Assembly (NCBI RefSeq): GCF_001690195.1 | Contig: NZ_LZGM01000070.1 | Coordinates: 1 to 64,000, forward strand | Reading direction: 5' to 3' | DNA length: 64,000 nucleotides | Source of the DNA: Gilliamella sp. wkB108 | Lineage (GTDB): Bacteria; Pseudomonadota; Gammaproteobacteria; Enterobacterales; Orbaceae | Position numbers and translations under genes: made by a program | Shown: piece after piece, positions 1 through 64,000 of the stretch | Layout of the letters: the number at the start of each line of letters is the position of its first letter | Position numbering within the stretch: the stretch's first letter is position 1 | Notes under the pieces: model-generated | The model's input: the letters and a program-made list of their open reading frames with translations, nothing else | What the model was told of the DNA's origin: nothing | Database searches by the model: none

Positions 1-775
1 CGCGAATGGCTTCTCTCTTTTTAAACTCACTTCGCTTATTACTTTTGATATCCTCAATAGATTTTGGCGATTGATTAATTGGTAACTTAAACCATGCTTT
101 ATTATATGAGACACCATTTACTTCTTGCCAAAATTTGTCATAGTCGAAATCGAACTTACCTAACTTAACATGAGCTTTATTTTTAACAGCATATATGTTC
201 TCGACCTTAAAAAATTTGGCTATTTCCAAAATTAAAGCCATCATAAGATTGCTGGGTCTAAAACCATAAAAATCCTTAGTTAATTTTTTCAAGACCTCTC
301 TACTGGTGTGTCCTTGCACTCCAGCAATATAAATATCACCAGAAAGTGTAATGGTAAAATGCATAGAAAAAACAAGCTTCTCATCAAAACGCATAATGAC
401 TCTTAGATCCCCCTCTCTAGGGTAAAATGCTGAGGAAAGATATAATGATATTTTAGTATCATTTTTGCCTTCCATTTCTGCCAAGATAACCCCATCAAGA
501 GTAGGAGAGTAAAGTTTATCAACAGCATTTGCATTTATTTTCTGATCTATAAAGTCAATATGAGAATTGAGAATAGATAATTTCTTATTATAGGAAATTT
601 TTTCATTGAGATATTTGTGAAATATTTTTTCGCTCAATGGATAAGGTCTTTCTAATTTGTCGTAGGATAATGGATATACACTTAACTTACATTTTTTTTT
701 AAAATCAGCATAGTTAGATTTATTGAGTGATATTTTTATAAAAAACAAAGTTAAACGTGACTTCATTTTATTCAT
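1..775 (-). CDS. DUF535 (VirK/YbjX family) protein, 3' end cut by window edge
   Basis: The gene starts at ATG 775 and reads off the left edge. It is identical to the first ~258 codons of the complete 276-codon copy at 27714..28544. The product resembles the DUF535/VirK/YbjX family, cytosolic proteins with a poorly defined role, linked in Shigella and Salmonella to virulence and envelope stress. The sequence shows a basic N-terminus, a central region with a GDLRVIMRF stretch and a conserved C-terminal part with FRPSNLMMAL. It lies just outside the left tRNA remnant, the same position the other copy has relative to the right end of the prophage. Whether it belongs to a neighbouring prophage copy or to the chromosome cannot be decided here. 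Confidence 0.8.
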   Translation of the reverse strand, partial: MNKMKSRLTLFFIKISLNKSNYADFKKKCKLSVYPLSYDKLERPYPLSEKIFHKYLNEKISYNKKLSILNSHIDFIDQKINANAVDKLYSPTLDGVILAEMEGKNDTKISLYLSSAFYPREGDLRVIMRFDEKLVFSMHFTITLSGDIYIAGVQGHTSREVLKKLTKDFYGFRPSNLMMALILEIAKFFKVENIYAVKNKAHVKLGKFDFDYDKFWQEVNGVSYNKAWFKLPINQSPKSIEDIKSNKRSEFKKREAIR

Positions 776-1175
776 TTCCTTAATTGTATGACCACAAAAA
801 TGAGAGATTTTCAGGTTATTTTTAATAAACTTTCAAAATTTAAATAATAAGAAGATTAAACAGAGTTTATCATTCATTCCTTTTTGACTATAAATAAACT
901 CATCGGTGAGGTGATGTTTTCGATTTACACATAAACAGATTTATCAACACACATACCTTTAGTTATTATACCGACCAACTGCATAAATTTAAATGGATTG
1001 TATGATAAAATATAAATCAGTTAATCAACAAGGTTATTTTAAAAAGTAACTAAAAATTTAAAGATACTGTTATTCTCAATAAAAAACACCCGCCATTTTA
1101 CCGCCACTTAGTAAAAACTACTCTTTTTTAGATTAAATGTTTTGATGCTAACTTATTGATTATACTGATTTAGAA
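776..1175. other. Non-coding region upstream of the DUF535 gene
   Basis: About 400 AT-rich bases without a convincing gene, identical to 28545..28944. It must hold the DUF535 promoter (leftward). It also contains CGCCATTTTACCGCCA at 1091..1106 and TAACTTATTGATT at 1149..1161. Both have counterparts on the other side of the att core (1319..1334 and 1241..1253), so they may be arm-type sites for the integrase or Cox. Confidence 0.6.
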
Positions 1176-1221
1176 TGGTGGCCCCTACTGGACTTGAACC
1201 AGTGACCAATCGATTATGAGT
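1176..1221 (-). other. attL: displaced 3' part of tRNA-Ile2
   Basis: These 46 bases equal the 3' part of the tRNA-Ile2 gene at 28945..29021 (CCA end through the anticodon region), after which homology stops. This is the usual trace of a phage whose attP carries the tRNA 3' end: the intact tRNA is rebuilt on one side and a remnant is left on the other. The crossover core must lie within this shared segment. Not a functional tRNA. Confidence 0.9.
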
Positions 1222-1503
1222 TTTTTGGAGATATATTTTAAATCAATAAGTTACAATTGAATCTATAAGTTAAAATGACCTATATAGACATATAAAATCA
1301 TATAAGAACATTGTCAATCGCCATTTCACCGCCATTTTGTTGATTCTTGTTTTTGGTGATTTAATTAAATTGATTTGATGCTTGGTGTCTGCTTTTTGGT
1401 TTTTTATTATATTCGATGATTAGTTTGTTTGTTCGGTTGTTGAGATTAAATCAAACATTTTGTTTATTTGGTTTCAATCATAACTTTTAACATTATAGAT
1501 ATT
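1222..1503. promoter_or_regulatory. Phage-side att arm with candidate integrase/Cox sites
   Basis: Between the att core and the integrase stop lie AATCAATAAGTTA (1241..1253), an inverted copy of the 13-mer at 1149..1161, and CGCCATTTCACCGCCA (1319..1334), a near-direct copy of the 16-mer at 28860..28875. In the excised circle these would flank the core on both arms, as arm-type Int and Cox sites do in P2-like attP. The binding role is inference from position and repetition. Confidence 0.5.
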
Positions 1504-2505
1504 TTATAGATTAGTCAGCGGATTTAATCTTACTGCGTCTTCAAAGTGATCTGGAGCAAAGTGAGCGTAGCGCATGGTCATTTTTATGTCAGTGTGTCCC
1601 AAAATTTTTTGTAGGACTAAAATGTTGCCTCCGTTCATCATGAAATGACTGGCAAAAGTGTGACGTAAAACATGGGTTAATTGACGTTCTGGTAGTGCTA
1701 TATCGGCTCGATCAATTGCGGTACGAAATGCGGAATAACAAGGTGTAAATAGTGTTCCTTGTTTTTTGGGAATTTGGTTAAATAGCTCTTCATTAATGGG
1801 AATAGTTCGGTTGCGTTTGCCTTTGGTGTTAATATAGGTGATTTTACCGTCTTTAACTTGAGCGCCTTTTAAATTTTCTGCTTCACTCCACCGCGCGCCA
1901 GTCGCTAAGCAAATTTTGACAATAATGGTTAGATCTGATGCAGTACTTTGCTGACAAGAACTTAGTAATGCGTTAATTTGTTCTTTGCTGAGATAAGCCA
2001 TTTCTTGCTCATCAGTTTTAAATGAACGTATCCGTTCAAGTGGGTTATTATGTTGCCACTCTCCTAGTCTAATTAATTCATTAAACATTGCTTTGAAATA
2101 CGTTAATTCAAGATTCATGGTTCTTGGGGCTACTGTCTTTATACGGCTAGTTCGGAAGATTTCGCCATCAATACGCTTTTGTCGGTAATTGGTGAACTGT
2201 TTTGCTGTAAAATTAGTCGCCAGTGGATCATCCATGCATTCGCAGGCAAATAGCATGGCATTGATGCGTGTTTGGCCATCTTTTAAGGTTTGTCCGTGTA
2301 AAGAGTACCAACTTTTTATCAAATCAGATAAATGTCGTTTGTCAATTTTTTCGTTTAGCCAGGGTTTTTGATTTGCTTGTTCATCAAGGTAATTTTCATA
2401 TGCCATTGCCTCACCTTTGGTCGCAAAACTCTTGCGAATTCGACGACCCCCTGTAAGGTATTTTTCAAATAACCATTTGCCGTTAGACTGTTTTCGGATA
2501 GACAC
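1504..2505 (-). CDS. int: P2-type integrase (tyrosine recombinase)
   Basis: A 333-residue site-specific recombinase that should integrate and excise the prophage at tRNA-Ile2. The N-terminal ~55 residues form an arm-binding type domain, followed by a core-binding SAM-like domain (about 55-165) and the catalytic domain. The tyrosine-recombinase residues are all visible: R205 (ATGARWSEA), H278-x-x-R281, H304 (LGHTD) and nucleophile Y313. Length matches P2 Int (337). It starts at GTG 2505, two bases after the stop of the secreted-protein gene, so the two are probably co-transcribed leftward. The stop lies about 280 bp from the att core, the usual arrangement. Confidence 0.95.
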   Translation of the reverse strand: MSIRKQSNGKWLFEKYLTGGRRIRKSFATKGEAMAYENYLDEQANQKPWLNEKIDKRHLSDLIKSWYSLHGQTLKDGQTRINAMLFACECMDDPLATNFTAKQFTNYRQKRIDGEIFRTSRIKTVAPRTMNLELTYFKAMFNELIRLGEWQHNNPLERIRSFKTDEQEMAYLSKEQINALLSSCQQSTASDLTIIVKICLATGARWSEAENLKGAQVKDGKITYINTKGKRNRTIPINEELFNQIPKKQGTLFTPCYSAFRTAIDRADIALPERQLTHVLRHTFASHFMMNGGNILVLQKILGHTDIKMTMRYAHFAPDHFEDAVRLNPLTNL

Positions 2506-2507
2506 GG

Positions 2508-2945
2508 TTATTCACAAATCTCATCAATTGATAATGTGGAAGGTACATTTCGGTTGTCGGTATATTGAAAACGGAATAAAAAGCGGATGTCGTAAGCGCG
2601 TAGAACATTGACAATATCTTGTTTGCTACAAAATTGACTATTAAGTCCGGCTCTGAGGTTTTCAATAAGATCGACAGTAGGTTTACTTTGGCTGTCTGTT
2701 GGGATGTTATATTCAAATACAACAATTTTATCAACGGCACTGATGTTGGTGACTTCCATTCCTTCATCGATTTTTAATGGGAATTTACCTTTATCACCTA
2801 ATAATGATTTTTTAGCACTATCCGCAAGTGCTTTGGAAATAGTACCAGCAGAAGGAGTAGTGGCAGGTTTAGATTTAGCACCATAGGCAAAAGAAAAAGT
2901 TAATACACCTAGAAATAACACTGCTAATTTGACTATTTTTTTCAT
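2508..2945 (-). CDS. Small secreted protein of unknown function (prophage cargo)
   Basis: A 145-residue protein with a clear Sec signal peptide (basic start, hydrophobic run, cleavage near residue 22 at SFAYGA) and a Lys/Pro/Thr-rich linker, then a mature domain of about 110 residues with two cysteines (QFCSKQ and the C-terminal DEICE) that could form one disulphide. I do not recognise a family. A good ribosome site (AAGGAAG) precedes ATG 2945. It is directly upstream of int in the same transcript, where P2-like phages often carry lysogenic-conversion genes. A periplasmic exclusion or fitness role is possible, but nothing in the sequence proves it. Confidence 0.8.
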   Translation of the reverse strand: MKKIVKLAVLFLGVLTFSFAYGAKSKPATTPSAGTISKALADSAKKSLLGDKGKFPLKIDEGMEVTNISAVDKIVVFEYNIPTDSQSKPTVDLIENLRAGLNSQFCSKQDIVNVLRAYDIRFLFRFQYTDNRNVPSTLSIDEICE

Positions 2946-3820
2946 TTTTTCTTCCTTAATTTTAATTTTTATTTATTACTTTAATATAAATATATCCCGG
3001 TAAAATAGCGTTATCTTTATATTACCGGGAGTTTGAGATTCCATTTTTAAGGTCTATTTATTTTTGGCCAAAAGTTAATTTGCCATAGCCAATTTATCGA
3101 TTTTGTTCACTATTTTATACAAAAATGAATTAAATTACTTTAAAAATTTATGTGTTTAATTTTAATACCTATTACCAATCAAACTTGAGATTTTGAAATA
3201 AAAATTGCCATTATCAGATAGTTGTATGTGATATTTAATATTTGAGATACCCTCTTTGGTACTCGAGACGTAGTTTTGTGAGCTATTGGTCGTCAGATGT
3301 TGATAAGAATTTTATAAAAAATTATTAAATCGAATTGATTTTATTTAGGTTTGATTGGTTAAGTAGCATCGCATATCCTTTATTTTTAAACGTTTTAGGT
3401 CATTTTTTTACTATTTAATGGAACCTTTTATCTTACTATTTAAGTGAGATGATAAGACAATACTATGTAAGCAAAGGATGTATACCTATTCCTGATAGGT
3501 AGAGCCAATATCGTTGGTAATAAGAAAGTAAAAACCTATTTTACTTATTTTAATAAGCTAGTGAAAAAAATCGCTTCATCTTATTAAGATGCTAACGATT
3601 AAACAGACTTGATTACTATTGTAGCCAATATTATAGAGCCGACCAGCTCACCAATAGTAACCAACCATAGGAGACGATAAATATTAGGATAAAATTTACT
3701 TCTCCTTGATTTAAGAACCTACCGACACTAAAAAGTGGAATAGGTGATCATGCATATATAAAATTGTTTATCTGCGACTTGAGTACGATATTTCTTTATT
3801 TAGAAATTTGCAGGAAAGTA
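2946..3820. other. 875-bp non-coding stretch between secreted-protein and repressor genes
   Basis: No ORF of useful length on either strand. Visible structure: a 9-bp inverted repeat TCCCGGTAA/TTACCGGGA (2995..3003 and 3022..3030) just upstream of the secreted-protein gene, and a short hairpin TACCTAT/ATAGGTA at 3483..3501. It should hold the promoter of the secreted-protein/int transcript and the 3' end of the repressor transcript. A small RNA or decayed genes are possible. Confidence 0.5.
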
Positions 3821-4177
3821 CTAAATTAATTTCCCTTTTAATTCAATAAATTCTTGTTCAGTAATTGCTCCTATTTCTTTTAAGTTAGCTAAACGCTCTA
3901 GTTTGGCTAATGTTTCTTCTGAAATAATCGTTTCTTTCGCTTCAACCAATGGATTAAAGTCACCTTCGCCGGTTGCTAACCATTGTAAGGAGGCTCCGGT
4001 TTCGTCCATACATTTTACAACGAGATCCGAAGGAAACAGATCGCGTCTATAACGAATAGATAGACTTGCCGCTGAAGTACCTAAATAGTTGCTGTATTCC
4101 ACTTTTGATTTAAAGCCATAGGCTTGAATGATTCTATCCAGCACTTTGGCTCCACCAGAATTAAAATTAATGCTCAT
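3821..4177 (-). CDS. CI-type lysogeny repressor with C-terminal SHOCT-like motif
   Basis: 118 residues. Residues 1-72 match the phage CI helix-turn-helix family typical of 186/P2 relatives (VLDRIIQAYGFKSK, then RRDLFPSDLVVKCMDETGAS, then WLATGEG). There is no S24 peptidase domain, so RecA-driven self-cleavage is not expected. The last ~28 residues (LERLANLKEIGAITEQEF) look like a SHOCT motif, a short oligomerisation-type module, here in place of the usual CI C-terminal domain. It is divergent from cox, with palindromic operators between them (4184..4241), the first lying 7 bp from its own start, so autoregulation is likely. Function as prophage repressor follows from family and position. Confidence 0.88.
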   Translation of the reverse strand: MSINFNSGGAKVLDRIIQAYGFKSKVEYSNYLGTSAASLSIRYRRDLFPSDLVVKCMDETGASLQWLATGEGDFNPLVEAKETIISEETLAKLERLANLKEIGAITEQEFIELKGKLI

Positions 4178-4183
4178 AATAAA

Positions 4184-4241
4184 TTAAGCCTAGATTAAAA
4201 AAATAATTAAAATATCATTGACATTAAGCTTAGCTTAATGT
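4184..4241. promoter_or_regulatory. Repressor operators between the repressor and cox genes
   Basis: Two related palindromes occur here: TTAAGCCTAGATTAA at 4184..4198 and TTAAGCTTAGCTTAA at 4224..4238. The second sits in a perfect 9-3-9 inverted repeat (4221..4241). A TTGACA hexamer at 4218..4223 overlaps the second palindrome, so bound repressor would block the rightward early promoter. The same motif recurs twice in front of ogr (27362..27398). Repressor binding is inferred. Confidence 0.75.
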
Positions 4242-4320
4242 TAATTTATACAAAGTTTAAGTTACGTTATATATAAACATATAAAAACATATTAATATAT
4301 TCAGCTAGGAATAATGCACC

Positions 4321-4560
4321 ATGACGACGCCAATTTCAATCACTATTTCAGCACCTTATGTGACCGTTGACGAGTTTGCTCGTGTTTCAGGTATGAATCC
4401 CCGTACTGTGAAGAAATATGTTCATGAGGGATTACTACCGACCCGCAAAAAGAAAATCACCGGCAGACATGATCGCTCAACTACTTTAATTAATATGACG
4501 GCTCTTACGCTTGAAGGTGCCAAGGCTTTTAATCCCGAATTGAATTTAAAAGAGGAATAA
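4321..4560 (+). CDS. cox: Cox-like excisionase/regulator
   Basis: 79 residues with an MerR/excisionase-type helix-turn-helix (VTVDEFARVSGMNPRTVKKYV, then a wing with GLLPTRKK). In P2-like phages Cox directs excision together with Int and represses the lysogenic promoter. Here it is the first gene of the rightward early operon, divergent from the repressor. Its stop overlaps the start of the next small ORF (TAATG), so translation is probably coupled. Slightly shorter than P2 Cox (91). The assignment rests on size, HTH type and position. Confidence 0.85.
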   Translation: MTTPISITISAPYVTVDEFARVSGMNPRTVKKYVHEGLLPTRKKKITGRHDRSTTLINMTALTLEGAKAFNPELNLKEE

Positions 4561-4715
4561 TGATGAGCCAAGCTATCTATTTGAGTAGTAAAACCACTAA
4601 TAAACCAACCGTTATTTTTATTCAGGTCAATAAACACAATCAATGTGGGTGGCTCGAAAAACCTGATGGTAAACATATCAAATTATGTATGACAAACAAA
4701 GTCGCGAGTAAGTGA
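4560..4715 (+). CDS. Small early phage protein, unknown function
   Basis: A 51-codon ORF whose ATG overlaps the cox stop codon (TAATGATG), the arrangement expected of a coupled gene. It encodes a basic, partly hydrophobic peptide with two cysteines (NQCGWLEKPDG and KLCMTNK). I recognise no family. The overlap and the P2-like habit of packing small ORFs after cox support it being real. No independent ribosome site is evident. Confidence 0.55.
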   Translation: MMSQAIYLSSKTTNKPTVIFIQVNKHNQCGWLEKPDGKHIKLCMTNKVASK

Positions 4716-4835
4716 ACTGTCGTTAAACGTCAATAGTCTTTTCTAATCATTGCTATCTATTGGTTCTGAAAAGTGCTGTTGACATGTTAATAAAGGCACT
4801 TTCATCAGTCAACTTACGTCAATAGAGGAATTCAT

Positions 4836-5156
4836 ATGAATAACATTGAACAAGCACGTCAGCTTGAACATATTCGAAAGCTCTATCAGCTCATTAACGG
4901 TAATCGTAGTTTAGTACGTAGTAATTTTAATCGTTTAAAGCCAGGACAAAAGAGATTGCTGTTAGCTGCTTCAGGGATCCAACCTCGTTCGATGATAATT
5001 TATAACTCAAATAGTCAATTTTCACATACTTTTGGGATGAATTTTGATGATTTGACAGATAAGGAACTGGATGATTTGAGTAAAGGGTTACGTCGCTTAC
5101 AAGCAATTATTGACATATTTTCACACTGTGAACAACAAGATTTTATTAAACAATAA
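4836..5156 (+). CDS. Early phage protein of unknown function
   Basis: 106 residues, hydrophilic and predicted mainly helical (RSNFNRLKPGQKRLLLAAS, then DDLTDKELDDLSKGLRR). No family that I can name with confidence. It starts after an AGAGGA ribosome site at ATG 4836. A TTGACA-like element lies about 50 bp upstream, so a second early promoter is possible. It sits in the P2 early region (cox..B..A), whose small genes affect replication or host takeover. Confidence 0.75.
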   Translation: MNNIEQARQLEHIRKLYQLINGNRSLVRSNFNRLKPGQKRLLLAASGIQPRSMIIYNSNSQFSHTFGMNFDDLTDKELDDLSKGLRRLQAIIDIFSHCEQQDFIKQ

Positions 5157-5200
5157 CCGAGTTATTTGATAATTAATCATACAATTATAAGGAAGCAAAA

Positions 5201-5416
5201 ATGGATATGACACAACTAAAAGGCGAAACATTGCTACAGGTACTAAATCAAGTTAGAAGCGAGACTAAACATGATTTATGTCATTTTTTTAATCTGCGCT
5301 TACAACAGATTGGTAGCTATATTTTAATCCAACAATTATCACCTAGCGAAGCTAATGAGTTGCTTTGTCAAGAAGCCGAAAAACTACGCTATCAAAATTA
5401 CGAGACCGAAGCCTAA
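5201..5416 (+). CDS. Small P2-type early protein (DUF2732-like)
   Basis: 71 residues, helical, with the ending SPSEANELLCQEAEKLR. Small proteins of this kind (DUF2732-like) sit before the TraR/DksA-like gene in P2 relatives. An AAGGAAG ribosome site precedes ATG 5201. The stop overlaps the next start by one base (TAATG), showing an operon with coupled translation. Molecular function unknown; family name from recall of the pattern only. Confidence 0.7.
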   Translation: MDMTQLKGETLLQVLNQVRSETKHDLCHFFNLRLQQIGSYILIQQLSPSEANELLCQEAEKLRYQNYETEA

Positions 5417-5622
5417 TGCGAGATGTTATCGATCGAGCCAATGACCTTGCCCAACTGGAACTCGACAACCTGATTGCTAATCGAAAAACGTTTCAAGGTG
5501 AATCGGCTACACATTGTATTGAATGCGATGAACCTATTCCTGAAAAACGCCGTCAGCTATTAAAAGGTTGTCAGTTGTGCGTAGATTGCCAACGTTTAAA
5601 AGAAAAATTAGCTAAAAGATAG
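5416..5622 (+). CDS. TraR/DksA-type zinc-finger protein
   Basis: 68 residues. The DksA zinc finger is complete: C34-x2-C37, then 17 residues, C55-x2-C58, with an extra Cys at 52. Short TraR-like proteins bind in the RNA polymerase secondary channel and mimic DksA/ppGpp. P2-like phages carry one in the early operon. The start at ATG 5416 is chosen because it overlaps the previous stop and gives the normal TraR length; an upstream in-frame ATG at 5365 would lie entirely inside the previous gene. 19 bp precede the replicase gene. Confidence 0.85.
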   Translation: MRDVIDRANDLAQLELDNLIANRKTFQGESATHCIECDEPIPEKRRQLLKGCQLCVDCQRLKEKLAKR

Positions 5623-5641
5623 CGCTCAGAGATCACACACC

Positions 5642-7801
5642 ATGACCACACTTATAACAAGCTTGCCACCGCTTGCCGTTAAGGATAAGCATAAGTTATT
5701 TTTGGCTATGCAGGATTATTATGACAAAATCGGGCGGTTTTTGCCCAATAAACAGATAATCAGAACGCCAATAACAGCGCCAATTTCATGCAAAAAAATG
5801 CCACACGCTATTAGTTATAATGAGGTCAAATTGTGGCAAGCCGATCCGGAAGATCATGAATTTCGAACCAAATATTTAGCCGATCTACCCGATTTTTTAA
5901 GTAGCTATTTTGCTAATAAATATATAAAACTCTTACAGAGTCAAGGCCGCCAAGCTGCCAATAGCTTTTTACGTCATACACTTGGCGGTAATATTCATGC
6001 CCGTCTTAATTTAGTTAACCAACAATATAAAACCAATAAATCCAGTGCATTATCGATTAATTTTGCCAGTGAATTTGCTAAACTTCCCACTTTAACGCCT
6101 CATTGTATAAATGAATTAAGTGTTGAGATAGCGCATTATTTAGAAAAGCACATTCAACATTTACTTGATGATCGAACTTTTTGCCTATCAGCCAATGAAA
6201 TTGATGCCCACAGTTTGGAACATAAATTATATGTCGCGATTTTAGTTGAACTTAAAGGGATTAATATTGATCCACCCTACTTTAATGATTATAAAAATGG
6301 CAAATTGACTAATGACAATTGTGTCAGAGCGTTAGCAAAAATAACCAATCAAGAGTGGTGGCAAAAAAAATTAAAAACTCGCCGCGACTATCAACACGAA
6401 CATTTAGCGATAGCAGTTGGTCAAGTGCAAAAAAAGGCCTCTGCTTATGCTAGCCGAACTTGTCAATCAGAGTGGCGAGAACAGAAACGCCGTAACCAAA
6501 AATATCTCCAAAAAATGGCTATCGAAAACGAACAAACCGGAGAACAAATTCCGCTTGATTTACAAGTCTATAAATCGATTACCAATCCTGCAATAAGGCG
6601 TGTTGAATTAATGACACGCATGCGTGGTTTTGAAGATCTTGCCGATGAGATGGGTTATCACGGTGCATTTATTACCTTAACGGCTCCTTCCAAATATCAT
6701 AGTACTTACGCTAAAGGTGGTTTTGTTGAAAATTGGCAAGGAAACAATCCGCGCGAGACTCAGGCTTATTTATGTAAAATCTGGTCACGCATTCGGGCTA
6801 AACTTAATCGAGAGCAGATCAAATTTTTTGGCTTTCGTGTTGCTGAGCCACATCATGACGGCACGCCACATTGGCATATTTTGATTTTTATGCGGCCGGA
6901 ACATTTAGCCCAAGCTTTTAAAATCATGTGGATTTACGCCATGGATGAAGATAGTGAAGAAAAAGGCGCATCAATCAATCGCTTTGAATTTAAAGATATC
7001 GATAAGCAAAAAGGTTCGGCAACAGGTTATATCGCTAAGTATATTGCCAAAAACATAGACGGTTATGCACTAGATAATGAAATTGATGATCAAACGGGTA
7101 AAAATCTCAAACAGACAGCAAAAGCGATAAGTGCGTGGGCCAGTCGCTGGAAGATCCGCCAATTTCAGCAGTTAGGTGGAGCGCCGGTCAGTGTCTGGCG
7201 TGAGTTACGTCGATTAAAAAATCAAAAAGTGGCTAATCAGATAATCGATCCAATCTTAGCTTCAGCCGATATTGGTGATTGGGCTGCTTATACTGTTCAT
7301 CAAGGTGGTCCATTAGTGCCACGCAAAGATCTTAAAGTCAGACTAGCTTATGAAGAAAAGCTGAACCAATATGAAGAGCCTTTTAAAAAAATTAAAGGCA
7401 TATTTGCGCCTATTATTGGCTTAGCGTCTTTTATCTGCACAAGGCTTATTAACTGGAAATTGGTACCAAAGCAAAAATCAACTCAGGATGTTGACCTTAA
7501 ACATCGAGCGAAACGCTCGCCTTGGAGTTCTGTCAATAACTGTACGCCACAAGATCTTTCATTGAAAGCAGATCATCAGATAACAGAACGGCAAATAATA
7601 GAGCAACAGTTAAAAATAATTGGTGTACCTAACGATGATCTAACCATAAACCGACTTTATTTGCGACAAAATATAAAAATTAATGCTAAACAGTACTTAA
7701 AATTGGATAACCAGCTTAATGGTGTACACCTGATTATTAGTCAAGCACCAGTTAGAACAATAAAGCAACAATCTGACGAAGTCATTGAATTTGAGTTTTA
7801 A
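5642..7801 (+). CDS. A: Replication protein gpA (HUH rolling-circle endonuclease)
   Basis: 719 residues (P2 A is 761). Phage_GPA family: nicks the phage origin and starts rolling-circle replication with the host Rep helicase and polymerase III. Visible catalytic elements are the HUH motif (TPHWHILIF, H410 and H412) and two tyrosines, Y463 and Y467, in GYIAKYIAKN, the two-Tyr signature of this superfamily. N-terminal ~320 residues are accessory; the C-terminus past ~600 is variable. It is the last gene of the early operon. In P2 the origin lies inside this gene; I could not locate the nick site. Apparently intact, so the element may still replicate after excision. Confidence 0.95.
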   Translation: MTTLITSLPPLAVKDKHKLFLAMQDYYDKIGRFLPNKQIIRTPITAPISCKKMPHAISYNEVKLWQADPEDHEFRTKYLADLPDFLSSYFANKYIKLLQSQGRQAANSFLRHTLGGNIHARLNLVNQQYKTNKSSALSINFASEFAKLPTLTPHCINELSVEIAHYLEKHIQHLLDDRTFCLSANEIDAHSLEHKLYVAILVELKGINIDPPYFNDYKNGKLTNDNCVRALAKITNQEWWQKKLKTRRDYQHEHLAIAVGQVQKKASAYASRTCQSEWREQKRRNQKYLQKMAIENEQTGEQIPLDLQVYKSITNPAIRRVELMTRMRGFEDLADEMGYHGAFITLTAPSKYHSTYAKGGFVENWQGNNPRETQAYLCKIWSRIRAKLNREQIKFFGFRVAEPHHDGTPHWHILIFMRPEHLAQAFKIMWIYAMDEDSEEKGASINRFEFKDIDKQKGSATGYIAKYIAKNIDGYALDNEIDDQTGKNLKQTAKAISAWASRWKIRQFQQLGGAPVSVWRELRRLKNQKVANQIIDPILASADIGDWAAYTVHQGGPLVPRKDLKVRLAYEEKLNQYEEPFKKIKGIFAPIIGLASFICTRLINWKLVPKQKSTQDVDLKHRAKRSPWSSVNNCTPQDLSLKADHQITERQIIEQQLKIIGVPNDDLTINRLYLRQNIKINAKQYLKLDNQLNGVHLIISQAPVRTIKQQSDEVIEFEF

Positions 7802-8131
7802 TAAAGTTGGAAAGATGTTTCAGGTTAACCCTACGTCTTAATATAAAGTTAAAATATGATTTAAGGAGAATGCCATGTAATACGGCTATTTTTAGCAATA
7901 AATTTGTAAAATTTGGTAAAGAATTGCATGCCAGAAAAGCTAAAACGAATTAGCAATATCCTTGAGTTTTCAGGCAAAAACGGCTAATTGAGCTATTTAC
8001 TAAAAAAAATGCTATACCAATTAGGGATCTGTTTTGACTCAGTATTTGTGGTTAGAATAACTTAAGAATATAGAGAAACAGATAATTAATTTTAGTAATT
8101 TACAGATGATCACAATTTTACAAAATGTTAC
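7802..8131. other. Non-coding stretch after gpA, with a dispersed-repeat copy
   Basis: No useful ORF. At 7810..7847 it carries a copy of a dispersed element (core GATGTTTCAGGTTA) found elsewhere in the window at 8926..8966 (inverted), 30834..30867 and 50025..50400. At 7863..7880 a strong ribosome site (AAGGAG) is followed by ATG immediately followed by TAA, probably the scar of a lost gene. Confidence 0.6.
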
Positions 8132-8173
8132 TTGATCACCACGGTAAATATTATATACTGTATATATATACAG
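8132..8173 (+). promoter_or_regulatory. LexA-controlled promoter (SOS box)
   Basis: CTGTATATATATACAG at 8158..8173 is a perfect LexA palindrome (CTGT-N8-ACAG with the AT-alternating centre of the enterobacterial consensus). It overlaps a promoter with -35 TTGATC (8132..8137) and -10 TATACT (8154..8159), 16-bp spacer. LexA would block the promoter until DNA damage. It drives the 59-codon ORF at 8190. Confidence 0.88.
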
Positions 8174-8189
8174 CTAAGAGGGTAAAAAA

Positions 8190-8369
8190 ATGGACGAACT
8201 AGAAAAAATAAAAACAATAGAACGAGCAGAACTACTTTCACGTGTTGTAACCGAAAATTTGCATTTGAGAGAACGAGATAAAGATATTGCATTATTTTGG
8301 TTTCGTGACCTATTGGAACCCTTGAAAAATCACATGTTTAAAGAATCTATAGAGGAACAAAAAAGGTAA
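8190..8369 (+). CDS. Small SOS-induced ORF, candidate antirepressor
   Basis: 59 residues, highly charged and predicted helical, no known domain (starts MDELEKIKTIERAELL). A ribosome site AGAGGG lies just upstream of ATG 8190, a perfect LexA box 16 bp before that, and a terminator hairpin overlaps the stop. In phage 186 the LexA-repressed tum gene makes an antirepressor that inactivates a non-cleavable CI. The repressor here also lacks a peptidase domain, so an equivalent role fits. This is inference from regulation and context; there is no sequence similarity to Tum that I can see. Confidence 0.7.
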   Translation: MDELEKIKTIERAELLSRVVTENLHLRERDKDIALFWFRDLLEPLKNHMFKESIEEQKR

Positions 8370-8389
8370 CTTAACTTACGTTACCTTTT
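8361..8389 (+). terminator. Terminator hairpin after the SOS ORF
   Basis: A 10-bp stem AAAAGGTAAC/GTTACCTTTT with a 9-base loop overlaps the stop codon of the SOS ORF. It lies between convergent genes and has A and T runs on both sides, so it can act in both directions. Confidence 0.75.
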
Positions 8390-8411
8390 ACAATCAAACA
8401 ACAAAATGTCA

Positions 8412-8618
8412 CTATTTTGTATTAGGATGAGGATCTTTTACTGAATCACCCTGCCCGGTCAAAATATACCAACCATTTTTAGTATGTGGTTTTTTATTAT
8501 AATCAGGGCAAGGTGGTAAGGACTTTTTACTTTGGTTTGAATAAATATATCCACAGTCTGCACATTTATAAGTTCCTGCAGAAACATCACTACCGTATGA
8601 AGCAAATTTTTGTACCAT
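8412..8618 (-). CDS. Small zinc-ribbon-like protein
   Basis: 68 residues. The pattern TYKCADCGYIYSN, then LPPCP, then GWYILTGQGD resembles short zinc-ribbon proteins with two Cys pairs. Here the second pair reads C-P-D-Y, so the fourth ligand is replaced by Tyr and zinc binding may be weakened. The start is placed at ATG 8618 because a strong GGAGGAG ribosome site lies just upstream; a longer TTG-initiated frame to 8633 would overlap that site. Convergent with the SOS ORF. Function unknown; likely cargo. Confidence 0.7.
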   Translation of the reverse strand: MVQKFASYGSDVSAGTYKCADCGYIYSNQSKKSLPPCPDYNKKPHTKNGWYILTGQGDSVKDPHPNTK

Positions 8619-9056
8619 TACAAGCTCCTCCAATAAATTAAGTTAATGATAAGCACATTACTTATCGTTGCTATATATAATCGTTGCTTAAAAAAAAAGC
8701 AAGTGATGTTTTTTATCCCTCTTTTTAAAAGAGGTTTTTGCACTGACTTTACCTCTCTATTTCAATAAGGCATAGCAAAATTAGGCAAATCAGTTGCAAT
8801 GGCTATTGTTAAGTTACTAAGCTTATGCAGTTCAAGTGGATTTCTTTTTATTGGTAACCTTGTATTGAGTGATTAAATGTGGAAATAATAAACAGTCAGC
8901 GCCCCCTGATTAATATAAAATCTCGGTTTTATACTAAAACATATAGTTAACCTGAAACATTTTAACAAGTTGTCATCTGTTCAATCAGGCATTGGTCTTA
9001 ATTATTACTTTAATGAATTTTACTGCAAATCATCTCATCTACCGAAACCTGCCTTT

Positions 9057-9081
9057 ATTTGTAAAAATTTCCTCTACAATT
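9057..9081 (+). promoter_or_regulatory. Ogr-type late-promoter element, copy 1 (upstream of X)
   Basis: TTTGTAAAAATTT followed by CTACAAT gives TGT-N13-ACA, shared in sequence and spacing with copies at 12059, 18395 and 20635. P2-family late promoters carry an Ogr/Delta dyad of TGT..ACA form centred near -55. This copy would drive the lysis-tail operon starting with X, with a TATATA at about 9124. Confidence 0.65.
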
Positions 9082-9158
9082 TAGGTTAGTTGCGATATTA
9101 CTCATTGCAAACGACCATACCCATATATAGGCGTTTTTAACCGAGTGACCCTCACCTC

Positions 9159-9214
9159 TCGGCGGCACAAAGAGTCTAGTGGGTTATTCAAACTCTATCT
9201 TTGTTCACCGCCGA
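9159..9214. repeat. Inverted repeat upstream of tail gene X
   Basis: TCGGCGG-C-ACAAAG (9159..9172) pairs with CTTTGT-TCA-CCGCCGA (9199..9214) across a 26-base loop. It is GC-rich in an AT-rich region and lies in the 5' leader of the late tail operon at the point where the head block is absent. It could be an RNA structure in the leader or a scar of the ancestral cos/head region; the sequence does not decide. Confidence 0.55.
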
Positions 9215-9294
9215 TCCTCTTTTGTTAGTTTTGAAGTGAGTTTTACCGTTTAAAAATATCAGTCAATCACGATAAGCGAAGGAGTAATTAAAAG

Positions 9295-9498
9295 ATGATT
9301 GTTTATGCCATGCAAAATGAAACTGTTGACGCATTGGCGTATCGTGTTTTTGGTAAAACAACTGGGATTGTTGAAATTATTTATCAAAATAATCCTAAGC
9401 TGTGTGAATTACCAGCGATGTTACCAATTGGCACCGAAATCGATGTGCCTGAAACGGTACCCGAACCCAAACAAAAACTCATTAATTTATGGGATTAA
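9295..9498 (+). CDS. X: Tail protein X (LysM-like)
   Basis: 67 residues with the LysM-like layout of P2 gpX (NETVDALAYRVFGKT, then NPKL, then LPIGTEIDVP). gpX is a small tail protein thought to help anchor or terminate the tail and baseplate hub. Strong ribosome site (AAGGAG) before ATG 9295. First gene of the late block; in P2 it directly follows the head genes, which are missing here. Confidence 0.9.
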   Translation: MIVYAMQNETVDALAYRVFGKTTGIVEIIYQNNPKLCELPAMLPIGTEIDVPETVPEPKQKLINLWD

Positions 9499-9502
9499 CT
9501 TA

Positions 9503-9880
9503 ATGACTGAACCAACCACGTTGACAATCACTGCTGTAATTAGTGCCTTTTCAGTATCGATGATCTACCCTAATATTGAAAATGGCATCATCTTAGGCGC
9601 ATTATGTGGCTCAATTTTACTGGTAATTAGTGAAGAACGTATCTCTGTATTAAGGCGCTTCATTCTATTTTTTATTTCATTTGCTATGGGATTATTATTA
9701 GCCGAATTAACTTTGTGCCTGATCCTGCCCTTTTTTCCTGCCAATATTCAACAAAAAATGCCATTGGGATTAGGGGCATTAATTGCTTCCGCTACCAGTG
9801 TCAAACTTTTACTGTGGTTGATTAAACGCTTTGACGATCCAACAGATTTCTTTAATAGCTTTAAGGGGAAAAAGCCATGA
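9503..9880 (+). CDS. Phage holin (inner-membrane, 3-4 TM)
   Basis: 125 residues with three or four hydrophobic segments (about 10-60, 65-85, 90-115) and charged ends, of the holin type found after X in P2/HP1 relatives (opening MTEPTTLTITAVISA). The start is ATG 9503, five bases after the X stop, giving the usual length; reading further upstream in this frame only overlaps X. Holins permeabilise the inner membrane so the endolysin reaches the wall. The stop overlaps the next gene (ATGA). Confidence 0.85.
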   Translation: MTEPTTLTITAVISAFSVSMIYPNIENGIILGALCGSILLVISEERISVLRRFILFFISFAMGLLLAELTLCLILPFFPANIQQKMPLGLGALIASATSVKLLLWLIKRFDDPTDFFNSFKGKKP

Positions 9881-10164
9881 TGATTATGCTTAATGCTTTC
9901 CTTTGTCTACTAATAGCAGTACGACTGTTTACTTTCGATCGTGATAATTGTCGTTATAAAGTCAAATACAGCTGGCTTGCCTGGTTAATGATAGTCTCAA
10001 GTGTGGCTGTGTTTCTATTTTCTTTTTTCGGTCTTTTAAATCGTGCTTATTATGCACAGATGATTATGAATGTCACGCTCCTGGTCTGTTTACTAAAAAG
10101 TAAAGGCAATATTGCCAACTATTGTGCTTTGGCCAAAGCGAAAAAGAAGGAAAAAAAACCATGA
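9877..10164 (+). CDS. Second small membrane protein (putative 3-TM holin/antiholin)
   Basis: 95 residues with three membrane segments and a very basic tail (KAKKKEKKP). It overlaps the previous gene by 4 bp and the muramidase by 4 bp (ATGA), so all three are coupled. Resembles putative 3-TM phage holins. With the previous gene it likely forms a holin/antiholin pair; which is which cannot be told from sequence. Confidence 0.8.
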   Translation: MMIMLNAFLCLLIAVRLFTFDRDNCRYKVKYSWLAWLMIVSSVAVFLFSFFGLLNRAYYAQMIMNVTLLVCLLKSKGNIANYCALAKAKKKEKKP

Positions 10165-10748
10165 TCACAACAGAAGAATTACAAGAAGTTGCAACTAAAT
10201 TAGCCGTTGAATTAGCAATGATTCAAGCTGTAACTAAAATCGAAGCTCGCCATTCAGGGTTTAAAAATGGTCTGCCGGTGATCTTATTTGAACGCCATAT
10301 CTTTTATCGCCAACTAAAAAAACGTGGTTTTGATGTCAACCGTTTATCGCAAACCTATCCACAACTTGTCAACCTTACTGCCGGCGGATATTTAGGTGGG
10401 AATGAAGAAAATAATCGTTTAGCTTCAGCAAAACGAATAGATCGACAAGCTGCGATTGAGAGCGCTAGTTGGGGATTATTCCAAATTATGGGCTTTCATT
10501 GGGCAATGTTAGGTTATCAATCTGCCGATGAGTTTGAACAGTTAATGAGTCAAAACGAACAGCAACAATTAGATGCGTTTTATCGTTTTATCTCACACCC
10601 ATCAAACAATCAGCTACTACAAGTAATGAAAAATAAGGATTTCACTCGTTTTGCTCGTCTTTATAACGGCATCGCTTATCAAAAAAACCATTATGACGTG
10701 AAACTCAAAGAGGCTTACGAGGCTTATGCTAAACCTAATTCAAAATAA
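10161..10748 (+). CDS. Endolysin, N-acetylmuramidase family
   Basis: 195 residues covering the N-acetylmuramidase domain almost end to end: KIEARHSGF, then PVILFERHIFYRQL with the probable catalytic Glu, then ESASWGLFQIMGFH and RLYNG. No signal peptide, so export depends on the holins. The start at ATG 10161 overlaps the preceding stop and has a GAAGGA ribosome site. It releases particles by cutting the glycan strands. Takes the place of P2 gene K, from a different lysozyme family. Confidence 0.92.
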   Translation: MITTEELQEVATKLAVELAMIQAVTKIEARHSGFKNGLPVILFERHIFYRQLKKRGFDVNRLSQTYPQLVNLTAGGYLGGNEENNRLASAKRIDRQAAIESASWGLFQIMGFHWAMLGYQSADEFEQLMSQNEQQQLDAFYRFISHPSNNQLLQVMKNKDFTRFARLYNGIAYQKNHYDVKLKEAYEAYAKPNSK

Positions 10749-11172
10749 GCTATTTCCTTGGTTGTTACTGATAATTGGTTTATCAATGTGTTATACACAT
10801 GGTCAAAAACTTACTACCAAAAATCAACAGTTACAAACCAGTAATAAACAATTGCAAGAAGATAAACAACAACTGATTGAAATTATTGATTATAAAAATA
10901 ACGAATTAATTGAACTTAATGATCAGTATCAAATTCATCAACAAAAGTTGCTCGAACAAAAGATTCAATTACAAGACGTCAATGCACAAAATCGTCAATA
11001 TCAACAACAATTAGAATGGCTTATCCATGAAAATGAACAAATTCACTTATGGTCTACTGGCGAGTTGCCTACTGATATTAAACGGCTGTACACTCGCCCC
11101 GAAATCAAAAACAGTGCAGATTATCAAAACTGGTTGTCCTCCCGTCACGCCTTGTTATCTGCCCATGAATAA
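10726..11172 (+). CDS. lysB: LysB/Rz-type inner-membrane spanin
   Basis: 148 residues: an N-terminal membrane anchor (about 8-25), a long Gln/Glu-rich coiled coil (30-115) and a short C-terminal segment. That is the layout of an i-spanin, which bridges to an outer-membrane partner and fuses the envelopes at lysis. It overlaps the endolysin gene by 23 bp, and its own 3' end contains the lysC start in another frame, the nested Rz/Rz1 arrangement of P2 phages. Confidence 0.88.
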   Translation: MLNLIQNKLFPWLLLIIGLSMCYTHGQKLTTKNQQLQTSNKQLQEDKQQLIEIIDYKNNELIELNDQYQIHQQKLLEQKIQLQDVNAQNRQYQQQLEWLIHENEQIHLWSTGELPTDIKRLYTRPEIKNSADYQNWLSSRHALLSAHE

Positions 11173-11317
11173 CTTACAGCAGAACCGTTCTTTATTGGAT
11201 GATAATAGCGCTATTTTAAACGCATGGTTTGACTGTGCGTTACAAGTCGAAATGATATACCAATGCCAACAGGATCAACATGAAAAAACTAACTCAATTA
11301 CGCCAGATGCTCACTGA
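11027..11317 (+). CDS. lysC: LysC/Rz1-type outer-membrane lipoprotein spanin
   Basis: 96 residues beginning with a lipoprotein signal peptide whose lipobox ILNGC places the lipid-modified Cys at about residue 21, followed by a short basic/Pro segment (GCPPVTPCYLP). It starts inside lysB in the +1 frame and ends inside gpR. This is the o-spanin partner of LysB. The second half is longer than in P2 LysC. Start at ATG 11027 or 11033. Confidence 0.85.
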   Translation: MKMNKFTYGLLASCLLILNGCTLAPKSKTVQIIKTGCPPVTPCYLPMNNLQQNRSLLDDNSAILNAWFDCALQVEMIYQCQQDQHEKTNSITPDAH

Positions 11318-11693
11318 GAATCATCTCATAAACAATCCAGACTCATTACAAATTAGCGTCAAAGACGGTAATGTCATACCGTTAACGAATGAAAAGCTAA
11401 CTTACAGTTATCGTTATACTTTTTGTTTAACATTAGATGAGTATCCTCTCCCTTTTGATGATGTCATCACGCATATCATAAGCTGGATGAATATTAATCA
11501 ACCTGAATTTATGACTAATCCAACATTACGCCAACAAGCAATAAGGTTTAATGCTGAACAAATTACCGATACTCATTGCCGACTACACATCGAATTACAA
11601 TTAACTGATCGAATTCGTGTAGAAAAGAGTGAACAAGGTCTAACATATCATGCTATTAGCGACAAATCTCCTGATGAAAGATATTTTGAATAA
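11280..11693 (+). CDS. R: Tail completion protein gpR
   Basis: 137 residues beginning MKKLTQLRQMLTEN like P2 gpR and of similar size (P2 R is 155). gpR caps the tail tube end so it can join a head. It overlaps lysC by 38 bp. Its usual partner gpS should follow but does not. Presence of a head-joining protein in a headless element suggests a relict, or a role in finishing the tail. Confidence 0.85.
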   Translation: MKKLTQLRQMLTENHLINNPDSLQISVKDGNVIPLTNEKLTYSYRYTFCLTLDEYPLPFDDVITHIISWMNINQPEFMTNPTLRQQAIRFNAEQITDTHCRLHIELQLTDRIRVEKSEQGLTYHAISDKSPDERYFE

Positions 11694-12126
11694 CTTTAGC
11701 TAAACCTGATTTTACAATTACAACTTTTGGCTTTGCTTTCTCCTGAGCAAGCCAAAACTCGGCATATTTTATTATGTGCCGAGTTTACCTGTTCACAACA
11801 TGCATAGATTAAATGGTCCGTGTACTTGTTCTTCCATAAATAACAGTGAATGGATAAAAAATAGCGTACCTAAATGGCGTAGACAGTTAACGGACAACAA
11901 AATTATTACTCATTGAACTGGTTTTATTGAAATAACGTAAATACGATTTATATACTTTTTAAATTGATGAGATGATTGAAGGATAAGTGTTTAATTATGC
12001 TTCTTGTTAAAAAGATCGGCAAACAATAACCTCCATCGTTAATCTAAAAATAGCCATAATTTGTAAAAAATCACTCTACAAACAAGGTCGCTTTATTTTT
12101 TGACCCAAAATCATAATGATAACGCT
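11694..12126. other. Non-coding gap at the expected gpS position
   Basis: 433 bp without a gene where P2 has S (about 150 codons). A hairpin ACTCGGCA/TGCCGAGT at 11757..11784 could end the X-R operon. The late-promoter dyad for V (12059..12083) lies at its end. One short open stretch near 11715..11810 (including ALLSPEQAKTR) might be a gpS vestige, but it is too short to call. Confidence 0.6.
12059..12083 (+). promoter_or_regulatory. Ogr-type late-promoter element, copy 2 (upstream of V)
   Basis: ATTTGTAAAAAATCA then CTCTACAAAC: TGT-N13-ACA with the same flanks as the copies at 9057, 18395 and 20635. It corresponds to the P2 V promoter. Its centre is only ~55 bp from ATG 12127, so the leader of V must be very short or the start lies elsewhere. 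Confidence 0.65.
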
Positions 12127-12765
12127 ATGAAAAATTATCATCCAGCCGACCTAGTCGAAATATTACGAAAAATAGAAAACCTGATCCGCGTTGGCGTTAT
12201 TTGTCAAACCCAAGGCGATCGGGTTAAAGTCCGTTGTGGCAATATTGTGACCGCCTGGTTACCATGGTTTACCCACCGCGCAGGTAAAAGCCGATCTTGG
12301 TGGCGACCTAGTGTGGGTGAACAGGTATTTATTTTAAGTCCTTATGGAAATCTTGAATTAGGTTGTGTTTTACCTAGCATTTTCAGTGACAATAATCCAG
12401 CACCATCCACTTCAGAAGATGGTTATTTTGTCACGTTTCCAGATGGAGCTTCTTTCGAATATGAACCCAAAACCAGCTCATTAACTATTAAAGGCATTAA
12501 AACAGCGGTAATCGAAGCGAGTGAACAAATTACGGCAAAAGCTGGTACTAAAATCCACCTTGACACCCCATTGGTTGAATGTAGCGACCATGTCACCTTT
12601 AAATCCTTTAGCGCCACCGGTGGTGGTCGTCATGGTAGTACCGGCGCCTTAACCGGTAATGTGGTTCATCAACAAGGTCAATTATCTTCAAATGGCATTG
12701 TGTTAGATTCACATACCCATAGGGGTGTCAAATCAGGTGGAGATTCAACAGGGAAACCGCAATGA
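12127..12765 (+). CDS. V: Baseplate spike protein gpV
   Basis: 212 residues, full-length P2 gpV homologue: N-terminal OB-fold (RVGVICQTQGDRVKVRCGN, then THRAGKSRSWWRPSVGEQV), a central beta-helical stalk and a C-terminal DSHTHRGVKSGG tip with the His pair used for iron binding in P2 V. It forms the trimeric membrane-piercing spike at the tail tip. ATG 12127 gives the family's usual length; a TTG at 12100 in frame is possible, and neither has a clear ribosome site. Overlaps W by 4 bp. Confidence 0.93.
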   Translation: MKNYHPADLVEILRKIENLIRVGVICQTQGDRVKVRCGNIVTAWLPWFTHRAGKSRSWWRPSVGEQVFILSPYGNLELGCVLPSIFSDNNPAPSTSEDGYFVTFPDGASFEYEPKTSSLTIKGIKTAVIEASEQITAKAGTKIHLDTPLVECSDHVTFKSFSATGGGRHGSTGALTGNVVHQQGQLSSNGIVLDSHTHRGVKSGGDSTGKPQ

Positions 12766-13115
12766 GTTATATCGGCATGAACACTAAAACCGGACGAACC
12801 ATTACTGATATGGATCATATCAACCAATCGGTCAAAGATATTCTAACCACACCGATTGGTACACGCATAGAACGGCGAAATTATGGTTCTTTACTTTTTC
12901 AATTATTAGACAATCCAAATAATGAAGCAACACGTCTAAGAGTTATTTCAGCTATTGTTATGGCTCTGAGCCAATGGGAAACCCGTATTAAATTGGATCA
13001 AGTCGAACTCCTAACCGATAAAGAAAAATTAACGATGCAAATAACTGGTTCACGGACAGATAAACCTAACGAAACATTTACCAGCGAAATTGAGGTAGCA
13101 TCATGGCGACATTAA
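12762..13115 (+). CDS. W: Baseplate wedge protein gpW
   Basis: 117 residues of the gp25/gpW family (GMNTKTGRTITDMDHINQS, then ILTTPIGTRIERRNYGS). It forms the inner baseplate wedge that links to the sheath. Overlaps V (ATGA) and J, so V-W-J-I is a tight translationally coupled set. Confidence 0.93.
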   Translation: MSYIGMNTKTGRTITDMDHINQSVKDILTTPIGTRIERRNYGSLLFQLLDNPNNEATRLRVISAIVMALSQWETRIKLDQVELLTDKEKLTMQITGSRTDKPNETFTSEIEVASWRH

Positions 13116-14014
13116 CCGACTTATCAAAATTACCCCCTCCGGACATCATTGAATCATTAGACTATGAAACAATTTTTGAGCAACGTAAAAACAAATTTAT
13201 CTCACTCTATCCAGCTGAACAGCAAGAGGAAGTAAAAAAAACCTTACAATTTGAAAGTGAACCGATTGTCAAACTACTACAAGAAAGTGCTTATTATGAA
13301 TTGATTTTACGACAACGGATAAATGAAGCTTCTCAAGCGTTGATGATCGCTCATGCAAAAGGTAACGATTTAGACAACTTAGGGGCTAATTTTCATGTTT
13401 ACCGATTAATTATTCAACCAGCTGACAATACCGTAACCCCTGCAATTGAAGAAATCAAAGAATCAGATAGTGATTTTAGACTACGTATTCAGTCGGCTTT
13501 TGAAGGGTTATCGGTTGCTGGTCCTCGTGCTGCTTACGAATTTTATGCGCGTAGTGCAGATGGGCGTGTTTTAGATGCCGCTGCAGAAAGTCCATCACCG
13601 GCCTGTGTAACTTTAGCTATCTTATCGCGAGAAAATAATGGTATTGCTAGTGAAGATCTAATCCATATTATCCAAAATGCTGTCAATCAGGATAACCGTA
13701 GACCAATAGCTGATCGCGTTACAGTGAAATCAGTAGAACTGATTGATTACACAATTAAAGCTAAACTCTTTCTCTACCCTGGTCCTGAATCTGAACCAAT
13801 TAAGAAAGCGGCAATCAATAATTTACAATCTTATATTAATGAAAAACACCGTATTGGCAGACGCATTAGTCGTAGTGCAATTATTTCAGCGTTACATGTT
13901 GTTGGCGTTCAACGCGTTGAATTAGAATCCCCCGCACAAGATATATTAATCAATCGCGAACAAGCCAGTTATTGCAAAAATTATCAAATTGAGGTAGCAG
14001 GTTATGGCGAATAA
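13103..14014 (+). CDS. J: Baseplate assembly protein gpJ
   Basis: 303 residues, full-length P2 gpJ type (302 in P2), with LSKLPPPDIIESLDYETI at the start and IGRRISRSAIISALHVVGV near the end. It is the outer wedge protein that connects baseplate to fibres via gpI. 13-bp overlap with W and 11-bp overlap with I. Confidence 0.93.
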   Translation: MATLTDLSKLPPPDIIESLDYETIFEQRKNKFISLYPAEQQEEVKKTLQFESEPIVKLLQESAYYELILRQRINEASQALMIAHAKGNDLDNLGANFHVYRLIIQPADNTVTPAIEEIKESDSDFRLRIQSAFEGLSVAGPRAAYEFYARSADGRVLDAAAESPSPACVTLAILSRENNGIASEDLIHIIQNAVNQDNRRPIADRVTVKSVELIDYTIKAKLFLYPGPESEPIKKAAINNLQSYINEKHRIGRRISRSAIISALHVVGVQRVELESPAQDILINREQASYCKNYQIEVAGYGE

Positions 14015-14693
14015 AACGCTACTTCCACCCACTGCTACCGCACTAGAAAAGAATCTATCACAAACCATGGTTTGTGAACCACCCATACCTTTACGCTCTC
14101 TTTGGGATGCACAAACCTGCCCTTTTGAATTATTGCCTTACTTAGCTTGGCAATACAGTGTAGATCGCTGGGATGAAAACTGGTCTGAACAGACCAAACG
14201 TAAAGTAATTAGTGAAGCCTTTGAAATTCACAAACTCAAAGGTACTAAAGAATCTATTCGTCGTGCTGTCGAACCCTTTGGCTATTTAATTAATGTTATT
14301 GAATGGTGGCAAAATCAACAACAACCTGGCACCTTTGCTTTAGAAATCGGGGTATTAGATAAAGGGATCACCGAAGAATCTTACAATGAATTAAGTCGAA
14401 TTATCGATGATGTTAAACCGGTTTCCAGGCAATTAAATGGATTAGCTATCCAATTAGTCACCCAAGGTACATTGACAATAGGTGCTAGCAGTTACGATGG
14501 TAATACATTAAATATCTACCCTTATGTTGCCGAAACAATCACAACAACATCTGAACGCCAAATTGGTGCAAGTAATTATGATATTAATACCTTAAATATT
14601 TATCCTTTTATTAATGAAAATATAACAACACTTTCCGAAAGCCAAATTGGCGCAACTATTCATTTTATTGATACGATGAGCATAAAACCATGA
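14004..14693 (+). CDS. I: Tail protein gpI with C-terminal repeats
   Basis: 229 residues. The first ~155 are the gpI domain (SLWDAQTCPFELLPYLAWQ, then KLKGTKESIRRAVEPFGY), which attaches fibres to the baseplate. Most gpI proteins end near 180 residues; this one carries an added tail of a 28-residue repeat (IGASSYDGNTLNIYP-type) present about 2.5 times, visible in DNA as an 84-bp period from 14478, 14562 and 14646. Ends with a 4-bp overlap into H. Confidence 0.9.
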   Translation: MANKTLLPPTATALEKNLSQTMVCEPPIPLRSLWDAQTCPFELLPYLAWQYSVDRWDENWSEQTKRKVISEAFEIHKLKGTKESIRRAVEPFGYLINVIEWWQNQQQPGTFALEIGVLDKGITEESYNELSRIIDDVKPVSRQLNGLAIQLVTQGTLTIGASSYDGNTLNIYPYVAETITTTSERQIGASNYDINTLNIYPFINENITTLSESQIGATIHFIDTMSIKP

Positions 14694-15796
14694 GTCAAAA
14701 ATACTACACAATATTAACCAAACTTGGAGCCGAATTGCTAGCTAATGCAACTGTACTCGGTACTCCTTTAAAATTAACCCAAATAGCTGTTGGTGATGCC
14801 AATGGCTCAATACCCAACCCGATTGCTACGCAAACTTCGCTTGTTCATGAAGTACGCAGAGCAGCGATTAACACTCTTTTTGTTGATAAGGATAATCCTA
14901 ATCAACTGATCGCTGAACAAGTTATTCCAGAAACAGAGGGAGGTTGGTTTATTCATGAAATAGGTCTATATGACGATAAAGGTAATCTAATCGCAGTAGG
15001 AAATTGCCCTTCGACGTATAAACCTAAATTAGTTGAAGGCAGTGCGCGAACTCAAGTGATCCGCATGGTAATTGTCATTGATGATGTCAATGCTGTTGAA
15101 TTAAAAATCGACCCTTCGGTTGTATTAGCTACCCGACAATATGTCGATGAATTGATCACCACTAAAATGGCAAATCATGAAAAATCTACTAATCACCCTA
15201 ATGCAACCACTAAATCAAAAGGGTTTGTGCAATTAAATTCAGCAACCAATAGCACCGCTGAAAATCAAGCAGCGACTCCACTGGCAATCAAAACGGTAAA
15301 TGATAATGCTAATAGCCGTGTACCAAATATTCGTAAAATTAACAATAAAATGTTAAACAACGATATTTTACTTCAAGCAGATGATATCAATGCATTACCG
15401 GCATTTAGAAAAATTATTAACAATGAACCTATTTATGAGGTAGGTGAACAAACTAATTTTGTAAAAAGACCTAAAGCTAACAATTCTTACTTGTTAACTT
15501 TTGAAGATTTTTCATATGAAGTCTCAAATGGTATTATCATTTTACGTAGGGCTGATGGTTTAATTTTACAATATTTCAAGGCTGTATATAACGGTGTCAA
15601 TGGAGCGAATGGAACAGTTGTATCACTACCCATAACATTTCCTAATAATTTTTATTTTGCTATAACTAGTGATGGCGATAATGGGTGTCATGTGGTAACA
15701 GCCTTACCTAATGATCTAACTTCAGTAAAAATGTGGGGAAAAGTTGGTGATATTTACGTCGATTCATTATTGCAAATAGTAGCAGTAGGGAGATAA
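14690..15796 (+). CDS. H: Phase-variable tail fibre gpH (currently expressed form)
   Basis: 368 residues. Residues 1-150 are the P2-type fibre N-terminal domain (DUF3751-like) that docks to the baseplate; a linker with NHEKSTNHPNATTKSKGF follows; from about residue 247 the C-terminal receptor-binding part begins. The junction codes PIYEVG and is the 19-bp crossover repeat 15427..15445, an inverted copy of which ends an alternative C-terminus at 17007..17440. Inversion would swap the last 122 residues for 143 others (389 in total). The N-terminal half is closely related to the second fibre at 18604. Overlaps I by 4 bp. Confidence 0.92.
   Translation: MSQKYYTILTKLGAELLANATVLGTPLKLTQIAVGDANGSIPNPIATQTSLVHEVRRAAINTLFVDKDNPNQLIAEQVIPETEGGWFIHEIGLYDDKGNLIAVGNCPSTYKPKLVEGSARTQVIRMVIVIDDVNAVELKIDPSVVLATRQYVDELITTKMANHEKSTNHPNATTKSKGFVQLNSATNSTAENQAATPLAIKTVNDNANSRVPNIRKINNKMLNNDILLQADDINALPAFRKIINNEPIYEVGEQTNFVKRPKANNSYLLTFEDFSYEVSNGIIILRRADGLILQYFKAVYNGVNGANGTVVSLPITFPNNFYFAITSDGDNGCHVVTALPNDLTSVKMWGKVGDIYVDSLLQIVAVGR
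15427..15445 (+). repeat. Left crossover repeat of the invertible fibre cassette
   Basis: ACCTATTTATGAGGTAGGT, found as an exact reverse complement at 17421..17439. It lies in frame inside gpH; reading through either copy keeps the frame PIYEVG, as required of a fibre-switch site. Weak similarity continues ~20 bp to the left (AAAAATTAT block). Confidence 0.9.
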
Positions 15797-15798
15797 AA

Positions 15799-16191
15799 AT
15801 GATTTTCTATAATGCACAAACTAATGGTTTTTATATTTCAGGATTTAATAATATTCCTGAAAATTCGAAAGAACTAACAACTGAATATCATGCTGAATTA
15901 CTAAAAAAACAATCTGAAGGATTTGTGATACAAGCTAATGATAATGGCTATCCTGTTGCGGTAGAGCGAGTTTTAACTTTAGAAGAAATTAAATCTATCA
16001 ATGAGTCAAAACAACAACAACTCCTTAACCGTGCAAATGAAAAAATAACTATGTTACAGCGAATTGTTAAATATAATCGAGCAACCAATGATGAAAGAAA
16101 ATTATTAGAACAGTTAGAATTATATACTGTTGAACTTCATCAAGTTGATACATCCGATATTAATGCTGTTTTTCCAGATATGCCTGAGTAG
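15799..16191 (+). CDS. G: Tail-fibre assembly chaperone (Tfa/gpG), expressed copy
   Basis: 130 residues of the Tfa family (starts MIFYNAQTNGFYISG; conserved NDNGYPVAVERVLT and the C-terminal four-helix part). It helps fold and trimerise the distal fibre. It follows the fibre stop by 2 bp. Its central and C-terminal parts are almost identical in DNA to the inverted copy at 16602..17000, while the N-terminal ~30 residues differ, as expected if each chaperone matches its own fibre tip. Confidence 0.9.
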   Translation: MIFYNAQTNGFYISGFNNIPENSKELTTEYHAELLKKQSEGFVIQANDNGYPVAVERVLTLEEIKSINESKQQQLLNRANEKITMLQRIVKYNRATNDERKLLEQLELYTVELHQVDTSDINAVFPDMPE

Positions 16192-16211
16192 AGATGATTC
16201 TCTACTCAGGC
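16182..16211 (+). terminator. Hairpin at the end of the expressed chaperone gene
   Basis: A 13-bp perfect stem GCCTGAGTAGAGA/TCTCTACTCAGGC with loop TGAT overlaps the stop codon. A second stem GAGTAGTGC/GCACTACTC at 16351..16372 repeats part of it. Few Ts follow, so it may be a weak or protein-dependent stop, or an mRNA 3' protector. Confidence 0.55.
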
Positions 16212-16601
16212 AAGATAAATCATAGTGTTACATTGTTATAACCGTTTAATATTGTAAGCGGAATGATAATAAGTTGATGGCAAATATAATTATTATGACG
16301 ACGAAAATTTACTAACTGTAGACAATTAGGATTTAAAAGGATAAAAAACAGAGTAGTGCGTTAGCACTACTCAGGAGCAGGTAGAAAATTGGCATTTGAT
16401 ATTTGTCTATATATGCTTGTGATTTGAACTGTATATAATTCTATATTTTTCCAATATCGATTTTTCAGTGTTTTTTGATAATTATATTTAACCATTTGTT
16501 ATATATGATTATTTTTATGAGTAAGATTAATGAAAATATCATATTCTTTAACTTGTGTAGATACAAATGAGTTAAAGATAAAATGGTCAGAACAGCCGTG
16601 A
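16212..16601. other. Spacer between the two opposed chaperone genes
   Basis: About 390 bp with no ORF. It holds the hairpin at 16351..16372 and a short stem GCCGTG/CACGGC at 16595..16611 over the stop of the leftward chaperone. After inversion the same spacer would still separate the two cassettes. Confidence 0.6.
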
Positions 16602-17000
16602 TTAACACGGCATTTCTGGAAAAGATGCATTACTATCTGTTAAGTCTATATGTGTAACATCTATTGTAAATAATTCTAATTTTTCCAATAACTGCTTTTC
16701 ATCATCAGTTGCTCGATTATATTTAACAATTCGCTGTAACATAGTTATTTTTTCGTTTGCAAGGTTAAGGAGTTGTTGTTGTTTTGACTCATTGATAGAT
16801 TTAATTTCTTCTGGGGTTAAAACTCGTTCTACCGCAACTGGATAGCCTTTGTCATTAGCTTGTATCTCATATCCCTCTGATTGCTTTGATAATAATTCTG
16901 CATGATATTCTGACGAAATAGTCACTGAATCATTTGGTATATTTTTATTAATAGAATCATCATAAAAACCGCCACTTTGTTTACTATAAAATAATGTCAT
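16602..17000 (-). CDS. Tail-fibre assembly chaperone, silent inverted copy
   Basis: 132 residues, Tfa family, about three quarters identical to the rightward copy (shared YPVAVERVLT and KQQQLLN..NEKITMLQR) with a different N-terminus (MTLFYSKQSGGFYDDS). It lies leftward behind the silent fibre C-terminus, 6 bp after its stop, and in this orientation has no late promoter. It should be expressed only after inversion. Confidence 0.9.
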   Translation of the reverse strand: MTLFYSKQSGGFYDDSINKNIPNDSVTISSEYHAELLSKQSEGYEIQANDKGYPVAVERVLTPEEIKSINESKQQQLLNLANEKITMLQRIVKYNRATDDEKQLLEKLELFTIDVTHIDLTDSNASFPEMPC

Positions 17001-17006
17001 AATTAC

Positions 17007-17440
17007 TTACCACCCAATTGTTAGAAAAAAATACGCATAGCTACCAGATTCAACTATTCCACCTTTTATTACCCCACGTGTACAAATAGTTATCTCACTA
17101 TTTGTCGTTTCACTATCTGAGGCTCCCCATACCGTTGTCCAAGGAACGCTATTTGTAAACCAAGCTTTAGCATCTCGTTCAAAAGCAGTAACAAATAAAG
17201 TTTGGTTTGGGTATGTAACAGGTAAGGTTATGCGTTTTCTTCCATCACTATTGGCATTCCCTATACCCCATTGAATTATGGCATTTTCAATTTTCCCGGC
17301 AATTAAGACAGGTATTTGGATATATCCATTTTTATTAAGTTGACCAGAACCAATAATTTTTTTGTTTTTATAAGTTGGGATGGTATTTAAGTTAACTAAT
17401 TTTAATAGTTCTAAAATAGAACCTACCTCATAAATAGGTA
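17007..17440 (-). CDS. Silent alternative C-terminus of tail fibre gpH
   Basis: An open frame without its own start, beginning at the crossover repeat (PIYEVG) and running 143 codons to TAA at 17007. It shows a fibre-tip domain (GYIQIPVLIAGKIENAIIQW, ITLPVTYPNQTLFVTA, ending in SYAYFFLTIGW) like the gp53-type C-terminal domains of phage fibres. It is different from the expressed tip, so inversion should change receptor specificity. No stop or frameshift is seen, so it looks functional. Confidence 0.88.
17421..17439 (-). repeat. Right crossover repeat of the invertible fibre cassette
   Basis: Exact reverse complement of 15427..15445. It starts 2 bp beyond the recombinase stop codon (17441..17443). 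The recombinase C-terminus (KLKIIGN) even resembles the fibre residues left of the crossover (RKIINN), suggesting the recombinase end was shaped by past exchange at the site. Confidence 0.9.
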
Positions 17441-18334
17441 TTAATTTCCTATAATTTTTAGTTTCTTATATTCACGTCCTCGACAATCATTATAACGATC
17501 CGTTGTAGCTTGAGTTTTATGACCAAGCAATGTCATCGTATCAACCTTTTTCTCACGATAGAGTCTTTCAGCTAATGATCTAATTTCATGAAAAGTTGTT
17601 GGTGTCCCTTTCCAATAACTCCTTTTAAAAGCTTTATCTCTTATTTTGGCAAAATCACGTGTAATTTTTTCAGCTGAAACGGATTTGCCTTTTCTATGGA
17701 TCACATGTTCATGATCTGATGATTCAATAATATCTTGTATACTAATACCAATTTTAGGGCAGGTTAATTTTGTCGGAAGCGCTATTTTTGAGCCTGTTTT
17801 ATATTGCTCAATAAATAAATAATTACGTTTTACATTTGATTTTTTCATTGTGATTATATCCGAACGCCTTTGCCCCGTTACAAGAGCCGTTATCATCGCA
17901 TCTTTAAGATAATGATATTGGTTATTTTTTTCCGCTTCTTGTGTAATACGTTTAAACTCTTTTAATACCATTCGACTACGTTTCACCGTAACTTTTGGAC
18001 ATTTGATTGGATCAGTTGGATTTTTATCATTCCAACCCTGAGCATAAGCTTCTCTGAAAATATCCCTTAATAAATGAAACATACATTTAGCCGATGGTGC
18101 CTTATCTTGATCCAGATAAATTTTTATAAGGTCATTTATATCAAACGGAGTAATATGAGTCACCTTTTTACACCCTATATTTTGACTAATTACTTTGATC
18201 ATATAGGTTTTTATTTCCATAGTTTTGGGTTTTAAATTTCTCTCAGATAAAATCTTCTTATACTCATTAAGCCAGTTATTAACTGTTTTTGATTTATAAC
18301 TTATTGATTTAAATAATTTAGATAAAATAATCAT
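17441..18334 (-). CDS. Tyrosine recombinase, probable fibre-cassette invertase
   Basis: 297 residues with all catalytic residues of the lambda-integrase family: R156 (TGQRRSD), H249-E-I-R252, H272 (LLGHKT) and Y281 (TTDRYND). It is unrelated in detail to the prophage Int. The stop abuts the right 19-bp crossover repeat and the gene lies just outside the invertible segment, so it is placed to invert it, the job done by serine invertases (Gin, Cin) in Mu and P1. The start is ATG 18334 with an AGGA ribosome site; an in-frame TTG at 18367 is less likely. Transcribed against the tail genes, so it is controlled separately. Confidence 0.88.
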   Translation of the reverse strand: MIILSKLFKSISYKSKTVNNWLNEYKKILSERNLKPKTMEIKTYMIKVISQNIGCKKVTHITPFDINDLIKIYLDQDKAPSAKCMFHLLRDIFREAYAQGWNDKNPTDPIKCPKVTVKRSRMVLKEFKRITQEAEKNNQYHYLKDAMITALVTGQRRSDIITMKKSNVKRNYLFIEQYKTGSKIALPTKLTCPKIGISIQDIIESSDHEHVIHRKGKSVSAEKITRDFAKIRDKAFKRSYWKGTPTTFHEIRSLAERLYREKKVDTMTLLGHKTQATTDRYNDCRGREYKKLKIIGN

Positions 18335-18394
18335 AGTAATTCCTAAAATTAATTGTTTTAGTGTCAAAAAAATTTCCCTATATTTTCCTTTTCA

Positions 18395-18431
18395 ATTTGT
18401 AAAAATTCAAATTACAAATCCAACCACTAAC
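18395..18431 (+). promoter_or_regulatory. Ogr-type late-promoter element, copy 3, within a duplicated 37-bp block
   Basis: TGT-N13-ACA dyad upstream of the second fibre. The 37 bp match 20635..20671 with one difference, and similarity resumes after a 19-bp indel at ACTATTTTTATTA (near 18452) and CCTATTTTTATTA (near 20672). The pair flanks the fibre-2/chaperone-2 module as a direct repeat, so the module probably entered by duplication or was bounded by recombination there. Confidence 0.7.
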
Positions 18432-18603
18432 CACTTTGTTAGTTATCTGTCACTATTTTTATTAATCCACTTTATGAAATGCAGCTCATAGGCAAATTAT
18501 AAAGGAAACCTAAACTAGACATTTTCACAATAAAACAAGTATTAACTCATTCGATCGCCGGTTGGCGATTCGATTTTTTTATATATATGGTGAGAGGATT
18601 AAT

Positions 18604-19980
18604 ATGAGCCAAAAATTTTATACACTAATAACCACCCAAGGAGCGGCATTATTGGCTAATGCCACCGCCCTTGGGATCCCTTTAAAATTGACTAAAATGG
18701 CTGTAGGGGATGCCAATGGTAGTGAATCACACCCTACTGCTACGCAAACTAAATTGATTCACGAAATTTATCGAGCGCCAATCAATACCATCACAACCGA
18801 CAAGGATAATCCCAATCAAATTATTGCTGAACTTGTGATCCCCGAAACACAAGGCGGTTGGTTTATTAATGAAATTGGTCTGTATGATGATGGAGATAAT
18901 TTAATTGCAGTAGGCAACTGTCCGGTTACTTATAAACCAAAATTAGTCGAAGGTAGTGGACGAACACAGGTTATTCGCATGATTATCATTGTGGATAATG
19001 TTGATTCAGTCCAATTAAAAATTGACCCAGCGACAGTATTAGCTACACGCAATTATGTCGATGAATTAATTGCCACTAAAATGACCAATCATGAAAAATC
19101 CACCAATCACCCTGATGCAACCACTCAATCAAAAGGGTTTGTACAATTAAATTCAGCAACCAATAGCACCGCGGAAAATCAAGCAGCGACTCCATTAGCA
19201 GTTAAAGATACATTTGATTATGCTAAATATGTGGACGAAAAAGCCCAATCCTCATATAACCATGCAACGGATGCTCATAATCGAATAACTGATGTACATA
19301 ATATTGTAAACCATATAGTTGATACGTTCCAATCCCAGGAATTTGAATCAGACGTTTTTTCTCCTGATAAACGATTTTGTATAATTATACGAAATGATGG
19401 TGTAGTCGGAATGTATAACAGGGTCAACAATAGACTGGCTTGGGGATTTACTCATGATGGTGTTCTGGGTGAAGGTTATGTACCAGTTGAACGAATACTA
19501 AATCTAGACCTGTTTATTCGGGACAGATGTATTCCGGTGGGGGTTCCGATGCCATGGCCACAAACCATCCCGCCGGGAGGATATTTTGAATGTAATGGCG
19601 CACCAATTGATAGAAATAGATTTTCGAAATTGGCGGCAGCTTATCCGTCTGGTTATTTACCAGATTTACGTGGCGAGTTTGTTCGAGGTTGGGATAATGG
19701 AAAGGGTATCGATCCTAGCAGAGGAATACTCAGTTGGCAGGGGGATGCAATTAGAAATATCTGGGGGCAAGTTGAAACATTTGTCACTGGCTCGACAAAT
19801 GACGCGAATGCTAGCGGAGCATTTTATTCAAAGGTGAATTCACGACCGGCATATCAACCTGGATCATCAGGTGGCGGAACACATCAAAAATTAACGTTAG
19901 ACGCATCAACACAGGTGCCAACTGCTCCAGAAAACCGCCCTCGCAATATCGCATTTATGTATATAGTTAAAGCAGAATAA
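18604..19980 (+). CDS. Second tail fibre with tail-collar domain
   Basis: 458 residues. N-terminal ~210 residues closely resemble gpH (DUF3751-like docking domain, shared linker NHEKSTNHPDATTQSKGF), then a distinct shaft and a tail-collar domain (about 345-395: GYFECNGAPIDRNRFSKLA, then YLPDLRGEFVRGWD) with a Gly/Ser-rich tip ending ENRPRNIAFMYIVKAE. ATG 18604 with a GAGAGGA ribosome site matches the gpH start (MSQK[FY]YT). It has its own late promoter. Having a fixed fibre beside a switching one would give the particle two receptor specificities. Confidence 0.9.
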   Translation: MSQKFYTLITTQGAALLANATALGIPLKLTKMAVGDANGSESHPTATQTKLIHEIYRAPINTITTDKDNPNQIIAELVIPETQGGWFINEIGLYDDGDNLIAVGNCPVTYKPKLVEGSGRTQVIRMIIIVDNVDSVQLKIDPATVLATRNYVDELIATKMTNHEKSTNHPDATTQSKGFVQLNSATNSTAENQAATPLAVKDTFDYAKYVDEKAQSSYNHATDAHNRITDVHNIVNHIVDTFQSQEFESDVFSPDKRFCIIIRNDGVVGMYNRVNNRLAWGFTHDGVLGEGYVPVERILNLDLFIRDRCIPVGVPMPWPQTIPPGGYFECNGAPIDRNRFSKLAAAYPSGYLPDLRGEFVRGWDNGKGIDPSRGILSWQGDAIRNIWGQVETFVTGSTNDANASGAFYSKVNSRPAYQPGSSGGGTHQKLTLDASTQVPTAPENRPRNIAFMYIVKAE

Positions 19981-19993
19981 CAGGAGAAAAATA

Positions 19994-20599
19994 ATGAAAT
20001 ATCAATTACAACCAGAAATAGCTATTTTAAATGAAGCTGGATTTACTACCACTGCTGGATGGGCAGTCATCCATAATGTTGATGCCAATACAGGTGAGTA
20101 TCTAACCGCTACCTATCAATATTTACCTATTGGTGTTGGTTTACCCGCTCATGCTTACTTAGATGCACCAAAAAATGTTGAAGACGGGCAAGCTATTGTT
20201 CGTCAAGAAAATCAATGGATTTACCCTAACGATTTTCGCGGTCAAAAAATCTATTCAATAAAAACTGGCATTGAATCAACAATGACTAAAATTGGTGAGA
20301 TTGAAAAAGGTTTCACATTATCAAAACCGTCAAGTGAATTTGATAGTTGGGACGGTGAAAAATGGGTATTAGATACCAATAAACAACATAATTATTATGT
20401 AAATAGGGCTATCTCACAAAAATCACAATTAATTAGTGAGGCTAATGAAAAAATTAGCTACCTACAAGATGCGCTGGATGCTGAAATAGCCACAGAGCAA
20501 GAAATATTAGCGCTAAATCAGTGGAAAAAATATCGGGTTGAATTAAATCGTATTGATGTTGAGCAAGCAGATAAAATTCAATGGCCTGAAAAACCCTAG
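19994..20599 (+). CDS. Tail-fibre assembly chaperone of the second fibre
   Basis: 201 residues, Caudovirales Tfa family of the longer type: N-terminal variable part binding the fibre tip and a C-terminal part with FDSWDGEKWVLDTNKQ and helical EANEKISYLQDALDAEIAT. 13 bp behind fibre 2 with a CAGGAG ribosome site. Clearly distinct from the two short chaperones of the switch cassette. Confidence 0.9.
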   Translation: MKYQLQPEIAILNEAGFTTTAGWAVIHNVDANTGEYLTATYQYLPIGVGLPAHAYLDAPKNVEDGQAIVRQENQWIYPNDFRGQKIYSIKTGIESTMTKIGEIEKGFTLSKPSSEFDSWDGEKWVLDTNKQHNYYVNRAISQKSQLISEANEKISYLQDALDAEIATEQEILALNQWKKYRVELNRIDVEQADKIQWPEKP

Positions 20600-20612
20600 T
20601 TTTTTATACAAA

Positions 20613-20634
20613 AAAGCCCATTTAATTGGGCTTT
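20613..20634 (+). terminator. Terminator after the second fibre module
   Basis: Stem AAAGCCCA/TGGGCTTT with a 6-base loop, 13 bp after the chaperone stop, with A and T runs on both sides. It separates the fibre-2 operon from the sheath promoter that begins at the next base. Confidence 0.8.
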
Positions 20635-20659
20635 ATTTGTAAAAATTCAAATTACAAAT
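20635..20659 (+). promoter_or_regulatory. Ogr-type late-promoter element, copy 4 (upstream of FI)
   Basis: Same 25-bp dyad as 18395..18419 (TGT-N13-ACA), located like the P2 F promoter. A TATTATAT stretch near 20683 is a plausible -10, and ATG of the sheath gene is 83 bp from the dyad. Confidence 0.7.
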
Positions 20660-20741
20660 CCAACCGCTAACACCTATTTTTATTATATGCAACTATTTGC
20701 ATGAATTAACTTTACGATATGTAAACCACAACGGAGATCTT

Positions 20742-21917
20742 ATGGCTAACGATTATCATCACGGCGTCCGAGTCATCGAAATCAATGAAGGTACCCGCAC
20801 TATCAGAACAGTATCTACTGCTGTTATTGGTGTTGTATGTACTGGCGATGATGCGGATGCAACTTACTTTCCACTTAACACACCGATCCTCATTACCAAT
20901 ATCAATACTGCAATTGGTAAAGCAGGTTCACAAGGAACACTTAAACCAACACTTGAAGCAATTGCTGATCAATGTTCACCCGTCATTGTCGCTGTTCGCG
21001 TTGAAACAGGCACCACTGATGAAGAAACTGTCGCCAATATTATTGGGACTACAACAGAAGATGGTAAATATACTGGTATGAAAGCCCTACTTTCTGCACA
21101 AACTCAGTTGAAAGTTAAGCCGCGTATTTTAGGTGTACCAGGATATGATTCATTACCAGTCGCTACCGCTTTAGTGTCATTAGCACAAAAATTACGCGCA
21201 TTTTGTTATGTTTCAGCTTATGGTGCAAAAACTAAAGAACAAGCAGTACTTTACCGCGATAAATTAGGCGCTCGTGAAGCAATGGTAATTTGGCCTGATT
21301 TTGTCGGCTTTGATACAACTCAAAAACAAAATGTTACACTTGCAGCTACTGCTCGCGCACTAGGCTTACGCGCTCAAATCGACCAAAAAGTGGGTTGGCA
21401 TAAAACGTTATCTAATGTAGCGGTTAATGGTGTCACAGGTATTTCTAACGATGTATTTTGGGATCTTCAAGAAGAAAGCTCAGATTCCAATTACTTAAAT
21501 GAACACGATGTGACTACACTAATTTGTAATCAAGGTTATCGTTTTTGGGGTTCTCGTACTTGTAGTGCAGATTCTCTATTTGCTTTTGAAAACTACACAA
21601 GAACAGCACAAGTTTTAGCAGATACGATTGCCGAAGCTCAATTCCAATTAGTCGATGCTCCGATGCATGCTTCACTAATTAAAGATTTAATTGAATCAAT
21701 CAACAACAAATTCCGTGAATTAAAATCTAACGGTTATATTGTTGATGGTAAAGCATGGTTCGATCCTGAAGCCAATACAGCTGACACTTTAAAAGCTGGC
21801 AAATTATACATCGATTACGATTATACACCAGTACCACCGCTTGAAAATCTTATGTTACGCCAACGCATTACCGATAAATATTTGGTTGAGCTGGCTAATT
21901 CGGTCGCAACTAATTAA
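20742..21917 (+). CDS. FI: Contractile tail sheath protein gpFI
   Basis: 391 residues, full length for P2 FI (396), opening MANDYHHGVRVIEINEGTR like P2 and ending in the sheath domain with QRITDKYLVELANS. It forms the contractile sheath around the tube. ATG 20742 with a GGAGA ribosome site is chosen over an in-frame ATG at 20697, which adds 15 non-homologous residues. Confidence 0.96.
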   Translation: MANDYHHGVRVIEINEGTRTIRTVSTAVIGVVCTGDDADATYFPLNTPILITNINTAIGKAGSQGTLKPTLEAIADQCSPVIVAVRVETGTTDEETVANIIGTTTEDGKYTGMKALLSAQTQLKVKPRILGVPGYDSLPVATALVSLAQKLRAFCYVSAYGAKTKEQAVLYRDKLGAREAMVIWPDFVGFDTTQKQNVTLAATARALGLRAQIDQKVGWHKTLSNVAVNGVTGISNDVFWDLQEESSDSNYLNEHDVTTLICNQGYRFWGSRTCSADSLFAFENYTRTAQVLADTIAEAQFQLVDAPMHASLIKDLIESINNKFRELKSNGYIVDGKAWFDPEANTADTLKAGKLYIDYDYTPVPPLENLMLRQRITDKYLVELANSVATN

Positions 21918-21930
21918 GGAGATCAACTAA

Positions 21931-22443
21931 ATGGCGTTACCTAAAAAACTCAAATACTTCAATGTTTATGTTAACGGAACATCATTCGTTGGTGAAGTCG
22001 AATCATTTACTCCACCAAAATTAACCCGTAAGTTTGAAAATTACCGTGGTGCAGGAATGCCGGGTAGTGTACCTATTGATCTGGGTTATGAAGATGATGC
22101 ATTAAATGTTGAATGGACTATCGGTGGCTTAGCTCACGAAGTTCTTAGACAACATGGCGGTCTACTTAATGGTGTAACACTCCGTTTTGCAGGCGCTTAC
22201 CAAAAAGATGATAGTGAAGATTTTGTCAAAGTCGAAATCATCGTCAATGGTCGTCATAAAGAACAAGATCGCGGTGAACTTAAACAAGGCGAAAGTAACT
22301 CAACTAAAATTACTACGCAATGTACATACTATAAAGAGATCATCGACAACGAAGAGATAACTGAAATCGATTTCATTAATATGATCGACAAAGTTAATGG
22401 CGTAGATCGTTTAACACAAGCGCGCCAAGCTATTGGACTTTAA
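21931..22443 (+). CDS. FII: Tail tube protein gpFII
   Basis: 170 residues, P2 FII family (172), with LPKKLKYFNVYVNGTSFVG and RKFENYRGAGMPGSV. It polymerises into the inner tube. 13 bp after FI with an AAGGAGA ribosome site. A hairpin follows its stop. Confidence 0.96.
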   Translation: MALPKKLKYFNVYVNGTSFVGEVESFTPPKLTRKFENYRGAGMPGSVPIDLGYEDDALNVEWTIGGLAHEVLRQHGGLLNGVTLRFAGAYQKDDSEDFVKVEIIVNGRHKEQDRGELKQGESNSTKITTQCTYYKEIIDNEEITEIDFINMIDKVNGVDRLTQARQAIGL

Positions 22444-22478
22444 TCATCGGTCCAAATTAATTTCATTATTGTAAATAA

Positions 22479-22500
22479 AATAAGCCCGTAAGGGCTTATT
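22479..22500 (+). terminator. Hairpin between tube gene and gene E
   Basis: Perfect 9-bp stem AATAAGCCC/GGGCTTATT with loop GTAA and only a short T run. Placed between the highly needed sheath/tube genes and the low-copy assembly and tape-measure genes, it probably works as a partial terminator or mRNA end protector. Confidence 0.65.
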
Positions 22501-22514
22501 ACGAGGGGAAACAA

Positions 22515-22814
22515 ATGACAAACACACAAAAAATCACACTAAAAAATGGTATTCAATCTGGAAAAAACCTTATTACTGAATTCACTGTTCGTAAACCATT
22601 AACGGGGGATTTACGAGGCGTAAAATTGATAGATTTTATCGATCTTGATATTGATTCATTGGCAAAAGTACTTCCACGTATTACTACTCCATCGATTGCT
22701 GAACATGAAGTCTTTGATTTGGATTTACTTGATTTATCAGAAATTACCAAAGTGGTTATCGGTTTTTTGTCCCAGAACTCGACCGATGCCAAAGCGGTAT
22801 CCCAAACCGAGTAG
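22515..22814 (+). CDS. E: Tail assembly protein gpE (with -1 frameshift product E+E')
   Basis: 99 residues of the P2 gpE family (ITLKNGIQSGKNLITEFTVRKP; PRITTPSI). As in P2, a heptamer T-TTT-TTG lies in frame at 22763..22769. A -1 slip there continues in the E' frame without a stop to 22942, giving a fusion of about 85 + 58 residues. Such E/E+E' pairs are chaperones of the tape measure, like lambda G and GT. Confidence 0.92.
   Translation: MTNTQKITLKNGIQSGKNLITEFTVRKPLTGDLRGVKLIDFIDLDIDSLAKVLPRITTPSIAEHEVFDLDLLDLSEITKVVIGFLSQNSTDAKAVSQTE
22763..22769 (+). promoter_or_regulatory. Programmed -1 frameshift site in gene E
   Basis: TTTTTTG read as T-TTT-TTG in the E frame, the same slippery heptamer as P2 E+E'. 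Downstream the -1 frame is open through the E' start, so the signal and its target both exist. Confidence 0.85.
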
Positions 22815-22822
22815 AAGATGCA

Positions 22823-22942
22823 ATGGCTGATATTGCCTCAATATTTCACTGGCAACCTTCTGAAATGTATGAGTTTGCTTTATCAGAATTAATGGATTGG
22901 CGAGAGAATGCTCGCCTAAGAAGTGGTGTTAGAGATGAATAA
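22823..22942 (+). CDS. E': gpE' (GpE family), expressed mainly by frameshift
   Basis: 39 residues (MADIASIFHWQPSEMYEFAL, then DWRENARLR), matching the short conserved GpE' family in full. It lies in the -1 frame relative to E and overlaps the start of T by 8 bp. It may be made alone from ATG 22823, but in P2 the functional form is the E+E' fusion. Confidence 0.85.
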   Translation: MADIASIFHWQPSEMYEFALSELMDWRENARLRSGVRDE

Positions 22943-25802
22943 CCAATTTAATAAATATAACCAAAATGATATTGAAAAAACAAATCAACCACTTCTTACC
23001 TGGTTAAGGGAAGAAATAAACTATTGGTTAAAACAAAATGAAACATTAAGAAATCAATATAAAAAAGCAAAAAATTTATTGAAGGTAAATAATGCCTTCA
23101 ATAAACAAAATCAGTTAGTAAAACAGCAAAATAGTTTAAACGACCTACATACTAACCAACTTGATAAATTTATTGCTGGATATTCTCCAAAAAGAGAACT
23201 AACTCAAAAAACAAAGAAAAATCAAAAAATAATGAGTATGAATAAGCAAAATAACTCTCACTCATTACCAACACGACAAAATCAACGAGATCATTTCAAT
23301 AAAATAGATGTTATACCACAGATACAGAAAAATAATAATTATCGATATGACGCTGTATCTAATGTAAACCAAACGGCAAAAAACACAAACTCAAATATGA
23401 TTAATTTTAAAATACCAGCATTTGATGATTTGAGAAATGCCCAAAAACAAACGCTATCTGAAGGATATCAAAATGGTATAAAGATTCGTAATAGTATTGC
23501 CAATATTGGTCAGGAGGCTAAAAAAGTAGGTACTGATCTAGGTGATCCGATTCTAAAAACCATTCAAGAATACCAAACATTGGAAGAAGCGATGAAAAAA
23601 GTCGCTAAACAAGTTAAAGGATTACGCGATCAACAAGGTCAACCGACACCACTGTTCATGAATATGAAAGAGCAAATTCAAGCTATTAGCGAAACAGTAC
23701 CTATGTCGCGTGGCGCTCTGGATATCGCCGATTTATTATCATTTAATGCAACATTAGGTGTTACTAATAAAAGTGATCCTCTAACGGAACAGCACAAACA
23801 ATTAATAAACTTCACTAAAGTTTCAGCAATGGCCTCAAAAGTGTTTGATTTACCTGTAGAACAGGTATCTGAAAACCTAAGTGAAATTGCCAAACTTTAT
23901 AATATTCCAATAAACAATATTGAAGAACTGACCGATACTATCAGCTTTCTTGAAGATAATTCACAAATTAGTGCCAGTCAAATCATCAGTGTTTTACAAC
24001 AAATGCATGATGTTTCAGATAAACTTGATTTTAAACAAGCCTCGGCTTTGGGTTCAACCTTTTTAAATCTGGGTACCCAAACAGAAAATGCAGCATTAGC
24101 TACCACGACCATGATACATGAACTTTCCACTGCAACAACACAATCGAAACAATTTCAACAAGCATTACAGCAACTTGGGTTAGATGTTAACAATATCGAA
24201 CAACAAATGGCTACTAATGCAATTGGGACAATCAAACAAGTTCTTGCTGCAACACAAACACTTAATAATGCAGATCAGACTAAAGTTCTGAGTAATCTGT
24301 TTGGTGCCGAAATTAGTCACGACGTTATCAATCTCACAAATAATCTAGGTGAACTTGATAAACAACTAAATCAAGTTAATAATCCTAAAGCAATTGGTTC
24401 ATTAAAATTCAAAACTGAGATAGAAAACGACTCTATTTCATCACAGTTTGTGCTATTAAAAACAACCATATCTAATATATCAAGTTCACTTGGGGAAACA
24501 TTGTCACAATCATTCCTTAAAGGTACAAAAGGGTTAAGAGAATTTATGCTAGGCATCAATGACTGGATAAATCAAACCCCAATAGTTGTACAAACGTTTA
24601 TGAAAATAGCCAGTGTCGCGACCATCGCTTCAGTAGCATTGGGTGTCATTTCCATGACATTATCTCAACTCATGGGGCCTTTTATTCTCACTCGATGCCT
24701 GTTTGGACAACTATCATTTTCACTCAGCGATCTGTTAGCTAAATTTGGGAATTCATCAGGCGGTATTCAAACGTTAGGAAAATCCCTACTTACTGCTGCT
24801 GGCTCACCGATTAAAACGTTGGGAAGTGCTTTTACAGAATTAGGGACTACATTTAGCACAGTAGGTGCAAGTTTCTTAAGCAATCCAATAGCAATAGCCA
24901 TAACTTCAATTATTGCCGTTGCTTTACTTATCCGTAAATTTTGGGAACCCATTAGTGCATTCTTTATCGGATTTTGGCAAGGTTTAAGTTCAGCTATTGC
25001 ACCGGTAATACAGAGCTTTTCATTTATGGCACCGATATTCAACACTATTGGCGATGCTATTAGCGGTATAATTAATTGGTTCAGTGAACTCTTATCGCCT
25101 ATTGAATTAACCGGTCAAGAATTTGAAGGTGTCAAATCGGCTGGGGTTGCTTTTGGTACAGCAGTAGGCAATATTATCATGCTACCAATAAGGCTATTTG
25201 AACAACTTTTTGACATCGTAAGCAGTGCATGGGATTTGATTATTTCGCTACCAGAAAAAATTACTGACTTACCCAATAAAATTGGGGCGATTTTCACAGG
25301 TGAAAATGAACTATTTAGTATGTTTAGTCATTTCGGCTTTGATATTATTGATGGCATAACAAATGGTATCAAAAACAAATGGAATGCCCTTAAAGAGACC
25401 ATATCAAATGTAGGAAGTAGCATTTGTAATTGGTTTAAGGATTTATTAGGTATTAATTCCCCATCACGTGTATTCACTCAATTTGGTGCTTATACGATTG
25501 AAGGTTATCAACTTGGCATTGAACACAATCAAGCTAGAACTCTACACAGTATGAGTAACTTTGCCAATAAGATAAATACTTCAGCGCCACAAATTAATGA
25601 TAATTTAATAACTAATCGACAAAATTCACTTACAAGATCGGCGATCAACACAACTATGGGGCCTTCTCAATATTATATAACAGTTAACTCAGCACCTGGC
25701 ATGAGTGAACAGGAATTGACTAACCGAATCATACAAGAACTCGACCGACGTGAAGATCAACAACAATTTTACTTTCGTAGTAGTTTAAGGGACATAGAAT
25801 AA
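22935..25802 (+). CDS. T: Tail tape-measure protein gpT
   Basis: 955 residues from ATG 22935 (P2 T is 815). Extended Gln/Asn/Lys-rich coiled-coil N-terminus (1-160), the conserved tape-measure region (about 260-480, with LPVEQVSENLSEIAKLYNI), hydrophobic segments around 560-720 (ASVATIASVALGVISMTL; NPIAIAITSIIAVALLI) and the C-terminal LGINSPSRVFTQFG motif of P2-type tapes. Its length sets tail length, so the tail should be slightly longer than P2's. The N-terminal ~150 residues are compositionally unlike the rest and may be an addition. Confidence 0.93.
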   Translation: MNNQFNKYNQNDIEKTNQPLLTWLREEINYWLKQNETLRNQYKKAKNLLKVNNAFNKQNQLVKQQNSLNDLHTNQLDKFIAGYSPKRELTQKTKKNQKIMSMNKQNNSHSLPTRQNQRDHFNKIDVIPQIQKNNNYRYDAVSNVNQTAKNTNSNMINFKIPAFDDLRNAQKQTLSEGYQNGIKIRNSIANIGQEAKKVGTDLGDPILKTIQEYQTLEEAMKKVAKQVKGLRDQQGQPTPLFMNMKEQIQAISETVPMSRGALDIADLLSFNATLGVTNKSDPLTEQHKQLINFTKVSAMASKVFDLPVEQVSENLSEIAKLYNIPINNIEELTDTISFLEDNSQISASQIISVLQQMHDVSDKLDFKQASALGSTFLNLGTQTENAALATTTMIHELSTATTQSKQFQQALQQLGLDVNNIEQQMATNAIGTIKQVLAATQTLNNADQTKVLSNLFGAEISHDVINLTNNLGELDKQLNQVNNPKAIGSLKFKTEIENDSISSQFVLLKTTISNISSSLGETLSQSFLKGTKGLREFMLGINDWINQTPIVVQTFMKIASVATIASVALGVISMTLSQLMGPFILTRCLFGQLSFSLSDLLAKFGNSSGGIQTLGKSLLTAAGSPIKTLGSAFTELGTTFSTVGASFLSNPIAIAITSIIAVALLIRKFWEPISAFFIGFWQGLSSAIAPVIQSFSFMAPIFNTIGDAISGIINWFSELLSPIELTGQEFEGVKSAGVAFGTAVGNIIMLPIRLFEQLFDIVSSAWDLIISLPEKITDLPNKIGAIFTGENELFSMFSHFGFDIIDGITNGIKNKWNALKETISNVGSSICNWFKDLLGINSPSRVFTQFGAYTIEGYQLGIEHNQARTLHSMSNFANKINTSAPQINDNLITNRQNSLTRSAINTTMGPSQYYITVNSAPGMSEQELTNRIIQELDRREDQQQFYFRSSLRDIE

Positions 25803-25803
25803 T

Positions 25804-26241
25804 ATGATGATGAGTTATGGCTTATTTGTTTTCTGCTTAAAAACATTACCTTATCAAAAAATGACAATCAGTAAAAGTTGGCGTTATCCAAAAAATGAAA
25901 GAGTTAGGTATCGACCAGCATTACAATATATCGGTCCGAATAATGATGTCGTCACATTGTCAGGCTCAGTATATACTGAAATCACCAATGGTCGAGTCAG
26001 CCTTGAAGTGCTTGAACGCATGGCTTTACTAGGTATATCCTGGCCCTTAATAGAAGGCGATGGTGTACCGCTTGGTTTTTTTGTTTTAGAAAATGTCGAA
26101 AGAACCCATAGTGAATTAAATCGTGACGGTTCTCCTCGAAAAATCGATTTTACCCTTAGATTAATTAAAACCGATATACCGAATCCTTTTGACAGTGGTA
26201 ATCTGAAGAAAGTTATAGATATTATAGATATAATCATTTAG
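25804..26241 (+). CDS. U: Tail protein gpU
   Basis: 145 residues, P2 gpU family (opening MMMSYGLFVFCLKTLPYQ; then YRPALQYIGPN and GSPRKIDFTL). Needed for tail completion and baseplate assembly. One base separates it from T. Confidence 0.92.
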   Translation: MMMSYGLFVFCLKTLPYQKMTISKSWRYPKNERVRYRPALQYIGPNNDVVTLSGSVYTEITNGRVSLEVLERMALLGISWPLIEGDGVPLGFFVLENVERTHSELNRDGSPRKIDFTLRLIKTDIPNPFDSGNLKKVIDIIDIII

Positions 26242-26248
26242 GAATTTT

Positions 26249-27328
26249 ATGAAACAACCATTTTTCACAATTACTCATGTTGATCCTAATCTTGAAAAAA
26301 ATATTACTGGCAACTTTGAAAAGCGTCTTATATCGATGACAATAACTGAAACAAGAGGAATAACTGCAGATACAATCGAAATTAAACTAGACGATTCTGA
26401 CGGAAAACTTGGATTTCCAAAACGCGGTATAAAACTTAACGTTTCTTTAGGTTGGAAAAATCAGAAGGATTATAATTATATTATCAGTAATATATTCATT
26501 ATTGATTCTTATGAACATACTGGCACTCCAGATGTACTTACTATCAGGGGGCGAAGTGCCAATCTTCGTGATACACTTGTTGAAAATAAAGATGATAGTT
26601 ATGACCAAATGACTATTGGTGAAATAGTCTCAATAATTGCAGCACGAAATAACTTAAAATATGTCATCGATGAAGATATTAAATCAATCATCCTTGATCA
26701 TATGGATCAAACAAAAGAAAGTGACGCTTCATTTTTAACACGAATAATTGAAGACGTTAATGGTATTGTTGCGATAAAAAAAGATAAGTTGCTCATATTT
26801 AAGCGAGGTCAAGGTATAAAGCCCAATGGAGAAAAACTTGAGTCAATGACTATTATGCGAAAATCGGGGGATAATCATAAATATATAATTGATGATAGAT
26901 CGGGTTACAAAGGTGTAAAGACCTTTTGGTATCATTACAAAAATCCAACGCCAATGCCAATTAAAATTCGCTATAAAAAACAACTAGATAAAAGCAAAGA
27001 AGTATTAATTGGAACAACAGAAAAAGTTAAAGTGATTAGATACGCCTTTGCCAATGAAGCAAGTGCTAAACGTGCTGCAGAAAGTGAATTAGCAAAGATA
27101 AAAAGTGGGACTAGTCATTTCGAAATCAACTTAGCTGAAGCACGCCCTGACCTCATTACTGAAATGCCAATTAAAGTTTATAAATTTAAAGATGATATAG
27201 ATAGTGAAGATTGGACAATCATCGAATGTAAACACTCTTTAACAGGTGTAACGGGGCAAAAAGGTTTTTCAACAAGAATTACATTAGAAATCACACCTGG
27301 CGAGCAAATATATCAAAATATTCTCTGA
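26249..27328 (+). CDS. D: Tail hub protein gpD
   Basis: 359 residues, late control D/gp27-like hub family (P2 D is 387), with FEKRLISMTITETRGITAD and IRGRSANLRDTLVENKDDSYD. It forms the trimeric hub that joins the spike gpV to the tube. 7 bp after U. Last structural gene of the F operon. Confidence 0.92.
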   Translation: MKQPFFTITHVDPNLEKNITGNFEKRLISMTITETRGITADTIEIKLDDSDGKLGFPKRGIKLNVSLGWKNQKDYNYIISNIFIIDSYEHTGTPDVLTIRGRSANLRDTLVENKDDSYDQMTIGEIVSIIAARNNLKYVIDEDIKSIILDHMDQTKESDASFLTRIIEDVNGIVAIKKDKLLIFKRGQGIKPNGEKLESMTIMRKSGDNHKYIIDDRSGYKGVKTFWYHYKNPTPMPIKIRYKKQLDKSKEVLIGTTEKVKVIRYAFANEASAKRAAESELAKIKSGTSHFEINLAEARPDLITEMPIKVYKFKDDIDSEDWTIIECKHSLTGVTGQKGFSTRITLEITPGEQIYQNIL

Positions 27329-27361
27329 TAGGAAACGACAGAAAAAAACAAACCTCTGGAC

Positions 27362-27398
27362 TTAATCTAAGATTAATGTAAAATTAATCTAAACTTAA
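27362..27398 (+). promoter_or_regulatory. Two repressor-type operators in front of ogr
   Basis: TTAATCTAAGATTAA (27362..27376, a perfect 7-1-7 palindrome) and TTAATCTAAACTTAA (27384..27398), 22 bp apart, match the palindromes between repressor and cox. They lie directly upstream of ATG 27413 where the ogr promoter must be. The lysogenic repressor may therefore silence the late activator directly. Confidence 0.72.
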
Positions 27399-27412
27399 TT
27401 TTAGAGGTTAAA

Positions 27413-27634
27413 ATGATGAAATGTCCACACTGTCGTAGTAAAACTTACATTCGCTCAAGTGAAGAAATTAGTAATCTTACACGTAAACAATACTATCAAT
27501 GCTCAAATATCTATTGTGGTCACACCTTTACCGCGATGCAATCGATATCTGAAACCATCGTACCAAGTGCTATACCGGATCCAACAGTCAATATCCCAAT
27601 TTCACCCTATAGCCAACATGCCAAAAAAGCCTAG
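27413..27634 (+). CDS. ogr: Late-gene transcription activator Ogr/Delta
   Basis: 73 residues (P2 Ogr is 72). The zinc motif is exactly the family pattern C4-x2-C7-x22-C30-x4-C35 (MKCPHCRSK and YQCSNIYCGHTF). Ogr recruits the host RNA polymerase alpha subunit at phage late promoters; four matching dyads are present at 9057, 12059, 18395 and 20635. The gene lies after D as in P2, but with its own operator-like region (27362..27398), which suggests separate control. Confidence 0.93.
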   Translation: MMKCPHCRSKTYIRSSEEISNLTRKQYYQCSNIYCGHTFTAMQSISETIVPSAIPDPTVNIPISPYSQHAKKA

Positions 27635-27642
27635 CTCAGCAA

Positions 27643-27662
27643 CGGGTTGCAAAGCCAACCCG
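27643..27662 (+). terminator. Terminator after ogr
   Basis: Stem CGGGTT/AACCCG with a partly paired GC-AAA-GC interior, just after the ogr stop. It would end the rightward late transcript before the convergent DUF535 gene. Confidence 0.7.
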
Positions 27663-27713
27663 ATGTACTTTTCACCAAGAAACTAAGTAAATACCGATGC
27701 AGATACTGTCAAA

Positions 27714-28544
27714 TCAATGATGATTTACTATGGTTGAAAGATTTTTTTGACACTGAATACTCATATTTTCGCGAATGGCTTCTCTCTTTTTAAACTCACT
27801 TCGCTTATTACTTTTGATATCCTCAATAGATTTTGGCGATTGATTAATTGGTAACTTAAACCATGCTTTATTATATGAGACACCATTTACTTCTTGCCAA
27901 AATTTGTCATAGTCGAAATCGAACTTACCTAACTTAACATGAGCTTTATTTTTAACAGCATATATGTTCTCGACCTTAAAAAATTTGGCTATTTCCAAAA
28001 TTAAAGCCATCATAAGATTGCTGGGTCTAAAACCATAAAAATCCTTAGTTAATTTTTTCAAGACCTCTCTACTGGTGTGTCCTTGCACTCCAGCAATATA
28101 AATATCACCAGAAAGTGTAATGGTAAAATGCATAGAAAAAACAAGCTTCTCATCAAAACGCATAATGACTCTTAGATCCCCCTCTCTAGGGTAAAATGCT
28201 GAGGAAAGATATAATGATATTTTAGTATCATTTTTGCCTTCCATTTCTGCCAAGATAACCCCATCAAGAGTAGGAGAGTAAAGTTTATCAACAGCATTTG
28301 CATTTATTTTCTGATCTATAAAGTCAATATGAGAATTGAGAATAGATAATTTCTTATTATAGGAAATTTTTTCATTGAGATATTTGTGAAATATTTTTTC
28401 GCTCAATGGATAAGGTCTTTCTAATTTGTCGTAGGATAATGGATATACACTTAACTTACATTTTTTTTTAAAATCAGCATAGTTAGATTTATTGAGTGAT
28501 ATTTTTATAAAAAACAAAGTTAAACGTGACTTCATTTTATTCAT
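27714..28544 (-). CDS. DUF535 (VirK/YbjX family) protein, complete cargo copy
   Basis: 276 residues. Same family as the truncated copy at the left edge and identical to it over the shared ~258 codons. It lies between ogr and the right att site, convergent with the late operon, the place where P2 phages carry lysogenic-conversion genes. VirK/YbjX proteins are linked to envelope stress and virulence in enteric bacteria, without a known reaction. No signal peptide or membrane segment is obvious; the C-terminus is Lys/Arg-rich (KSNKRSEFKKREAIREN). Confidence 0.82.
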   Translation of the reverse strand: MNKMKSRLTLFFIKISLNKSNYADFKKKCKLSVYPLSYDKLERPYPLSEKIFHKYLNEKISYNKKLSILNSHIDFIDQKINANAVDKLYSPTLDGVILAEMEGKNDTKISLYLSSAFYPREGDLRVIMRFDEKLVFSMHFTITLSGDIYIAGVQGHTSREVLKKLTKDFYGFRPSNLMMALILEIAKFFKVENIYAVKNKAHVKLGKFDFDYDKFWQEVNGVSYNKAWFKLPINQSPKSIEDIKSNKRSEFKKREAIRENMSIQCQKNLSTIVNHH

Positions 28545-28990
28545 TTCCTTAATTGTATGACCACAAAAATGAGAGATTTTCAGGTTATTTTTAATAAACT
28601 TTCAAAATTTAAATAATAAGAAGATTAAACAGAGTTTATCATTCATTCCTTTTTGACTATAAATAAACTCATCGGTGAGGTGATGTTTTCGATTTACACA
28701 TAAACAGATTTATCAACACACATACCTTTAGTTATTATACCGACCAACTGCATAAATTTAAATGGATTGTATGATAAAATATAAATCAGTTAATCAACAA
28801 GGTTATTTTAAAAAGTAACTAAAAATTTAAAGATACTGTTATTCTCAATAAAAAACACCCGCCATTTTACCGCCACTTAGTAAAAACTACTCTTTTTTAG
28901 ATTAAATGTTTTGATGCTAACTTATTGATTATACTGATTTAGAATGGTGGCCCCTACTGGACTTGAACCAGTGACCAATCGATTATGAGT
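27770..28990. repeat. Right copy of the 1221-bp perfect direct repeat
   Basis: Exact copy of 1..1221, ending inside the anticodon region of tRNA-Ile2. Unlike the left copy, it includes a complete DUF535 gene because 56 further codons lie to its left (27714..27769). Confidence 0.95.
28545..28944. other. Phage right-end non-coding region
   Basis: Identical to 776..1175. Holds the DUF535 promoter region and the presumed left att arm sites CGCCATTTTACCGCCA (28860..28875) and TAACTTATTGATT (28918..28930). Confidence 0.6.
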
Positions 28991-29021
28991 CGACTGCTCT
29001 GACCAACTGAGCTAAGGGGCC
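28945..29021 (-). tRNA. ileX: tRNA-Ile2 (anticodon CAU, lysidine type), prophage target
   Basis: 77 bases with complete cloverleaf: 7-bp acceptor stem GGCCCCT/AGGGGCC, anticodon loop CTCATAA, T-loop TTCAAGT and encoded CCA. The body is nearly the same as E. coli ileX (tRNA-Ile2) and unlike elongator tRNA-Met, so the CAU wobble base should be converted to lysidine by TilS to read AUA. Its 3' part up to 28945 is phage-supplied. Confidence 0.95.
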
Positions 29022-29243
29022 TCGATGAAAGGTGCTACTGACTTAGTAGGTTTGCGATTATAATAGAGTTAAATAGAATTTGCTATAGTTAATTAATAAA
29101 AATCGGTTGATTTGGTTATTAATTAATCTTTAACTTATTAGATTTCAAGCAATCATAATAACTGATATTTTTTAATGAATTAAACTGATACAATAAACAA
29201 GGTTAAAATAATTATTCGTTGTACTATTGGTTGAGGAAATTTT

Positions 29244-29603
29244 ATGTCTATCAAAAAATTATTATTTATTAGTGTAGCTATTTCAACTACATTACTTTTA
29301 AACGCTTGTAGTAGTTCAGAATATCAACTTACTTCGGCTGGACGACAAGTCCAATTTGTTGATACTAAACCAAGCGCTAATTGCCAACTACTCGGTAAGG
29401 CTGAAGGTCGTCGAGGTACATTCTTTTCTGGACTTAAAACCCACAGCGAACTTATTCGTGATGCAGCATCAGATCTTATGAATAAAGCAGCCGCAATGGG
29501 TGGAAATGTGATTTATGATGCTCAGGATGCTTCAATGAAATACATTTCAGATGTTGCCCCAACAGATGCCGTTATGGTTGGTGACGTTTATCGTTGTAAC
29601 TAA
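29244..29603 (+). CDS. DUF4156-type lipoprotein
   Basis: 119 residues with a lipoprotein signal peptide (lipobox LLNAC, Cys22) and a DUF4156-like domain (TSAGRQVQFVDTKPSANCQ; NKAAAMGGNVIYD). Two further Cys (about 47 and 118) may form a disulphide. Likely an outer-membrane-anchored periplasmic protein of unknown role. First chromosomal gene right of the prophage; a strong terminator follows. Confidence 0.85.
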   Translation: MSIKKLLFISVAISTTLLLNACSSSEYQLTSAGRQVQFVDTKPSANCQLLGKAEGRRGTFFSGLKTHSELIRDAASDLMNKAAAMGGNVIYDAQDASMKYISDVAPTDAVMVGDVYRCN

Positions 29604-29617
29604 TTTTCCGGTTCTAT

Positions 29618-29646
29618 AAAAAAGGGGGAAATTTATTCCCCCTTTT
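29618..29646. terminator. Bidirectional terminator between lipoprotein gene and serC
   Basis: G/C stem AAGGGGG/CCCCCTT with flanking A and T tracts, between convergent genes, 15 bp after the lipoprotein stop. Confidence 0.88.
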
Positions 29647-29671
29647 TACTTTTAAATTTGTTTTAGCTTAT

Positions 29672-30763
29672 TTAACCATTTTGTTTTTCAAACTGTGCCA
29701 TAAAATCAATTAAGTAATTAACACCATTTATATCCATTGCATTATATATCGATGCTCGCATTCCCCCAGCAATGCGGTGACCTTTTATACCAATAATATG
29801 TGCTTGAGTTGCCTCGCTAACGAACTTTTTATCAAGATCTTCATTAGGTGATAAAAAGGTGACATTCATAATAGAACGATTTTCCTTTGCAATCTTATTA
29901 CAGTAAAAATCAGATTGATCTATATAATCATATAATAACTGTGCTTTAGCTTGATTACGCTTTTGCATTGCGGTCAATCCACCTAAATTTTTGATCCATT
30001 TAAACACTAGACCTGCTATATACCAAGCAAAGGTTGGTGGAGTATTAAACATAGAGTCATGATCTAATAAGATTTTATAATCTAAAACTGAGGGTAATGC
30101 TTTTTGGGCATAACCAATGAGATCTTCACGAACAATGACAATAGTAATACCAGAAGGACCGATATTTTTTTGAGCGCCAGCATAAATAATACCATATCGG
30201 CTGACATCAATTGGTTGCGATAAAATACAAGAAGATAAATCAGCAACCACTGTTTTGTCACCAAAATTAGGTGTTTCAAATATTTCAATACCATCGATAG
30301 TTTCATTTGGACAATAGTGAACATAAGCTGTTTCATCATGCAATTGCCATTCCGACATGGGTTTAACATAAGATAAACCATTCTTTTTGATCACAATATC
30401 TTGTTCTATCACTTGACAATATTTGCTTGCCTCTTTAGCTGCGCACGAACTCCAATAACCACTGTTGATATAGTCAGCACTGTTTTTTTGACCGAGTATG
30501 TTTAGCGGAACGGCTGCAAATTGCGCTCTTGCTCCGCCTTGGCAAAAGAGTATTTTGTAATGACTAGGTAGATTTAAAATATCACGGAGGTTTTGGGTTG
30601 CTTCAATAGCACAAGCATCAAAATCTTTACCCCTATGACTCAATTCCATTACTGATGCACCAGTATTTTGCCAATCTAATAATTCAGTTTGTACTTGCTT
30701 TAATACTTCTGCAGGTAACATGGCTGGACCAGCACTAAAATTATAACTTTTATTCATCACCAT
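29672..30763 (-). CDS. serC: Phosphoserine aminotransferase SerC
   Basis: 363 residues, almost the same length as E. coli SerC (362) and similar throughout: [30 protein letters not shown] and the PLP-binding lysine K199 in [10 protein letters not shown]. It makes phosphoserine (serine pathway) and 3-hydroxy-4-phosphothreonine aminotransfer (pyridoxal phosphate pathway) in the cytosol. The start could be ATG 30763 or 30757. Unlike enterics, no aroA follows; it is convergent with the lipoprotein gene. Confidence 0.96.
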
Positions 30764-30833
30764 TCACTTTAATTCATTTAAATACAGGAATATATTTTTG
30801 CACTCTCTGAAAGGATATACAATCAGATTTTTT

Positions 30834-30867
30834 GCAAAGATGTTTCAGGTTAGCTATACGTTAAAGT
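30834..30867 (+). repeat. Dispersed-repeat copy between serC and argH
   Basis: GCAAAGATGTTTCAGGTTAG followed by CTATACGTT matches the dispersed element at 7810, 8926 (inverted) and 50025..50400. It lies between the argH terminator and the serC start, so it may be part of the serC leader. Confidence 0.8.
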
Positions 30868-30873
30868 AAAAAA

Positions 30874-30889
30874 GCCGACAACAGTCGGC
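30874..30889 (-). terminator. Terminator of the arg operon
   Basis: Stem GCCGAC/GTCGGC with a 4-base loop. On the minus strand it is followed by a T run, 13 bp after the argH stop. Confidence 0.88.
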
Positions 30890-30902
30890 AAAAAGAGTAA
30901 AA

Positions 30903-32279
30903 CTAAATTGATAATTGTTGTTTCGCTCTATCAATAGCTGATTTTACTTGTTCTGTTGAAACACCACCTTTAGCTGAACGTTTAGCTAAACAGGAGTGTA
31001 ACGATAAAATAGGATAAACATCATTATCAATAACTGTACTGAAAACTTTTAGTTCATCTAATGTCAGTTCTTCTAAAGCCTTTTGTTTAGCTATCGCGCT
31101 CACTACTGCTTCTCCAACAATATGATGAGCTTCCCGAAATGGAATACCTTTAGCAACCAGATAATCAGCTAACTCAGTAGCGTTTGAATAACCTTGTTTT
31201 GCTGCTTCTTGACAATTAGCATAATTAATTTTGATATCTTCAAGTACCAGTGCTGCCATATCCAGACATTCATGCCAAGTATCAAGAGCATCAAATAAGT
31301 GTTCTTTATCTTCTTGCAGATCTTTATTATAAGCAAGAGGTAATCCCTTAAGCGTAGTTAATGCGCCGGTTAATGCTCCAACTACCCTTCCAACTTTGCC
31401 ACGAATGAGTTCTAAGGCGTCGGGGTTCTTTTTTTGTGGCATCAATGAAGATCCTGAGGTAACACGATCAGATAACTCTACAAAATCAGCTTCACCACTA
31501 TTAAAAATAATTAAGTCTTCAGCAAAACGCGACAAATGAATCATACCTATCGAAGCATCATTCAATAATTCAAGAACATGATCGCGATCGGATACTGCAT
31601 CTAAACTATTATTAGTCGCTGAAGCAAAACCAAGCCACTTAGCTAATTGTTCTCGATCCATCGGATACGCCGTACCAGCTAAAGCACCACTACCTAACGG
31701 ACTAATGTCTAATCGTTTTAGCGTATCTTGTAAACGACTTTCATCACGAGTTAACATTTCATAATACGCAAGACACCAATGGGCAAAAGTGATAGGTTGC
31801 GCTCGTTGTAAATGTGTATATCCAGGCATAATAGCTTGTTGGTGTTGTTCCGCCGTTATGACTAGCGATTGACGTAAATGATTAATGGCTAAGATCAATT
31901 GCTGAATTTGATCCTTACACCATAATTTAAGATCGGTTGTGGATTGATCATTACGACTACGACCAGTATGTAATTTTTTTCCTAAATCACCGACTTTCTC
32001 AATGAGTTTTTGTTCAACCCAACTATGAATATCTTCAGCATCACTTTGTAAAATTTGTAGTGGGTCTTGCTGAACCAAGCTAAGTAATTCATTTAAAGCA
32101 TGTTCTAATTTTTGTTGCTCATCGTGAGATAAAACGTTAACAGTAACTAGTGCTTTAGACCAAGCAATAGAACCTATGATATCTTGCCTAGCAAGACGAT
32201 AGTCAAAGCGCAATGAATCATTAAAATGTTTAAATCGTTGATCTGCTGCTTGGCTAAAACGCCCACCCCATAATGCCAT
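30903..32279 (-). CDS. argH: Argininosuccinate lyase ArgH
   Basis: 458 residues (E. coli 457). Fumarase/aspartase superfamily signature [12 protein letters not shown], with HTGRSRND and TGYT-type loop ([12 protein letters not shown]). It cleaves argininosuccinate to arginine and fumarate, the last step of arginine synthesis. Last gene of the argC-B-G-H cluster, closed by a strong terminator. Confidence 0.97.
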
Positions 32280-32509
32280 AATTACCTCAAATATTTTTTA
32301 ACTTATATTGGACGATTTTGATTTAGTTATACTATCGTCACTCTCATTACTTTAATTTGGAATTAAATCTATAGTAGTAAAGAAATATATACAGGACAAA
32401 GCCTGTATATATTAGTTACGTTATTGTTCCTAAAAAGAGTATTAGTCGCTATTTTTTCTTTTTAGTTGCAGTTTTTGATTTAGTAGTAGCTTTCGCTGTT
32501 ACCGTTTGT

Positions 32510-33787
32510 TTAACTGTTTTTTTTAGCATCAACTTTAGCCTCAACCTTATTGGCTTTTTTAGTAGGTTGTTTTTTCTTTTCAGCGTTTAATGCACGAATA
32601 CGTGATGACAAGGAGAATAAACGAATAAAACCACCTGCATGGCTATGGTCGTACACTTCATCTTCACCAAAAGTGGCAAACTCTTCACTATATAAACTAT
32701 TTGGCGATTTTTTCTGGACTGCTGTCGCACTTCCTTTGTAAAGTTTAACGACCACTTCACCTGTCATATCTTCAGCTAATACATCAGCAGCAGCTTGCAA
32801 TGAACGTCGGTATGGAGCAAACCAACGCCCATCATAAACTACATAAGCCATCTCCAATCCAAGTTGTTCGCGCCATTTAAAGCTGTCGCGATCTAAAATT
32901 AACTGCTCCAAACCACGTAGAGCTGTCATCATAATAGTACCACCCGGTGTTTCATAACAGCCACGTGATTTAATACCAACTAAACGGTTTTCAATAATAT
33001 CAACCCGACCTACACCATGCTTAGCCCCGATTTTGTTCAATGTTGCTACACAGTTATAAGGTGATAATTTTTTACCATTAACTGAAATCACTTCACCTTT
33101 TTCAATACCGATCGTTACTAACTCCGGTTTGTTAGGTGCATCTTCAGGTGCAACAGTCCAAGCCCAACAATCAGCATTTGCCTGATTCCAAGTACTTTCC
33201 AGTACACCGCCTTCGGTAGAAATATGCCATGCGTTTTCGTCGCGACTATAAATCTTTTCAACTGTCGCCGTTGTTGGAATTTTACGCACTTTTAAATAAT
33301 CGATTAAAGCTTCTCGGGAACGTAAATCCCATTCACGCCATGGAGCAATAACTTTGAGATGAGGGGCAAGTGCGGTGTAAGTCGTTTCAAAACGAACTTG
33401 GTCGTTACCTTTACCGGTTGCACCGTGGCAAAGTGTATCGGCACCAACTTCTAAAGCATATTCAACTTGAGCTTTAGCAATAATTGGACGTGCCATGGAA
33501 GTACCTAAGTAGTAGGTACCTTCATACAAAGCACCAGTTTTTAATACAGGGTAAACATAATCTTTAACGAACTCTTCGCGTAAATCAACTACTTTACAAG
33601 CAACGGCTCCAGATGCTTTTGCTTTCTTCTCTACATCTTTTAATTCACTTGGATCTTGTCCAACATTAGCCACTAATGCATAGACTTCACAACCGCCATA
33701 ATTCTCTTTTAACCAAGGAATAATAGCTGATGTATCTAAGCCCCCTGAATAAGCTAAAACGACCTTTTTTGTTGCACTTTTTTTCAT
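32510..33787 (-). CDS. argG: Argininosuccinate synthase ArgG with basic C-terminal tail
   Basis: 425 residues. The first ~400 are a complete short-type ArgG (PP-loop [33 protein letters not shown]). It joins citrulline and aspartate using ATP. A Lys/Ala-rich tail follows ([18 protein letters not shown]). The frame stops just after an A8 tract (32517..32524). With one A less, it would run on for a further 24 Lys/Thr-rich codons to TAG at 32449..32451. So the tail is either cut by a recent frameshift, subject to slippage, or affected by a homopolymer read error. The core enzyme should be active in all cases. Confidence 0.96.
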
Positions 33788-33890
33788 GTTATACCCTTTC
33801 TAAATTAACTTACGATAAATAAATGAGTTAAAGACTTTCCCGATAAAACGCTAGTATAAAAACAGAGCTAATATACTAATTGAATTATAA

Positions 33891-34670
33891 TTAAGCAATA
33901 ATTCTTGTTCCGGTTATACCTGATTTTCCATTAAATAATTCCAACAATTTATCTGCATCTTGCCAGCTAGCGATATCTATAGGCCGACCAAGTGCTTTAC
34001 TCGCTTCAAAAGCTGATTTTACTTTTATAATCATGCCGTCAGTAATGACCCCTTCAGCGATAAGTTGATCTGCTTGTGATTCAGTCAATGAAGTTAAAAG
34101 TTGTTTATTACCATCTAGTACGCCGGCGACATCAGACAATAAAATCAAATCCGCATTTAAGGTTTTAGCTACCGCTACTGCAGCATGATCGGCATTAATA
34201 TTCATCATTTGTCCTTCTTCTGTAATACCAATCGAACTGATAATTGGTAAATAACCTGCGTTCATCAGTAAATTAATTAACGCTGGATCACCCTCTTTTG
34301 CTTCACCTACATAACCTAACTCTTCGGAAATTTGTTTAACCACAACGCTATTACCGTCAGCTAAACAGAGTCCTACACTTGCTATATGCTGTTTTTTAGC
34401 TTCGGATAATAATGTTGTATTAGCACTACCGGCGAGACTTCCAACAATAACATCAATTTGATCAGCTGGAGTTACGCGCAAACCATTTCGGCGTACTACC
34501 GGTAATGATAAACGATCCATGAGTGAATCAACGACACTGCCACCACCATGCACAATGACTAAAGAACGTTGATAACTTTTTTTATATTCACTAATAACAA
34601 CAAATAATTTACTTAATGCATCTTTGTTATCGAGTAATACGCCACCGAGCTTGATAATTAGAGGTTTCAT
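33891..34670 (-). CDS. argB: N-acetylglutamate kinase ArgB
   Basis: 259 residues (E. coli 258), amino-acid kinase fold: [32 protein letters not shown] and a C-terminal GRPIDIASW. Second step of the acetylated ornithine pathway. About 100-125 bp separate it from argC and argG, so it is probably one operon with loose spacing. Confidence 0.97.
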
Positions 34671-34795
34671 TTTTATTTCCTATTTATTCTTATGTAAAAA
34701 TAATTATGTTAATTTTAGTTGTTCATATCAGTACTATCTATTTATATGCCATTACTGTTTTTTAGAGATCACCTTATAACAATAAATTTACCTAT

Positions 34796-35806
34796 TTATA
34801 GCAGTGATGTCGTTTCATCGTAACCAAAGCGAATATTCATACATTGCACAGCTTGCGCAGCAGCGCCTTTTAATAAATTATCTTCAACTGAAATTAAAAT
34901 TAAATGACGACCTTTTAACACAAAACCAATATCACAATAAGGTAAACCGATGACTGATTTTAATGCTGGCCAATTTTCTTGATAAACTCTTACCAAAGGT
35001 TTATCGTCATAATATTTATTTAAAGCACCTAAGATATCTTTAGCATTCACCCCTTCTTTTACTCGACAAGTAATAGTTGCATGAATACCTTGTTTAAAAC
35101 TACCAAGATGAGGCATAAAGATGACTTCTTGTCCTAAATGTGTGGCAATTTCCGGTTGGTGTCTATGGGTAAATAGACCATAAGCATGCACACTCACTTC
35201 ACAAAAATGATTGTTAAGTGAAGCTTTACGTCCTGCCCCACTAACACCACTGATTGCATTAATAACCGGCCATTGTGTACCATCTAGTAATCCTTCGACT
35301 ATTAAAGGTTTTAATGGTAATTGTGATGCGGTTGGATAACATCCCGGCACTGCAATTAATTGCGCCTGTTTGATTTGGGCAAAATTCCATTCAGCTAAAC
35401 CATAAACTGCTTTATCTAACCATTTTTGATGTTGATGGGTAAAACCATAAAATTCTGTATAAAACGAAGAGGAATTAACACGAAAAGCACCGGATAAATC
35501 AAAAACTGTGCATCCATGTTCTAAAAAATAAGGGGCGATATTATGACTTACTGAATGCTCTGTTGCTAAGAAAACAACATCAATATCTTTGATTAATGAA
35601 GCGTAATCACTGGTACCTAAAAGCGGTAAATCTACTACACCTTTTAGTTGTGGATATAAATCAAAATCTGAAATCTTCTTGCCAGCATCCAAACTGTTTT
35701 CTGATACGGTTAATGCAACAAGTTCTACATGTGGATGCTTCTGCAAATAATAGGCTAACTTAGCTCCTGCATAACCACTTGCACCGACAATAATAGCTTT
35801 TAACAT
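34796..35806 (-). CDS. argC: N-acetyl-gamma-glutamyl-phosphate reductase ArgC
   Basis: 336 residues (E. coli 334). NADPH-binding GASGYAG at the start, catalytic C156 in VPGCYPTA, and SGVSGAGRK. First gene of the cluster; two ARG boxes lie 74-108 bp upstream. In E. coli the divergent neighbour is argE; here no gene lies upstream for 800 bp. Confidence 0.97.
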
Positions 35807-35877
35807 ATCTATTCCTGTATATCATTATAAAACTATGCATATATACTAGTTAATTTATTCGATTAATTCAATATCAA

Positions 35878-35916
35878 AATGAATTTTTATTCACTTTTTT
35901 TGAATTTTATTTCATT
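35878..35916 (-). promoter_or_regulatory. Tandem ARG boxes (ArgR operator) of the arg cluster
   Basis: TGAATTTTTATTCA at 35880..35893 is a perfect palindromic ARG-box core; TGAATTTTATTTCA at 35901..35914 matches with one change. Their 21-bp centre spacing equals two 18-bp boxes with a 3-bp gap, the standard ArgR hexamer operator. Confidence 0.88.
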
Positions 35917-36557
35917 TTAATTTAGATGTTGAGTAATTAGTTAAAAACAGTATCACTTAATTTATCTAATGATAATAATCTATTTAGCTGTTCAATGAGT
36001 TGATGTTTATAGGACTTTCAGGCCTAGATTGTGCTATATTTCAGACACAAAATCTCATCTTTAACACTTGAAAGACTAATTGATTGTCGATATTGCCAGA
36101 GCAAGACATCATTAAATAATCCAGTTAATTTATTGTTTGGTCAAATTACAGGCAATCTTGCATTACTATATAACTAATTGCTTTTATTTTAGTAATTTTG
36201 AAGCATCATCTTTTAAAATAAAAATGAATGAGTCAAATCAAACCCTATTAAGGTTATTAACTTTAAAGAAGAAAATACAATGGTAAATAATGGTTTTTCC
36301 TTTATCGTATTTAGTATATGTTTATTAAATTCATTAATATAAATTATATTTTAATCATTTGATTTTAGTCATTAAATAAAAAACCATTTGCTTTTGATAA
36401 ATTACATAATTTCTTATAAAAACTATAAATTCGTTTTCAATGGACTTGAATCGTTTAGATTTGTTTGGCTGATTCATAACATCTACATATGCTATTAACT
36501 CAGTATTGCAATATTCTTCTTGATTTAAAAAATGGTCAAAATAAGAGGCATTAAAAA
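35917..36557. other. Non-coding region upstream of the arg operator
   Basis: About 640 bp with no convincing gene on either strand. A 35-codon open stretch near 36084 with CRYCQ was considered and rejected. Nothing like argE is present. Confidence 0.55.
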
Positions 36558-36598
36558 TGCGCTTATCTTCTTTGGGAGCAAATAGAAGATAATGCGCA
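36558..36598 (-). terminator. Terminator after pepD
   Basis: Long stem TGCGCTTATCTTCT/AGAAGATAATGCGCA (one bulge) just beyond the pepD stop, followed on the minus strand by a T-rich run. Confidence 0.85.
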
Positions 36599-36606
36599 AA
36601 AAATAT

Positions 36607-38070
36607 TTATTTCAGATGTTTCGCTGATTTTAGTATAGCAATAAGTAGCTCCCAATATCGGTAAACACTTTGGATATTTACTTTTTCATCCGGCGAATGT
36701 GGAGAAACAATGGTTGGTCCAATGGAAATCATATCCATATTTGGGTAAGACTTTTTAAATAAACCGCATTCAAGACCTGCATGGATGACCATAATCTTAG
36801 GTCGCTCAGAGAAAATTTCATAATATTTATCTTTGGTTAATTGTAAAAGACTGGATTCTAAATTAGGCTCCCAACCAGAATAACCACCACTAATCTCATA
36901 ATTCGCATTAGCTAATTGGCTATGTGCAATCAGAGTTGAAACAACGGCATCTTTAGCACTATCAATTTGTGAACGAATTAAAAAATTAGCATTAATTTGA
37001 TTATCAGCAATACTAACAATACCTAAATTTAACGAAGTTTCAACCACGCCATGTAGCTGATCACTCATTCGTACCACACCATTGGGGGCAGCATGTAACC
37101 AATTGATAATTCGATTTTGTTGTTCGGCGGTTAACACCCGTTTAACCTTATTAGCATCAACATCGGACAAAGTAATTTCAATACTTGGTTCTACATGCCC
37201 TAATTCATTTTGTAACACCTCTTTATACTGGCTAATGATTGATGTTAATTTAGGCAGATCTTCTTTACTTAAGGAGATCTCAACAAATGCTTCTCTTGGG
37301 ATCGCATTACGTAATGAACCACCACTAATATCGGCTAATCTAAATGAAAGATCTTGTGCGTACTCAGCCAGAAAACGAGCCATCAGTTTAATCGCATTGC
37401 CTCGACCAAGATGTATATCACAACCTGAGTGACCACCTTTCAAGCCTTTCAAAGAGATTTTTAAATAGCAATCATGTTTTGCCGGCATAACAGCATAATT
37501 GATAGGAAAAGAAGAAGTAAAATTAACACCACCTGCACAACCAGTAAAAATTTCCCCTTCATCTTCGGAATCGGTATTTATTAAATATTGGCTAGTTAAC
37601 CAATTGGGTTGTAAACCAAAAGCACCAAACATTCCCGTTTCTTCTGATACGGTCACTAACACTTCAATAGGTCCATGCTCTACTGCCGGATCTATTAAAA
37701 CTGCCAGAGCTGAAGCTAGGCCTACACCATTGTCCGCTCCTAATGTAGTCCCTTTTGCCTTGACCCACTCTCCATCAACATATGCTTGAATTGGATCAGT
37801 TAAGAAATCATGTTCTGTTCCTTCATTTTTTTGTGGCACCATGTCCATATGAGCTTGTAAAGCAATGGATGGACAATCTTCCATCTCTTTTGTGGCAGGT
37901 TTGGTTAATAAAATATTACCAACCTTATCAATTTTATAATCGATTTGATGAGAATTTGCAAAATCGACAATATATTTGGTTATCATCTGTTCATGATGAG
38001 AAGGATGTGGAATTTTACAAATATCATTAAAAATCTGCCAAACAAATTTTGGTTTCAACGTTGAAAGCAT
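36607..38070 (-). CDS. pepD: Cytosolic beta-alanyl/Xaa-His dipeptidase PepD
   Basis: 487 residues (E. coli PepD 485). M20 metallopeptidase with the zinc-site motifs ALQAHMDMVPQ, GADNGVG, VSEETGMFGA and NTDSEDEGE, and the lid domain between. It hydrolyses a broad range of dipeptides in the cytosol. Divergent from gpt, its neighbour also in E. coli. The start is ATG 38070. Confidence 0.96.
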   Translation of the reverse strand: MLSTLKPKFVWQIFNDICKIPHPSHHEQMITKYIVDFANSHQIDYKIDKVGNILLTKPATKEMEDCPSIALQAHMDMVPQKNEGTEHDFLTDPIQAYVDGEWVKAKGTTLGADNGVGLASALAVLIDPAVEHGPIEVLVTVSEETGMFGAFGLQPNWLTSQYLINTDSEDEGEIFTGCAGGVNFTSSFPINYAVMPAKHDCYLKISLKGLKGGHSGCDIHLGRGNAIKLMARFLAEYAQDLSFRLADISGGSLRNAIPREAFVEISLSKEDLPKLTSIISQYKEVLQNELGHVEPSIEITLSDVDANKVKRVLTAEQQNRIINWLHAAPNGVVRMSDQLHGVVETSLNLGIVSIADNQINANFLIRSQIDSAKDAVVSTLIAHSQLANANYEISGGYSGWEPNLESSLLQLTKDKYYEIFSERPKIMVIHAGLECGLFKKSYPNMDMISIGPTIVSPHSPDEKVNIQSVYRYWELLIAILKSAKHLK

Positions 38071-38222
38071 AATACAACCTCAATATTAAGTGCGGAATGA
38101 ATTAATGAGTGGTTTTTTTTGTCTAATCACTCTATAATAAGGTGCAATTTTACATCTATTTTTAGTCTATTAATATTACTTTTATTTATATTAGCCCATT
38201 CGATTAAAATTGCAGGTCACAC

Positions 38223-38759
38223 ATGTCAATAAAACAAACATTATCAGAAGAAGAAATCCAAGCCCAAAAACAACATAAAGCAGAACTCATAGCTGAAAAG
38301 AAAAAATTCACTGTCACATGGGAAATGGTACAGGCTTATGGTCGTCAACTTTCTGAACGCTTATTACCCGCCAACCAATGGAAAGGCATCATTGCTGTTA
38401 GCCGTGGCGGATTAGTCCCAGCTGCGATTTTAGCTCGTGAATTGAGTATCAGATACGTTGATACAGTATGCATTTCAAGTTACGATCACGATCATCAACG
38501 TGAAAAATTAATACTAAAACAAGCTAATGGTGATGGCGAAGGATTTATTGTAATCGACGATTTAGTCGATACAGGTAACACAGCACATACCATTCGTGAA
38601 ATGTATCCGAAAGCACATTTTGTCACTATTTTTGCCAAACCAGCAGGTAAACCACTTGTTGACGATTATGTTATTGATATCGCACAAGACACTTGGATTG
38701 AACAACCATGGGATACTGGTGTAGTTTTTGTTAAACCAGTTAGCGATCATCATAAATAA
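38223..38759 (+). CDS. gpt: Xanthine-guanine phosphoribosyltransferase Gpt
   Basis: 178 residues. The PRPP loop [24 protein letters not shown] and the C-terminal [14 protein letters not shown] match E. coli Gpt (152) nearly throughout. It salvages xanthine and guanine. The protein has an extra N-terminal ~26 residues ([20 protein letters not shown]), charged and helical, with no in-frame ATG at the expected E. coli start, so the extension looks real. 19 bp before frsA. Confidence 0.95.
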
Positions 38760-38778
38760 TAAGGAAACAATAGTTGCT

Positions 38779-40035
38779 ATGACATCTATTCAGAACTTAT
38801 CTGAACAAATTTTTAAACCACAATATGATTATCCGGAAACATCAACACTTATTAACCGTGTTGATAATAGTGATGGCAGTAGTTTTAGCCCATTAGATGG
38901 CGAATTTGACTCCAATTGGTATCGCATTGTTAATCCTGTTTTATGGTATTGGCGAGGATTACCTAAATTGGAAGTTGAAGAGGTTTTATCTAAAATTGCC
39001 GTTTCAACTAAACCACATGTTAACAATAAATGGTTAGATTCTGTAGCGGGCTATCAGCCGGGTAATTGGATTTATGAGTTTTTAAATCAATCCGCCAACT
39101 GGCAAGCTAAATCTGATTCAATCGATAAAAATAATCTTACTGAAGCAGATAAAAAAAGCTTACATGACTATTATTTAATTGCTAGTGAATACGCTAGCAT
39201 TGCTAGCTATCCTCATTTTAAAAATGATGAGTTAGCCATGTATGCGCAAACTTGTGCCTATCAAGCTTATGCTAAGGCATTAAGTTATTCACCATTTATC
39301 ACTAAAGAACTTGAATTTAAAGTCCAAAATAGTAGTGTTAAAACGATATTACATCTTCCTCAAACCGAAGGTACTTGCCCGGTGGTGTTAATGTGTAATA
39401 GTTTGGGTAGTCTACAGATAGATTTTTATCGTTACTTTAGTGAATTTTTAGCACCTAAAGGCATCGCTATGTTGACGGTTGATTTGCCTACTGTTGGTAA
39501 TAGTCGTGGTTTTACTTTAACGCAAAATAGTAGCCAAATTCACCAAGCGATATTAGAACAACTTGACTCTGTTCCTTGGGTCGATAGTAATCGTGTAATT
39601 TTAGCTGGTTTCCGCTTTGGATCGCATATTGCAACCCGCTTGGCACATTTAATGCCAAATAAGATAAAGGGATTATTTAATTTTGCACCATTAATTCATC
39701 AAATCTTTGTCGATAAAGAGTTACAAAAAAATCTACCCCACGTCTATAAAGATATGTTAGCTAGTCGTCTTGGTTTACCGTCTATCTCCAATAAACAATT
39801 AGCTGCTGAATTAAATTATTTTTCCTTAAAAAATCAAGGAATTTTGACCCATGCATGTATTGTGCCTGTCATGAATATAATTTTTGAAGAAGATAGATTA
39901 AGCAATCTTACTGAAGCAAAATTAATCCATTCAACTAAACAAAATAAAATTGTTAGCGTGCCAAAAACACCATTACAGCAGAGTTTATTTAACGCCTTAG
40001 AGCAATCAGTTAAATGGATGAGTTCAATTTTGTAA
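38779..40035 (+). CDS. frsA: FrsA/YafA alpha/beta-hydrolase
   Basis: 418 residues (E. coli FrsA 414), similar from FKPQYDYPETSTL through the hydrolase region (VVLMCNSLGSLQ; AGFRFGSHIATRLA). FrsA was described as an enzyme-IIA-Glc binding protein affecting fermentation and respiration; its reaction is uncertain. ATG 38779 has an AAGGAA ribosome site and fits the family N-terminus (MTSIQNLSEQIFKP). Lies between gpt and proB as part of one transcript. Confidence 0.93.
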   Translation: MTSIQNLSEQIFKPQYDYPETSTLINRVDNSDGSSFSPLDGEFDSNWYRIVNPVLWYWRGLPKLEVEEVLSKIAVSTKPHVNNKWLDSVAGYQPGNWIYEFLNQSANWQAKSDSIDKNNLTEADKKSLHDYYLIASEYASIASYPHFKNDELAMYAQTCAYQAYAKALSYSPFITKELEFKVQNSSVKTILHLPQTEGTCPVVLMCNSLGSLQIDFYRYFSEFLAPKGIAMLTVDLPTVGNSRGFTLTQNSSQIHQAILEQLDSVPWVDSNRVILAGFRFGSHIATRLAHLMPNKIKGLFNFAPLIHQIFVDKELQKNLPHVYKDMLASRLGLPSISNKQLAAELNYFSLKNQGILTHACIVPVMNIIFEEDRLSNLTEAKLIHSTKQNKIVSVPKTPLQQSLFNALEQSVKWMSSIL

Positions 40036-40060
40036 TATTATATTTTAGAAGAGTATTGTT

Positions 40061-41179
40061 ATGACTAATAAAACACAACAAATTGTCGTTGTTAAATTAG
40101 GAACCAGTGTTTTAACTGGCGGTACAAAACAGTTAGATCGCGCGCGAATCGTTGAACTTATCCGGCAATGTTCTTTCTTACATCAAAATGGACACAAAAT
40201 TATTATTGTCACTTCCGGTGCAATAGCTGCCGGACGTGAATATCTTAATTTTCCTACTCTTCCTAATACCGTTGCATCCAAACAATTACTTGCATCTGTT
40301 GGGCAAAGCAAATTAATTCAGCTTTGGGAACAACTGTTTTCAATTTATAAAATTTATATTGGTCAAATGTTATTAACTCGAGCTGATCTTGAAGATCGTG
40401 AACGATTTTTAAATGCACAAGATGTACTTAAAGCAATGTTAGACAATAATATTATTCCAGTAATAAATGAAAATGATGCCGTTGCTACCGCAGAAATTAA
40501 AGTGGGTGACAATGATAATTTATCTGCACTGGCAGCAATTTTAGCTGAAGCAGATAAATTAATTTTATTAACCGATTTAGAAGGACTGTACACCGCCGAC
40601 CCCAAAACAGATCCTAATGCCAGATTAATTCAACAAATCGATCATATTGATGATAATTTACGCAGCATTGCAGGCGATAGTGTATCAGGACTTGGTACAG
40701 GCGGTATGGGAACAAAACTACAAGCAGCAGAAGTAGCCGGCAGTGCCGGTATTGAAGTTGTTATTGCTGCTGGGAATAAAGCGAATGTCCTTATTGATAT
40801 AGTCAATAACCAACCTATTGGCACCCGTTTTTTACCACAAAAAACTCCGTTAGAGCATCGTAAACACTGGTTATTTGGCGCACCTAAAGCTGGCAAAGTA
40901 TATTTAGATGACGGCGCTGTTAATGCTATTTTAAATAATGGTAGCTCACTATTACCTAAAGGGATCATTAAAGTTGAACAAGATTTTTCTCGGGGTGAAG
41001 TGATTGATATTTGTGATAAATCTGGTCAAAAAATTGCGCGTGGTGTATGTCGTTACAATAGTGATGCATTAAAACAGATTGCTGGACATCATTCACAGGA
41101 GATCAGCCAAATCATTGGCTATGAATATGGCCCAGTAGGGGTTCATCGTAATGATATGATTATCAAATACAATAAGTAA
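40061..41179 (+). CDS. proB: Glutamate 5-kinase ProB
   Basis: 372 residues with kinase domain ([47 protein letters not shown]) and a C-terminal PUA domain (about 275-350). First step of proline synthesis. E. coli has 367. In enterics proA follows at once; here a small membrane-protein gene intervenes. Confidence 0.97.
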
Positions 41180-41361
41180 CTAAATTAACATAAAAAATTA
41201 CTATGATCGGGATTTTCGTTAATTAACTCAATATTATTAATAAGTTATATGCATGTATAAAATCATAATTTATACAAATCGTTTCCCTCAACTGCCATAG
41301 CGGCATGATATAATCCATTGAAATCATAATATAATTATGTAGTATTAAGGAGATTTATAAT

Positions 41362-41769
41362 ATGGAAAGCACTTCAATTAAAAAATTTTATACACGCCGT
41401 TTTATTAAATTAATATTTATTGCCAGCATATGTTTACTTATATTGTCCTTGCTTTCTAAAGATGTCAAACTAGTTATAACCGCCTTATTCATTCTATGTA
41501 TTTGCATTTTTAAATATAATATGCTTTATATAGCAATTGGTGAAAATTATATAAGTGTCACTCAAAGACCTTTTAAGGAACCAATCAAGATTTTATTTAA
41601 TGAAGTTATATCAGTAAAATATGAAGCTAACAAAATTGTTCTATACTACTGTAATTCTATAAATCGTTATGAAACTACCTTTACAATTTATTTAGGTCAA
41701 TTAGAAAACAAAGCTAAAAATGAACTAATAAAAACCTTACAGACTAATTTAGAAGGTAAACAAAGATAG
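41362..41769 (+). CDS. Small membrane protein, unknown function
   Basis: 135 residues with two membrane segments near the N-terminus (about 13-30 and 36-55) and a soluble beta-rich C-terminal part (ENYISVTQRPFKEPIKIL) resembling the layout of bacterial PH-like membrane proteins. No family named with confidence. An AAGGAG ribosome site precedes ATG 41362. It splits proB from proA, with ~180 and ~65 bp gaps. Confidence 0.75.
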   Translation: MESTSIKKFYTRRFIKLIFIASICLLILSLLSKDVKLVITALFILCICIFKYNMLYIAIGENYISVTQRPFKEPIKILFNEVISVKYEANKIVLYYCNSINRYETTFTIYLGQLENKAKNELIKTLQTNLEGKQR

Positions 41770-41836
41770 ACTACATAATAGTAAGCAGTAATAAATATTT
41801 TTCTTTTACATTATTTATAACATTGGCAGGTATATC

Positions 41837-43090
41837 ATGTTAGAACAAATGGGTAAAGCAGCAAAACTTGCATCATATCAATTAGCACAATGCCCTACTA
41901 CCACCAAAAATCAAGCATTAACCATTATTGCTGATTTACTGGAAAAACAGAGTGACACAATTCTTGCTGCTAATGAAAAGGATATGCTAGCGGCTAAAGC
42001 GCAAGGTTTAAGTATGGCTATTTTAGATCGCCTATTACTTACCCCTGAGAGACTCGCAGATATTGCTAATGATGTTAGAAAAGTTGTTTCTTTAACCGAT
42101 CCGGTAGGCAAAACTATTGATGGATCTATTTTAGATAATGGACTAAAGTTACAACGTCACAGAGTGCCGTTAGGGGTAATCGGAGCCATTTATGAAGCTC
42201 GTCCAAATGTTACGATTGATATTGCGACACTTTGTTTAAAAACAGGCAATGCCGTAATTTTACGTGGTGGCAAAGAAACAGCTCAGACTAATGCCGCTAT
42301 GATCGCACTTATCCAACAAGCATTGCAACAAGTAGGACTACCGCAAACGGCGATACAATCTATTGATGATCCGGATCGAAAATATATTCACGAATTACTT
42401 AAACTTGATAAATATGTTGATATGATTATCCCTCGAGGTGGTTCAGCATTACAGAAACTATGTAAAGAACATTCATCCATTCCTGTAATTACTGGTGGTA
42501 TTGGTGTTTGCCATATTTTTATGGATGAAAGTATGGATTTTGATAGTGCTTTACCAATTATTATCAATGCTAAAACTCAGCGTCCAAGTACTTGTAATAC
42601 AGTTGAAACGTTACTTGTACATACTAAAATTGCTGACACCTTTTTACCGAAATTAAGTCAAATAATGGCAGACAATGATGTAATACTGCATGCTGATCAA
42701 GATGCCTTTGCAATTTTGCAAACCGGTGTTGCCAATGTATTTCCTGTTGAAGATGAACAACTCCGTCAAGAATGGCTTTCAAAAGATTTAAATGTGGTAA
42801 TTGTTGATTCACTAGAACTTGCAGTTGAACATATTCGTGAATATGGAAGCAATCACTCGGATGCAATATTAACTCGAAGCCTTGCTAATGCTGAAAAATT
42901 TGTAAATTTGGTTGATTCTGCTGCGGTTTATGTTAACGCTTCAACACGCTTTACAGACGGTGGACAGTTTGGTTTAGGTGCAGAAGTTGCGGTCAGTACT
43001 CAAAAATTACATGCTCGCGGACCAATGGGATTGGAAGCGCTAACCACCTATAAGTGGATAGGTTATGGTGATGATCTTATTCGTAAATAG
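41837..43090 (+). CDS. proA: Gamma-glutamyl phosphate reductase ProA
   Basis: 417 residues (E. coli 417). Aldehyde-dehydrogenase-like with [28 protein letters not shown], catalytic Cys in [10 protein letters not shown] and [12 protein letters not shown]. Second step of proline synthesis. Convergent with trhP across a shared terminator. Confidence 0.97.
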
Positions 43091-43099
43091 CTTTTTCAA

Positions 43100-43132
43100 A
43101 ATAGCTGTTAGCCACATCGGCAAACAGCTATT
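43100..43132. terminator. Bidirectional terminator between proA and trhP
   Basis: 10-bp stem AATAGCTGTT/AACAGCTATT with an inner GCC/GGC, between convergent stops. Confidence 0.85.
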
Positions 43133-43155
43133 AATCAATAATAACCCTAAAATAG

Positions 43156-44499
43156 CTAGTCAAAATTCCGCATAAGTAAGGCATAATTTAGATCAATCTC
43201 AGGGGAAATTGGAATATACACAATATGCCCGTCACCTAATCCGGCGGGTACGGGTTGCCCTTTTTTGTTTTCCATTCGATCGATAATAAAAGTGATATTC
43301 CCTTTTGGTGTCATCATCTCTACACTATCACCCACAGAAAATTTATTTTTAACAATAATTTCTGCAAGCCCATTTAAGCGTTCACCACTAAATTCTCCGA
43401 CAAACTGCTGTCTGTCCGAAACAGAGTGACTATGCACATAATTTTGCATCTCTTCATGTTTATGACGACGTAAAAAACCTTCGGTATAACCACGATGTGC
43501 TAACGAATCAAGTTCAGCTAACAATTTAGAATCAAAAGGTTTACCTTCACTTGCCGCATCAATAGCTTGACGATAAACTTGAGCTGTTCTGGCACAATAA
43601 TAAAAAGATTTAGTACGACCTTCAATTTTAAGGGAATGTACCCCTATCTTCGTCAAATCACCAACTAATTCAACGGCTCTTAAATCTTTCGAATTCATAA
43701 TATAAGTACCATGCTCATCTTCAAAAGCTTGCATATACTCGCCTGGTCGTCCGGATTCTTCAAGCATAAATAGTTTATTGGTAGTTTGACCTATACCCAG
43801 TGTTGGTTCAACTTGTTGCACTGGAATAGGCTCACATTTATGAACAATTTGCCCGATCTCGTCTTCTTTACCTTCCGCTACTTTATATTCCCAACGGCAA
43901 GCATTAGTACAAGTACCTTGATTCGAATCGCGTTTATTAATATAACCAGAAAGTAAACAGCGTCCAGAATAAGCCATACAAAGCGCACCATGAATAAATA
44001 CTTCCAATTCCATTTCCGGGACTTTTTCACGAATTTCAGCAATTTCATCCAGCGACAATTCACGGGATAATACTACACGAGTTAAACCAATTTTATGCCA
44101 AAATTTAACTGTAGCCCAGTTAACCGCATTTGATTGTACTGATAAATGAATCTCCATTTCGGGAAAATGTTCACGGACAAGCATAATCAAACCGGGATCG
44201 GACATAATAAATGCATCAGGTTTCATATTAACGATTGGTGCTAAATCACGAATAAAGGTTTTTAATTTAGAGTTATGTGGTGCAATATTCACAACAACAT
44301 AGAACTTTTTACCTTGTGCATGCGCTTCATTAATACCGATAGCTAAGTTTTCATGATTAAATTCATTATTACGAACACGTAAGCTATAACGTGGTTGACC
44401 GGCGTAAACAGCATCTGCACCATAAGCAAAAGCGTAACGCATATTTTTGAGAGAACCAGCAGGGGAAAGCAACTCTGGTTTTGCATATAAATGTGTCAT
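43156..44499 (-). CDS. trhP: tRNA 5-hydroxyuridine synthesis protein TrhP (YegQ, U32 family)
   Basis: 447 residues, U32 peptidase-like (E. coli YegQ 453). Shows the family signature (EVFIHGALCMAYSGRCLLSG) and the cysteines of the Fe-S site (GTCTNACRWEY). With prephenate as substrate it hydroxylates wobble U34 of several tRNAs. Monocistronic as far as seen. Confidence 0.94.
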   Translation of the reverse strand: MTHLYAKPELLSPAGSLKNMRYAFAYGADAVYAGQPRYSLRVRNNEFNHENLAIGINEAHAQGKKFYVVVNIAPHNSKLKTFIRDLAPIVNMKPDAFIMSDPGLIMLVREHFPEMEIHLSVQSNAVNWATVKFWHKIGLTRVVLSRELSLDEIAEIREKVPEMELEVFIHGALCMAYSGRCLLSGYINKRDSNQGTCTNACRWEYKVAEGKEDEIGQIVHKCEPIPVQQVEPTLGIGQTTNKLFMLEESGRPGEYMQAFEDEHGTYIMNSKDLRAVELVGDLTKIGVHSLKIEGRTKSFYYCARTAQVYRQAIDAASEGKPFDSKLLAELDSLAHRGYTEGFLRRHKHEEMQNYVHSHSVSDRQQFVGEFSGERLNGLAEIIVKNKFSVGDSVEMMTPKGNITFIIDRMENKKGQPVPAGLGDGHIVYIPISPEIDLNYALLMRNFD

Positions 44500-44680
44500 T
44501 AAAAAAATGCCTCTGATTTCAAGTCAGTATTACATCTCTGTAATAGGTTAAGCAAAATAAGACTGGGCATTTTACGCTTTAGCCTATCTATTGGCAAATT
44601 TATTATGCTTTAAGTAAGTAGTTTAAATCGACGTGGTATTATAATTAAACAATTACCTTAAAACAGTGCATTAATATTAA

Positions 44681-44884
44681 TCAATAACTCTTTAAATCTT
44701 CATTGTTAATTAATGGCAAATACTCTTCCCACCTATATTCTCGAATTGGCATTGGATTAGCGTCTTTAAAATATAAAACTAGTGCTGGCTTAATACCATT
44801 CCAGTTATCCACAAACTCATATCTAACAAGTAAACCGTCTTTAATTAGTTTTTTCGCTTTAGCATGATAATTGAAGTAGCTCAT
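44681..44884 (-). CDS. Small conserved protein, unknown function
   Basis: 67 residues (MSYFNYHAKAKKLIKDG, then PALVLYFKDANPMPIREYRWEEY). The sequence has the look of a small conserved family with a terminal MPIR..RWEEY motif, but no function is known to me. Cytosolic; no signal peptide. Monocistronic. Confidence 0.75.
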   Translation of the reverse strand: MSYFNYHAKAKKLIKDGLLVRYEFVDNWNGIKPALVLYFKDANPMPIREYRWEEYLPLINNEDLKSY

Positions 44885-45021
44885 AATAAATTTTGATTAA
44901 CATTGAGTTAAATGTTTGGTGGGCTATATGAAATCTTTAGACCGAATGATAACTTGTACCATGTTTCACATTAGTAATCAAGTTATCACTCAATTAATTA
45001 TATTATTATAAATTATTTGCA

Positions 45022-45813
45022 CTAATCATTACTTAGCATATGTACAGAACCATCTCCCCATGTTCCTATATAATAAGCATTATTATGAAATGCTAACGCC
45101 ACCGCGCTAGATAATGATGAAGCGATAGTTTGAACGTTACCCGTTTTTATATCTACTTTGCGTACCATATCTGCCCCGTTATCTATCACGGCAACAGTAT
45201 CAGGTGAAAGAGTTACAATTCCCACTCCTGGTCGAACAAAGTTTTTACCTATTTCTACTTGTTCTCCATTAGCTCTAATCAATGTTAAACGTCCACTATA
45301 TTGTGATACAACTAAACTATTATCAGGAAGTTGTGTTACACCTACAGGTGTTGTTAATCCTTTAGCTATGATTTTTTTACTACCATTAGCTAAATCAAGG
45401 CTAACAATCTCTCCAGTTGAACGGTTAGTGATCAATAATTGTTTGTCATTAGAAAAAGCGATACCTGTTGGTGTATGGTAACCTTCTGAAATTTTTTCTG
45501 CTTTACCATTAGGATCTATTTTCAAAATATAATCATCTCCATATGAAGAAACATAAATGTTATCCTGACTATCCAGCACAATCCCTGCTGGTGATGAAAT
45601 ATTTGAATAAACAATTTCCCGCTGATTATTTGCATTGATTTTGACAACGGAATTACCTGACCAATTGGTTACATACATTGCACCTTTACTATCAAAGGCG
45701 ATTCCCGTTGGCGCACTAAATGTTGAACTAATAGTTTTTAACTCTGCCATACAAACCCTTCCAAATAAAACGAAAAAAAACAACGTAATAATATATAAAC
45801 AATTTTTTTTCAT
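45022..45813 (-). CDS. Secreted NHL/Vgb-like beta-propeller protein
   Basis: 263 residues: Sec signal peptide (cleavage after VCMA, about residue 22), then six ~40-residue blades with the recurring pattern P-x-G-I-x-F/L-D..., e.g. APTGIAFDSKGAMYVTNWSG and SPAGIVLDSQDNIYVSSYGD. Such periplasmic propellers include SMP-30-like lactonases and Vgb streptogramin lyases; catalytic residues are not clear, so a binding role is equally likely. ATG 45813 is chosen because a GGAG/AAAGG ribosome site precedes it and the signal peptide starts there. Confidence 0.85.
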   Translation of the reverse strand: MKKNCLYIITLFFFVLFGRVCMAELKTISSTFSAPTGIAFDSKGAMYVTNWSGNSVVKINANNQREIVYSNISSPAGIVLDSQDNIYVSSYGDDYILKIDPNGKAEKISEGYHTPTGIAFSNDKQLLITNRSTGEIVSLDLANGSKKIIAKGLTTPVGVTQLPDNSLVVSQYSGRLTLIRANGEQVEIGKNFVRPGVGIVTLSPDTVAVIDNGADMVRKVDIKTGNVQTIASSLSSAVALAFHNNAYYIGTWGDGSVHMLSND

Positions 45814-46250
45814 AATACCTTTTCTCCAATAACAGTTTATAAATCTCAATAACCGCCTAAACCTAGATTAAATGAGTGGGATATCAATCATATGGTTATA
45901 TTTAGCGTCCATTACACAAAAACGATTCTCTTGGTTTCGTTATTGGTAACACTAAACTTAAAAAGCAATATATGAAAATATTTATTTTGTGATATGAAAT
46001 AAATATCAAAGAAAAACAGATAAGCAGGAAAAGCAATTGAATAGGTTTTAAAGTTGAATCGGATTATCTTTTTATTTATTAAGCAACAAAATCAGATGAT
46101 CTTAAAACATTACTGGATTTAGATTATTAGTAAATCAAATAATCATTAATTAACAATCAATTATGCTGAAGTCAGCACCTTTAGCATAATCTGATTAAGG
46201 GTAATAACAAAATTCGTATAATTTAATTCAAGCCATATAGTTATTATTTT
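45814..46250. other. Non-coding gap between propeller and LysR genes
   Basis: About 440 bp, AT-rich. No ORF and no clear structure beyond the propeller gene's promoter region. Confidence 0.5.
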
Positions 46251-47168
46251 TCAAAATGTTAAATGCTTTTCCTTAAAATAGTTAATTATCGCTTCGGTCA
46301 ACGGTGTTTTTTGCAAATCCGTTCGCCAAATAAGAAAAATATCGATTTTAAGCTTGTCATCTTGTCTACTAATTAATGGTTTATAAATCACACCCTCTAC
46401 TTTTGCTTGTACCATAGATTGCGGTAAAAGCATCATCGCTTTCCCTAGTGATACTTCCAGTAACATAGATAAAGTATCAGGTAATTCTGCACGACGAATA
46501 ACAGGTTGATGAAGTGTTTTAAATACCTGTTCACATTGCCCATAAAAAGAGGGATTCAAATGAGGTTTAAACCAAAAAAGAGGTAAATCCAACACATCAT
46601 TAAGATCAACGCGCTCTTGTTCACTACAGCGGTGCATAGCAGGTAACACTAAAATCATCGGCTCTTGATAAATCAACAAAGAATTTTCATTAGCATTTCT
46701 TGATTGGTAATCAGACACAAAGGCAAAATCAATGTGTTTTTTCTCTAATTCAATTTGCAACTCTTTTGATGTGTAATTATGCTTATAGATCTCAATGACA
46801 TCGGCAAAATCAGAAAAGAATTGTTTAAAATAATCAATAAAATCAAAACTTAAAGTCTTAGTTGTTCCTAACGATATCTTGTTTACATTATCAAACTTAA
46901 TTGACTCAGTAATTGAACTAAGCTCTTGCAATAACTGTATAGCTTTAGATTTAAACATCTCCCCTTCTTTAGTCAAAACCACATGGTGAGAGTTTCTTAA
47001 AAATAAACTCACCTCGAGCTTTTCTTCTAACTCTTTTATTTGAATTGAAAGCGGGGGCTGGCTAATATTCAACTTACTCGCCGCCCCCCTAAAACTATGC
47101 TCTTCACAAACAGCAATAAAATATTGTAACTGTTTAATGGTAGGTAACTTTTTACTAAAAATATCCAT
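46251..47168 (-). CDS. LysR-family transcriptional regulator
   Basis: 305 residues. N-terminal winged HTH (TIKQLQYFIAVCEEHSFRGAA, SQPPLSIQIKELEEKL) and a C-terminal periplasmic-binding-like effector domain. Most similar in style to BenM/CatM/YnfL-type LysR proteins. No divergent target gene is next to it: the nearest downstream gene is the beta-propeller and the upstream one a membrane protein in the same direction. Target unknown. Confidence 0.9.
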   Translation of the reverse strand: MDIFSKKLPTIKQLQYFIAVCEEHSFRGAASKLNISQPPLSIQIKELEEKLEVSLFLRNSHHVVLTKEGEMFKSKAIQLLQELSSITESIKFDNVNKISLGTTKTLSFDFIDYFKQFFSDFADVIEIYKHNYTSKELQIELEKKHIDFAFVSDYQSRNANENSLLIYQEPMILVLPAMHRCSEQERVDLNDVLDLPLFWFKPHLNPSFYGQCEQVFKTLHQPVIRRAELPDTLSMLLEVSLGKAMMLLPQSMVQAKVEGVIYKPLISRQDDKLKIDIFLIWRTDLQKTPLTEAIINYFKEKHLTF

Positions 47169-47197
47169 AAAATCTCTAAATCATCTTTTACATAATT

Positions 47198-47668
47198 TTA
47201 CAGCAGTGCGTCTAATGCAATTAATTTCTGATTAAGGATAAAACCGCAAACCATTATAAAATATAGATAAAATATACCAAATAGTAAAATTGCAATGATT
47301 AAATGACACCACTCTTTCTGCTTGGATAGTTGTCTCATTTCGTTAATAGATTTAATTATCAAAAGAAAAACTGGGATAAAACCAGTAATAATTGTAATAG
47401 TTAAATAAACCATACTCCAATTATATTGTATATTATGTTTGACCAATAAATAACTTACAGCAACTATAGCACCCACCAAAAATATGATAGATACGTTCAA
47501 ATCTCTTGCATATCCGAGCAAAATAGAGATGAAATCCATTTGTTGCTTTTTCGGTTTATCGCTTGAATTTTTATTTTTTAATTCCTCTAAAGCAACAATT
47601 TCCAACTGAAGTTTACCTAGTTGCCCTTTTTTGTCTTCTAGTAAAATATCTATATTACTCTCGTTCAT
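47198..47668 (-). CDS. Membrane protein, unknown function
   Basis: 156 residues: N-terminal coiled coil (about 8-42), then three hydrophobic segments (about 58-75, 86-106, 122-146). No family recognised. It lies 29 bp upstream of the LysR gene in the same direction and may share its transcript. Confidence 0.7.
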   Translation of the reverse strand: MNESNIDILLEDKKGQLGKLQLEIVALEELKNKNSSDKPKKQQMDFISILLGYARDLNVSIIFLVGAIVAVSYLLVKHNIQYNWSMVYLTITIITGFIPVFLLIIKSINEMRQLSKQKEWCHLIIAILLFGIFYLYFIMVCGFILNQKLIALDALL

Positions 47669-48315
47669 TATAAATTACCCTTTCAATGTTATAAGATTGG
47701 ATTTAACCTAGGTCAAAAAAGCATAAATGCAGGCTCTATAATATAAGCAAAACTCACTATAAAAAACCGTATGTTCAAAAAATATAGCATAGAACATAAG
47801 AAATGAACTGTCGATTACACTATTCTCAATATATCTTTTATATCAATGAACTAGCAAACTTTCTTGCCTTTAGTCATGCAATCCTTGCTAAATGAGTAAG
47901 ACAACATATCGCCCCAATAAAACCTGTCGTCAAGGGTGAAGTACTAAGCAATAAAGGATTATCACCCTAAAAAGAGTAAAAGAACAAAAGTGACGAAAGA
48001 AATAAAGTTATTTTGTATCAAAACCAACTGAAAGTTAACTTCATAACAATTGTTCTACATAACAAAATAGAATGTTAATTTCAGCATGAAATTATAATTT
48101 AAGCGTTTAACATGGCATAGCACCCTATTTATTAAATAAAGTGTTCCTGATAAATCTTATAAATTATTGGTTACCGATATCACATATATCAAACCGGTTA
48201 TAATTAATTTTATGTATATGTTATAATTGATTAGGCATTAATGAAAAGCTTGATATCAATCATTTATTGTTGTTTTTAAATTTTTCTAACTACTTTTTTA
48301 ATTATAGGGGATTTT
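47669..48315. other. Non-coding gap with an IS3-type remnant
   Basis: 647 bp without an intact gene. Near 48140..48196 the + frame reads KLLVTDITYIK, the hallmark DDE-segment of IS3-family transposases, with stops close on both sides. The rest is AT-rich and unassignable. Confidence 0.5.
48140..48196 (+). pseudogene. Fragment of an IS3-family transposase
   Basis: Encodes VTDITYIK in an otherwise closed frame. (W)VTDITYI is the strongly conserved first-Asp motif of IS3-family OrfB. Only this short piece survives, so it is a relic at best. Confidence 0.4.
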
Positions 48316-48828
48316 ATGGAAGCAAATATAATCGTATCACTTCTTGGTATTGTCATTTCTGCTATTGTTGCATATTACACATCTACCAATGTTTTTGCAC
48401 GAAAGTATCATGAAGGAAAAATCCGTATTTTCGATCTAACTCACAGATATTTTTATGTAATGTATAATAGTTTTGATCATGAATCAAGAAAATTGAAAAA
48501 AGACAAAGAGTCTACTGATATTTATATATTTGGGATCCAAAGTATATATGATGATTTACAATCATTGATGGAAAATCCATTTATGCATACTATTATAAAA
48601 AAGAATCTCTATTTATCATCTCTTCCGTATAGGTTGGGATGTACTTTAGTTAGTTCAAAAGAGCAACAAGAACCTTGTATTACTAAAGAATTAATTGATT
48701 TATTTATTAAGTTATTTACTATGACTAGCGATCTTTATAAAGAAGATGAATGGAAAACAAATGAAGAATTGAAAGATTTGAAGCACAACGTAAATGAGTT
48801 TAAAAAATTTATAAACTACACTAATTAG
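48316..48828 (+). CDS. Single-pass membrane protein, unknown function
   Basis: 170 residues: one N-terminal membrane helix (about 5-24, IIVSLLGIVISAIVAYY) followed by a charged, helical cytosolic domain. The layout (N-in short, helix, long helical body) is common in small uncharacterised proteins. A GGGG-containing ribosome site (TAGGGGA) precedes ATG 48316. Isolated between two gene-poor stretches, so it may be mobile cargo. Confidence 0.7.
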   Translation: MEANIIVSLLGIVISAIVAYYTSTNVFARKYHEGKIRIFDLTHRYFYVMYNSFDHESRKLKKDKESTDIYIFGIQSIYDDLQSLMENPFMHTIIKKNLYLSSLPYRLGCTLVSSKEQQEPCITKELIDLFIKLFTMTSDLYKEDEWKTNEELKDLKHNVNEFKKFINYTN

Positions 48829-49826
48829 TACCACTTTTATAAGGTCATTGTCATGTTAAACGAACATTAAGTAAAGTAACAACAATGACCCTAAATCTCT
48901 CTCGAAAAGAAAACCGTAATTTTACTAACATTTTTAAAATACAGAAGATAATGCAAGATTAATACAGTAAAAAATATGCAGATATCGTTATCAAATAACG
49001 ATTTAATTAAATCAATATTAAATAAACGGATAAGCAATATCAAATCACTAGCTTTACTGCACAAGGTAATCGATGCTAAAGAACATAAGCTTACAACACT
49101 ACTTAAAAAGAATAATCGCTTGTTAATGAAGGGGATATCCTAAAGCAAACTATATTGATAATAAATATCAAAATAAATTATGTTGCATTTTATCGGTATT
49201 TAAAGATAACAAAAAATCGTTTCTATTATCAACGGTAATTAACGTTAATAACAACAGATACAAAGTACCTACGTAAGTGAAACTAGTTAAAATTAAAAGT
49301 TATTACTTTGATTATAATAATTAAATCGCAACTTAATAGGATAACTATTTTTTGGACTAAATTGAATGACGACAAAAAACTATTAAAACTGATTGATAAC
49401 ATTCTAAAAAATATAATCACTTTGCTAAAAGAAAAATAAAGAAAAGAAAAGATATGCATTACAACACAATGGTACCATCACAAATATCGCACTAATGAAT
49501 TTTACAAATTTATTTATACCAACAAAGAAAAAAGTAAACCAATAACAATTACGATTAAATAAAGCCACCAGAAAGCGATTAACGAAAAGTATGAAAAACG
49601 ATTCTATTGTAGTGCCATAAATAGCCTGATTTATTAAAAATACTGCTTGCCAAACATACTAATTAGGAAAAATGAGTAAAGCAAATTTTAACTTACTGTG
49701 CTAGTTGTTTAATAAGCGATTAACTATTATTTAAAGTGTATTAGTTCAGAATTAATCTAACAGATACTAATTACTTTAAATATTTTTTTAAATGGGCGTC
49801 TTTTGTGTATTGATTATATGTTTTAA
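48829..49826. other. Non-coding, possibly decayed region before tRNA-Cys
   Basis: About 1 kb, very AT-rich. Only short open stretches are present (for example 55 codons at 48976..49143 without a ribosome site). It looks like decayed DNA, but no parent gene can be named. Confidence 0.5.
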
Positions 49827-49900
49827 TGGAGGCGCGTCCCGGAGTCGAACCGAGGTAGACGGATTTGCAATCCGCAGCATGGCCACTCTGCCAACGCGCC
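49827..49900 (-). tRNA. cysT: tRNA-Cys (GCA)
   Basis: 74 bases with acceptor stem GGCGCGT/ACGCGCC, anticodon loop ATTGCAAAT (anticodon GCA), T-loop TTCGACT and encoded CCA end. Very similar to E. coli cysT. Solitary here, without the glyW-leuZ neighbours of E. coli. Confidence 0.96.
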
Positions 49901-49984
49901 GTTGAGGTCTATCTGAATAGGTGGCAAATAGTAGCATTGGCTTGTTTAGCCGTCAAGATTAAATAGATTATAATTACAGCAGTC

Positions 49985-50400
49985 ACATGCTTTTACTTGA
50001 AAAAAATAACAATTTGCTTAATTTGTAAAGATGTTTCAGGTTAGCTATATGTTTTAGTATAAAACTAAGCCTGAATTCAACATCTAAAAGTGAATCTAGT
50101 TAGTATTACATTGATTTTCATGATTTAACTGATAAGCCCTCATTATTTCATCCACAAGTTTTTATTTGGAAAAGTATCAATTTGTTTAATCTGTAAAGAT
50201 ATTTCAGGTTAGCTATACGTTTTAGTATATAAACTAAGCTGAATTCAACATCTAAAAGTGAATCGAGTTACCATTACATTGATTTTCATGATTTAACTGA
50301 TAAGCCCTCATTATTTCATCCACACGTTTTTATTTGGAAAAGTATCAATTTGCTTAATTTGTAAAGATGTTTCAGGTTAGCCATACGTTTTAGTATAAAT
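49985..50400 (+). repeat. 168-bp tandem repeats carrying the dispersed element
   Basis: About 2.5 units with a 168-bp period: the core AAAGATGTTTCAGGTTAGC-type element recurs at 50027, 50195 and 50363, and the intervening sequences (e.g. TTGATTTTCATGATTTAACT) are nearly identical. Single cores of the same element occur at 7810, 8926 (inverted) and 30834. The core also contains GTTTTA/TAAAAC as a small hairpin. No ORF lies inside. Nature unknown. Confidence 0.85.
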
Positions 50401-50597
50401 TTGTAGATCCCACAGTAAATTTCAATTTGAATCACGCCGACTTAGTGTGACTATAATACTATGTTCTATAAATGTCAGTTAACATAATACAAATTAATTA
50501 TCTCTAACTTTATCCCAAATACTTATTTAATTACGCACGTTAAATCACACAATGGGTAAACTTAAATTTATCTTTTATTAACGTAATTATTTTTTTG

Positions 50598-50637
50598 AAC
50601 GCAATATATTTTGCGTTTATGTGCAAATAATTGCACA
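50598..50637 (+). promoter_or_regulatory. Upstream activator palindromes for AtoC
   Basis: Two adjacent inverted repeats, AACGCAA-N6-TTGCGTT (50598..50617) and TGTGCAA-N4-TTGCACA (50620..50637), lie about 110-150 bp upstream of the expected ato start. E. coli AtoC binds a pair of similar palindromes at an equivalent distance. AtoC is encoded downstream in this window. Confidence 0.78.
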
Positions 50638-50721
50638 TCCCTCACTGTTTTACGCTGATATCACCTTAAATTAATAATTATAAATCAATTAATTATCAAT
50701 TCAACTCTATCTTATGCAACT

Positions 50722-50737
50722 TGGTACACCAATTGCA
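50722..50737 (+). promoter_or_regulatory. Sigma-54 promoter of atoDAEB
   Basis: TGGTACACCAATTGCA matches the -24/-12 consensus TGGCACG-N4-TTGCA with correct spacing and two substitutions. It lies 48 bp before the atoD start. AtoC is a sigma-54 activator, so promoter and regulator fit. Confidence 0.85.
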
Positions 50738-50785
50738 ACATTGTCATTAGCAATTTAATTATTTGCAGTTACCAAGGGGAAACAT

Positions 50786-51442
50786 ATGAAGAAAAAATTA
50801 ATCAGTTCAGACAAGGTCAACAATTATTTAAAAGATGGTATGTCGATTATGTTTGGCGGGTTTATGGGATGCGGTACACCGGAAAAACTTGTCAAACTAA
50901 TTCTAGATTCAGGTATCAAAGATTTAACCATTATTGGTAACGATACTGCTTTTGTCGATACAGGTGTTGGGCCTTTAATCACTAATAATCGAGTAAAGAA
51001 ATTAATTGCTTCACATATCGGGACGAATCCTGAAACAGGTAAAAAAATGATTGCCGGAGAGATCGAAGTTGAACTTGTACCACAAGGTACTTTAGCTGAA
51101 AGAATCCGCTGTGGCGGAGCCGGTTTAGGGGGAGTTTTAACGCCAACAGGTGTTGGCACAATTGTAGAAGAAGGCAAAGAGGTACTGACTATCAATGGTG
51201 TTAAATATTTATTAGAACTACCTATTTATGCTGACCTCGCTGTCGTTCAGGCTTTTAAAGCAGATTATAGCGGTAATCTTGTCTATCAATATGCAGCACG
51301 AAATTTTAACCCACTAATTGCAACAGCGGCGAAAACGGTTATTGCGCAGGTCGATCACCTTGTTGAAATTGGGCAGATCGATGCTGATGCAGTGATGACA
51401 CCGGCGGCGTTAGTCGATTTTATTGTAAGTTCTAAAGAATAA
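50786..51442 (+). CDS. atoD: Acetoacetate/acetate CoA-transferase alpha subunit AtoD
   Basis: 218 residues (E. coli 220). CoA-transferase family I alpha: [27 protein letters not shown] and [17 protein letters not shown]. With AtoA it moves CoA from acetyl-CoA to acetoacetate or short fatty acids. Start ATG 50786 with an AGGGGA ribosome site. First gene of atoDAEB. Confidence 0.96.
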
Positions 51443-51454
51443 AGGAGAAGGGTA

Positions 51455-52114
51455 ATGGATAAAAAAGAGTTAATTGCACGTCGTGTTGCACAAGAGTTAC
51501 ATGATGGAGACGTCGTTAATTTAGGCATTGGTTTACCAACTCAAGTCGTCAATTATTTACCAAAAGGGATCAATATTACCCTTCAATCTGAAAATGGCTT
51601 TTTAGGTTTAGGACCTAAAACCGTAGATGAACCGAATATTGTCAATGCCGGTGGGCAACCTTGTGGAATTATTGCGGGTGCATCAATGTTTGATAGTGCT
51701 TTTTCTTTTGTTCTTATTCGTGGCGGTCACGTCGATGCTTGCGTACTGGGTGGTTTAGAAGTGGATCAAGAGGCTAATTTAGCAAATTGGATGGTGCCGG
51801 GGAAAATGGTTCCGGGAATGGGTGGAGCAATGGATCTTGTTACAGGTGCAAAAAAAGTCATTATTGCAATGGAACATTGTACTAAAAACGGTGAGGCAAA
51901 AATATTACGTCAATGCACTCTACCCTTAACAGCAAAAGGGAAAGTTAGCATGATTGTCACTGAGCTTGCTGTTTTTGAGTTTAGAAATGAACAACTCTAT
52001 TTAATCGAAACCGCAAAAGGCATTGATGTAGAGACAATCAGAAGCAAAACCGCGGCAGAATTTATTGTTGCTGATGATCTAAAGTTCATGCCAATTGATA
52101 GCGAGGAGCAATAA
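51455..52114 (+). CDS. atoA: Acetoacetate/acetate CoA-transferase beta subunit AtoA
   Basis: 219 residues (E. coli 216). Catalytic Glu in LQSENGFLGLGP, plus NLGIGLPTQVVNYLP and GGHVDACVLGG. Partner of AtoD; 12-bp gap with an AGGAGA ribosome site. Cytosolic. Confidence 0.96.
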   Translation: MDKKELIARRVAQELHDGDVVNLGIGLPTQVVNYLPKGINITLQSENGFLGLGPKTVDEPNIVNAGGQPCGIIAGASMFDSAFSFVLIRGGHVDACVLGGLEVDQEANLANWMVPGKMVPGMGGAMDLVTGAKKVIIAMEHCTKNGEAKILRQCTLPLTAKGKVSMIVTELAVFEFRNEQLYLIETAKGIDVETIRSKTAAEFIVADDLKFMPIDSEEQ

Positions 52115-52117
52115 TCC

Positions 52118-53464
52118 ATGATTTCTCGTTTATCTAAATATACGACTAGTTTGGTCAGCAAGTATCTTCCCGATCCACTGATCTTCGCCCTACTATTAAC
52201 TTTTATTATCTTTTTAATGGCGTGGGGATTAACCGATTCCCAACCACTTGGATTAGTCAAAATGTGGGGGGATGGTTTTTGGAATCTATTAGCTTTCGGT
52301 ATGCAAATGGCCTTGATCGTGGTTACAGGTCACGCTCTTGCCAGTTCACCGCCTATTAAAGCTGTTTTAGTTTCAATTGCCTCTCTAGCAAAAACACCAA
52401 CACAAGCCGCTATGTTAGTGACTTTTGTTGGATGTATCGCTTGCATTTTAAATTGGGGATTTGGATTAGTTGTTGGAGCCATGCTGGCAAAAGAAGTTGC
52501 AAGACAGGTTAAAAATGTAGATTACGGTTTACTTATCGCCTGTGCTTATATCGCCTTTATGACTTGGGGTGGCGGATTATCTGGATCAATGCCTTTAATG
52601 GCAGCCACACCGGGTAATCCTGTTGCACATTTGATGGTCAGCGAAACTAACCCACAAGGTTTAATACCTATCTCTCACACCATGTTTTCGGCTACCAATA
52701 TATTCATTACGTTAATGTTACTGCTTTGTTTACCGCTATTGGTGCGATTTATGGTTAGAAATGACGGCACAGTTAACGTCGTTAATCCTGAATTATTAGC
52801 TCCAGAACCTGATTTTCAAAAGAAGATCGATCGTAAAAATGCAACTGTTGCCGAGAAATTAGAAGAAAGTAAGTTACTTTCATTATTAATCGGTGCTTTA
52901 GGTATCTCTTATTTGATGATCTATTTCTATTACAATGGATTTAATATCACCATTAATACCGTCAATCTCATCTTTTTAACTGCAGGCGTTTTACTACACC
53001 GTACACCAATGGCTTATATGCGCGCCATATCCAATGCCACTAAAAGTACTTCCGGAATTATTATTCAATTCCCATTTTATGCGGGCATTCAATTAATGAT
53101 GGAGCATTCCGGGTTAGGGGGATTAATTACTGAATTCTTTATCAATATTGCTAACAAAGATACCTTCCCTATTTGGACATTTTTTAGCTCAGGTATTATC
53201 AATTTTGCCGTTCCATCAGGGGGTGGGCACTGGGTAATTCAAGGACCTTTTGTTATTCCAGCAGCACAAGCATTAGGTGCCGATTTAGGCAAATCGACAA
53301 TGGCAATTGCTTATGGTGAGCAATGGATGAATATGCTACAGCCATTTTGGGCATTACCTGCGTTGGCTATAGCAGGTCTAGGGGTGAGAGACATTATGGG
53401 ATATTGCATGACCGCCTTAATTTTCACCACACCAATATTCCTCATTGGTTTGTACTTTTTCTAA
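52118..53464 (+). CDS. atoE: Short-chain fatty acid transporter AtoE
   Basis: 448 residues, about 11-12 membrane helices, AtoE family (E. coli 440): KYLPDPLIFALLLTF, CILNWGFGLVVGAM, NFAVPSGGGHWVIQGP. Imports butyrate and similar acids. 3 bp after atoA. Confidence 0.95.
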   Translation: MISRLSKYTTSLVSKYLPDPLIFALLLTFIIFLMAWGLTDSQPLGLVKMWGDGFWNLLAFGMQMALIVVTGHALASSPPIKAVLVSIASLAKTPTQAAMLVTFVGCIACILNWGFGLVVGAMLAKEVARQVKNVDYGLLIACAYIAFMTWGGGLSGSMPLMAATPGNPVAHLMVSETNPQGLIPISHTMFSATNIFITLMLLLCLPLLVRFMVRNDGTVNVVNPELLAPEPDFQKKIDRKNATVAEKLEESKLLSLLIGALGISYLMIYFYYNGFNITINTVNLIFLTAGVLLHRTPMAYMRAISNATKSTSGIIIQFPFYAGIQLMMEHSGLGGLITEFFINIANKDTFPIWTFFSSGIINFAVPSGGGHWVIQGPFVIPAAQALGADLGKSTMAIAYGEQWMNMLQPFWALPALAIAGLGVRDIMGYCMTALIFTTPIFLIGLYFF

Positions 53465-53488
53465 TTTTTAATTACAAGGAATTTGATT

Positions 53489-54670
53489 ATGACAAAAGCA
53501 GTAATAGTAAGTGCCACCAGAACGGCAATCGGTACTTTTAATGGTTCATTAGCCTCTGTAAGTAGTATTGAACTCGGAAAAATTGTGATCCAAGAAGCAT
53601 TAAAACGCGCTCAAGTAGATACCAAGTTGGTTAATGAAGTCATTATGGGTAATGTATTACAAGGAGGATTAGGACAAAATCCAGCTCGTCAAGCAGCACT
53701 CTCTGCCAATATAGCCAACAGTGTGCCAGCCTTTACCGTTAATAAAGTATGTGGTAGTGGCTTAAAATCAGTGGTATTAGCAACCCAAAGTATATTAACC
53801 GGTGATAATGATATCGTTGTTGCTGGTGGTATGGAAAATATGACTCAAGCCCCTTATCTGTTAAATAGTAAAGTTCGTTGGGGTTTAAAAATGGGCAATG
53901 CAGAACTTTATGACACACTTGTCAATGACGGTTTAAGTTGTGCAACTAACCATTATCATATGGGGATAACAGCAGAAAATATTGCTGAACAATATGGTAT
54001 TAGTCGTCAAGAACAAGATCAACTAGCTCTGCGCTCACAACAATTAGCAACACAAGCCATTAAAAATGGTGACTTTGTTGATGAAATTGTACCTGTCACA
54101 ATTAAAAATCGTAAGGGTGATATTATCTTTAAAGAAGATGAACATCCTAAATTTGATGCAACTTTAGATGGTTTAATTAAACTCCGACCAGCCTTTAAAA
54201 AAGATGGCACCATTACCGCAGGTAATGCCTCAGGTATTAATGACGGTGCAGCTGCGTTAGTCATTATGTCTGAAACTAAAGCTAAACAATTAGGCTTAAC
54301 ACCGTTAGCTTACATTCGTAGTTACGCATCTGGTGGTGTCGATCCAAGTGTTATGGGCTTAGGTCCTGTGCCAGCAACCCAATTAGCCTTACAAAAAGCC
54401 GGATTGCAACTTGCCGATATTGATTTAATTGAAGCTAATGAGGCATTTGCAGCACAATTTCTCGGTGTGGGTCGTGAACTTAACTTTGATATGGATAAAA
54501 CTAATATTCATGGTGGTGCAATTGCGCTGGGGCATCCTATTGGTGCTAGTGGCGCACGCATTTTAGTTACCCTACTTTATTCAATGATTCATCGTAACAA
54601 ACAGTTAGGATTAGCAACATTATGTATAGGTGGAGGATTAGGTACGTCAGTAATTATTGAGCGTTATTAG
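53489..54670 (+). CDS. atoB: Acetyl-CoA C-acetyltransferase (thiolase) AtoB
   Basis: 393 residues (E. coli 394). Catalytic C88 (NKVCGSGLK), H349 ([11 protein letters not shown]) and C379 (TLCIGGG). Splits acetoacetyl-CoA into two acetyl-CoA. ATG 53489 has an AAGGAA ribosome site; an upstream in-frame TTG is not needed. With D, A and E this forms a complete route from extracellular short-chain acids or acetoacetate to acetyl-CoA. Confidence 0.97.
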
Positions 54671-54720
54671 TAAACCATATACGTAAGTTAGTTTAACTAA
54701 TCTTATAGTAAATAACGATT

Positions 54721-54752
54721 GGTGGTGTTAGGTTTAGTAGACACCACCTAAC
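54721..54752 (+). terminator. Hairpin(s) between atoB and atoS
   Basis: GGTGGTGT/ACACCACC (54721..54748) and the alternative stem GTTAGGT/ACCTAAC (54727..54752) overlap, so only one can form at a time. No strong T run follows at once. Possibly a partial terminator, so atoSC could be expressed both from the ato promoter and separately. Confidence 0.55.
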
Positions 54753-54860
54753 TTGTTAGCTAAAAAAATTTAAGGCATAATCTTGATATATTGATAAATT
54801 TTGTTAAAAAAAGCCTAACCGTTATTTATAAAAGATTGATAATTAAGGATTTAAACGTTT

Positions 54861-56681
54861 ATGACGTCCAATCTTTTTAAAAAGTTATATCCAGATAAAA
54901 TCAGCGCCCGTATTTTTTTGTTGGTTACTTTGCTTTCGTGTTTTTCTATTATCGTTTTTGCAATATTAATTGATAGAGAGGGTCGAGATCTCCTTATACA
55001 AGAAAAAAATCAAAAACTATACGCTATTACAAAGATGTTAGATTTATTATTAGACGATACCTATCAGCAAATCGATGTTACATTACCACGTCAAGAGCAA
55101 ATCAAACAAATTAATCAAAAACTATCAGCAAAAATTGAACCATTGCTAATCACAATGCCTCAAGTTGCAGCCGGTTATTACCATAAACAACTTGATGCTA
55201 TTGTCGTGTATGCCCCACAATCTAATTATGGTATTAATGTTGGTAAATCAATTCCTTCTACCCATAAAGGGCGTGAAGTTATGCATACCGGACATCATAT
55301 TGTTGATATAGGTAAACAAGTTAGAGGCAATATTATGAACGCTATGACCCCTATTGTTCGTGGGGATCAGATACTTGGTTATATTTGGGCTAATGAAACG
55401 CTTGATGATATTGAGAAACAGACATTTGTTTTTGATAAAAATGTAATAATTATTAGTGTTGTTTGTATGTTGAGCTGTATCTTTATTGCCTCAATTTTGT
55501 CGCAGAAGCTTAATGCAGATATTAATGTCATCAAACATGGGTTACAAGCATTACCTTTCGATCTCACCTTACGCTTACCCAAAATTCGTGGTGAACTCAA
55601 CGAAATCGTCAATGGTATAAATAGACTTGCTGAAAAACTAAGAAAAACTAAAACAATGAATGAATTGATTTTAGAAAATACTTTAGACGGGGTTATTACT
55701 GTTGATAATAATGGTGCGATTACCATGCTCAATCCGGCAGCTGAGAAAATGACCGGTTATAAATTAGAACAAGTGTTAGGAAAGCCTTACTCGACTTTAG
55801 TGGATGATAAGAACTTTAACAGCCCATTACTCGACACTTTATATAATGGTATTGATCATATCAGTATAGAAGTCGATTTTCCTGTTGCTAAACAAATTTT
55901 AAAAATCTCCTCCAGTACCAGTCACTTAAAAGATTATCAAGGAAATATCATCGGTGCTGTAGTGATCTTTAAAGACATTACCGAACAAAAAGAGGTCGAA
56001 AGACTCATTCAACAAACCGAAAGACTTGTCGCTTTAGGTGAACTTATGGCGGGTATTGCCCATGAAATTCGTAATCCTCTCGCCGCTGTTCGTGGTTTTG
56101 TTCAATATTTACAGAATGATTTACCGCTTAATGAAAAACATGAGTATATTGATATCATTCTTAAAGAGGTTGATTCAATCAATCATGTTATTCAACAGTT
56201 ATTAGATTTTTCTGTACCTTCGAAAAACTATTATGTTTCAACTAACATAAATAACTTAATTGAAGAGGTGTTAGTATTAGTTAATACTTCGCATCGTTCA
56301 AATAATATTTCTATTATCACATCATTAGATAATCAATCACCAAGCTTGTATTTAGATAAGGAACTAATCAAACAAGCTTTATTAAATCTATTAATTAATG
56401 CCATTCAGGCAATAAAAGAACAAGGTATCATCGAAATAAGCACATTATTGTCGAGTAATCAAAAATATCAATTAATTCGTATCAAGGATAATGGAGAAGG
56501 TATTCCAATGGAGTTAATCGATAAAATTTTTACGCCGTTTTTCACTACTAAAATATCAGGAACAGGTCTAGGTTTATCTATGGTACAGAAAATTATTGCA
56601 TCACATAAAGGAAAAATTTTAATTAAAAATAATGAAAATCACATTGGTGTAACGGTTGAGATAGCTCTTCCTATTAATTAA
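54861..56681 (+). CDS. atoS: Sensor histidine kinase AtoS
   Basis: 606 residues (E. coli 608). N-terminal membrane helix (about 18-40), a periplasmic sensor domain (to ~190), a second helix (~195-212), HAMP, PAS (about 265-375, EGVI-type TLDGVITVDNNGAI), HisKA with H401 (AGIAHEIRNPL) and HATPase (NLLINAIQAIKEQG; GTGLGLSMVQKI). It should sense acetoacetate or a related signal and phosphorylate AtoC. 16 bp before atoC. In E. coli atoSC precedes atoDAEB; here it follows. Confidence 0.95.
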   Translation: MTSNLFKKLYPDKISARIFLLVTLLSCFSIIVFAILIDREGRDLLIQEKNQKLYAITKMLDLLLDDTYQQIDVTLPRQEQIKQINQKLSAKIEPLLITMPQVAAGYYHKQLDAIVVYAPQSNYGINVGKSIPSTHKGREVMHTGHHIVDIGKQVRGNIMNAMTPIVRGDQILGYIWANETLDDIEKQTFVFDKNVIIISVVCMLSCIFIASILSQKLNADINVIKHGLQALPFDLTLRLPKIRGELNEIVNGINRLAEKLRKTKTMNELILENTLDGVITVDNNGAITMLNPAAEKMTGYKLEQVLGKPYSTLVDDKNFNSPLLDTLYNGIDHISIEVDFPVAKQILKISSSTSHLKDYQGNIIGAVVIFKDITEQKEVERLIQQTERLVALGELMAGIAHEIRNPLAAVRGFVQYLQNDLPLNEKHEYIDIILKEVDSINHVIQQLLDFSVPSKNYYVSTNINNLIEEVLVLVNTSHRSNNISIITSLDNQSPSLYLDKELIKQALLNLLINAIQAIKEQGIIEISTLLSSNQKYQLIRIKDNGEGIPMELIDKIFTPFFTTKISGTGLGLSMVQKIIASHKGKILIKNNENHIGVTVEIALPIN

Positions 56682-56697
56682 GCATTCAAAGGATCCT

Positions 56698-58092
56698 ATG
56701 TCAGAAAAAATTTTAATTGTTGAAGATGAAGTAAACTTACGTAAATTGTTAACTATTTTATTATTGCAAGAACACTACCAAGTGATTGCTGTTGATAATG
56801 GTGAAGCCGCTTTAAAGTTAATTGAACAAGAGCCGGTAGATTTGATCTTACTTGATAATCGCCTTCCTCAAATGAGTGGACTTGATACACTTAAAATAAT
56901 AAAAGAGTTACATCCAGATATGTATGTGATTTTGATGACCGCTTATGCAGGTGTTGATACCGCTGTTGAAGCACTGAAATTAGGTGCATATGATTACATA
57001 GTAAAACCGTTTGATCTCAATGAACTAAAAGCGCTTATTCATCGAACGTTAGAATTAAATAAAGCCAAAAAGCAAGGCATCAATTTATTACCAAAAATAG
57101 AATTGACCAATTCCGATAATAATGGTCGCATATTAACTAATAGTCCTAATATGATGGAACTTTGTCGCAATATAGCCAAAGTGTCACAAACCAAAACCAC
57201 CGTATTAATCAGTGGTGAAAGTGGTACTGGCAAAGAGTTAGTGGCAAAAACAATACATTTTTATAGCACTCGTTCAACCGGCCCTTTTATTAAGGTTAAT
57301 TGTGGTGCATTACCGGAAACGCTATTAGAAAGTACACTGTTTGGTCACGAAAAAGGCTCATTTACAGGTGCATTTCAACGACAAATTGGCTTATTTGAAC
57401 GCGCACATTTAGGTACTCTTTTTTTAGATGAAGTGGGTGAAATGTCAACCAATCTGCAAGTTAAATTACTGCGAGTGATTCAGGAAAAAGAGTTTGAACC
57501 TATTGGCGGGAATAAATTAATCAAAACTGATTTTCGATTGATTACAGCTACTAATCGTAACTTACAAGATTTAGTTGAAGCAGGAAAATTCCGGCAAGAT
57601 CTATTTTATCGACTCAATGTAATGGCATTAGATTTACCTCCTTTACGAGACAGACAAAATGATGTGATGTTATTAGCTCGTTATTTTGCTAATCAATTTT
57701 GCCAAGAGAATAATAAACAGTTGTTAGATTTTTCGATTGATGCGGTAGAAGCACTAAATCAATATGCTTGGCCGGGTAACATTCGTGAATTATCCAATGC
57801 TATTGAGTATGCGGTTATCATGTCTAAAGGTTTGTTCATTTATTCTCAAGATCTACCTGCCCATGTGATCGCCAACAAAAAAATGCCTAACTTGAGTCCT
57901 AATTTTAATGACTATGATTCTCTCGGTACGACGTTAAAAGAAAAAGTCAAAAATTATGAAAAAGAATTAATTATTAATGAGTTAAAATTTCATAATGGTC
58001 ATCGGGAAAATACGGCTAAATCACTCGGTGTCAGCAAACGCACTTTACTTTATAAAATGCAAGAGTACGAGATATTTGAAACAATTAACTAA
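56698..58092 (+). CDS. atoC: Sigma-54 response regulator AtoC
   Basis: 464 residues (E. coli 461). Receiver domain with D53 (LILLDNRLPQ), AAA+ sigma-54 interaction domain with Walker A at G173 (GESGTGKEL), the GSFTGAF loop at about 220 and Walker B FLDEVGEM, then a Fis-type HTH (TAKSLGVSKRTLLYKM). It should activate the sigma-54 promoter at 50722 from the palindromes at 50598..50637. Confidence 0.96.
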   Translation: MSEKILIVEDEVNLRKLLTILLLQEHYQVIAVDNGEAALKLIEQEPVDLILLDNRLPQMSGLDTLKIIKELHPDMYVILMTAYAGVDTAVEALKLGAYDYIVKPFDLNELKALIHRTLELNKAKKQGINLLPKIELTNSDNNGRILTNSPNMMELCRNIAKVSQTKTTVLISGESGTGKELVAKTIHFYSTRSTGPFIKVNCGALPETLLESTLFGHEKGSFTGAFQRQIGLFERAHLGTLFLDEVGEMSTNLQVKLLRVIQEKEFEPIGGNKLIKTDFRLITATNRNLQDLVEAGKFRQDLFYRLNVMALDLPPLRDRQNDVMLLARYFANQFCQENNKQLLDFSIDAVEALNQYAWPGNIRELSNAIEYAVIMSKGLFIYSQDLPAHVIANKKMPNLSPNFNDYDSLGTTLKEKVKNYEKELIINELKFHNGHRENTAKSLGVSKRTLLYKMQEYEIFETIN

Positions 58093-58525
58093 GTTATGTT
58101 AACAATGAATGATTATACAATACCTTTTTTACAACTTTCTTCACAATGATGACTGGACTAAACTGTTTTACTTAATACCCAACAAGTACACCCTTATTTA
58201 CACGGTAAATAGTCTATAATTTAATGTTTAGTGTAGACTAAAAATGGGGGAATAACTTTATTTCCTCGCTTACCCGTCTATGTTACTGGTACGATATCAC
58301 GGCATTTCATAATTTATAGAAATTAAAGAAACTATTTGCAGAAGTGTCGTTAAATGCTATTTTAATTGTAATTAGGGTGAGCATAAAACAGCTTTAATAA
58401 CCTTAATTGTGTTAATTGATATATACAACTTGAAATGATTAGCTTTTTAATTCTAAAAAACTTTTCAAATTTATGAACTAATTTAATATACTTCATACCA
58501 ATATGTATAAAAGTTGAGGTGAGCT
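58093..58525. other. Non-coding gap between atoC and the RpiR gene
   Basis: About 430 bp; no ORF. No strong terminator or operator is evident; the promoter of the RpiR gene should lie near its right end. Confidence 0.5.
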
Positions 58526-59389
58526 TTGATTGATTTAAAACTTAGAGAAGTAAAAAAAGATCTCTCTGCCAAAGAGCTTGCCGTTGCTGAATTTATCCAA
58601 AGCCATGTCCAAGAATTAAAAAATATCAGTATTCAAGCTCTCGCTAAATTGAATCATGTTAGTACCAGTACTATTTTACGATTATGCAGTAAAATGGGAT
58701 ATAGTGGCTTTAGTGATTTTAAAATTGATTTAATTTCTTCCGCACCTAAAAAATTAACCACAGAGATCCTACAAGATGATATTAATTTAAATGATTCTAT
58801 ACAGGATGTGAATTGCAAAGTGCAAGCAATGGAAAAATCATCAATTGATGAAACGCATTCGATTGTTAACCTTAAAGCATTAGATCAGGCTATCGATCTG
58901 ATCATCAATAGCAATAAAATGGTAATTTTTGGTGTTGGTAGCAGTGGTTTAGTAGGAAAAGAGCTTGAATATCAGCTGATTAAAATTAAAAAAGATGTCA
59001 ATTGCCACTTCGATACACATATCAGCCGAAATATTGTTAGTTCATTAGATAGCAATGATTTAATCATTATTATCTCTCATTCTGGTGAAACACCTGAATG
59101 TGTAGAATTATTAAAATTAGCTCAAACGTTAACCATTCCCTCTATCGCGATCACTAAAATGGGACAAAGTCAGGTTTCTTCATTAGCAAATATTGTTTTG
59201 CATACTACGTCAATGGAGCATGCATCACGACTTATTCCTATTCGCTCGAAAATTTCACAAATTTCAGTAGTAAATATGTTACTTACCAATTTATTTATTA
59301 GAAAATACGATGCTCATTTATTTGAGCAAACACAGAATCGTGAAAAACGTAAATATCCCCGTAAACACTCGTCAGTAAAGAGTATCTAA
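58526..59389 (+). CDS. RpiR-family transcriptional regulator with SIS domain
   Basis: 287 residues: N-terminal RpiR HTH (LSAKELAVAEFI, STSTILRLCSKMGYSGFSDFK) and C-terminal SIS phosphosugar-binding domain (about 125-255; VIFGVGSSGLVGKELEYQL, IIISHSGETPE). Start is TTG 58526 after a GAGGTGAG ribosome site. It lies upstream of the PTS genes in the same direction, with a 215-bp gap, and most likely controls them in response to a phosphosugar made by the PTS. Confidence 0.9.
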   Translation: MIDLKLREVKKDLSAKELAVAEFIQSHVQELKNISIQALAKLNHVSTSTILRLCSKMGYSGFSDFKIDLISSAPKKLTTEILQDDINLNDSIQDVNCKVQAMEKSSIDETHSIVNLKALDQAIDLIINSNKMVIFGVGSSGLVGKELEYQLIKIKKDVNCHFDTHISRNIVSSLDSNDLIIIISHSGETPECVELLKLAQTLTIPSIAITKMGQSQVSSLANIVLHTTSMEHASRLIPIRSKISQISVVNMLLTNLFIRKYDAHLFEQTQNREKRKYPRKHSSVKSI

Positions 59390-59605
59390 ACCAATCGTTC
59401 CTCGCTTATTTATTAACTATAGTTAACTTTAACATTAATTTTCATTAATGATGAAACTAAAACCTTTTTTCAATAAATTTGATCTTGTTCACAAAATAAT
59501 AAAAATTTAATAAAAAGGTAATGACTATTTTTTTATTAAGATGTAACTTTATTACTAAATAAATATATCATTTAAGTAATAATGTTACTAAAAGGAAATT
59601 TAGTC

Positions 59606-60037
59606 ATGCAAAAACAAATACCTATTATTTTGGCAAGTCATGGCCCTTTCGCACAAGGTGCGCTTGAATGCGTGCAGATGCTAATGGGTAAACAAGATGA
59701 TATCAAGGTCATATCCATTAAAATCGATAGCAATATCGACAGCATCCGTCAACAAATGTTAGAGAGTTATCGCACCTTAAATCAAGGTAACGGAGTAATT
59801 ATATTGGTCGATTTGATGGGTGGAACACCTTGTAATCTTGCCAGCGAGTTACTTGTACAACATGAAGACATATTGTTGCTATGTGGCTTTAATATTCCGG
59901 TATTACTTGAGGTATTAAATAATCGGGAAGGTTCATTACAAGATGTCAAAGCCGCTGTAGAAGAGTTATTCTCCAAAAGTTGCTTTGATGTTGGTCAACT
60001 CTTAAACGCTCAACATGAGCAATCCACAGAATTATAA
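59606..60037 (+). CDS. Mannose-family PTS enzyme IIA
   Basis: 143 residues, EIIA-Man fold; phosphorylation site H12 in ILASHGPFAQG, then DLMGGTPCNLAS. Separate from IIB, as in the Aga/Sor/fructosamine branches and unlike ManX. ATG 59606 with an AAAGGA ribosome site; an in-frame ATG at 59582 is less likely. First gene of a five-gene operon. Confidence 0.92.
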   Translation: MQKQIPIILASHGPFAQGALECVQMLMGKQDDIKVISIKIDSNIDSIRQQMLESYRTLNQGNGVIILVDLMGGTPCNLASELLVQHEDILLLCGFNIPVLLEVLNNREGSLQDVKAAVEELFSKSCFDVGQLLNAQHEQSTEL

Positions 60038-60047
60038 GGAGAATACA

Positions 60048-60521
60048 ATGCCAATTAATGTTGCCAGAATTGATGACCGTCTTATTCATGGACAGGTTAT
60101 TACTACTTGGGTAAAAAACTATGATATCGAACAAGTCTTAGTTATTAATGATAAAGTCGCCAACGACAAAGTTCAGCAATCAGTACTGACCATGTCTGCA
60201 CCTGCTGGATTAAAAGTCATCGTTTTCGGTGTTCAGCAATTTATTGAAATATTAAAGAAAACACCAATTAAAAAACGCACAATGTTGTTATTTACCAATA
60301 GTATTGATGTTGATGCACTTGTTTCAGGTGGATTAGCTATTGAAAAACTCAATGTTGGAGGAATGCGAATGCAAGATGGGCGTCGTCAATTATCACGTGC
60401 TGTTTCGGTCACACCCGAAGAAGAACAAGCATTTAAAAACCTTATAGCAAAAAATGTGGTTGTTGAGGTGCAAATGGTTCCCAAAGATCCGATTGTTTTA
60501 CTCAAAACACTGCTTGATTAG
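60048..60521 (+). CDS. Mannose-family PTS enzyme IIB
   Basis: 157 residues, EIIB-Man/Sor family with phosphorylation site H14 in RIDDRLIHGQV and the mannose-family NVGGMRMQDGR motif. ATG 60048 follows AAGGAGA; the 10 bp to the IIA stop show coupling. Sugar specificity cannot be read from sequence. Confidence 0.94.
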   Translation: MPINVARIDDRLIHGQVITTWVKNYDIEQVLVINDKVANDKVQQSVLTMSAPAGLKVIVFGVQQFIEILKKTPIKKRTMLLFTNSIDVDALVSGGLAIEKLNVGGMRMQDGRRQLSRAVSVTPEEEQAFKNLIAKNVVVEVQMVPKDPIVLLKTLLD

Positions 60522-60566
60522 TCTTAACTAACTATTTATTTATTCATTATATTTGGAGGTTAACCT

Positions 60567-61370
60567 ATGTTAACACAGGCTATTCTTGTCGCCATTTGGG
60601 CGGGAATTTGTTCATTAGATGATGTAGGTCCACAAATGCTTCGTAGACCACTATTAACAGGGACTATTGCTGGCATTATTATGGGCGATGTAGTACAAGG
60701 ACTGGCAATAAGTGCAACGTTAGAGTTGATGTGGATGGGTATTGGTAATGTTGGTGCTTATTCTGCACCCGATATTGTCGCTGGTTCAATAATTGGAGTT
60801 TCTTTAGGTATTGCCACTCAAGGCGGTGTTGCTACCGGAGTTGCTTTAGCACTGCCTGTCTCAATTCTTTGCCAGCAATTACTGATTATTTGGCGATCTT
60901 TTGCTTGTTTCTTAAATCCATGGGCTGAAAAAAGTATTCAAAACGGTAGTTATAAGGGATTAGTGAAAGTCCATTATTTTTCTACACCTGTCTGGTTTTT
61001 GATTCGTGCCGTTCCTTGTTTCTTAGCAATTTATTTTGGTAGTGATTTGATTAAAGCTATTTTAGATGCAATTCCTAAGAGTATTATTTCGGGTATGGGT
61101 GTTGCTTCAAAATTAATTCCTGCCGTTGGTATCTGTATTTTATTACTCATGCTATTAAAAGGTAGTATGTGGTTTTTCTTTTTACTGGGTTTTATTTTAA
61201 CCAGTTATCTTAAATTGCCTATTATTCCAATTACCTTTATTGCGCTGGCATTTGCTGTCCTTTATGACATGGCTTTTATGGCAGGGAAAAATAACGGTAA
61301 TCAAAATGGTAACAAAGAAGATAAACCTACATTAAATAATATGGACGTAGAACAGGAGTATGATCTATGA
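60567..61370 (+). CDS. Mannose-family PTS enzyme IIC
   Basis: 267 residues, membrane subunit of the IIC-Man family (about 7-9 hydrophobic segments; GTIAGIIMGDVVQGL, LELMWMGIGNVGAY). A hydrophilic tail (NNGNQNGNKEDKP) ends it. Overlaps IID by 4 bp. Confidence 0.93.
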   Translation: MLTQAILVAIWAGICSLDDVGPQMLRRPLLTGTIAGIIMGDVVQGLAISATLELMWMGIGNVGAYSAPDIVAGSIIGVSLGIATQGGVATGVALALPVSILCQQLLIIWRSFACFLNPWAEKSIQNGSYKGLVKVHYFSTPVWFLIRAVPCFLAIYFGSDLIKAILDAIPKSIISGMGVASKLIPAVGICILLLMLLKGSMWFFFLLGFILTSYLKLPIIPITFIALAFAVLYDMAFMAGKNNGNQNGNKEDKPTLNNMDVEQEYDL

Positions 61371-62182
61371 ATAACGAAAAGAAAATTACCAAAAAAGATC
61401 TTAATAGCGTCTTTTGGCGTATTCAAACTATCCCTTTTTCATTTAACTATGAAAAATTGCAAACGATCGGTTTTGCTCATTGTATGATCCCAATATTAGA
61501 TCGACTTTATAAAGATGCCGATAAAGAGACACGGATCCGTGCAATGAAACGACATTTTGAGTTTTTTAATACCCAAGTTAATGCCGGTGCATTAGTGTTA
61601 GGTGTCACAGCAGCCATGGAGGAGAAAACCACTGAGGATGAAAAAGATGCGGTTATCTCGTTAAAAGCAGGATTGATGGGACCTTTTGCTGGTTTGGGTG
61701 ATAGTTTATTAAAATTTACCTGGATGCCAATTTGTGGCAGTATCGGCGCCGCTTTTGCTTTACAAGGTAATATTATTGGTCCAATACTAATGTTCTTTAT
61801 TTATAATTTGGTCAATATTTTTACCAAATACTTCTTTGTGCATTATGGTTATAACAAAGGCGTTGATCTGATTGAGCAATCTAAAAATTCAAATATTATT
61901 CAGAGAATTAGCAACTTAGCCAATGTGGTCGGTGTTATGGTACTTGGCTCCTTAATTGCTACAACCGTTAAAGTTTCAACTCCCCTACTCATTGAGGTGG
62001 GTGACCAATCAATTAAAGTCCAAGAGATGTTTGATAAAGTGATGCCTAACTTGTTAACAATTCTCTTTGCATTAAGTGTCTTTTACTTAGTCAAAAAATT
62101 TCAAGGGAAATATACCGTTACATTAATTATTGGCGTAATGGTATTAGGCGTCATTCTTTCAATGTTGGGTATATTACATTAA
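61367..62182 (+). CDS. Mannose-family PTS enzyme IID
   Basis: 271 residues, IID-Man family (RIQTIPFSFNYEKLQTIGF; KRHFEFFNTQVNAGALVLG; GLMGPFAGLGDSL), with the characteristic C-terminal membrane helices. Forms the translocation complex with IIC. Confidence 0.94.
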   Translation: MNNEKKITKKDLNSVFWRIQTIPFSFNYEKLQTIGFAHCMIPILDRLYKDADKETRIRAMKRHFEFFNTQVNAGALVLGVTAAMEEKTTEDEKDAVISLKAGLMGPFAGLGDSLLKFTWMPICGSIGAAFALQGNIIGPILMFFIYNLVNIFTKYFFVHYGYNKGVDLIEQSKNSNIIQRISNLANVVGVMVLGSLIATTVKVSTPLLIEVGDQSIKVQEMFDKVMPNLLTILFALSVFYLVKKFQGKYTVTLIIGVMVLGVILSMLGILH

Positions 62183-62196
62183 TTGGGTAAAAAACT

Positions 62197-63261
62197 ATGA
62201 TAGAACAAAATAAAAGCGTTTCAGTGGTTCGTAATCAACAGGGTAACCTAGTGGTAACCTTTGATTCATCGGATCAACAATCAATGGATCTATATTGGAC
62301 GGAAGAGAGTAATGCTCATACTCAAAATAAAACACTGATCGGCAAGAATGTAAAAAGTCCTGTTATATTTGCAGATCCGTTACAAGCTAAAAAGCGCATC
62401 TATTTAATTTTACAATCACAAGGTCAACATCCTATTCTATTTGGTGAAAGAACATTACCTATCACCGGATTAAATAACTTTCGTGATTTTGGCGGTTATG
62501 AGGGTAACAATGGTAAGCGAATTAAATGGGGTGTTTTTTATCGTTCTAATCACTTGCATGGATTAAAACCCGATGCTCAATCTTATATTCAGGCTCTTGG
62601 GATTAAAACCATTATTGATTATCGCAGCGATAATGAAATAAAAAATAGTCCCAATACTAATATTGGAGAAAAGCAAACATTACATCTCAATGCTTCAGCT
62701 CAAACTGCTGAACTCGCGGCACAATTTGCCGCCGATCCAAGCGATGAAGATCGAGCATTAGTTGAAAGTGTATTGCGGGATATTCCTAGAGAATTAGTTA
62801 ATGGTCAAGGCGAACAAGTTCTTGAACAATATCGTAATTTTGTTTTAAGTGATAAATCAAAAAACGCATATAAACAAATGTTACAAGTCATTTTAAATCC
62901 GAATAATAGCCCAAGTATTCAACATTGTCGCGGCGGAAAAGATCGTACCGGTTATGGCGTATTATTGATACAAATTATGCTTGGTGTATCTGAGAGCGAT
63001 ATTATTTATGATTATATGTTAACCCATGATAATCGTTTAGAGCGTAATAAAATTAAAATGCAGGCTTACCGCAAAATTACTGACAATGAAGATGTTTTAG
63101 GCTATCTGTTAAGTTTAATTGATACCCGTGAAAGCTTTGTTAAAGAGATTCTTGATACTATGAAGAAATTATCGGGTACTCCAAGTAATTACATTAAACA
63201 AGAGCTTGGTTTTACCGATCAAGATTTCCAAACGATGCAACATCTATACTTAGAAAATTAA
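62197..63261 (+). CDS. Protein-tyrosine/dual-specificity phosphatase (Y_phosphatase3 type)
   Basis: 354 residues. N-terminal ~95 residues form a beta-rich extension; the phosphatase domain follows (GLNNFRDFGGY, IIDYRSDNEI) with the CX5R active site HCRGGKDRTG (C244, R250). Relatives act on phosphotyrosine or phospholipid head groups. It is the last gene of the PTS operon, 14 bp behind IID, where a sugar-phosphate enzyme would normally be expected. No signal peptide, so cytosolic. Substrate unknown. Confidence 0.9.
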   Translation: MIEQNKSVSVVRNQQGNLVVTFDSSDQQSMDLYWTEESNAHTQNKTLIGKNVKSPVIFADPLQAKKRIYLILQSQGQHPILFGERTLPITGLNNFRDFGGYEGNNGKRIKWGVFYRSNHLHGLKPDAQSYIQALGIKTIIDYRSDNEIKNSPNTNIGEKQTLHLNASAQTAELAAQFAADPSDEDRALVESVLRDIPRELVNGQGEQVLEQYRNFVLSDKSKNAYKQMLQVILNPNNSPSIQHCRGGKDRTGYGVLLIQIMLGVSESDIIYDYMLTHDNRLERNKIKMQAYRKITDNEDVLGYLLSLIDTRESFVKEILDTMKKLSGTPSNYIKQELGFTDQDFQTMQHLYLEN

Positions 63262-63283
63262 TTTTCTTATCTTATTTAATACC

Positions 63284-63305
63284 AAGCGCGATAAAGGTCG
63301 CGCTT
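63284..63305 (+). terminator. Terminator of the PTS operon
   Basis: 8-bp stem AAGCGCGA/TCGCGCTT with a 6-base loop followed by GATTTTTATT, 22 bp after the phosphatase stop. Confidence 0.88.
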
Positions 63306-63514
63306 GATTTTTATTGTTTTGACCTAATTATGCTCTATAGCAAAATGAATAACCAACACTTTTCCGTTAACATTATCAAAAGTCTGTTATTTTTGAATGG
63401 CTAATGATGATGAGTTGTTATATTGCAACTGAATTAGTTAACATTGGCGATCTTACTTTAACTTGGAGCTATTATTTGTTTTCAATTACGATCTAATTAT
63501 TTAAGCAGCACGTT

Positions 63515-64000
63515 TTACAAATTTTGATTAATTGTGATTATGGATAATAAAGCTTGAATCGGATGTTTTAGCGAAAATTTGTCATACCGTTTTACTTGGC
63601 TACGACATGAGTAACCTGTAGTTAAGCAATGTTCTTTAGGATATGTTGCCAAAGCTTTTTGCCAGGAGAGCTGATAAAGTTGCAAAGATGAAGATAAATT
63701 TTTAACTTCATGCCCATATGTCCCAGCCATTCCACAGCAACCAACACTAACTGTCTGTAATTGCGCGCCAAACAGTTTAAAAATTTGTTGCCACTGTTGA
63801 CTGCTTGCCGGTAGTTGAGTCGTTTCACTACAATGACTAAGTAAATACCATTTTTCTAAACTTGGTTGTATTGATTGAGCAAAACTAGATAGATTTTCAG
63901 TAATATTTGTCAACCATTCATGGGCTAGTAACACCTGAAAATCACCTAACTTTTCCTGTAAAATTAGCTTGTATTCATCGCGATAACATAACACTAAAGC
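63515..64000 (-). CDS. ydiJ: C-terminal part of a YdiJ-type FAD/Fe-S oxidoreductase, cut by window edge
   Basis: The frame is open across the right edge; the visible ~160 residues are the C-terminal end. Motifs HCSETTQ, VGCCGMAGTYGHE and TGYSCRSQVKR match the cysteine-rich (CCG-type) end of YdiJ, a large FAD-linked D-2-hydroxyacid (2-hydroxyglutarate) dehydrogenase of about 1000 residues with Fe-S centres. The N-terminal FAD domain is outside the window, so integrity cannot be judged. Confidence 0.85.
   Translation of the reverse strand, partial: ALVLCYRDEYKLILQEKLGDFQVLLAHEWLTNITENLSSFAQSIQPSLEKWYLLSHCSETTQLPASSQQWQQIFKLFGAQLQTVSVGCCGMAGTYGHEVKNLSSSLQLYQLSWQKALATYPKEHCLTTGYSCRSQVKRYDKFSLKHPIQALLSIITINQNL

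Follow-up and report, generated by a model that had tools for sequence, protein, structure and literature searches.

A putative invertible tail-fibre switch with an adjacent arm-less tyrosine recombinase in a P2-type element of Gilliamella

The stretch of Gilliamella sp. wkB108 DNA that we analysed, 64 kb long and called here the window, carries an element whose P2-type tail-fibre gene runs into a segment bounded by an exact inverted pair of 19-bp sites, which encloses two opposed fibre-tip/chaperone cassettes and is adjoined by a tyrosine recombinase gene. The features are as follows:

1504..2505, minus strand: the element's own integrase (Int_N and Phage_integrase domains)
14690..15445, plus strand: constant N-terminal part of a P2-type tail fibre (gpH-like), 252 aa with the junction PIYEVG at its end; Phage_tail_fib and Phage_fiber_2 domains
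15427..15445, plus strand: left recombination site, ACCTAT-TTATGAG-GTAGGT (6+7+6 division proposed)
15446..15796, plus strand: active fibre tip, which continues the frame of the constant part; its Gp53-like_C match is slightly below the Pfam cut-off
15799..16191, plus strand: tail-fibre assembly chaperone of the active tip (Caudo_TAP, PF02413)
16351..16372, minus strand: terminator-like hairpin between both cassettes, from a pattern scan only
16602..17000, minus strand: tail-fibre assembly chaperone of the silent tip (Caudo_TAP, PF02413)
17007..17438, minus strand: silent fibre tip, with an open frame of 143 codons between the site and the tip's own stop; Gp53-like_C (PF21882) above the cut-off
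17421..17439, minus strand: right recombination site, with the same sequence as the left
17441..18334, minus strand: arm-less lambda-Int-like tyrosine recombinase, the proposed invertase, 297 aa (Phage_integrase, PF00589)
18604..19980, plus strand: second P2-type fibre gene, with a collar domain, outside the switch
19994..20599, plus strand: chaperone of the second fibre (Caudo_TAP)

The element also contains the P2 tail and baseplate families gpV, gpJ, gpI, sheath, tube FII, tape measure and gpD, while the P2 major capsid family PF05125 had no match in the strain's own genome, and no open reading frame of at least 80 aa occurs in 7802-9298. Judged by its tail genes and the lack of a match to the capsid family, the element looks like a P2-type tailocin, and its earlier designation as a P2-type tail-only element is likely correct.

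The 19-bp repeats lie exactly where the preliminary description had placed them and are indeed exact. Allowing up to 3 mismatches, the window contains only these 2 matches (0.03 expected), with none in the second fibre gene, and the whole own genome likewise contains only 2 when up to 2 mismatches are allowed. In 200 dinucleotide shuffles of positions 13500-20500, the longest exact inverted repeat with copies 300-2500 nt apart was of 17 nt, and 0 of 200 reached at least 19. The longest such repeat in the real sequence measures 50 nt, and its position is taken, rather than read off, to be within the two chaperone genes, which form inverted arms of 302 nt that are 84% complementary.

At the crossover site the constant fibre part joins alternative C-termini in frame, and translation through the inverted segment yields a fibre of 389 aa, versus 368 aa as found. 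Translation thus bears out what had been described from the sequence, namely that the same frame is kept across the repeats, that two tip/chaperone cassettes are opposed, and that the silent tip is open to its own stop, for which the chance is about 9e-6 from base composition alone. The cassettes are two, not several. Across this and the related loci described below, each of the 14 tip frames that were read, whether active or silent, stays open for 122-190 codons and in the same phase. A structure model of the tips was discarded because of its mean pLDDT of 41.

The recombinase had been described as a second tyrosine recombinase with a complete catalytic set, ending 2 bp from the right repeat. 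The set stands (R157, H250, R253, H273 and Y282 are present), whereas the gap is of 1 nt; together with K180 these residues, which we take to be the catalytic ones, are invariant in 7 aligned copies. The family profile aligns to residues 70-355 of lambda Int, so that the core-binding and catalytic domains of lambda integrase align end to end with the recombinase, but residues 1-69, its arm-binding domain, have no counterpart, and no arm-binding Pfam domain was among the domain matches. A structure model, used as support only, had a mean pLDDT of 62.6, with lambda Int as its best PDB matches at an rmsd of 7 to 12 A. BLASTP revealed no significant similarity between the recombinase and the element's own integrase. 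The own genome has 10 matches to PF00589, three of them from these two genes of the window, and 0 to the serine resolvase/invertase family PF00239. Copies of the recombinase gave dN/dS values of 0.05-0.18 (14 of 28 pairs computable) and look to be under purifying selection.

Close relatives of the recombinase, 66-72% identical to it (own copy 100%), occur in 7 of 35 Gilliamella genomes, own included. The site, with at most 1 mismatch, was found in six of these seven genomes and in 0 of the 28 others (Fisher 4e-6, kinship ignored). Moreover, of the 8 close copies with a readable 3' end, 7 have the site overlapping the recombinase stop codon or within 4 nt of it; in the exception (L021, genome G015) the 3' end of the recombinase gene is without a site, and the paired site, with another centre, lies in the fibre collar domain. 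Locus L057 has paired sites with no recombinase gene seen adjoining, the copy in L023 is truncated, and one in G008 (C20) ends at the contig end. Locus L064 does not differ from L018 in the 7672 bases that they share, and the two were counted as one; L003 duplicates the own genome, L063 and L067 are on one contig, and L026 (G022), a broken gene with a 16-aa frame, was left out of the tree. The recombinase and its site were found together with P2-type, lambda-type and a third type of tail. The central 7 bp agree in 8 of 8 site pairs, and the mismatches, three in all, are every one in the left 6 bp. From this natural variation, arms of about 6 bp, ACCTAY and RTAGGT, can be proposed around a 7-bp overlap, like that of lambda integrase, which is also 7 bp.

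Homologous loci were found in opposite orientation in two pairs, and the breakpoints that can be seen are at the site. Loci L019 and L020 are 98% identical in their near flanks, and their segments are 44.6% identical as found and 82.6% when one is reversed. Likewise, the first 1000 nt of L022 and L023 are 51.4% identical as found and 95.5% reversed, with 90.4% identity in the fibre flank; their breakpoint is visible on the fibre side only, the recombinase end of L023 being lost. Since the members of each pair come from different genomes, they show inversion over evolutionary time and not its rate. Comparison of strains for inverted arrangements, as had been suggested, has thus produced two locus pairs opposed at the sites, and the homologous loci of other Gilliamella are not confined to the single orientation that would have counted against a switch.

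Together, the joint occurrence of site and recombinase, the two inverted locus pairs and the absence of PF00239 from the genome give good support to the earlier proposal of a fibre switch inverted by the adjacent tyrosine recombinase, and we consider it very probable that this is a genuine two-state switch driven by the arm-less lambda-Int-like enzyme. It is unlikely, though losses such as the truncated recombinase of L023 do happen, that a switch real in origin is locked in the source strain and kept by chance: there the recombinase is intact, as are the two sites and the two tips, and the recombinase copies appear to be under purifying selection. We find it very improbable that the segment inverts through another recombinase of the cell (XerC/XerD or the integrase of another prophage) or through homologous recombination. 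Further tyrosine recombinases do exist in the own genome, and L057 has its paired sites without an adjoining recombinase gene having been seen, but the site is absent from 28 of 28 genomes of the genus that have no close relative of the recombinase; nor do we accept a serine invertase working in trans, as no PF00239 protein was found in the own genome. The chaperone genes could provide inverted arms for homologous recombination, but a crossover there would leave the tips unexchanged, and since the 19-bp sites are where the breakpoints were observed, we reject it as the mechanism of tip exchange. That the recombinase is an ordinary integrase and the repeats reflect a past duplication of tips, with no inversion, is hardly credible despite its phage integrase family membership and best phage matches annotated as integrases, because site and enzyme co-occur and homologous loci differ in orientation, with the sites as breakpoints, and also in view of the separate integrase at 1504-2505 and of the intact silent tip.

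In the switch that we favour, the recombinase would bind both inverted sites as simple core sites and invert the segment of about 2 kb between them, and the PIYEVG hexapeptide encoded by the site would join the constant shaft in frame to one or the other tip, both of which are followed by a chaperone of their own. Because the enzyme has no counterpart of the arm-binding domain of lambda Int, we expect it to work without arm sites and in both directions; the element's own integrase is a separate protein. We infer that the segment inverts in the source strain and that the recombinase at 17441-18334 catalyses this, and a population of carriers would release tails of two binding specificities, probably with an altered target range.

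When the search was widened to 394 genomes of the order (E 1e-60), 6 genomes outside the genus had matches. Five have open frames of 359-393 aa, i.e. lambda-type integrases and not short relatives, and were set aside; the sole short relative outside the genus (G060, 301 aa) lies near a lambda-type fibre, and neither inverted repeats nor the 19-bp site were found at its locus. Among 369 genomes of the class, only the own genome matched at E 1e-45, and at E 1e-40 there was no match in the family's other genera (9 genomes). Gp28 of ZF40 was also rejected, for although it is short as well, it is far from fibre genes and has nearby only an imperfect 21-nt repeat.

Textbook fibre switches are worked by serine invertases, and those of Mu and P1 have the opposed tip/chaperone layout; Ein is also a serine recombinase, and inversion in carotovoricin Er reportedly alters host range, in work by Nguyen in 2001. 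The Rci shufflon has 19-bp repeats and acts on the pilus tip PilV with several segments. On plasmid R64 (NC_005014) it is also a tyrosine recombinase that is near a gene whose 3' end gets rearranged, but the recombinase of Gilliamella is not Rci-like: the 384-aa 'site-specific integrase' near pilV, presumably Rci, showed in a single comparison 25% identity over 83 aa (E 0.002). The switches Gin, Cin and Min of Mu, P1 and p15B, and Ein of the tailocin carotovoricin, are named in PMC13195805, and the recombinases of Mu, P1 and p15B are serine enzymes (PMC6109161). There, too, fibre tips are flipped between inverted sites, whereas here the neighbour is a PF00589 tyrosine recombinase, in a genome with no PF00239 match.

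The closest precedent is the Rin shufflon of Bifidobacterium breve and B. longum prophages (PMC6109161), which has a phage tyrosine recombinase without arm-binding domain, separate from the integrase, and a constant receptor-binding N-terminus with variable C-termini; a Rin-type shufflon is also reported in Eggerthella lenta prophages (PMC8778435). Rin resembles the Gilliamella switch in its arm-less enzyme distinct from the integrase, in joining a constant receptor-binding part to alternative C-termini, in having the recombinase gene beyond the variable segments and in inversions at a short site, seen here between related genomes. It differs in that more than two tips are shuffled, at repeats of 11 bp, against two opposed tip/chaperone cassettes and a 19-bp (6+7+6) site, and in that its carriers are siphophages of Gram-positive bacteria, against a lambda-Int-like enzyme with several tail types in a Gram-negative host, the recombinases being compared by description. 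The preliminary description had called a tyrosine recombinase unusual for a fibre switch; this holds against the serine enzymes of Mu and P1, but Rin (PMC6109161) is already a precedent for receptor-binding tips. Among the literature matches listed, from a coverage that mostly leaves out subscription journals, no title names a Gilliamella fibre switch.

A single recombinase/site module occurs in at least three tail types of bee-gut Gilliamella, an apparent tailocin included, which makes the choice of tip look like a plug-in part. It is conceivable, if doubtful, that the site and the PIYEVG-like peptide at its junction form a common adaptor for unrelated tails of the genus, and that the arm-less recombinase also moves tip cassettes between prophages and tailocins in one cell, giving P2-type, lambda-type and other tails a genus-wide pool of tips. 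The lambda-Int-like enzyme, which lacks the arm domain, seems to serve specifically as an invertase, and for its site both the arms and the 7-bp overlap can be proposed from natural variation. Direction control by an arm-less tyrosine recombinase, and phase variation of tailocin-borne competition between strains, would both be testable here in a gut symbiont.

The fibre gene of the P2-type element in this Gilliamella genome consists of a constant part of 252 aa and a tip, joined at a 19-bp site that is read in the codons A/CCT/ATT/TAT/GAG/GTA/GGT and codes for the peptide PIYEVG. The features concerned are the following:

1504-2505, integrase of the P2-type element
14690-15796, fibre gene, constant part plus tip
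15427-15445, 19-bp site at the junction of constant part and tip
17421-17439, inverted copy of the same 19 bp
17441-18334, minus strand, tyrosine recombinase, the proposed invertase

Between the sites lie two opposed tip/chaperone pairs, the active one on the plus strand and the silent one on the minus strand; when read through the inverted segment, the translated fibre has 389 aa. A 19-bp inverted repeat at comparable spacing was reached in none of 200 shuffles, and no third copy of the site was found in the window or in its own genome at the allowed mismatches. Both tips resemble a Gp53-like C-terminal domain, the silent one with a Pfam match above the cut-off and the active one with a match slightly below it. 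Activity of the switch in this strain, its rate, the control of its direction and its effect on target range are predicted properties.

Inverted arrangements were found in two comparisons. Loci L019 and L020, one lambda-type prophage locus in two genomes, have near flanks that are 98% identical, with a between-site segment that is 44.6% identical unreversed and 82.6% identical with one of them reversed; the BLAST breakpoints fall inside the sites or one base beyond. The pattern of L022 and L023 matches this on the fibre side, with identities over the first 1000 nt of 51.4% unreversed and 95.5% reversed, and of 90.4% in the fibre flank; the second breakpoint in L023 is not visible because the recombinase end of this locus is lost, leaving a truncated gene. 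In the draft assemblies, a contig end lies at most 20 nt from four of the 15 places with a site (G028 contigs C23 and C42; G008 contigs C37 and C41). Both G028 contigs extend one base beyond the site, C41 ends on the last base of the site and C37 extends 18 bases beyond it; in contig C40 of G008, the first bases of the two tips differ. Such ends would fit reads disagreeing on orientation, but as only a hint, because contigs alone were compared and the G008 assembly is complex, the first 1166 bases of C41 recurring at the end of C40.

In all of eight site pairs, the two partners share their central 7 bp (TTATGAG, TTACGTG, TTACATG or TCGACAG), and the three within-pair mismatches in total all lie in the left 6 bp; the 6+7+6 division is our own proposal, and the L017/L029 pair, which spans two contigs of one genome, is a presumed one. 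Such agreement of the centres within pairs fits a tyrosine recombinase that would require a matched overlap between partners. Read from the sites, each of 14 tip frames stays open for 122-190 codons, always in one phase, against at most 11 in any other phase; being partly homologous, the frames are not independent of one another.

The protein encoded at 17441-18334 is a member of the Phage_integrase family. A profile from seven Gilliamella copies covers residues 70-355 of lambda Int (solved structures), and the tblastn match to lambda begins at the corresponding point of the int gene; because both alignments start there, the recombinase lacks the arm-binding domain. Its similarity to the element's own integrase is not significant, and it shows little similarity to the R64 protein taken as Rci (25% over 83 aa). 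Eight close Gilliamella copies group together (support 97/97) in an 18-protein tree, which has some long branches outside this group. dN/dS was 0.049-0.178 in the 14 of 28 pairs for which it was computable, many with high dS; in the others, synonymous sites were saturated. For L019/L020, the closest pair, dS is 0.07 and dN/dS 0.085.

Recombinase matches at E 1e-20 occur in eight of 35 genus genomes, its own included. Nine close matches, the window's copy plus eight at 66-72% identity, belong to seven genomes, and two further matches (G032 contig C1 and G022) show 42% identity. Allowing at most one mismatch, the pattern ACCTAYTTAYGWGGTAGGT for the site was found at 15 places in six genomes, all among the seven with a close recombinase, and was absent from the other 28; the exception is G015, with a close recombinase and no match to the pattern. 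Among 2.9 million IMG/VR contigs, two contain the exact pattern, one being a copy of the window's own genome and the other having a recombinase adjoining the site; a third, L064, has a variant differing by one base.

Recombinase or sites accompany several tail types. P2-type fibres with the switch are those of the window, L022 and L023; lambda-J-type tails are found in L019, L020, L021 and L057. The tails of L018, L027 and L029 are of a third kind, which appears to be contractile. In L065/L066, ORFs resembling a P2-type tail adjoin a recombinase side closest to L019 (79.6% nt; 73.1% to L018); for the silent tip side, identity with L018 is 76.8% and identity with L019 no more than background (41.6%). 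Likewise, the L029 fibre resembles L018 at its N-terminus (77.5%), but over the 76 residues directly preceding the site it shares 67% identity with the window's P2-type fibre. These mosaic similarities support modular exchange between tail types, whether by this recombinase or otherwise. In L022 (G013), the complete switch at 5511-8633 adjoins a VgrG-like gene (Phage_GPD and T6SS_Vgr domains); by eye, ORFs of at least 90 aa at 3000-12000 include no further phage gene besides these.

Some loci depart from this picture. In L021 (G015), the recombinase end has no site; the site is relocated to the collar domain, and the frames on either side of it are open in a common phase. A 47-nt inverted repeat, 91% complementary, lies within this coding region (5519-5565 / 6036-6082), with nearly the same arms, a different 7-bp centre and the same codon phase, which suggests a second place for tip exchange. 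In L057 (G028 contig C22), paired sites ACCTAYTTACATGATAGGT (7385-7403 and 9232-9250) surround two tip/chaperone cassettes in opposed orientation, and no adjoining recombinase ORF was seen; switching may be served in trans, because G028 carries a recombinase at another locus, on C23. The 42% recombinase of L025 (G032 contig C1, 6725-7624), also arm-less, lies directly past a gene of a P2-type element identified by eye as gpD-like, and an imperfect 18-bp inverted repeat (6260-6277 / 8195-8212) encloses the recombinase itself. Pectobacterium phage ZF40 (L073) encodes gp28 (18109-18999), a 'putative integrase' that at 296 aa is short like the window's recombinase; it is a second integrase beside gp02, distant from the fibre genes.

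The host genome comprises 3.08 Mb in 129 contigs, and the P2-type element spans ca. 1.5 to 27.3 kb of the window, with an integrase and a gpA-like replication protein followed by spike gpV, baseplate gpJ, gpI, fibre, sheath, tube, tape measure and gpD. No match to the P2 major capsid family was found anywhere in the genome, so the element is likely tail-only. An 82% identical repeat of ca. 88 nt, with one copy preceding the second fibre gene (18395-18481) and the other where the sheath ORF begins (20635-20721), may represent duplication of a late promoter region. A tandem 84-nt repeat (73%; 14477-14560 and 14561-14644) lies towards the 3' end of the gpI-like gene.

A system like the Rin shufflon of Bifidobacterium prophages (PMC6109161) is reported in Eggerthella (PMC8778435), the tailocin carotovoricin has a fibre locus switchable by the invertase Ein (PMC13195805), and the serine recombinase of the P2-like Burkholderia phage KS14 closely resembles Gin and Cin (PMC3091744). 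A term search of the text of two honey-bee prophage and phage papers (PMC10259446, PMC12586679) returned no mention of such a switch. What seems new is the combination, in a Gram-negative genus, of a lambda-Int-like arm-less enzyme with a two-state opposed cassette, across several tail types and in a likely tail-only element.
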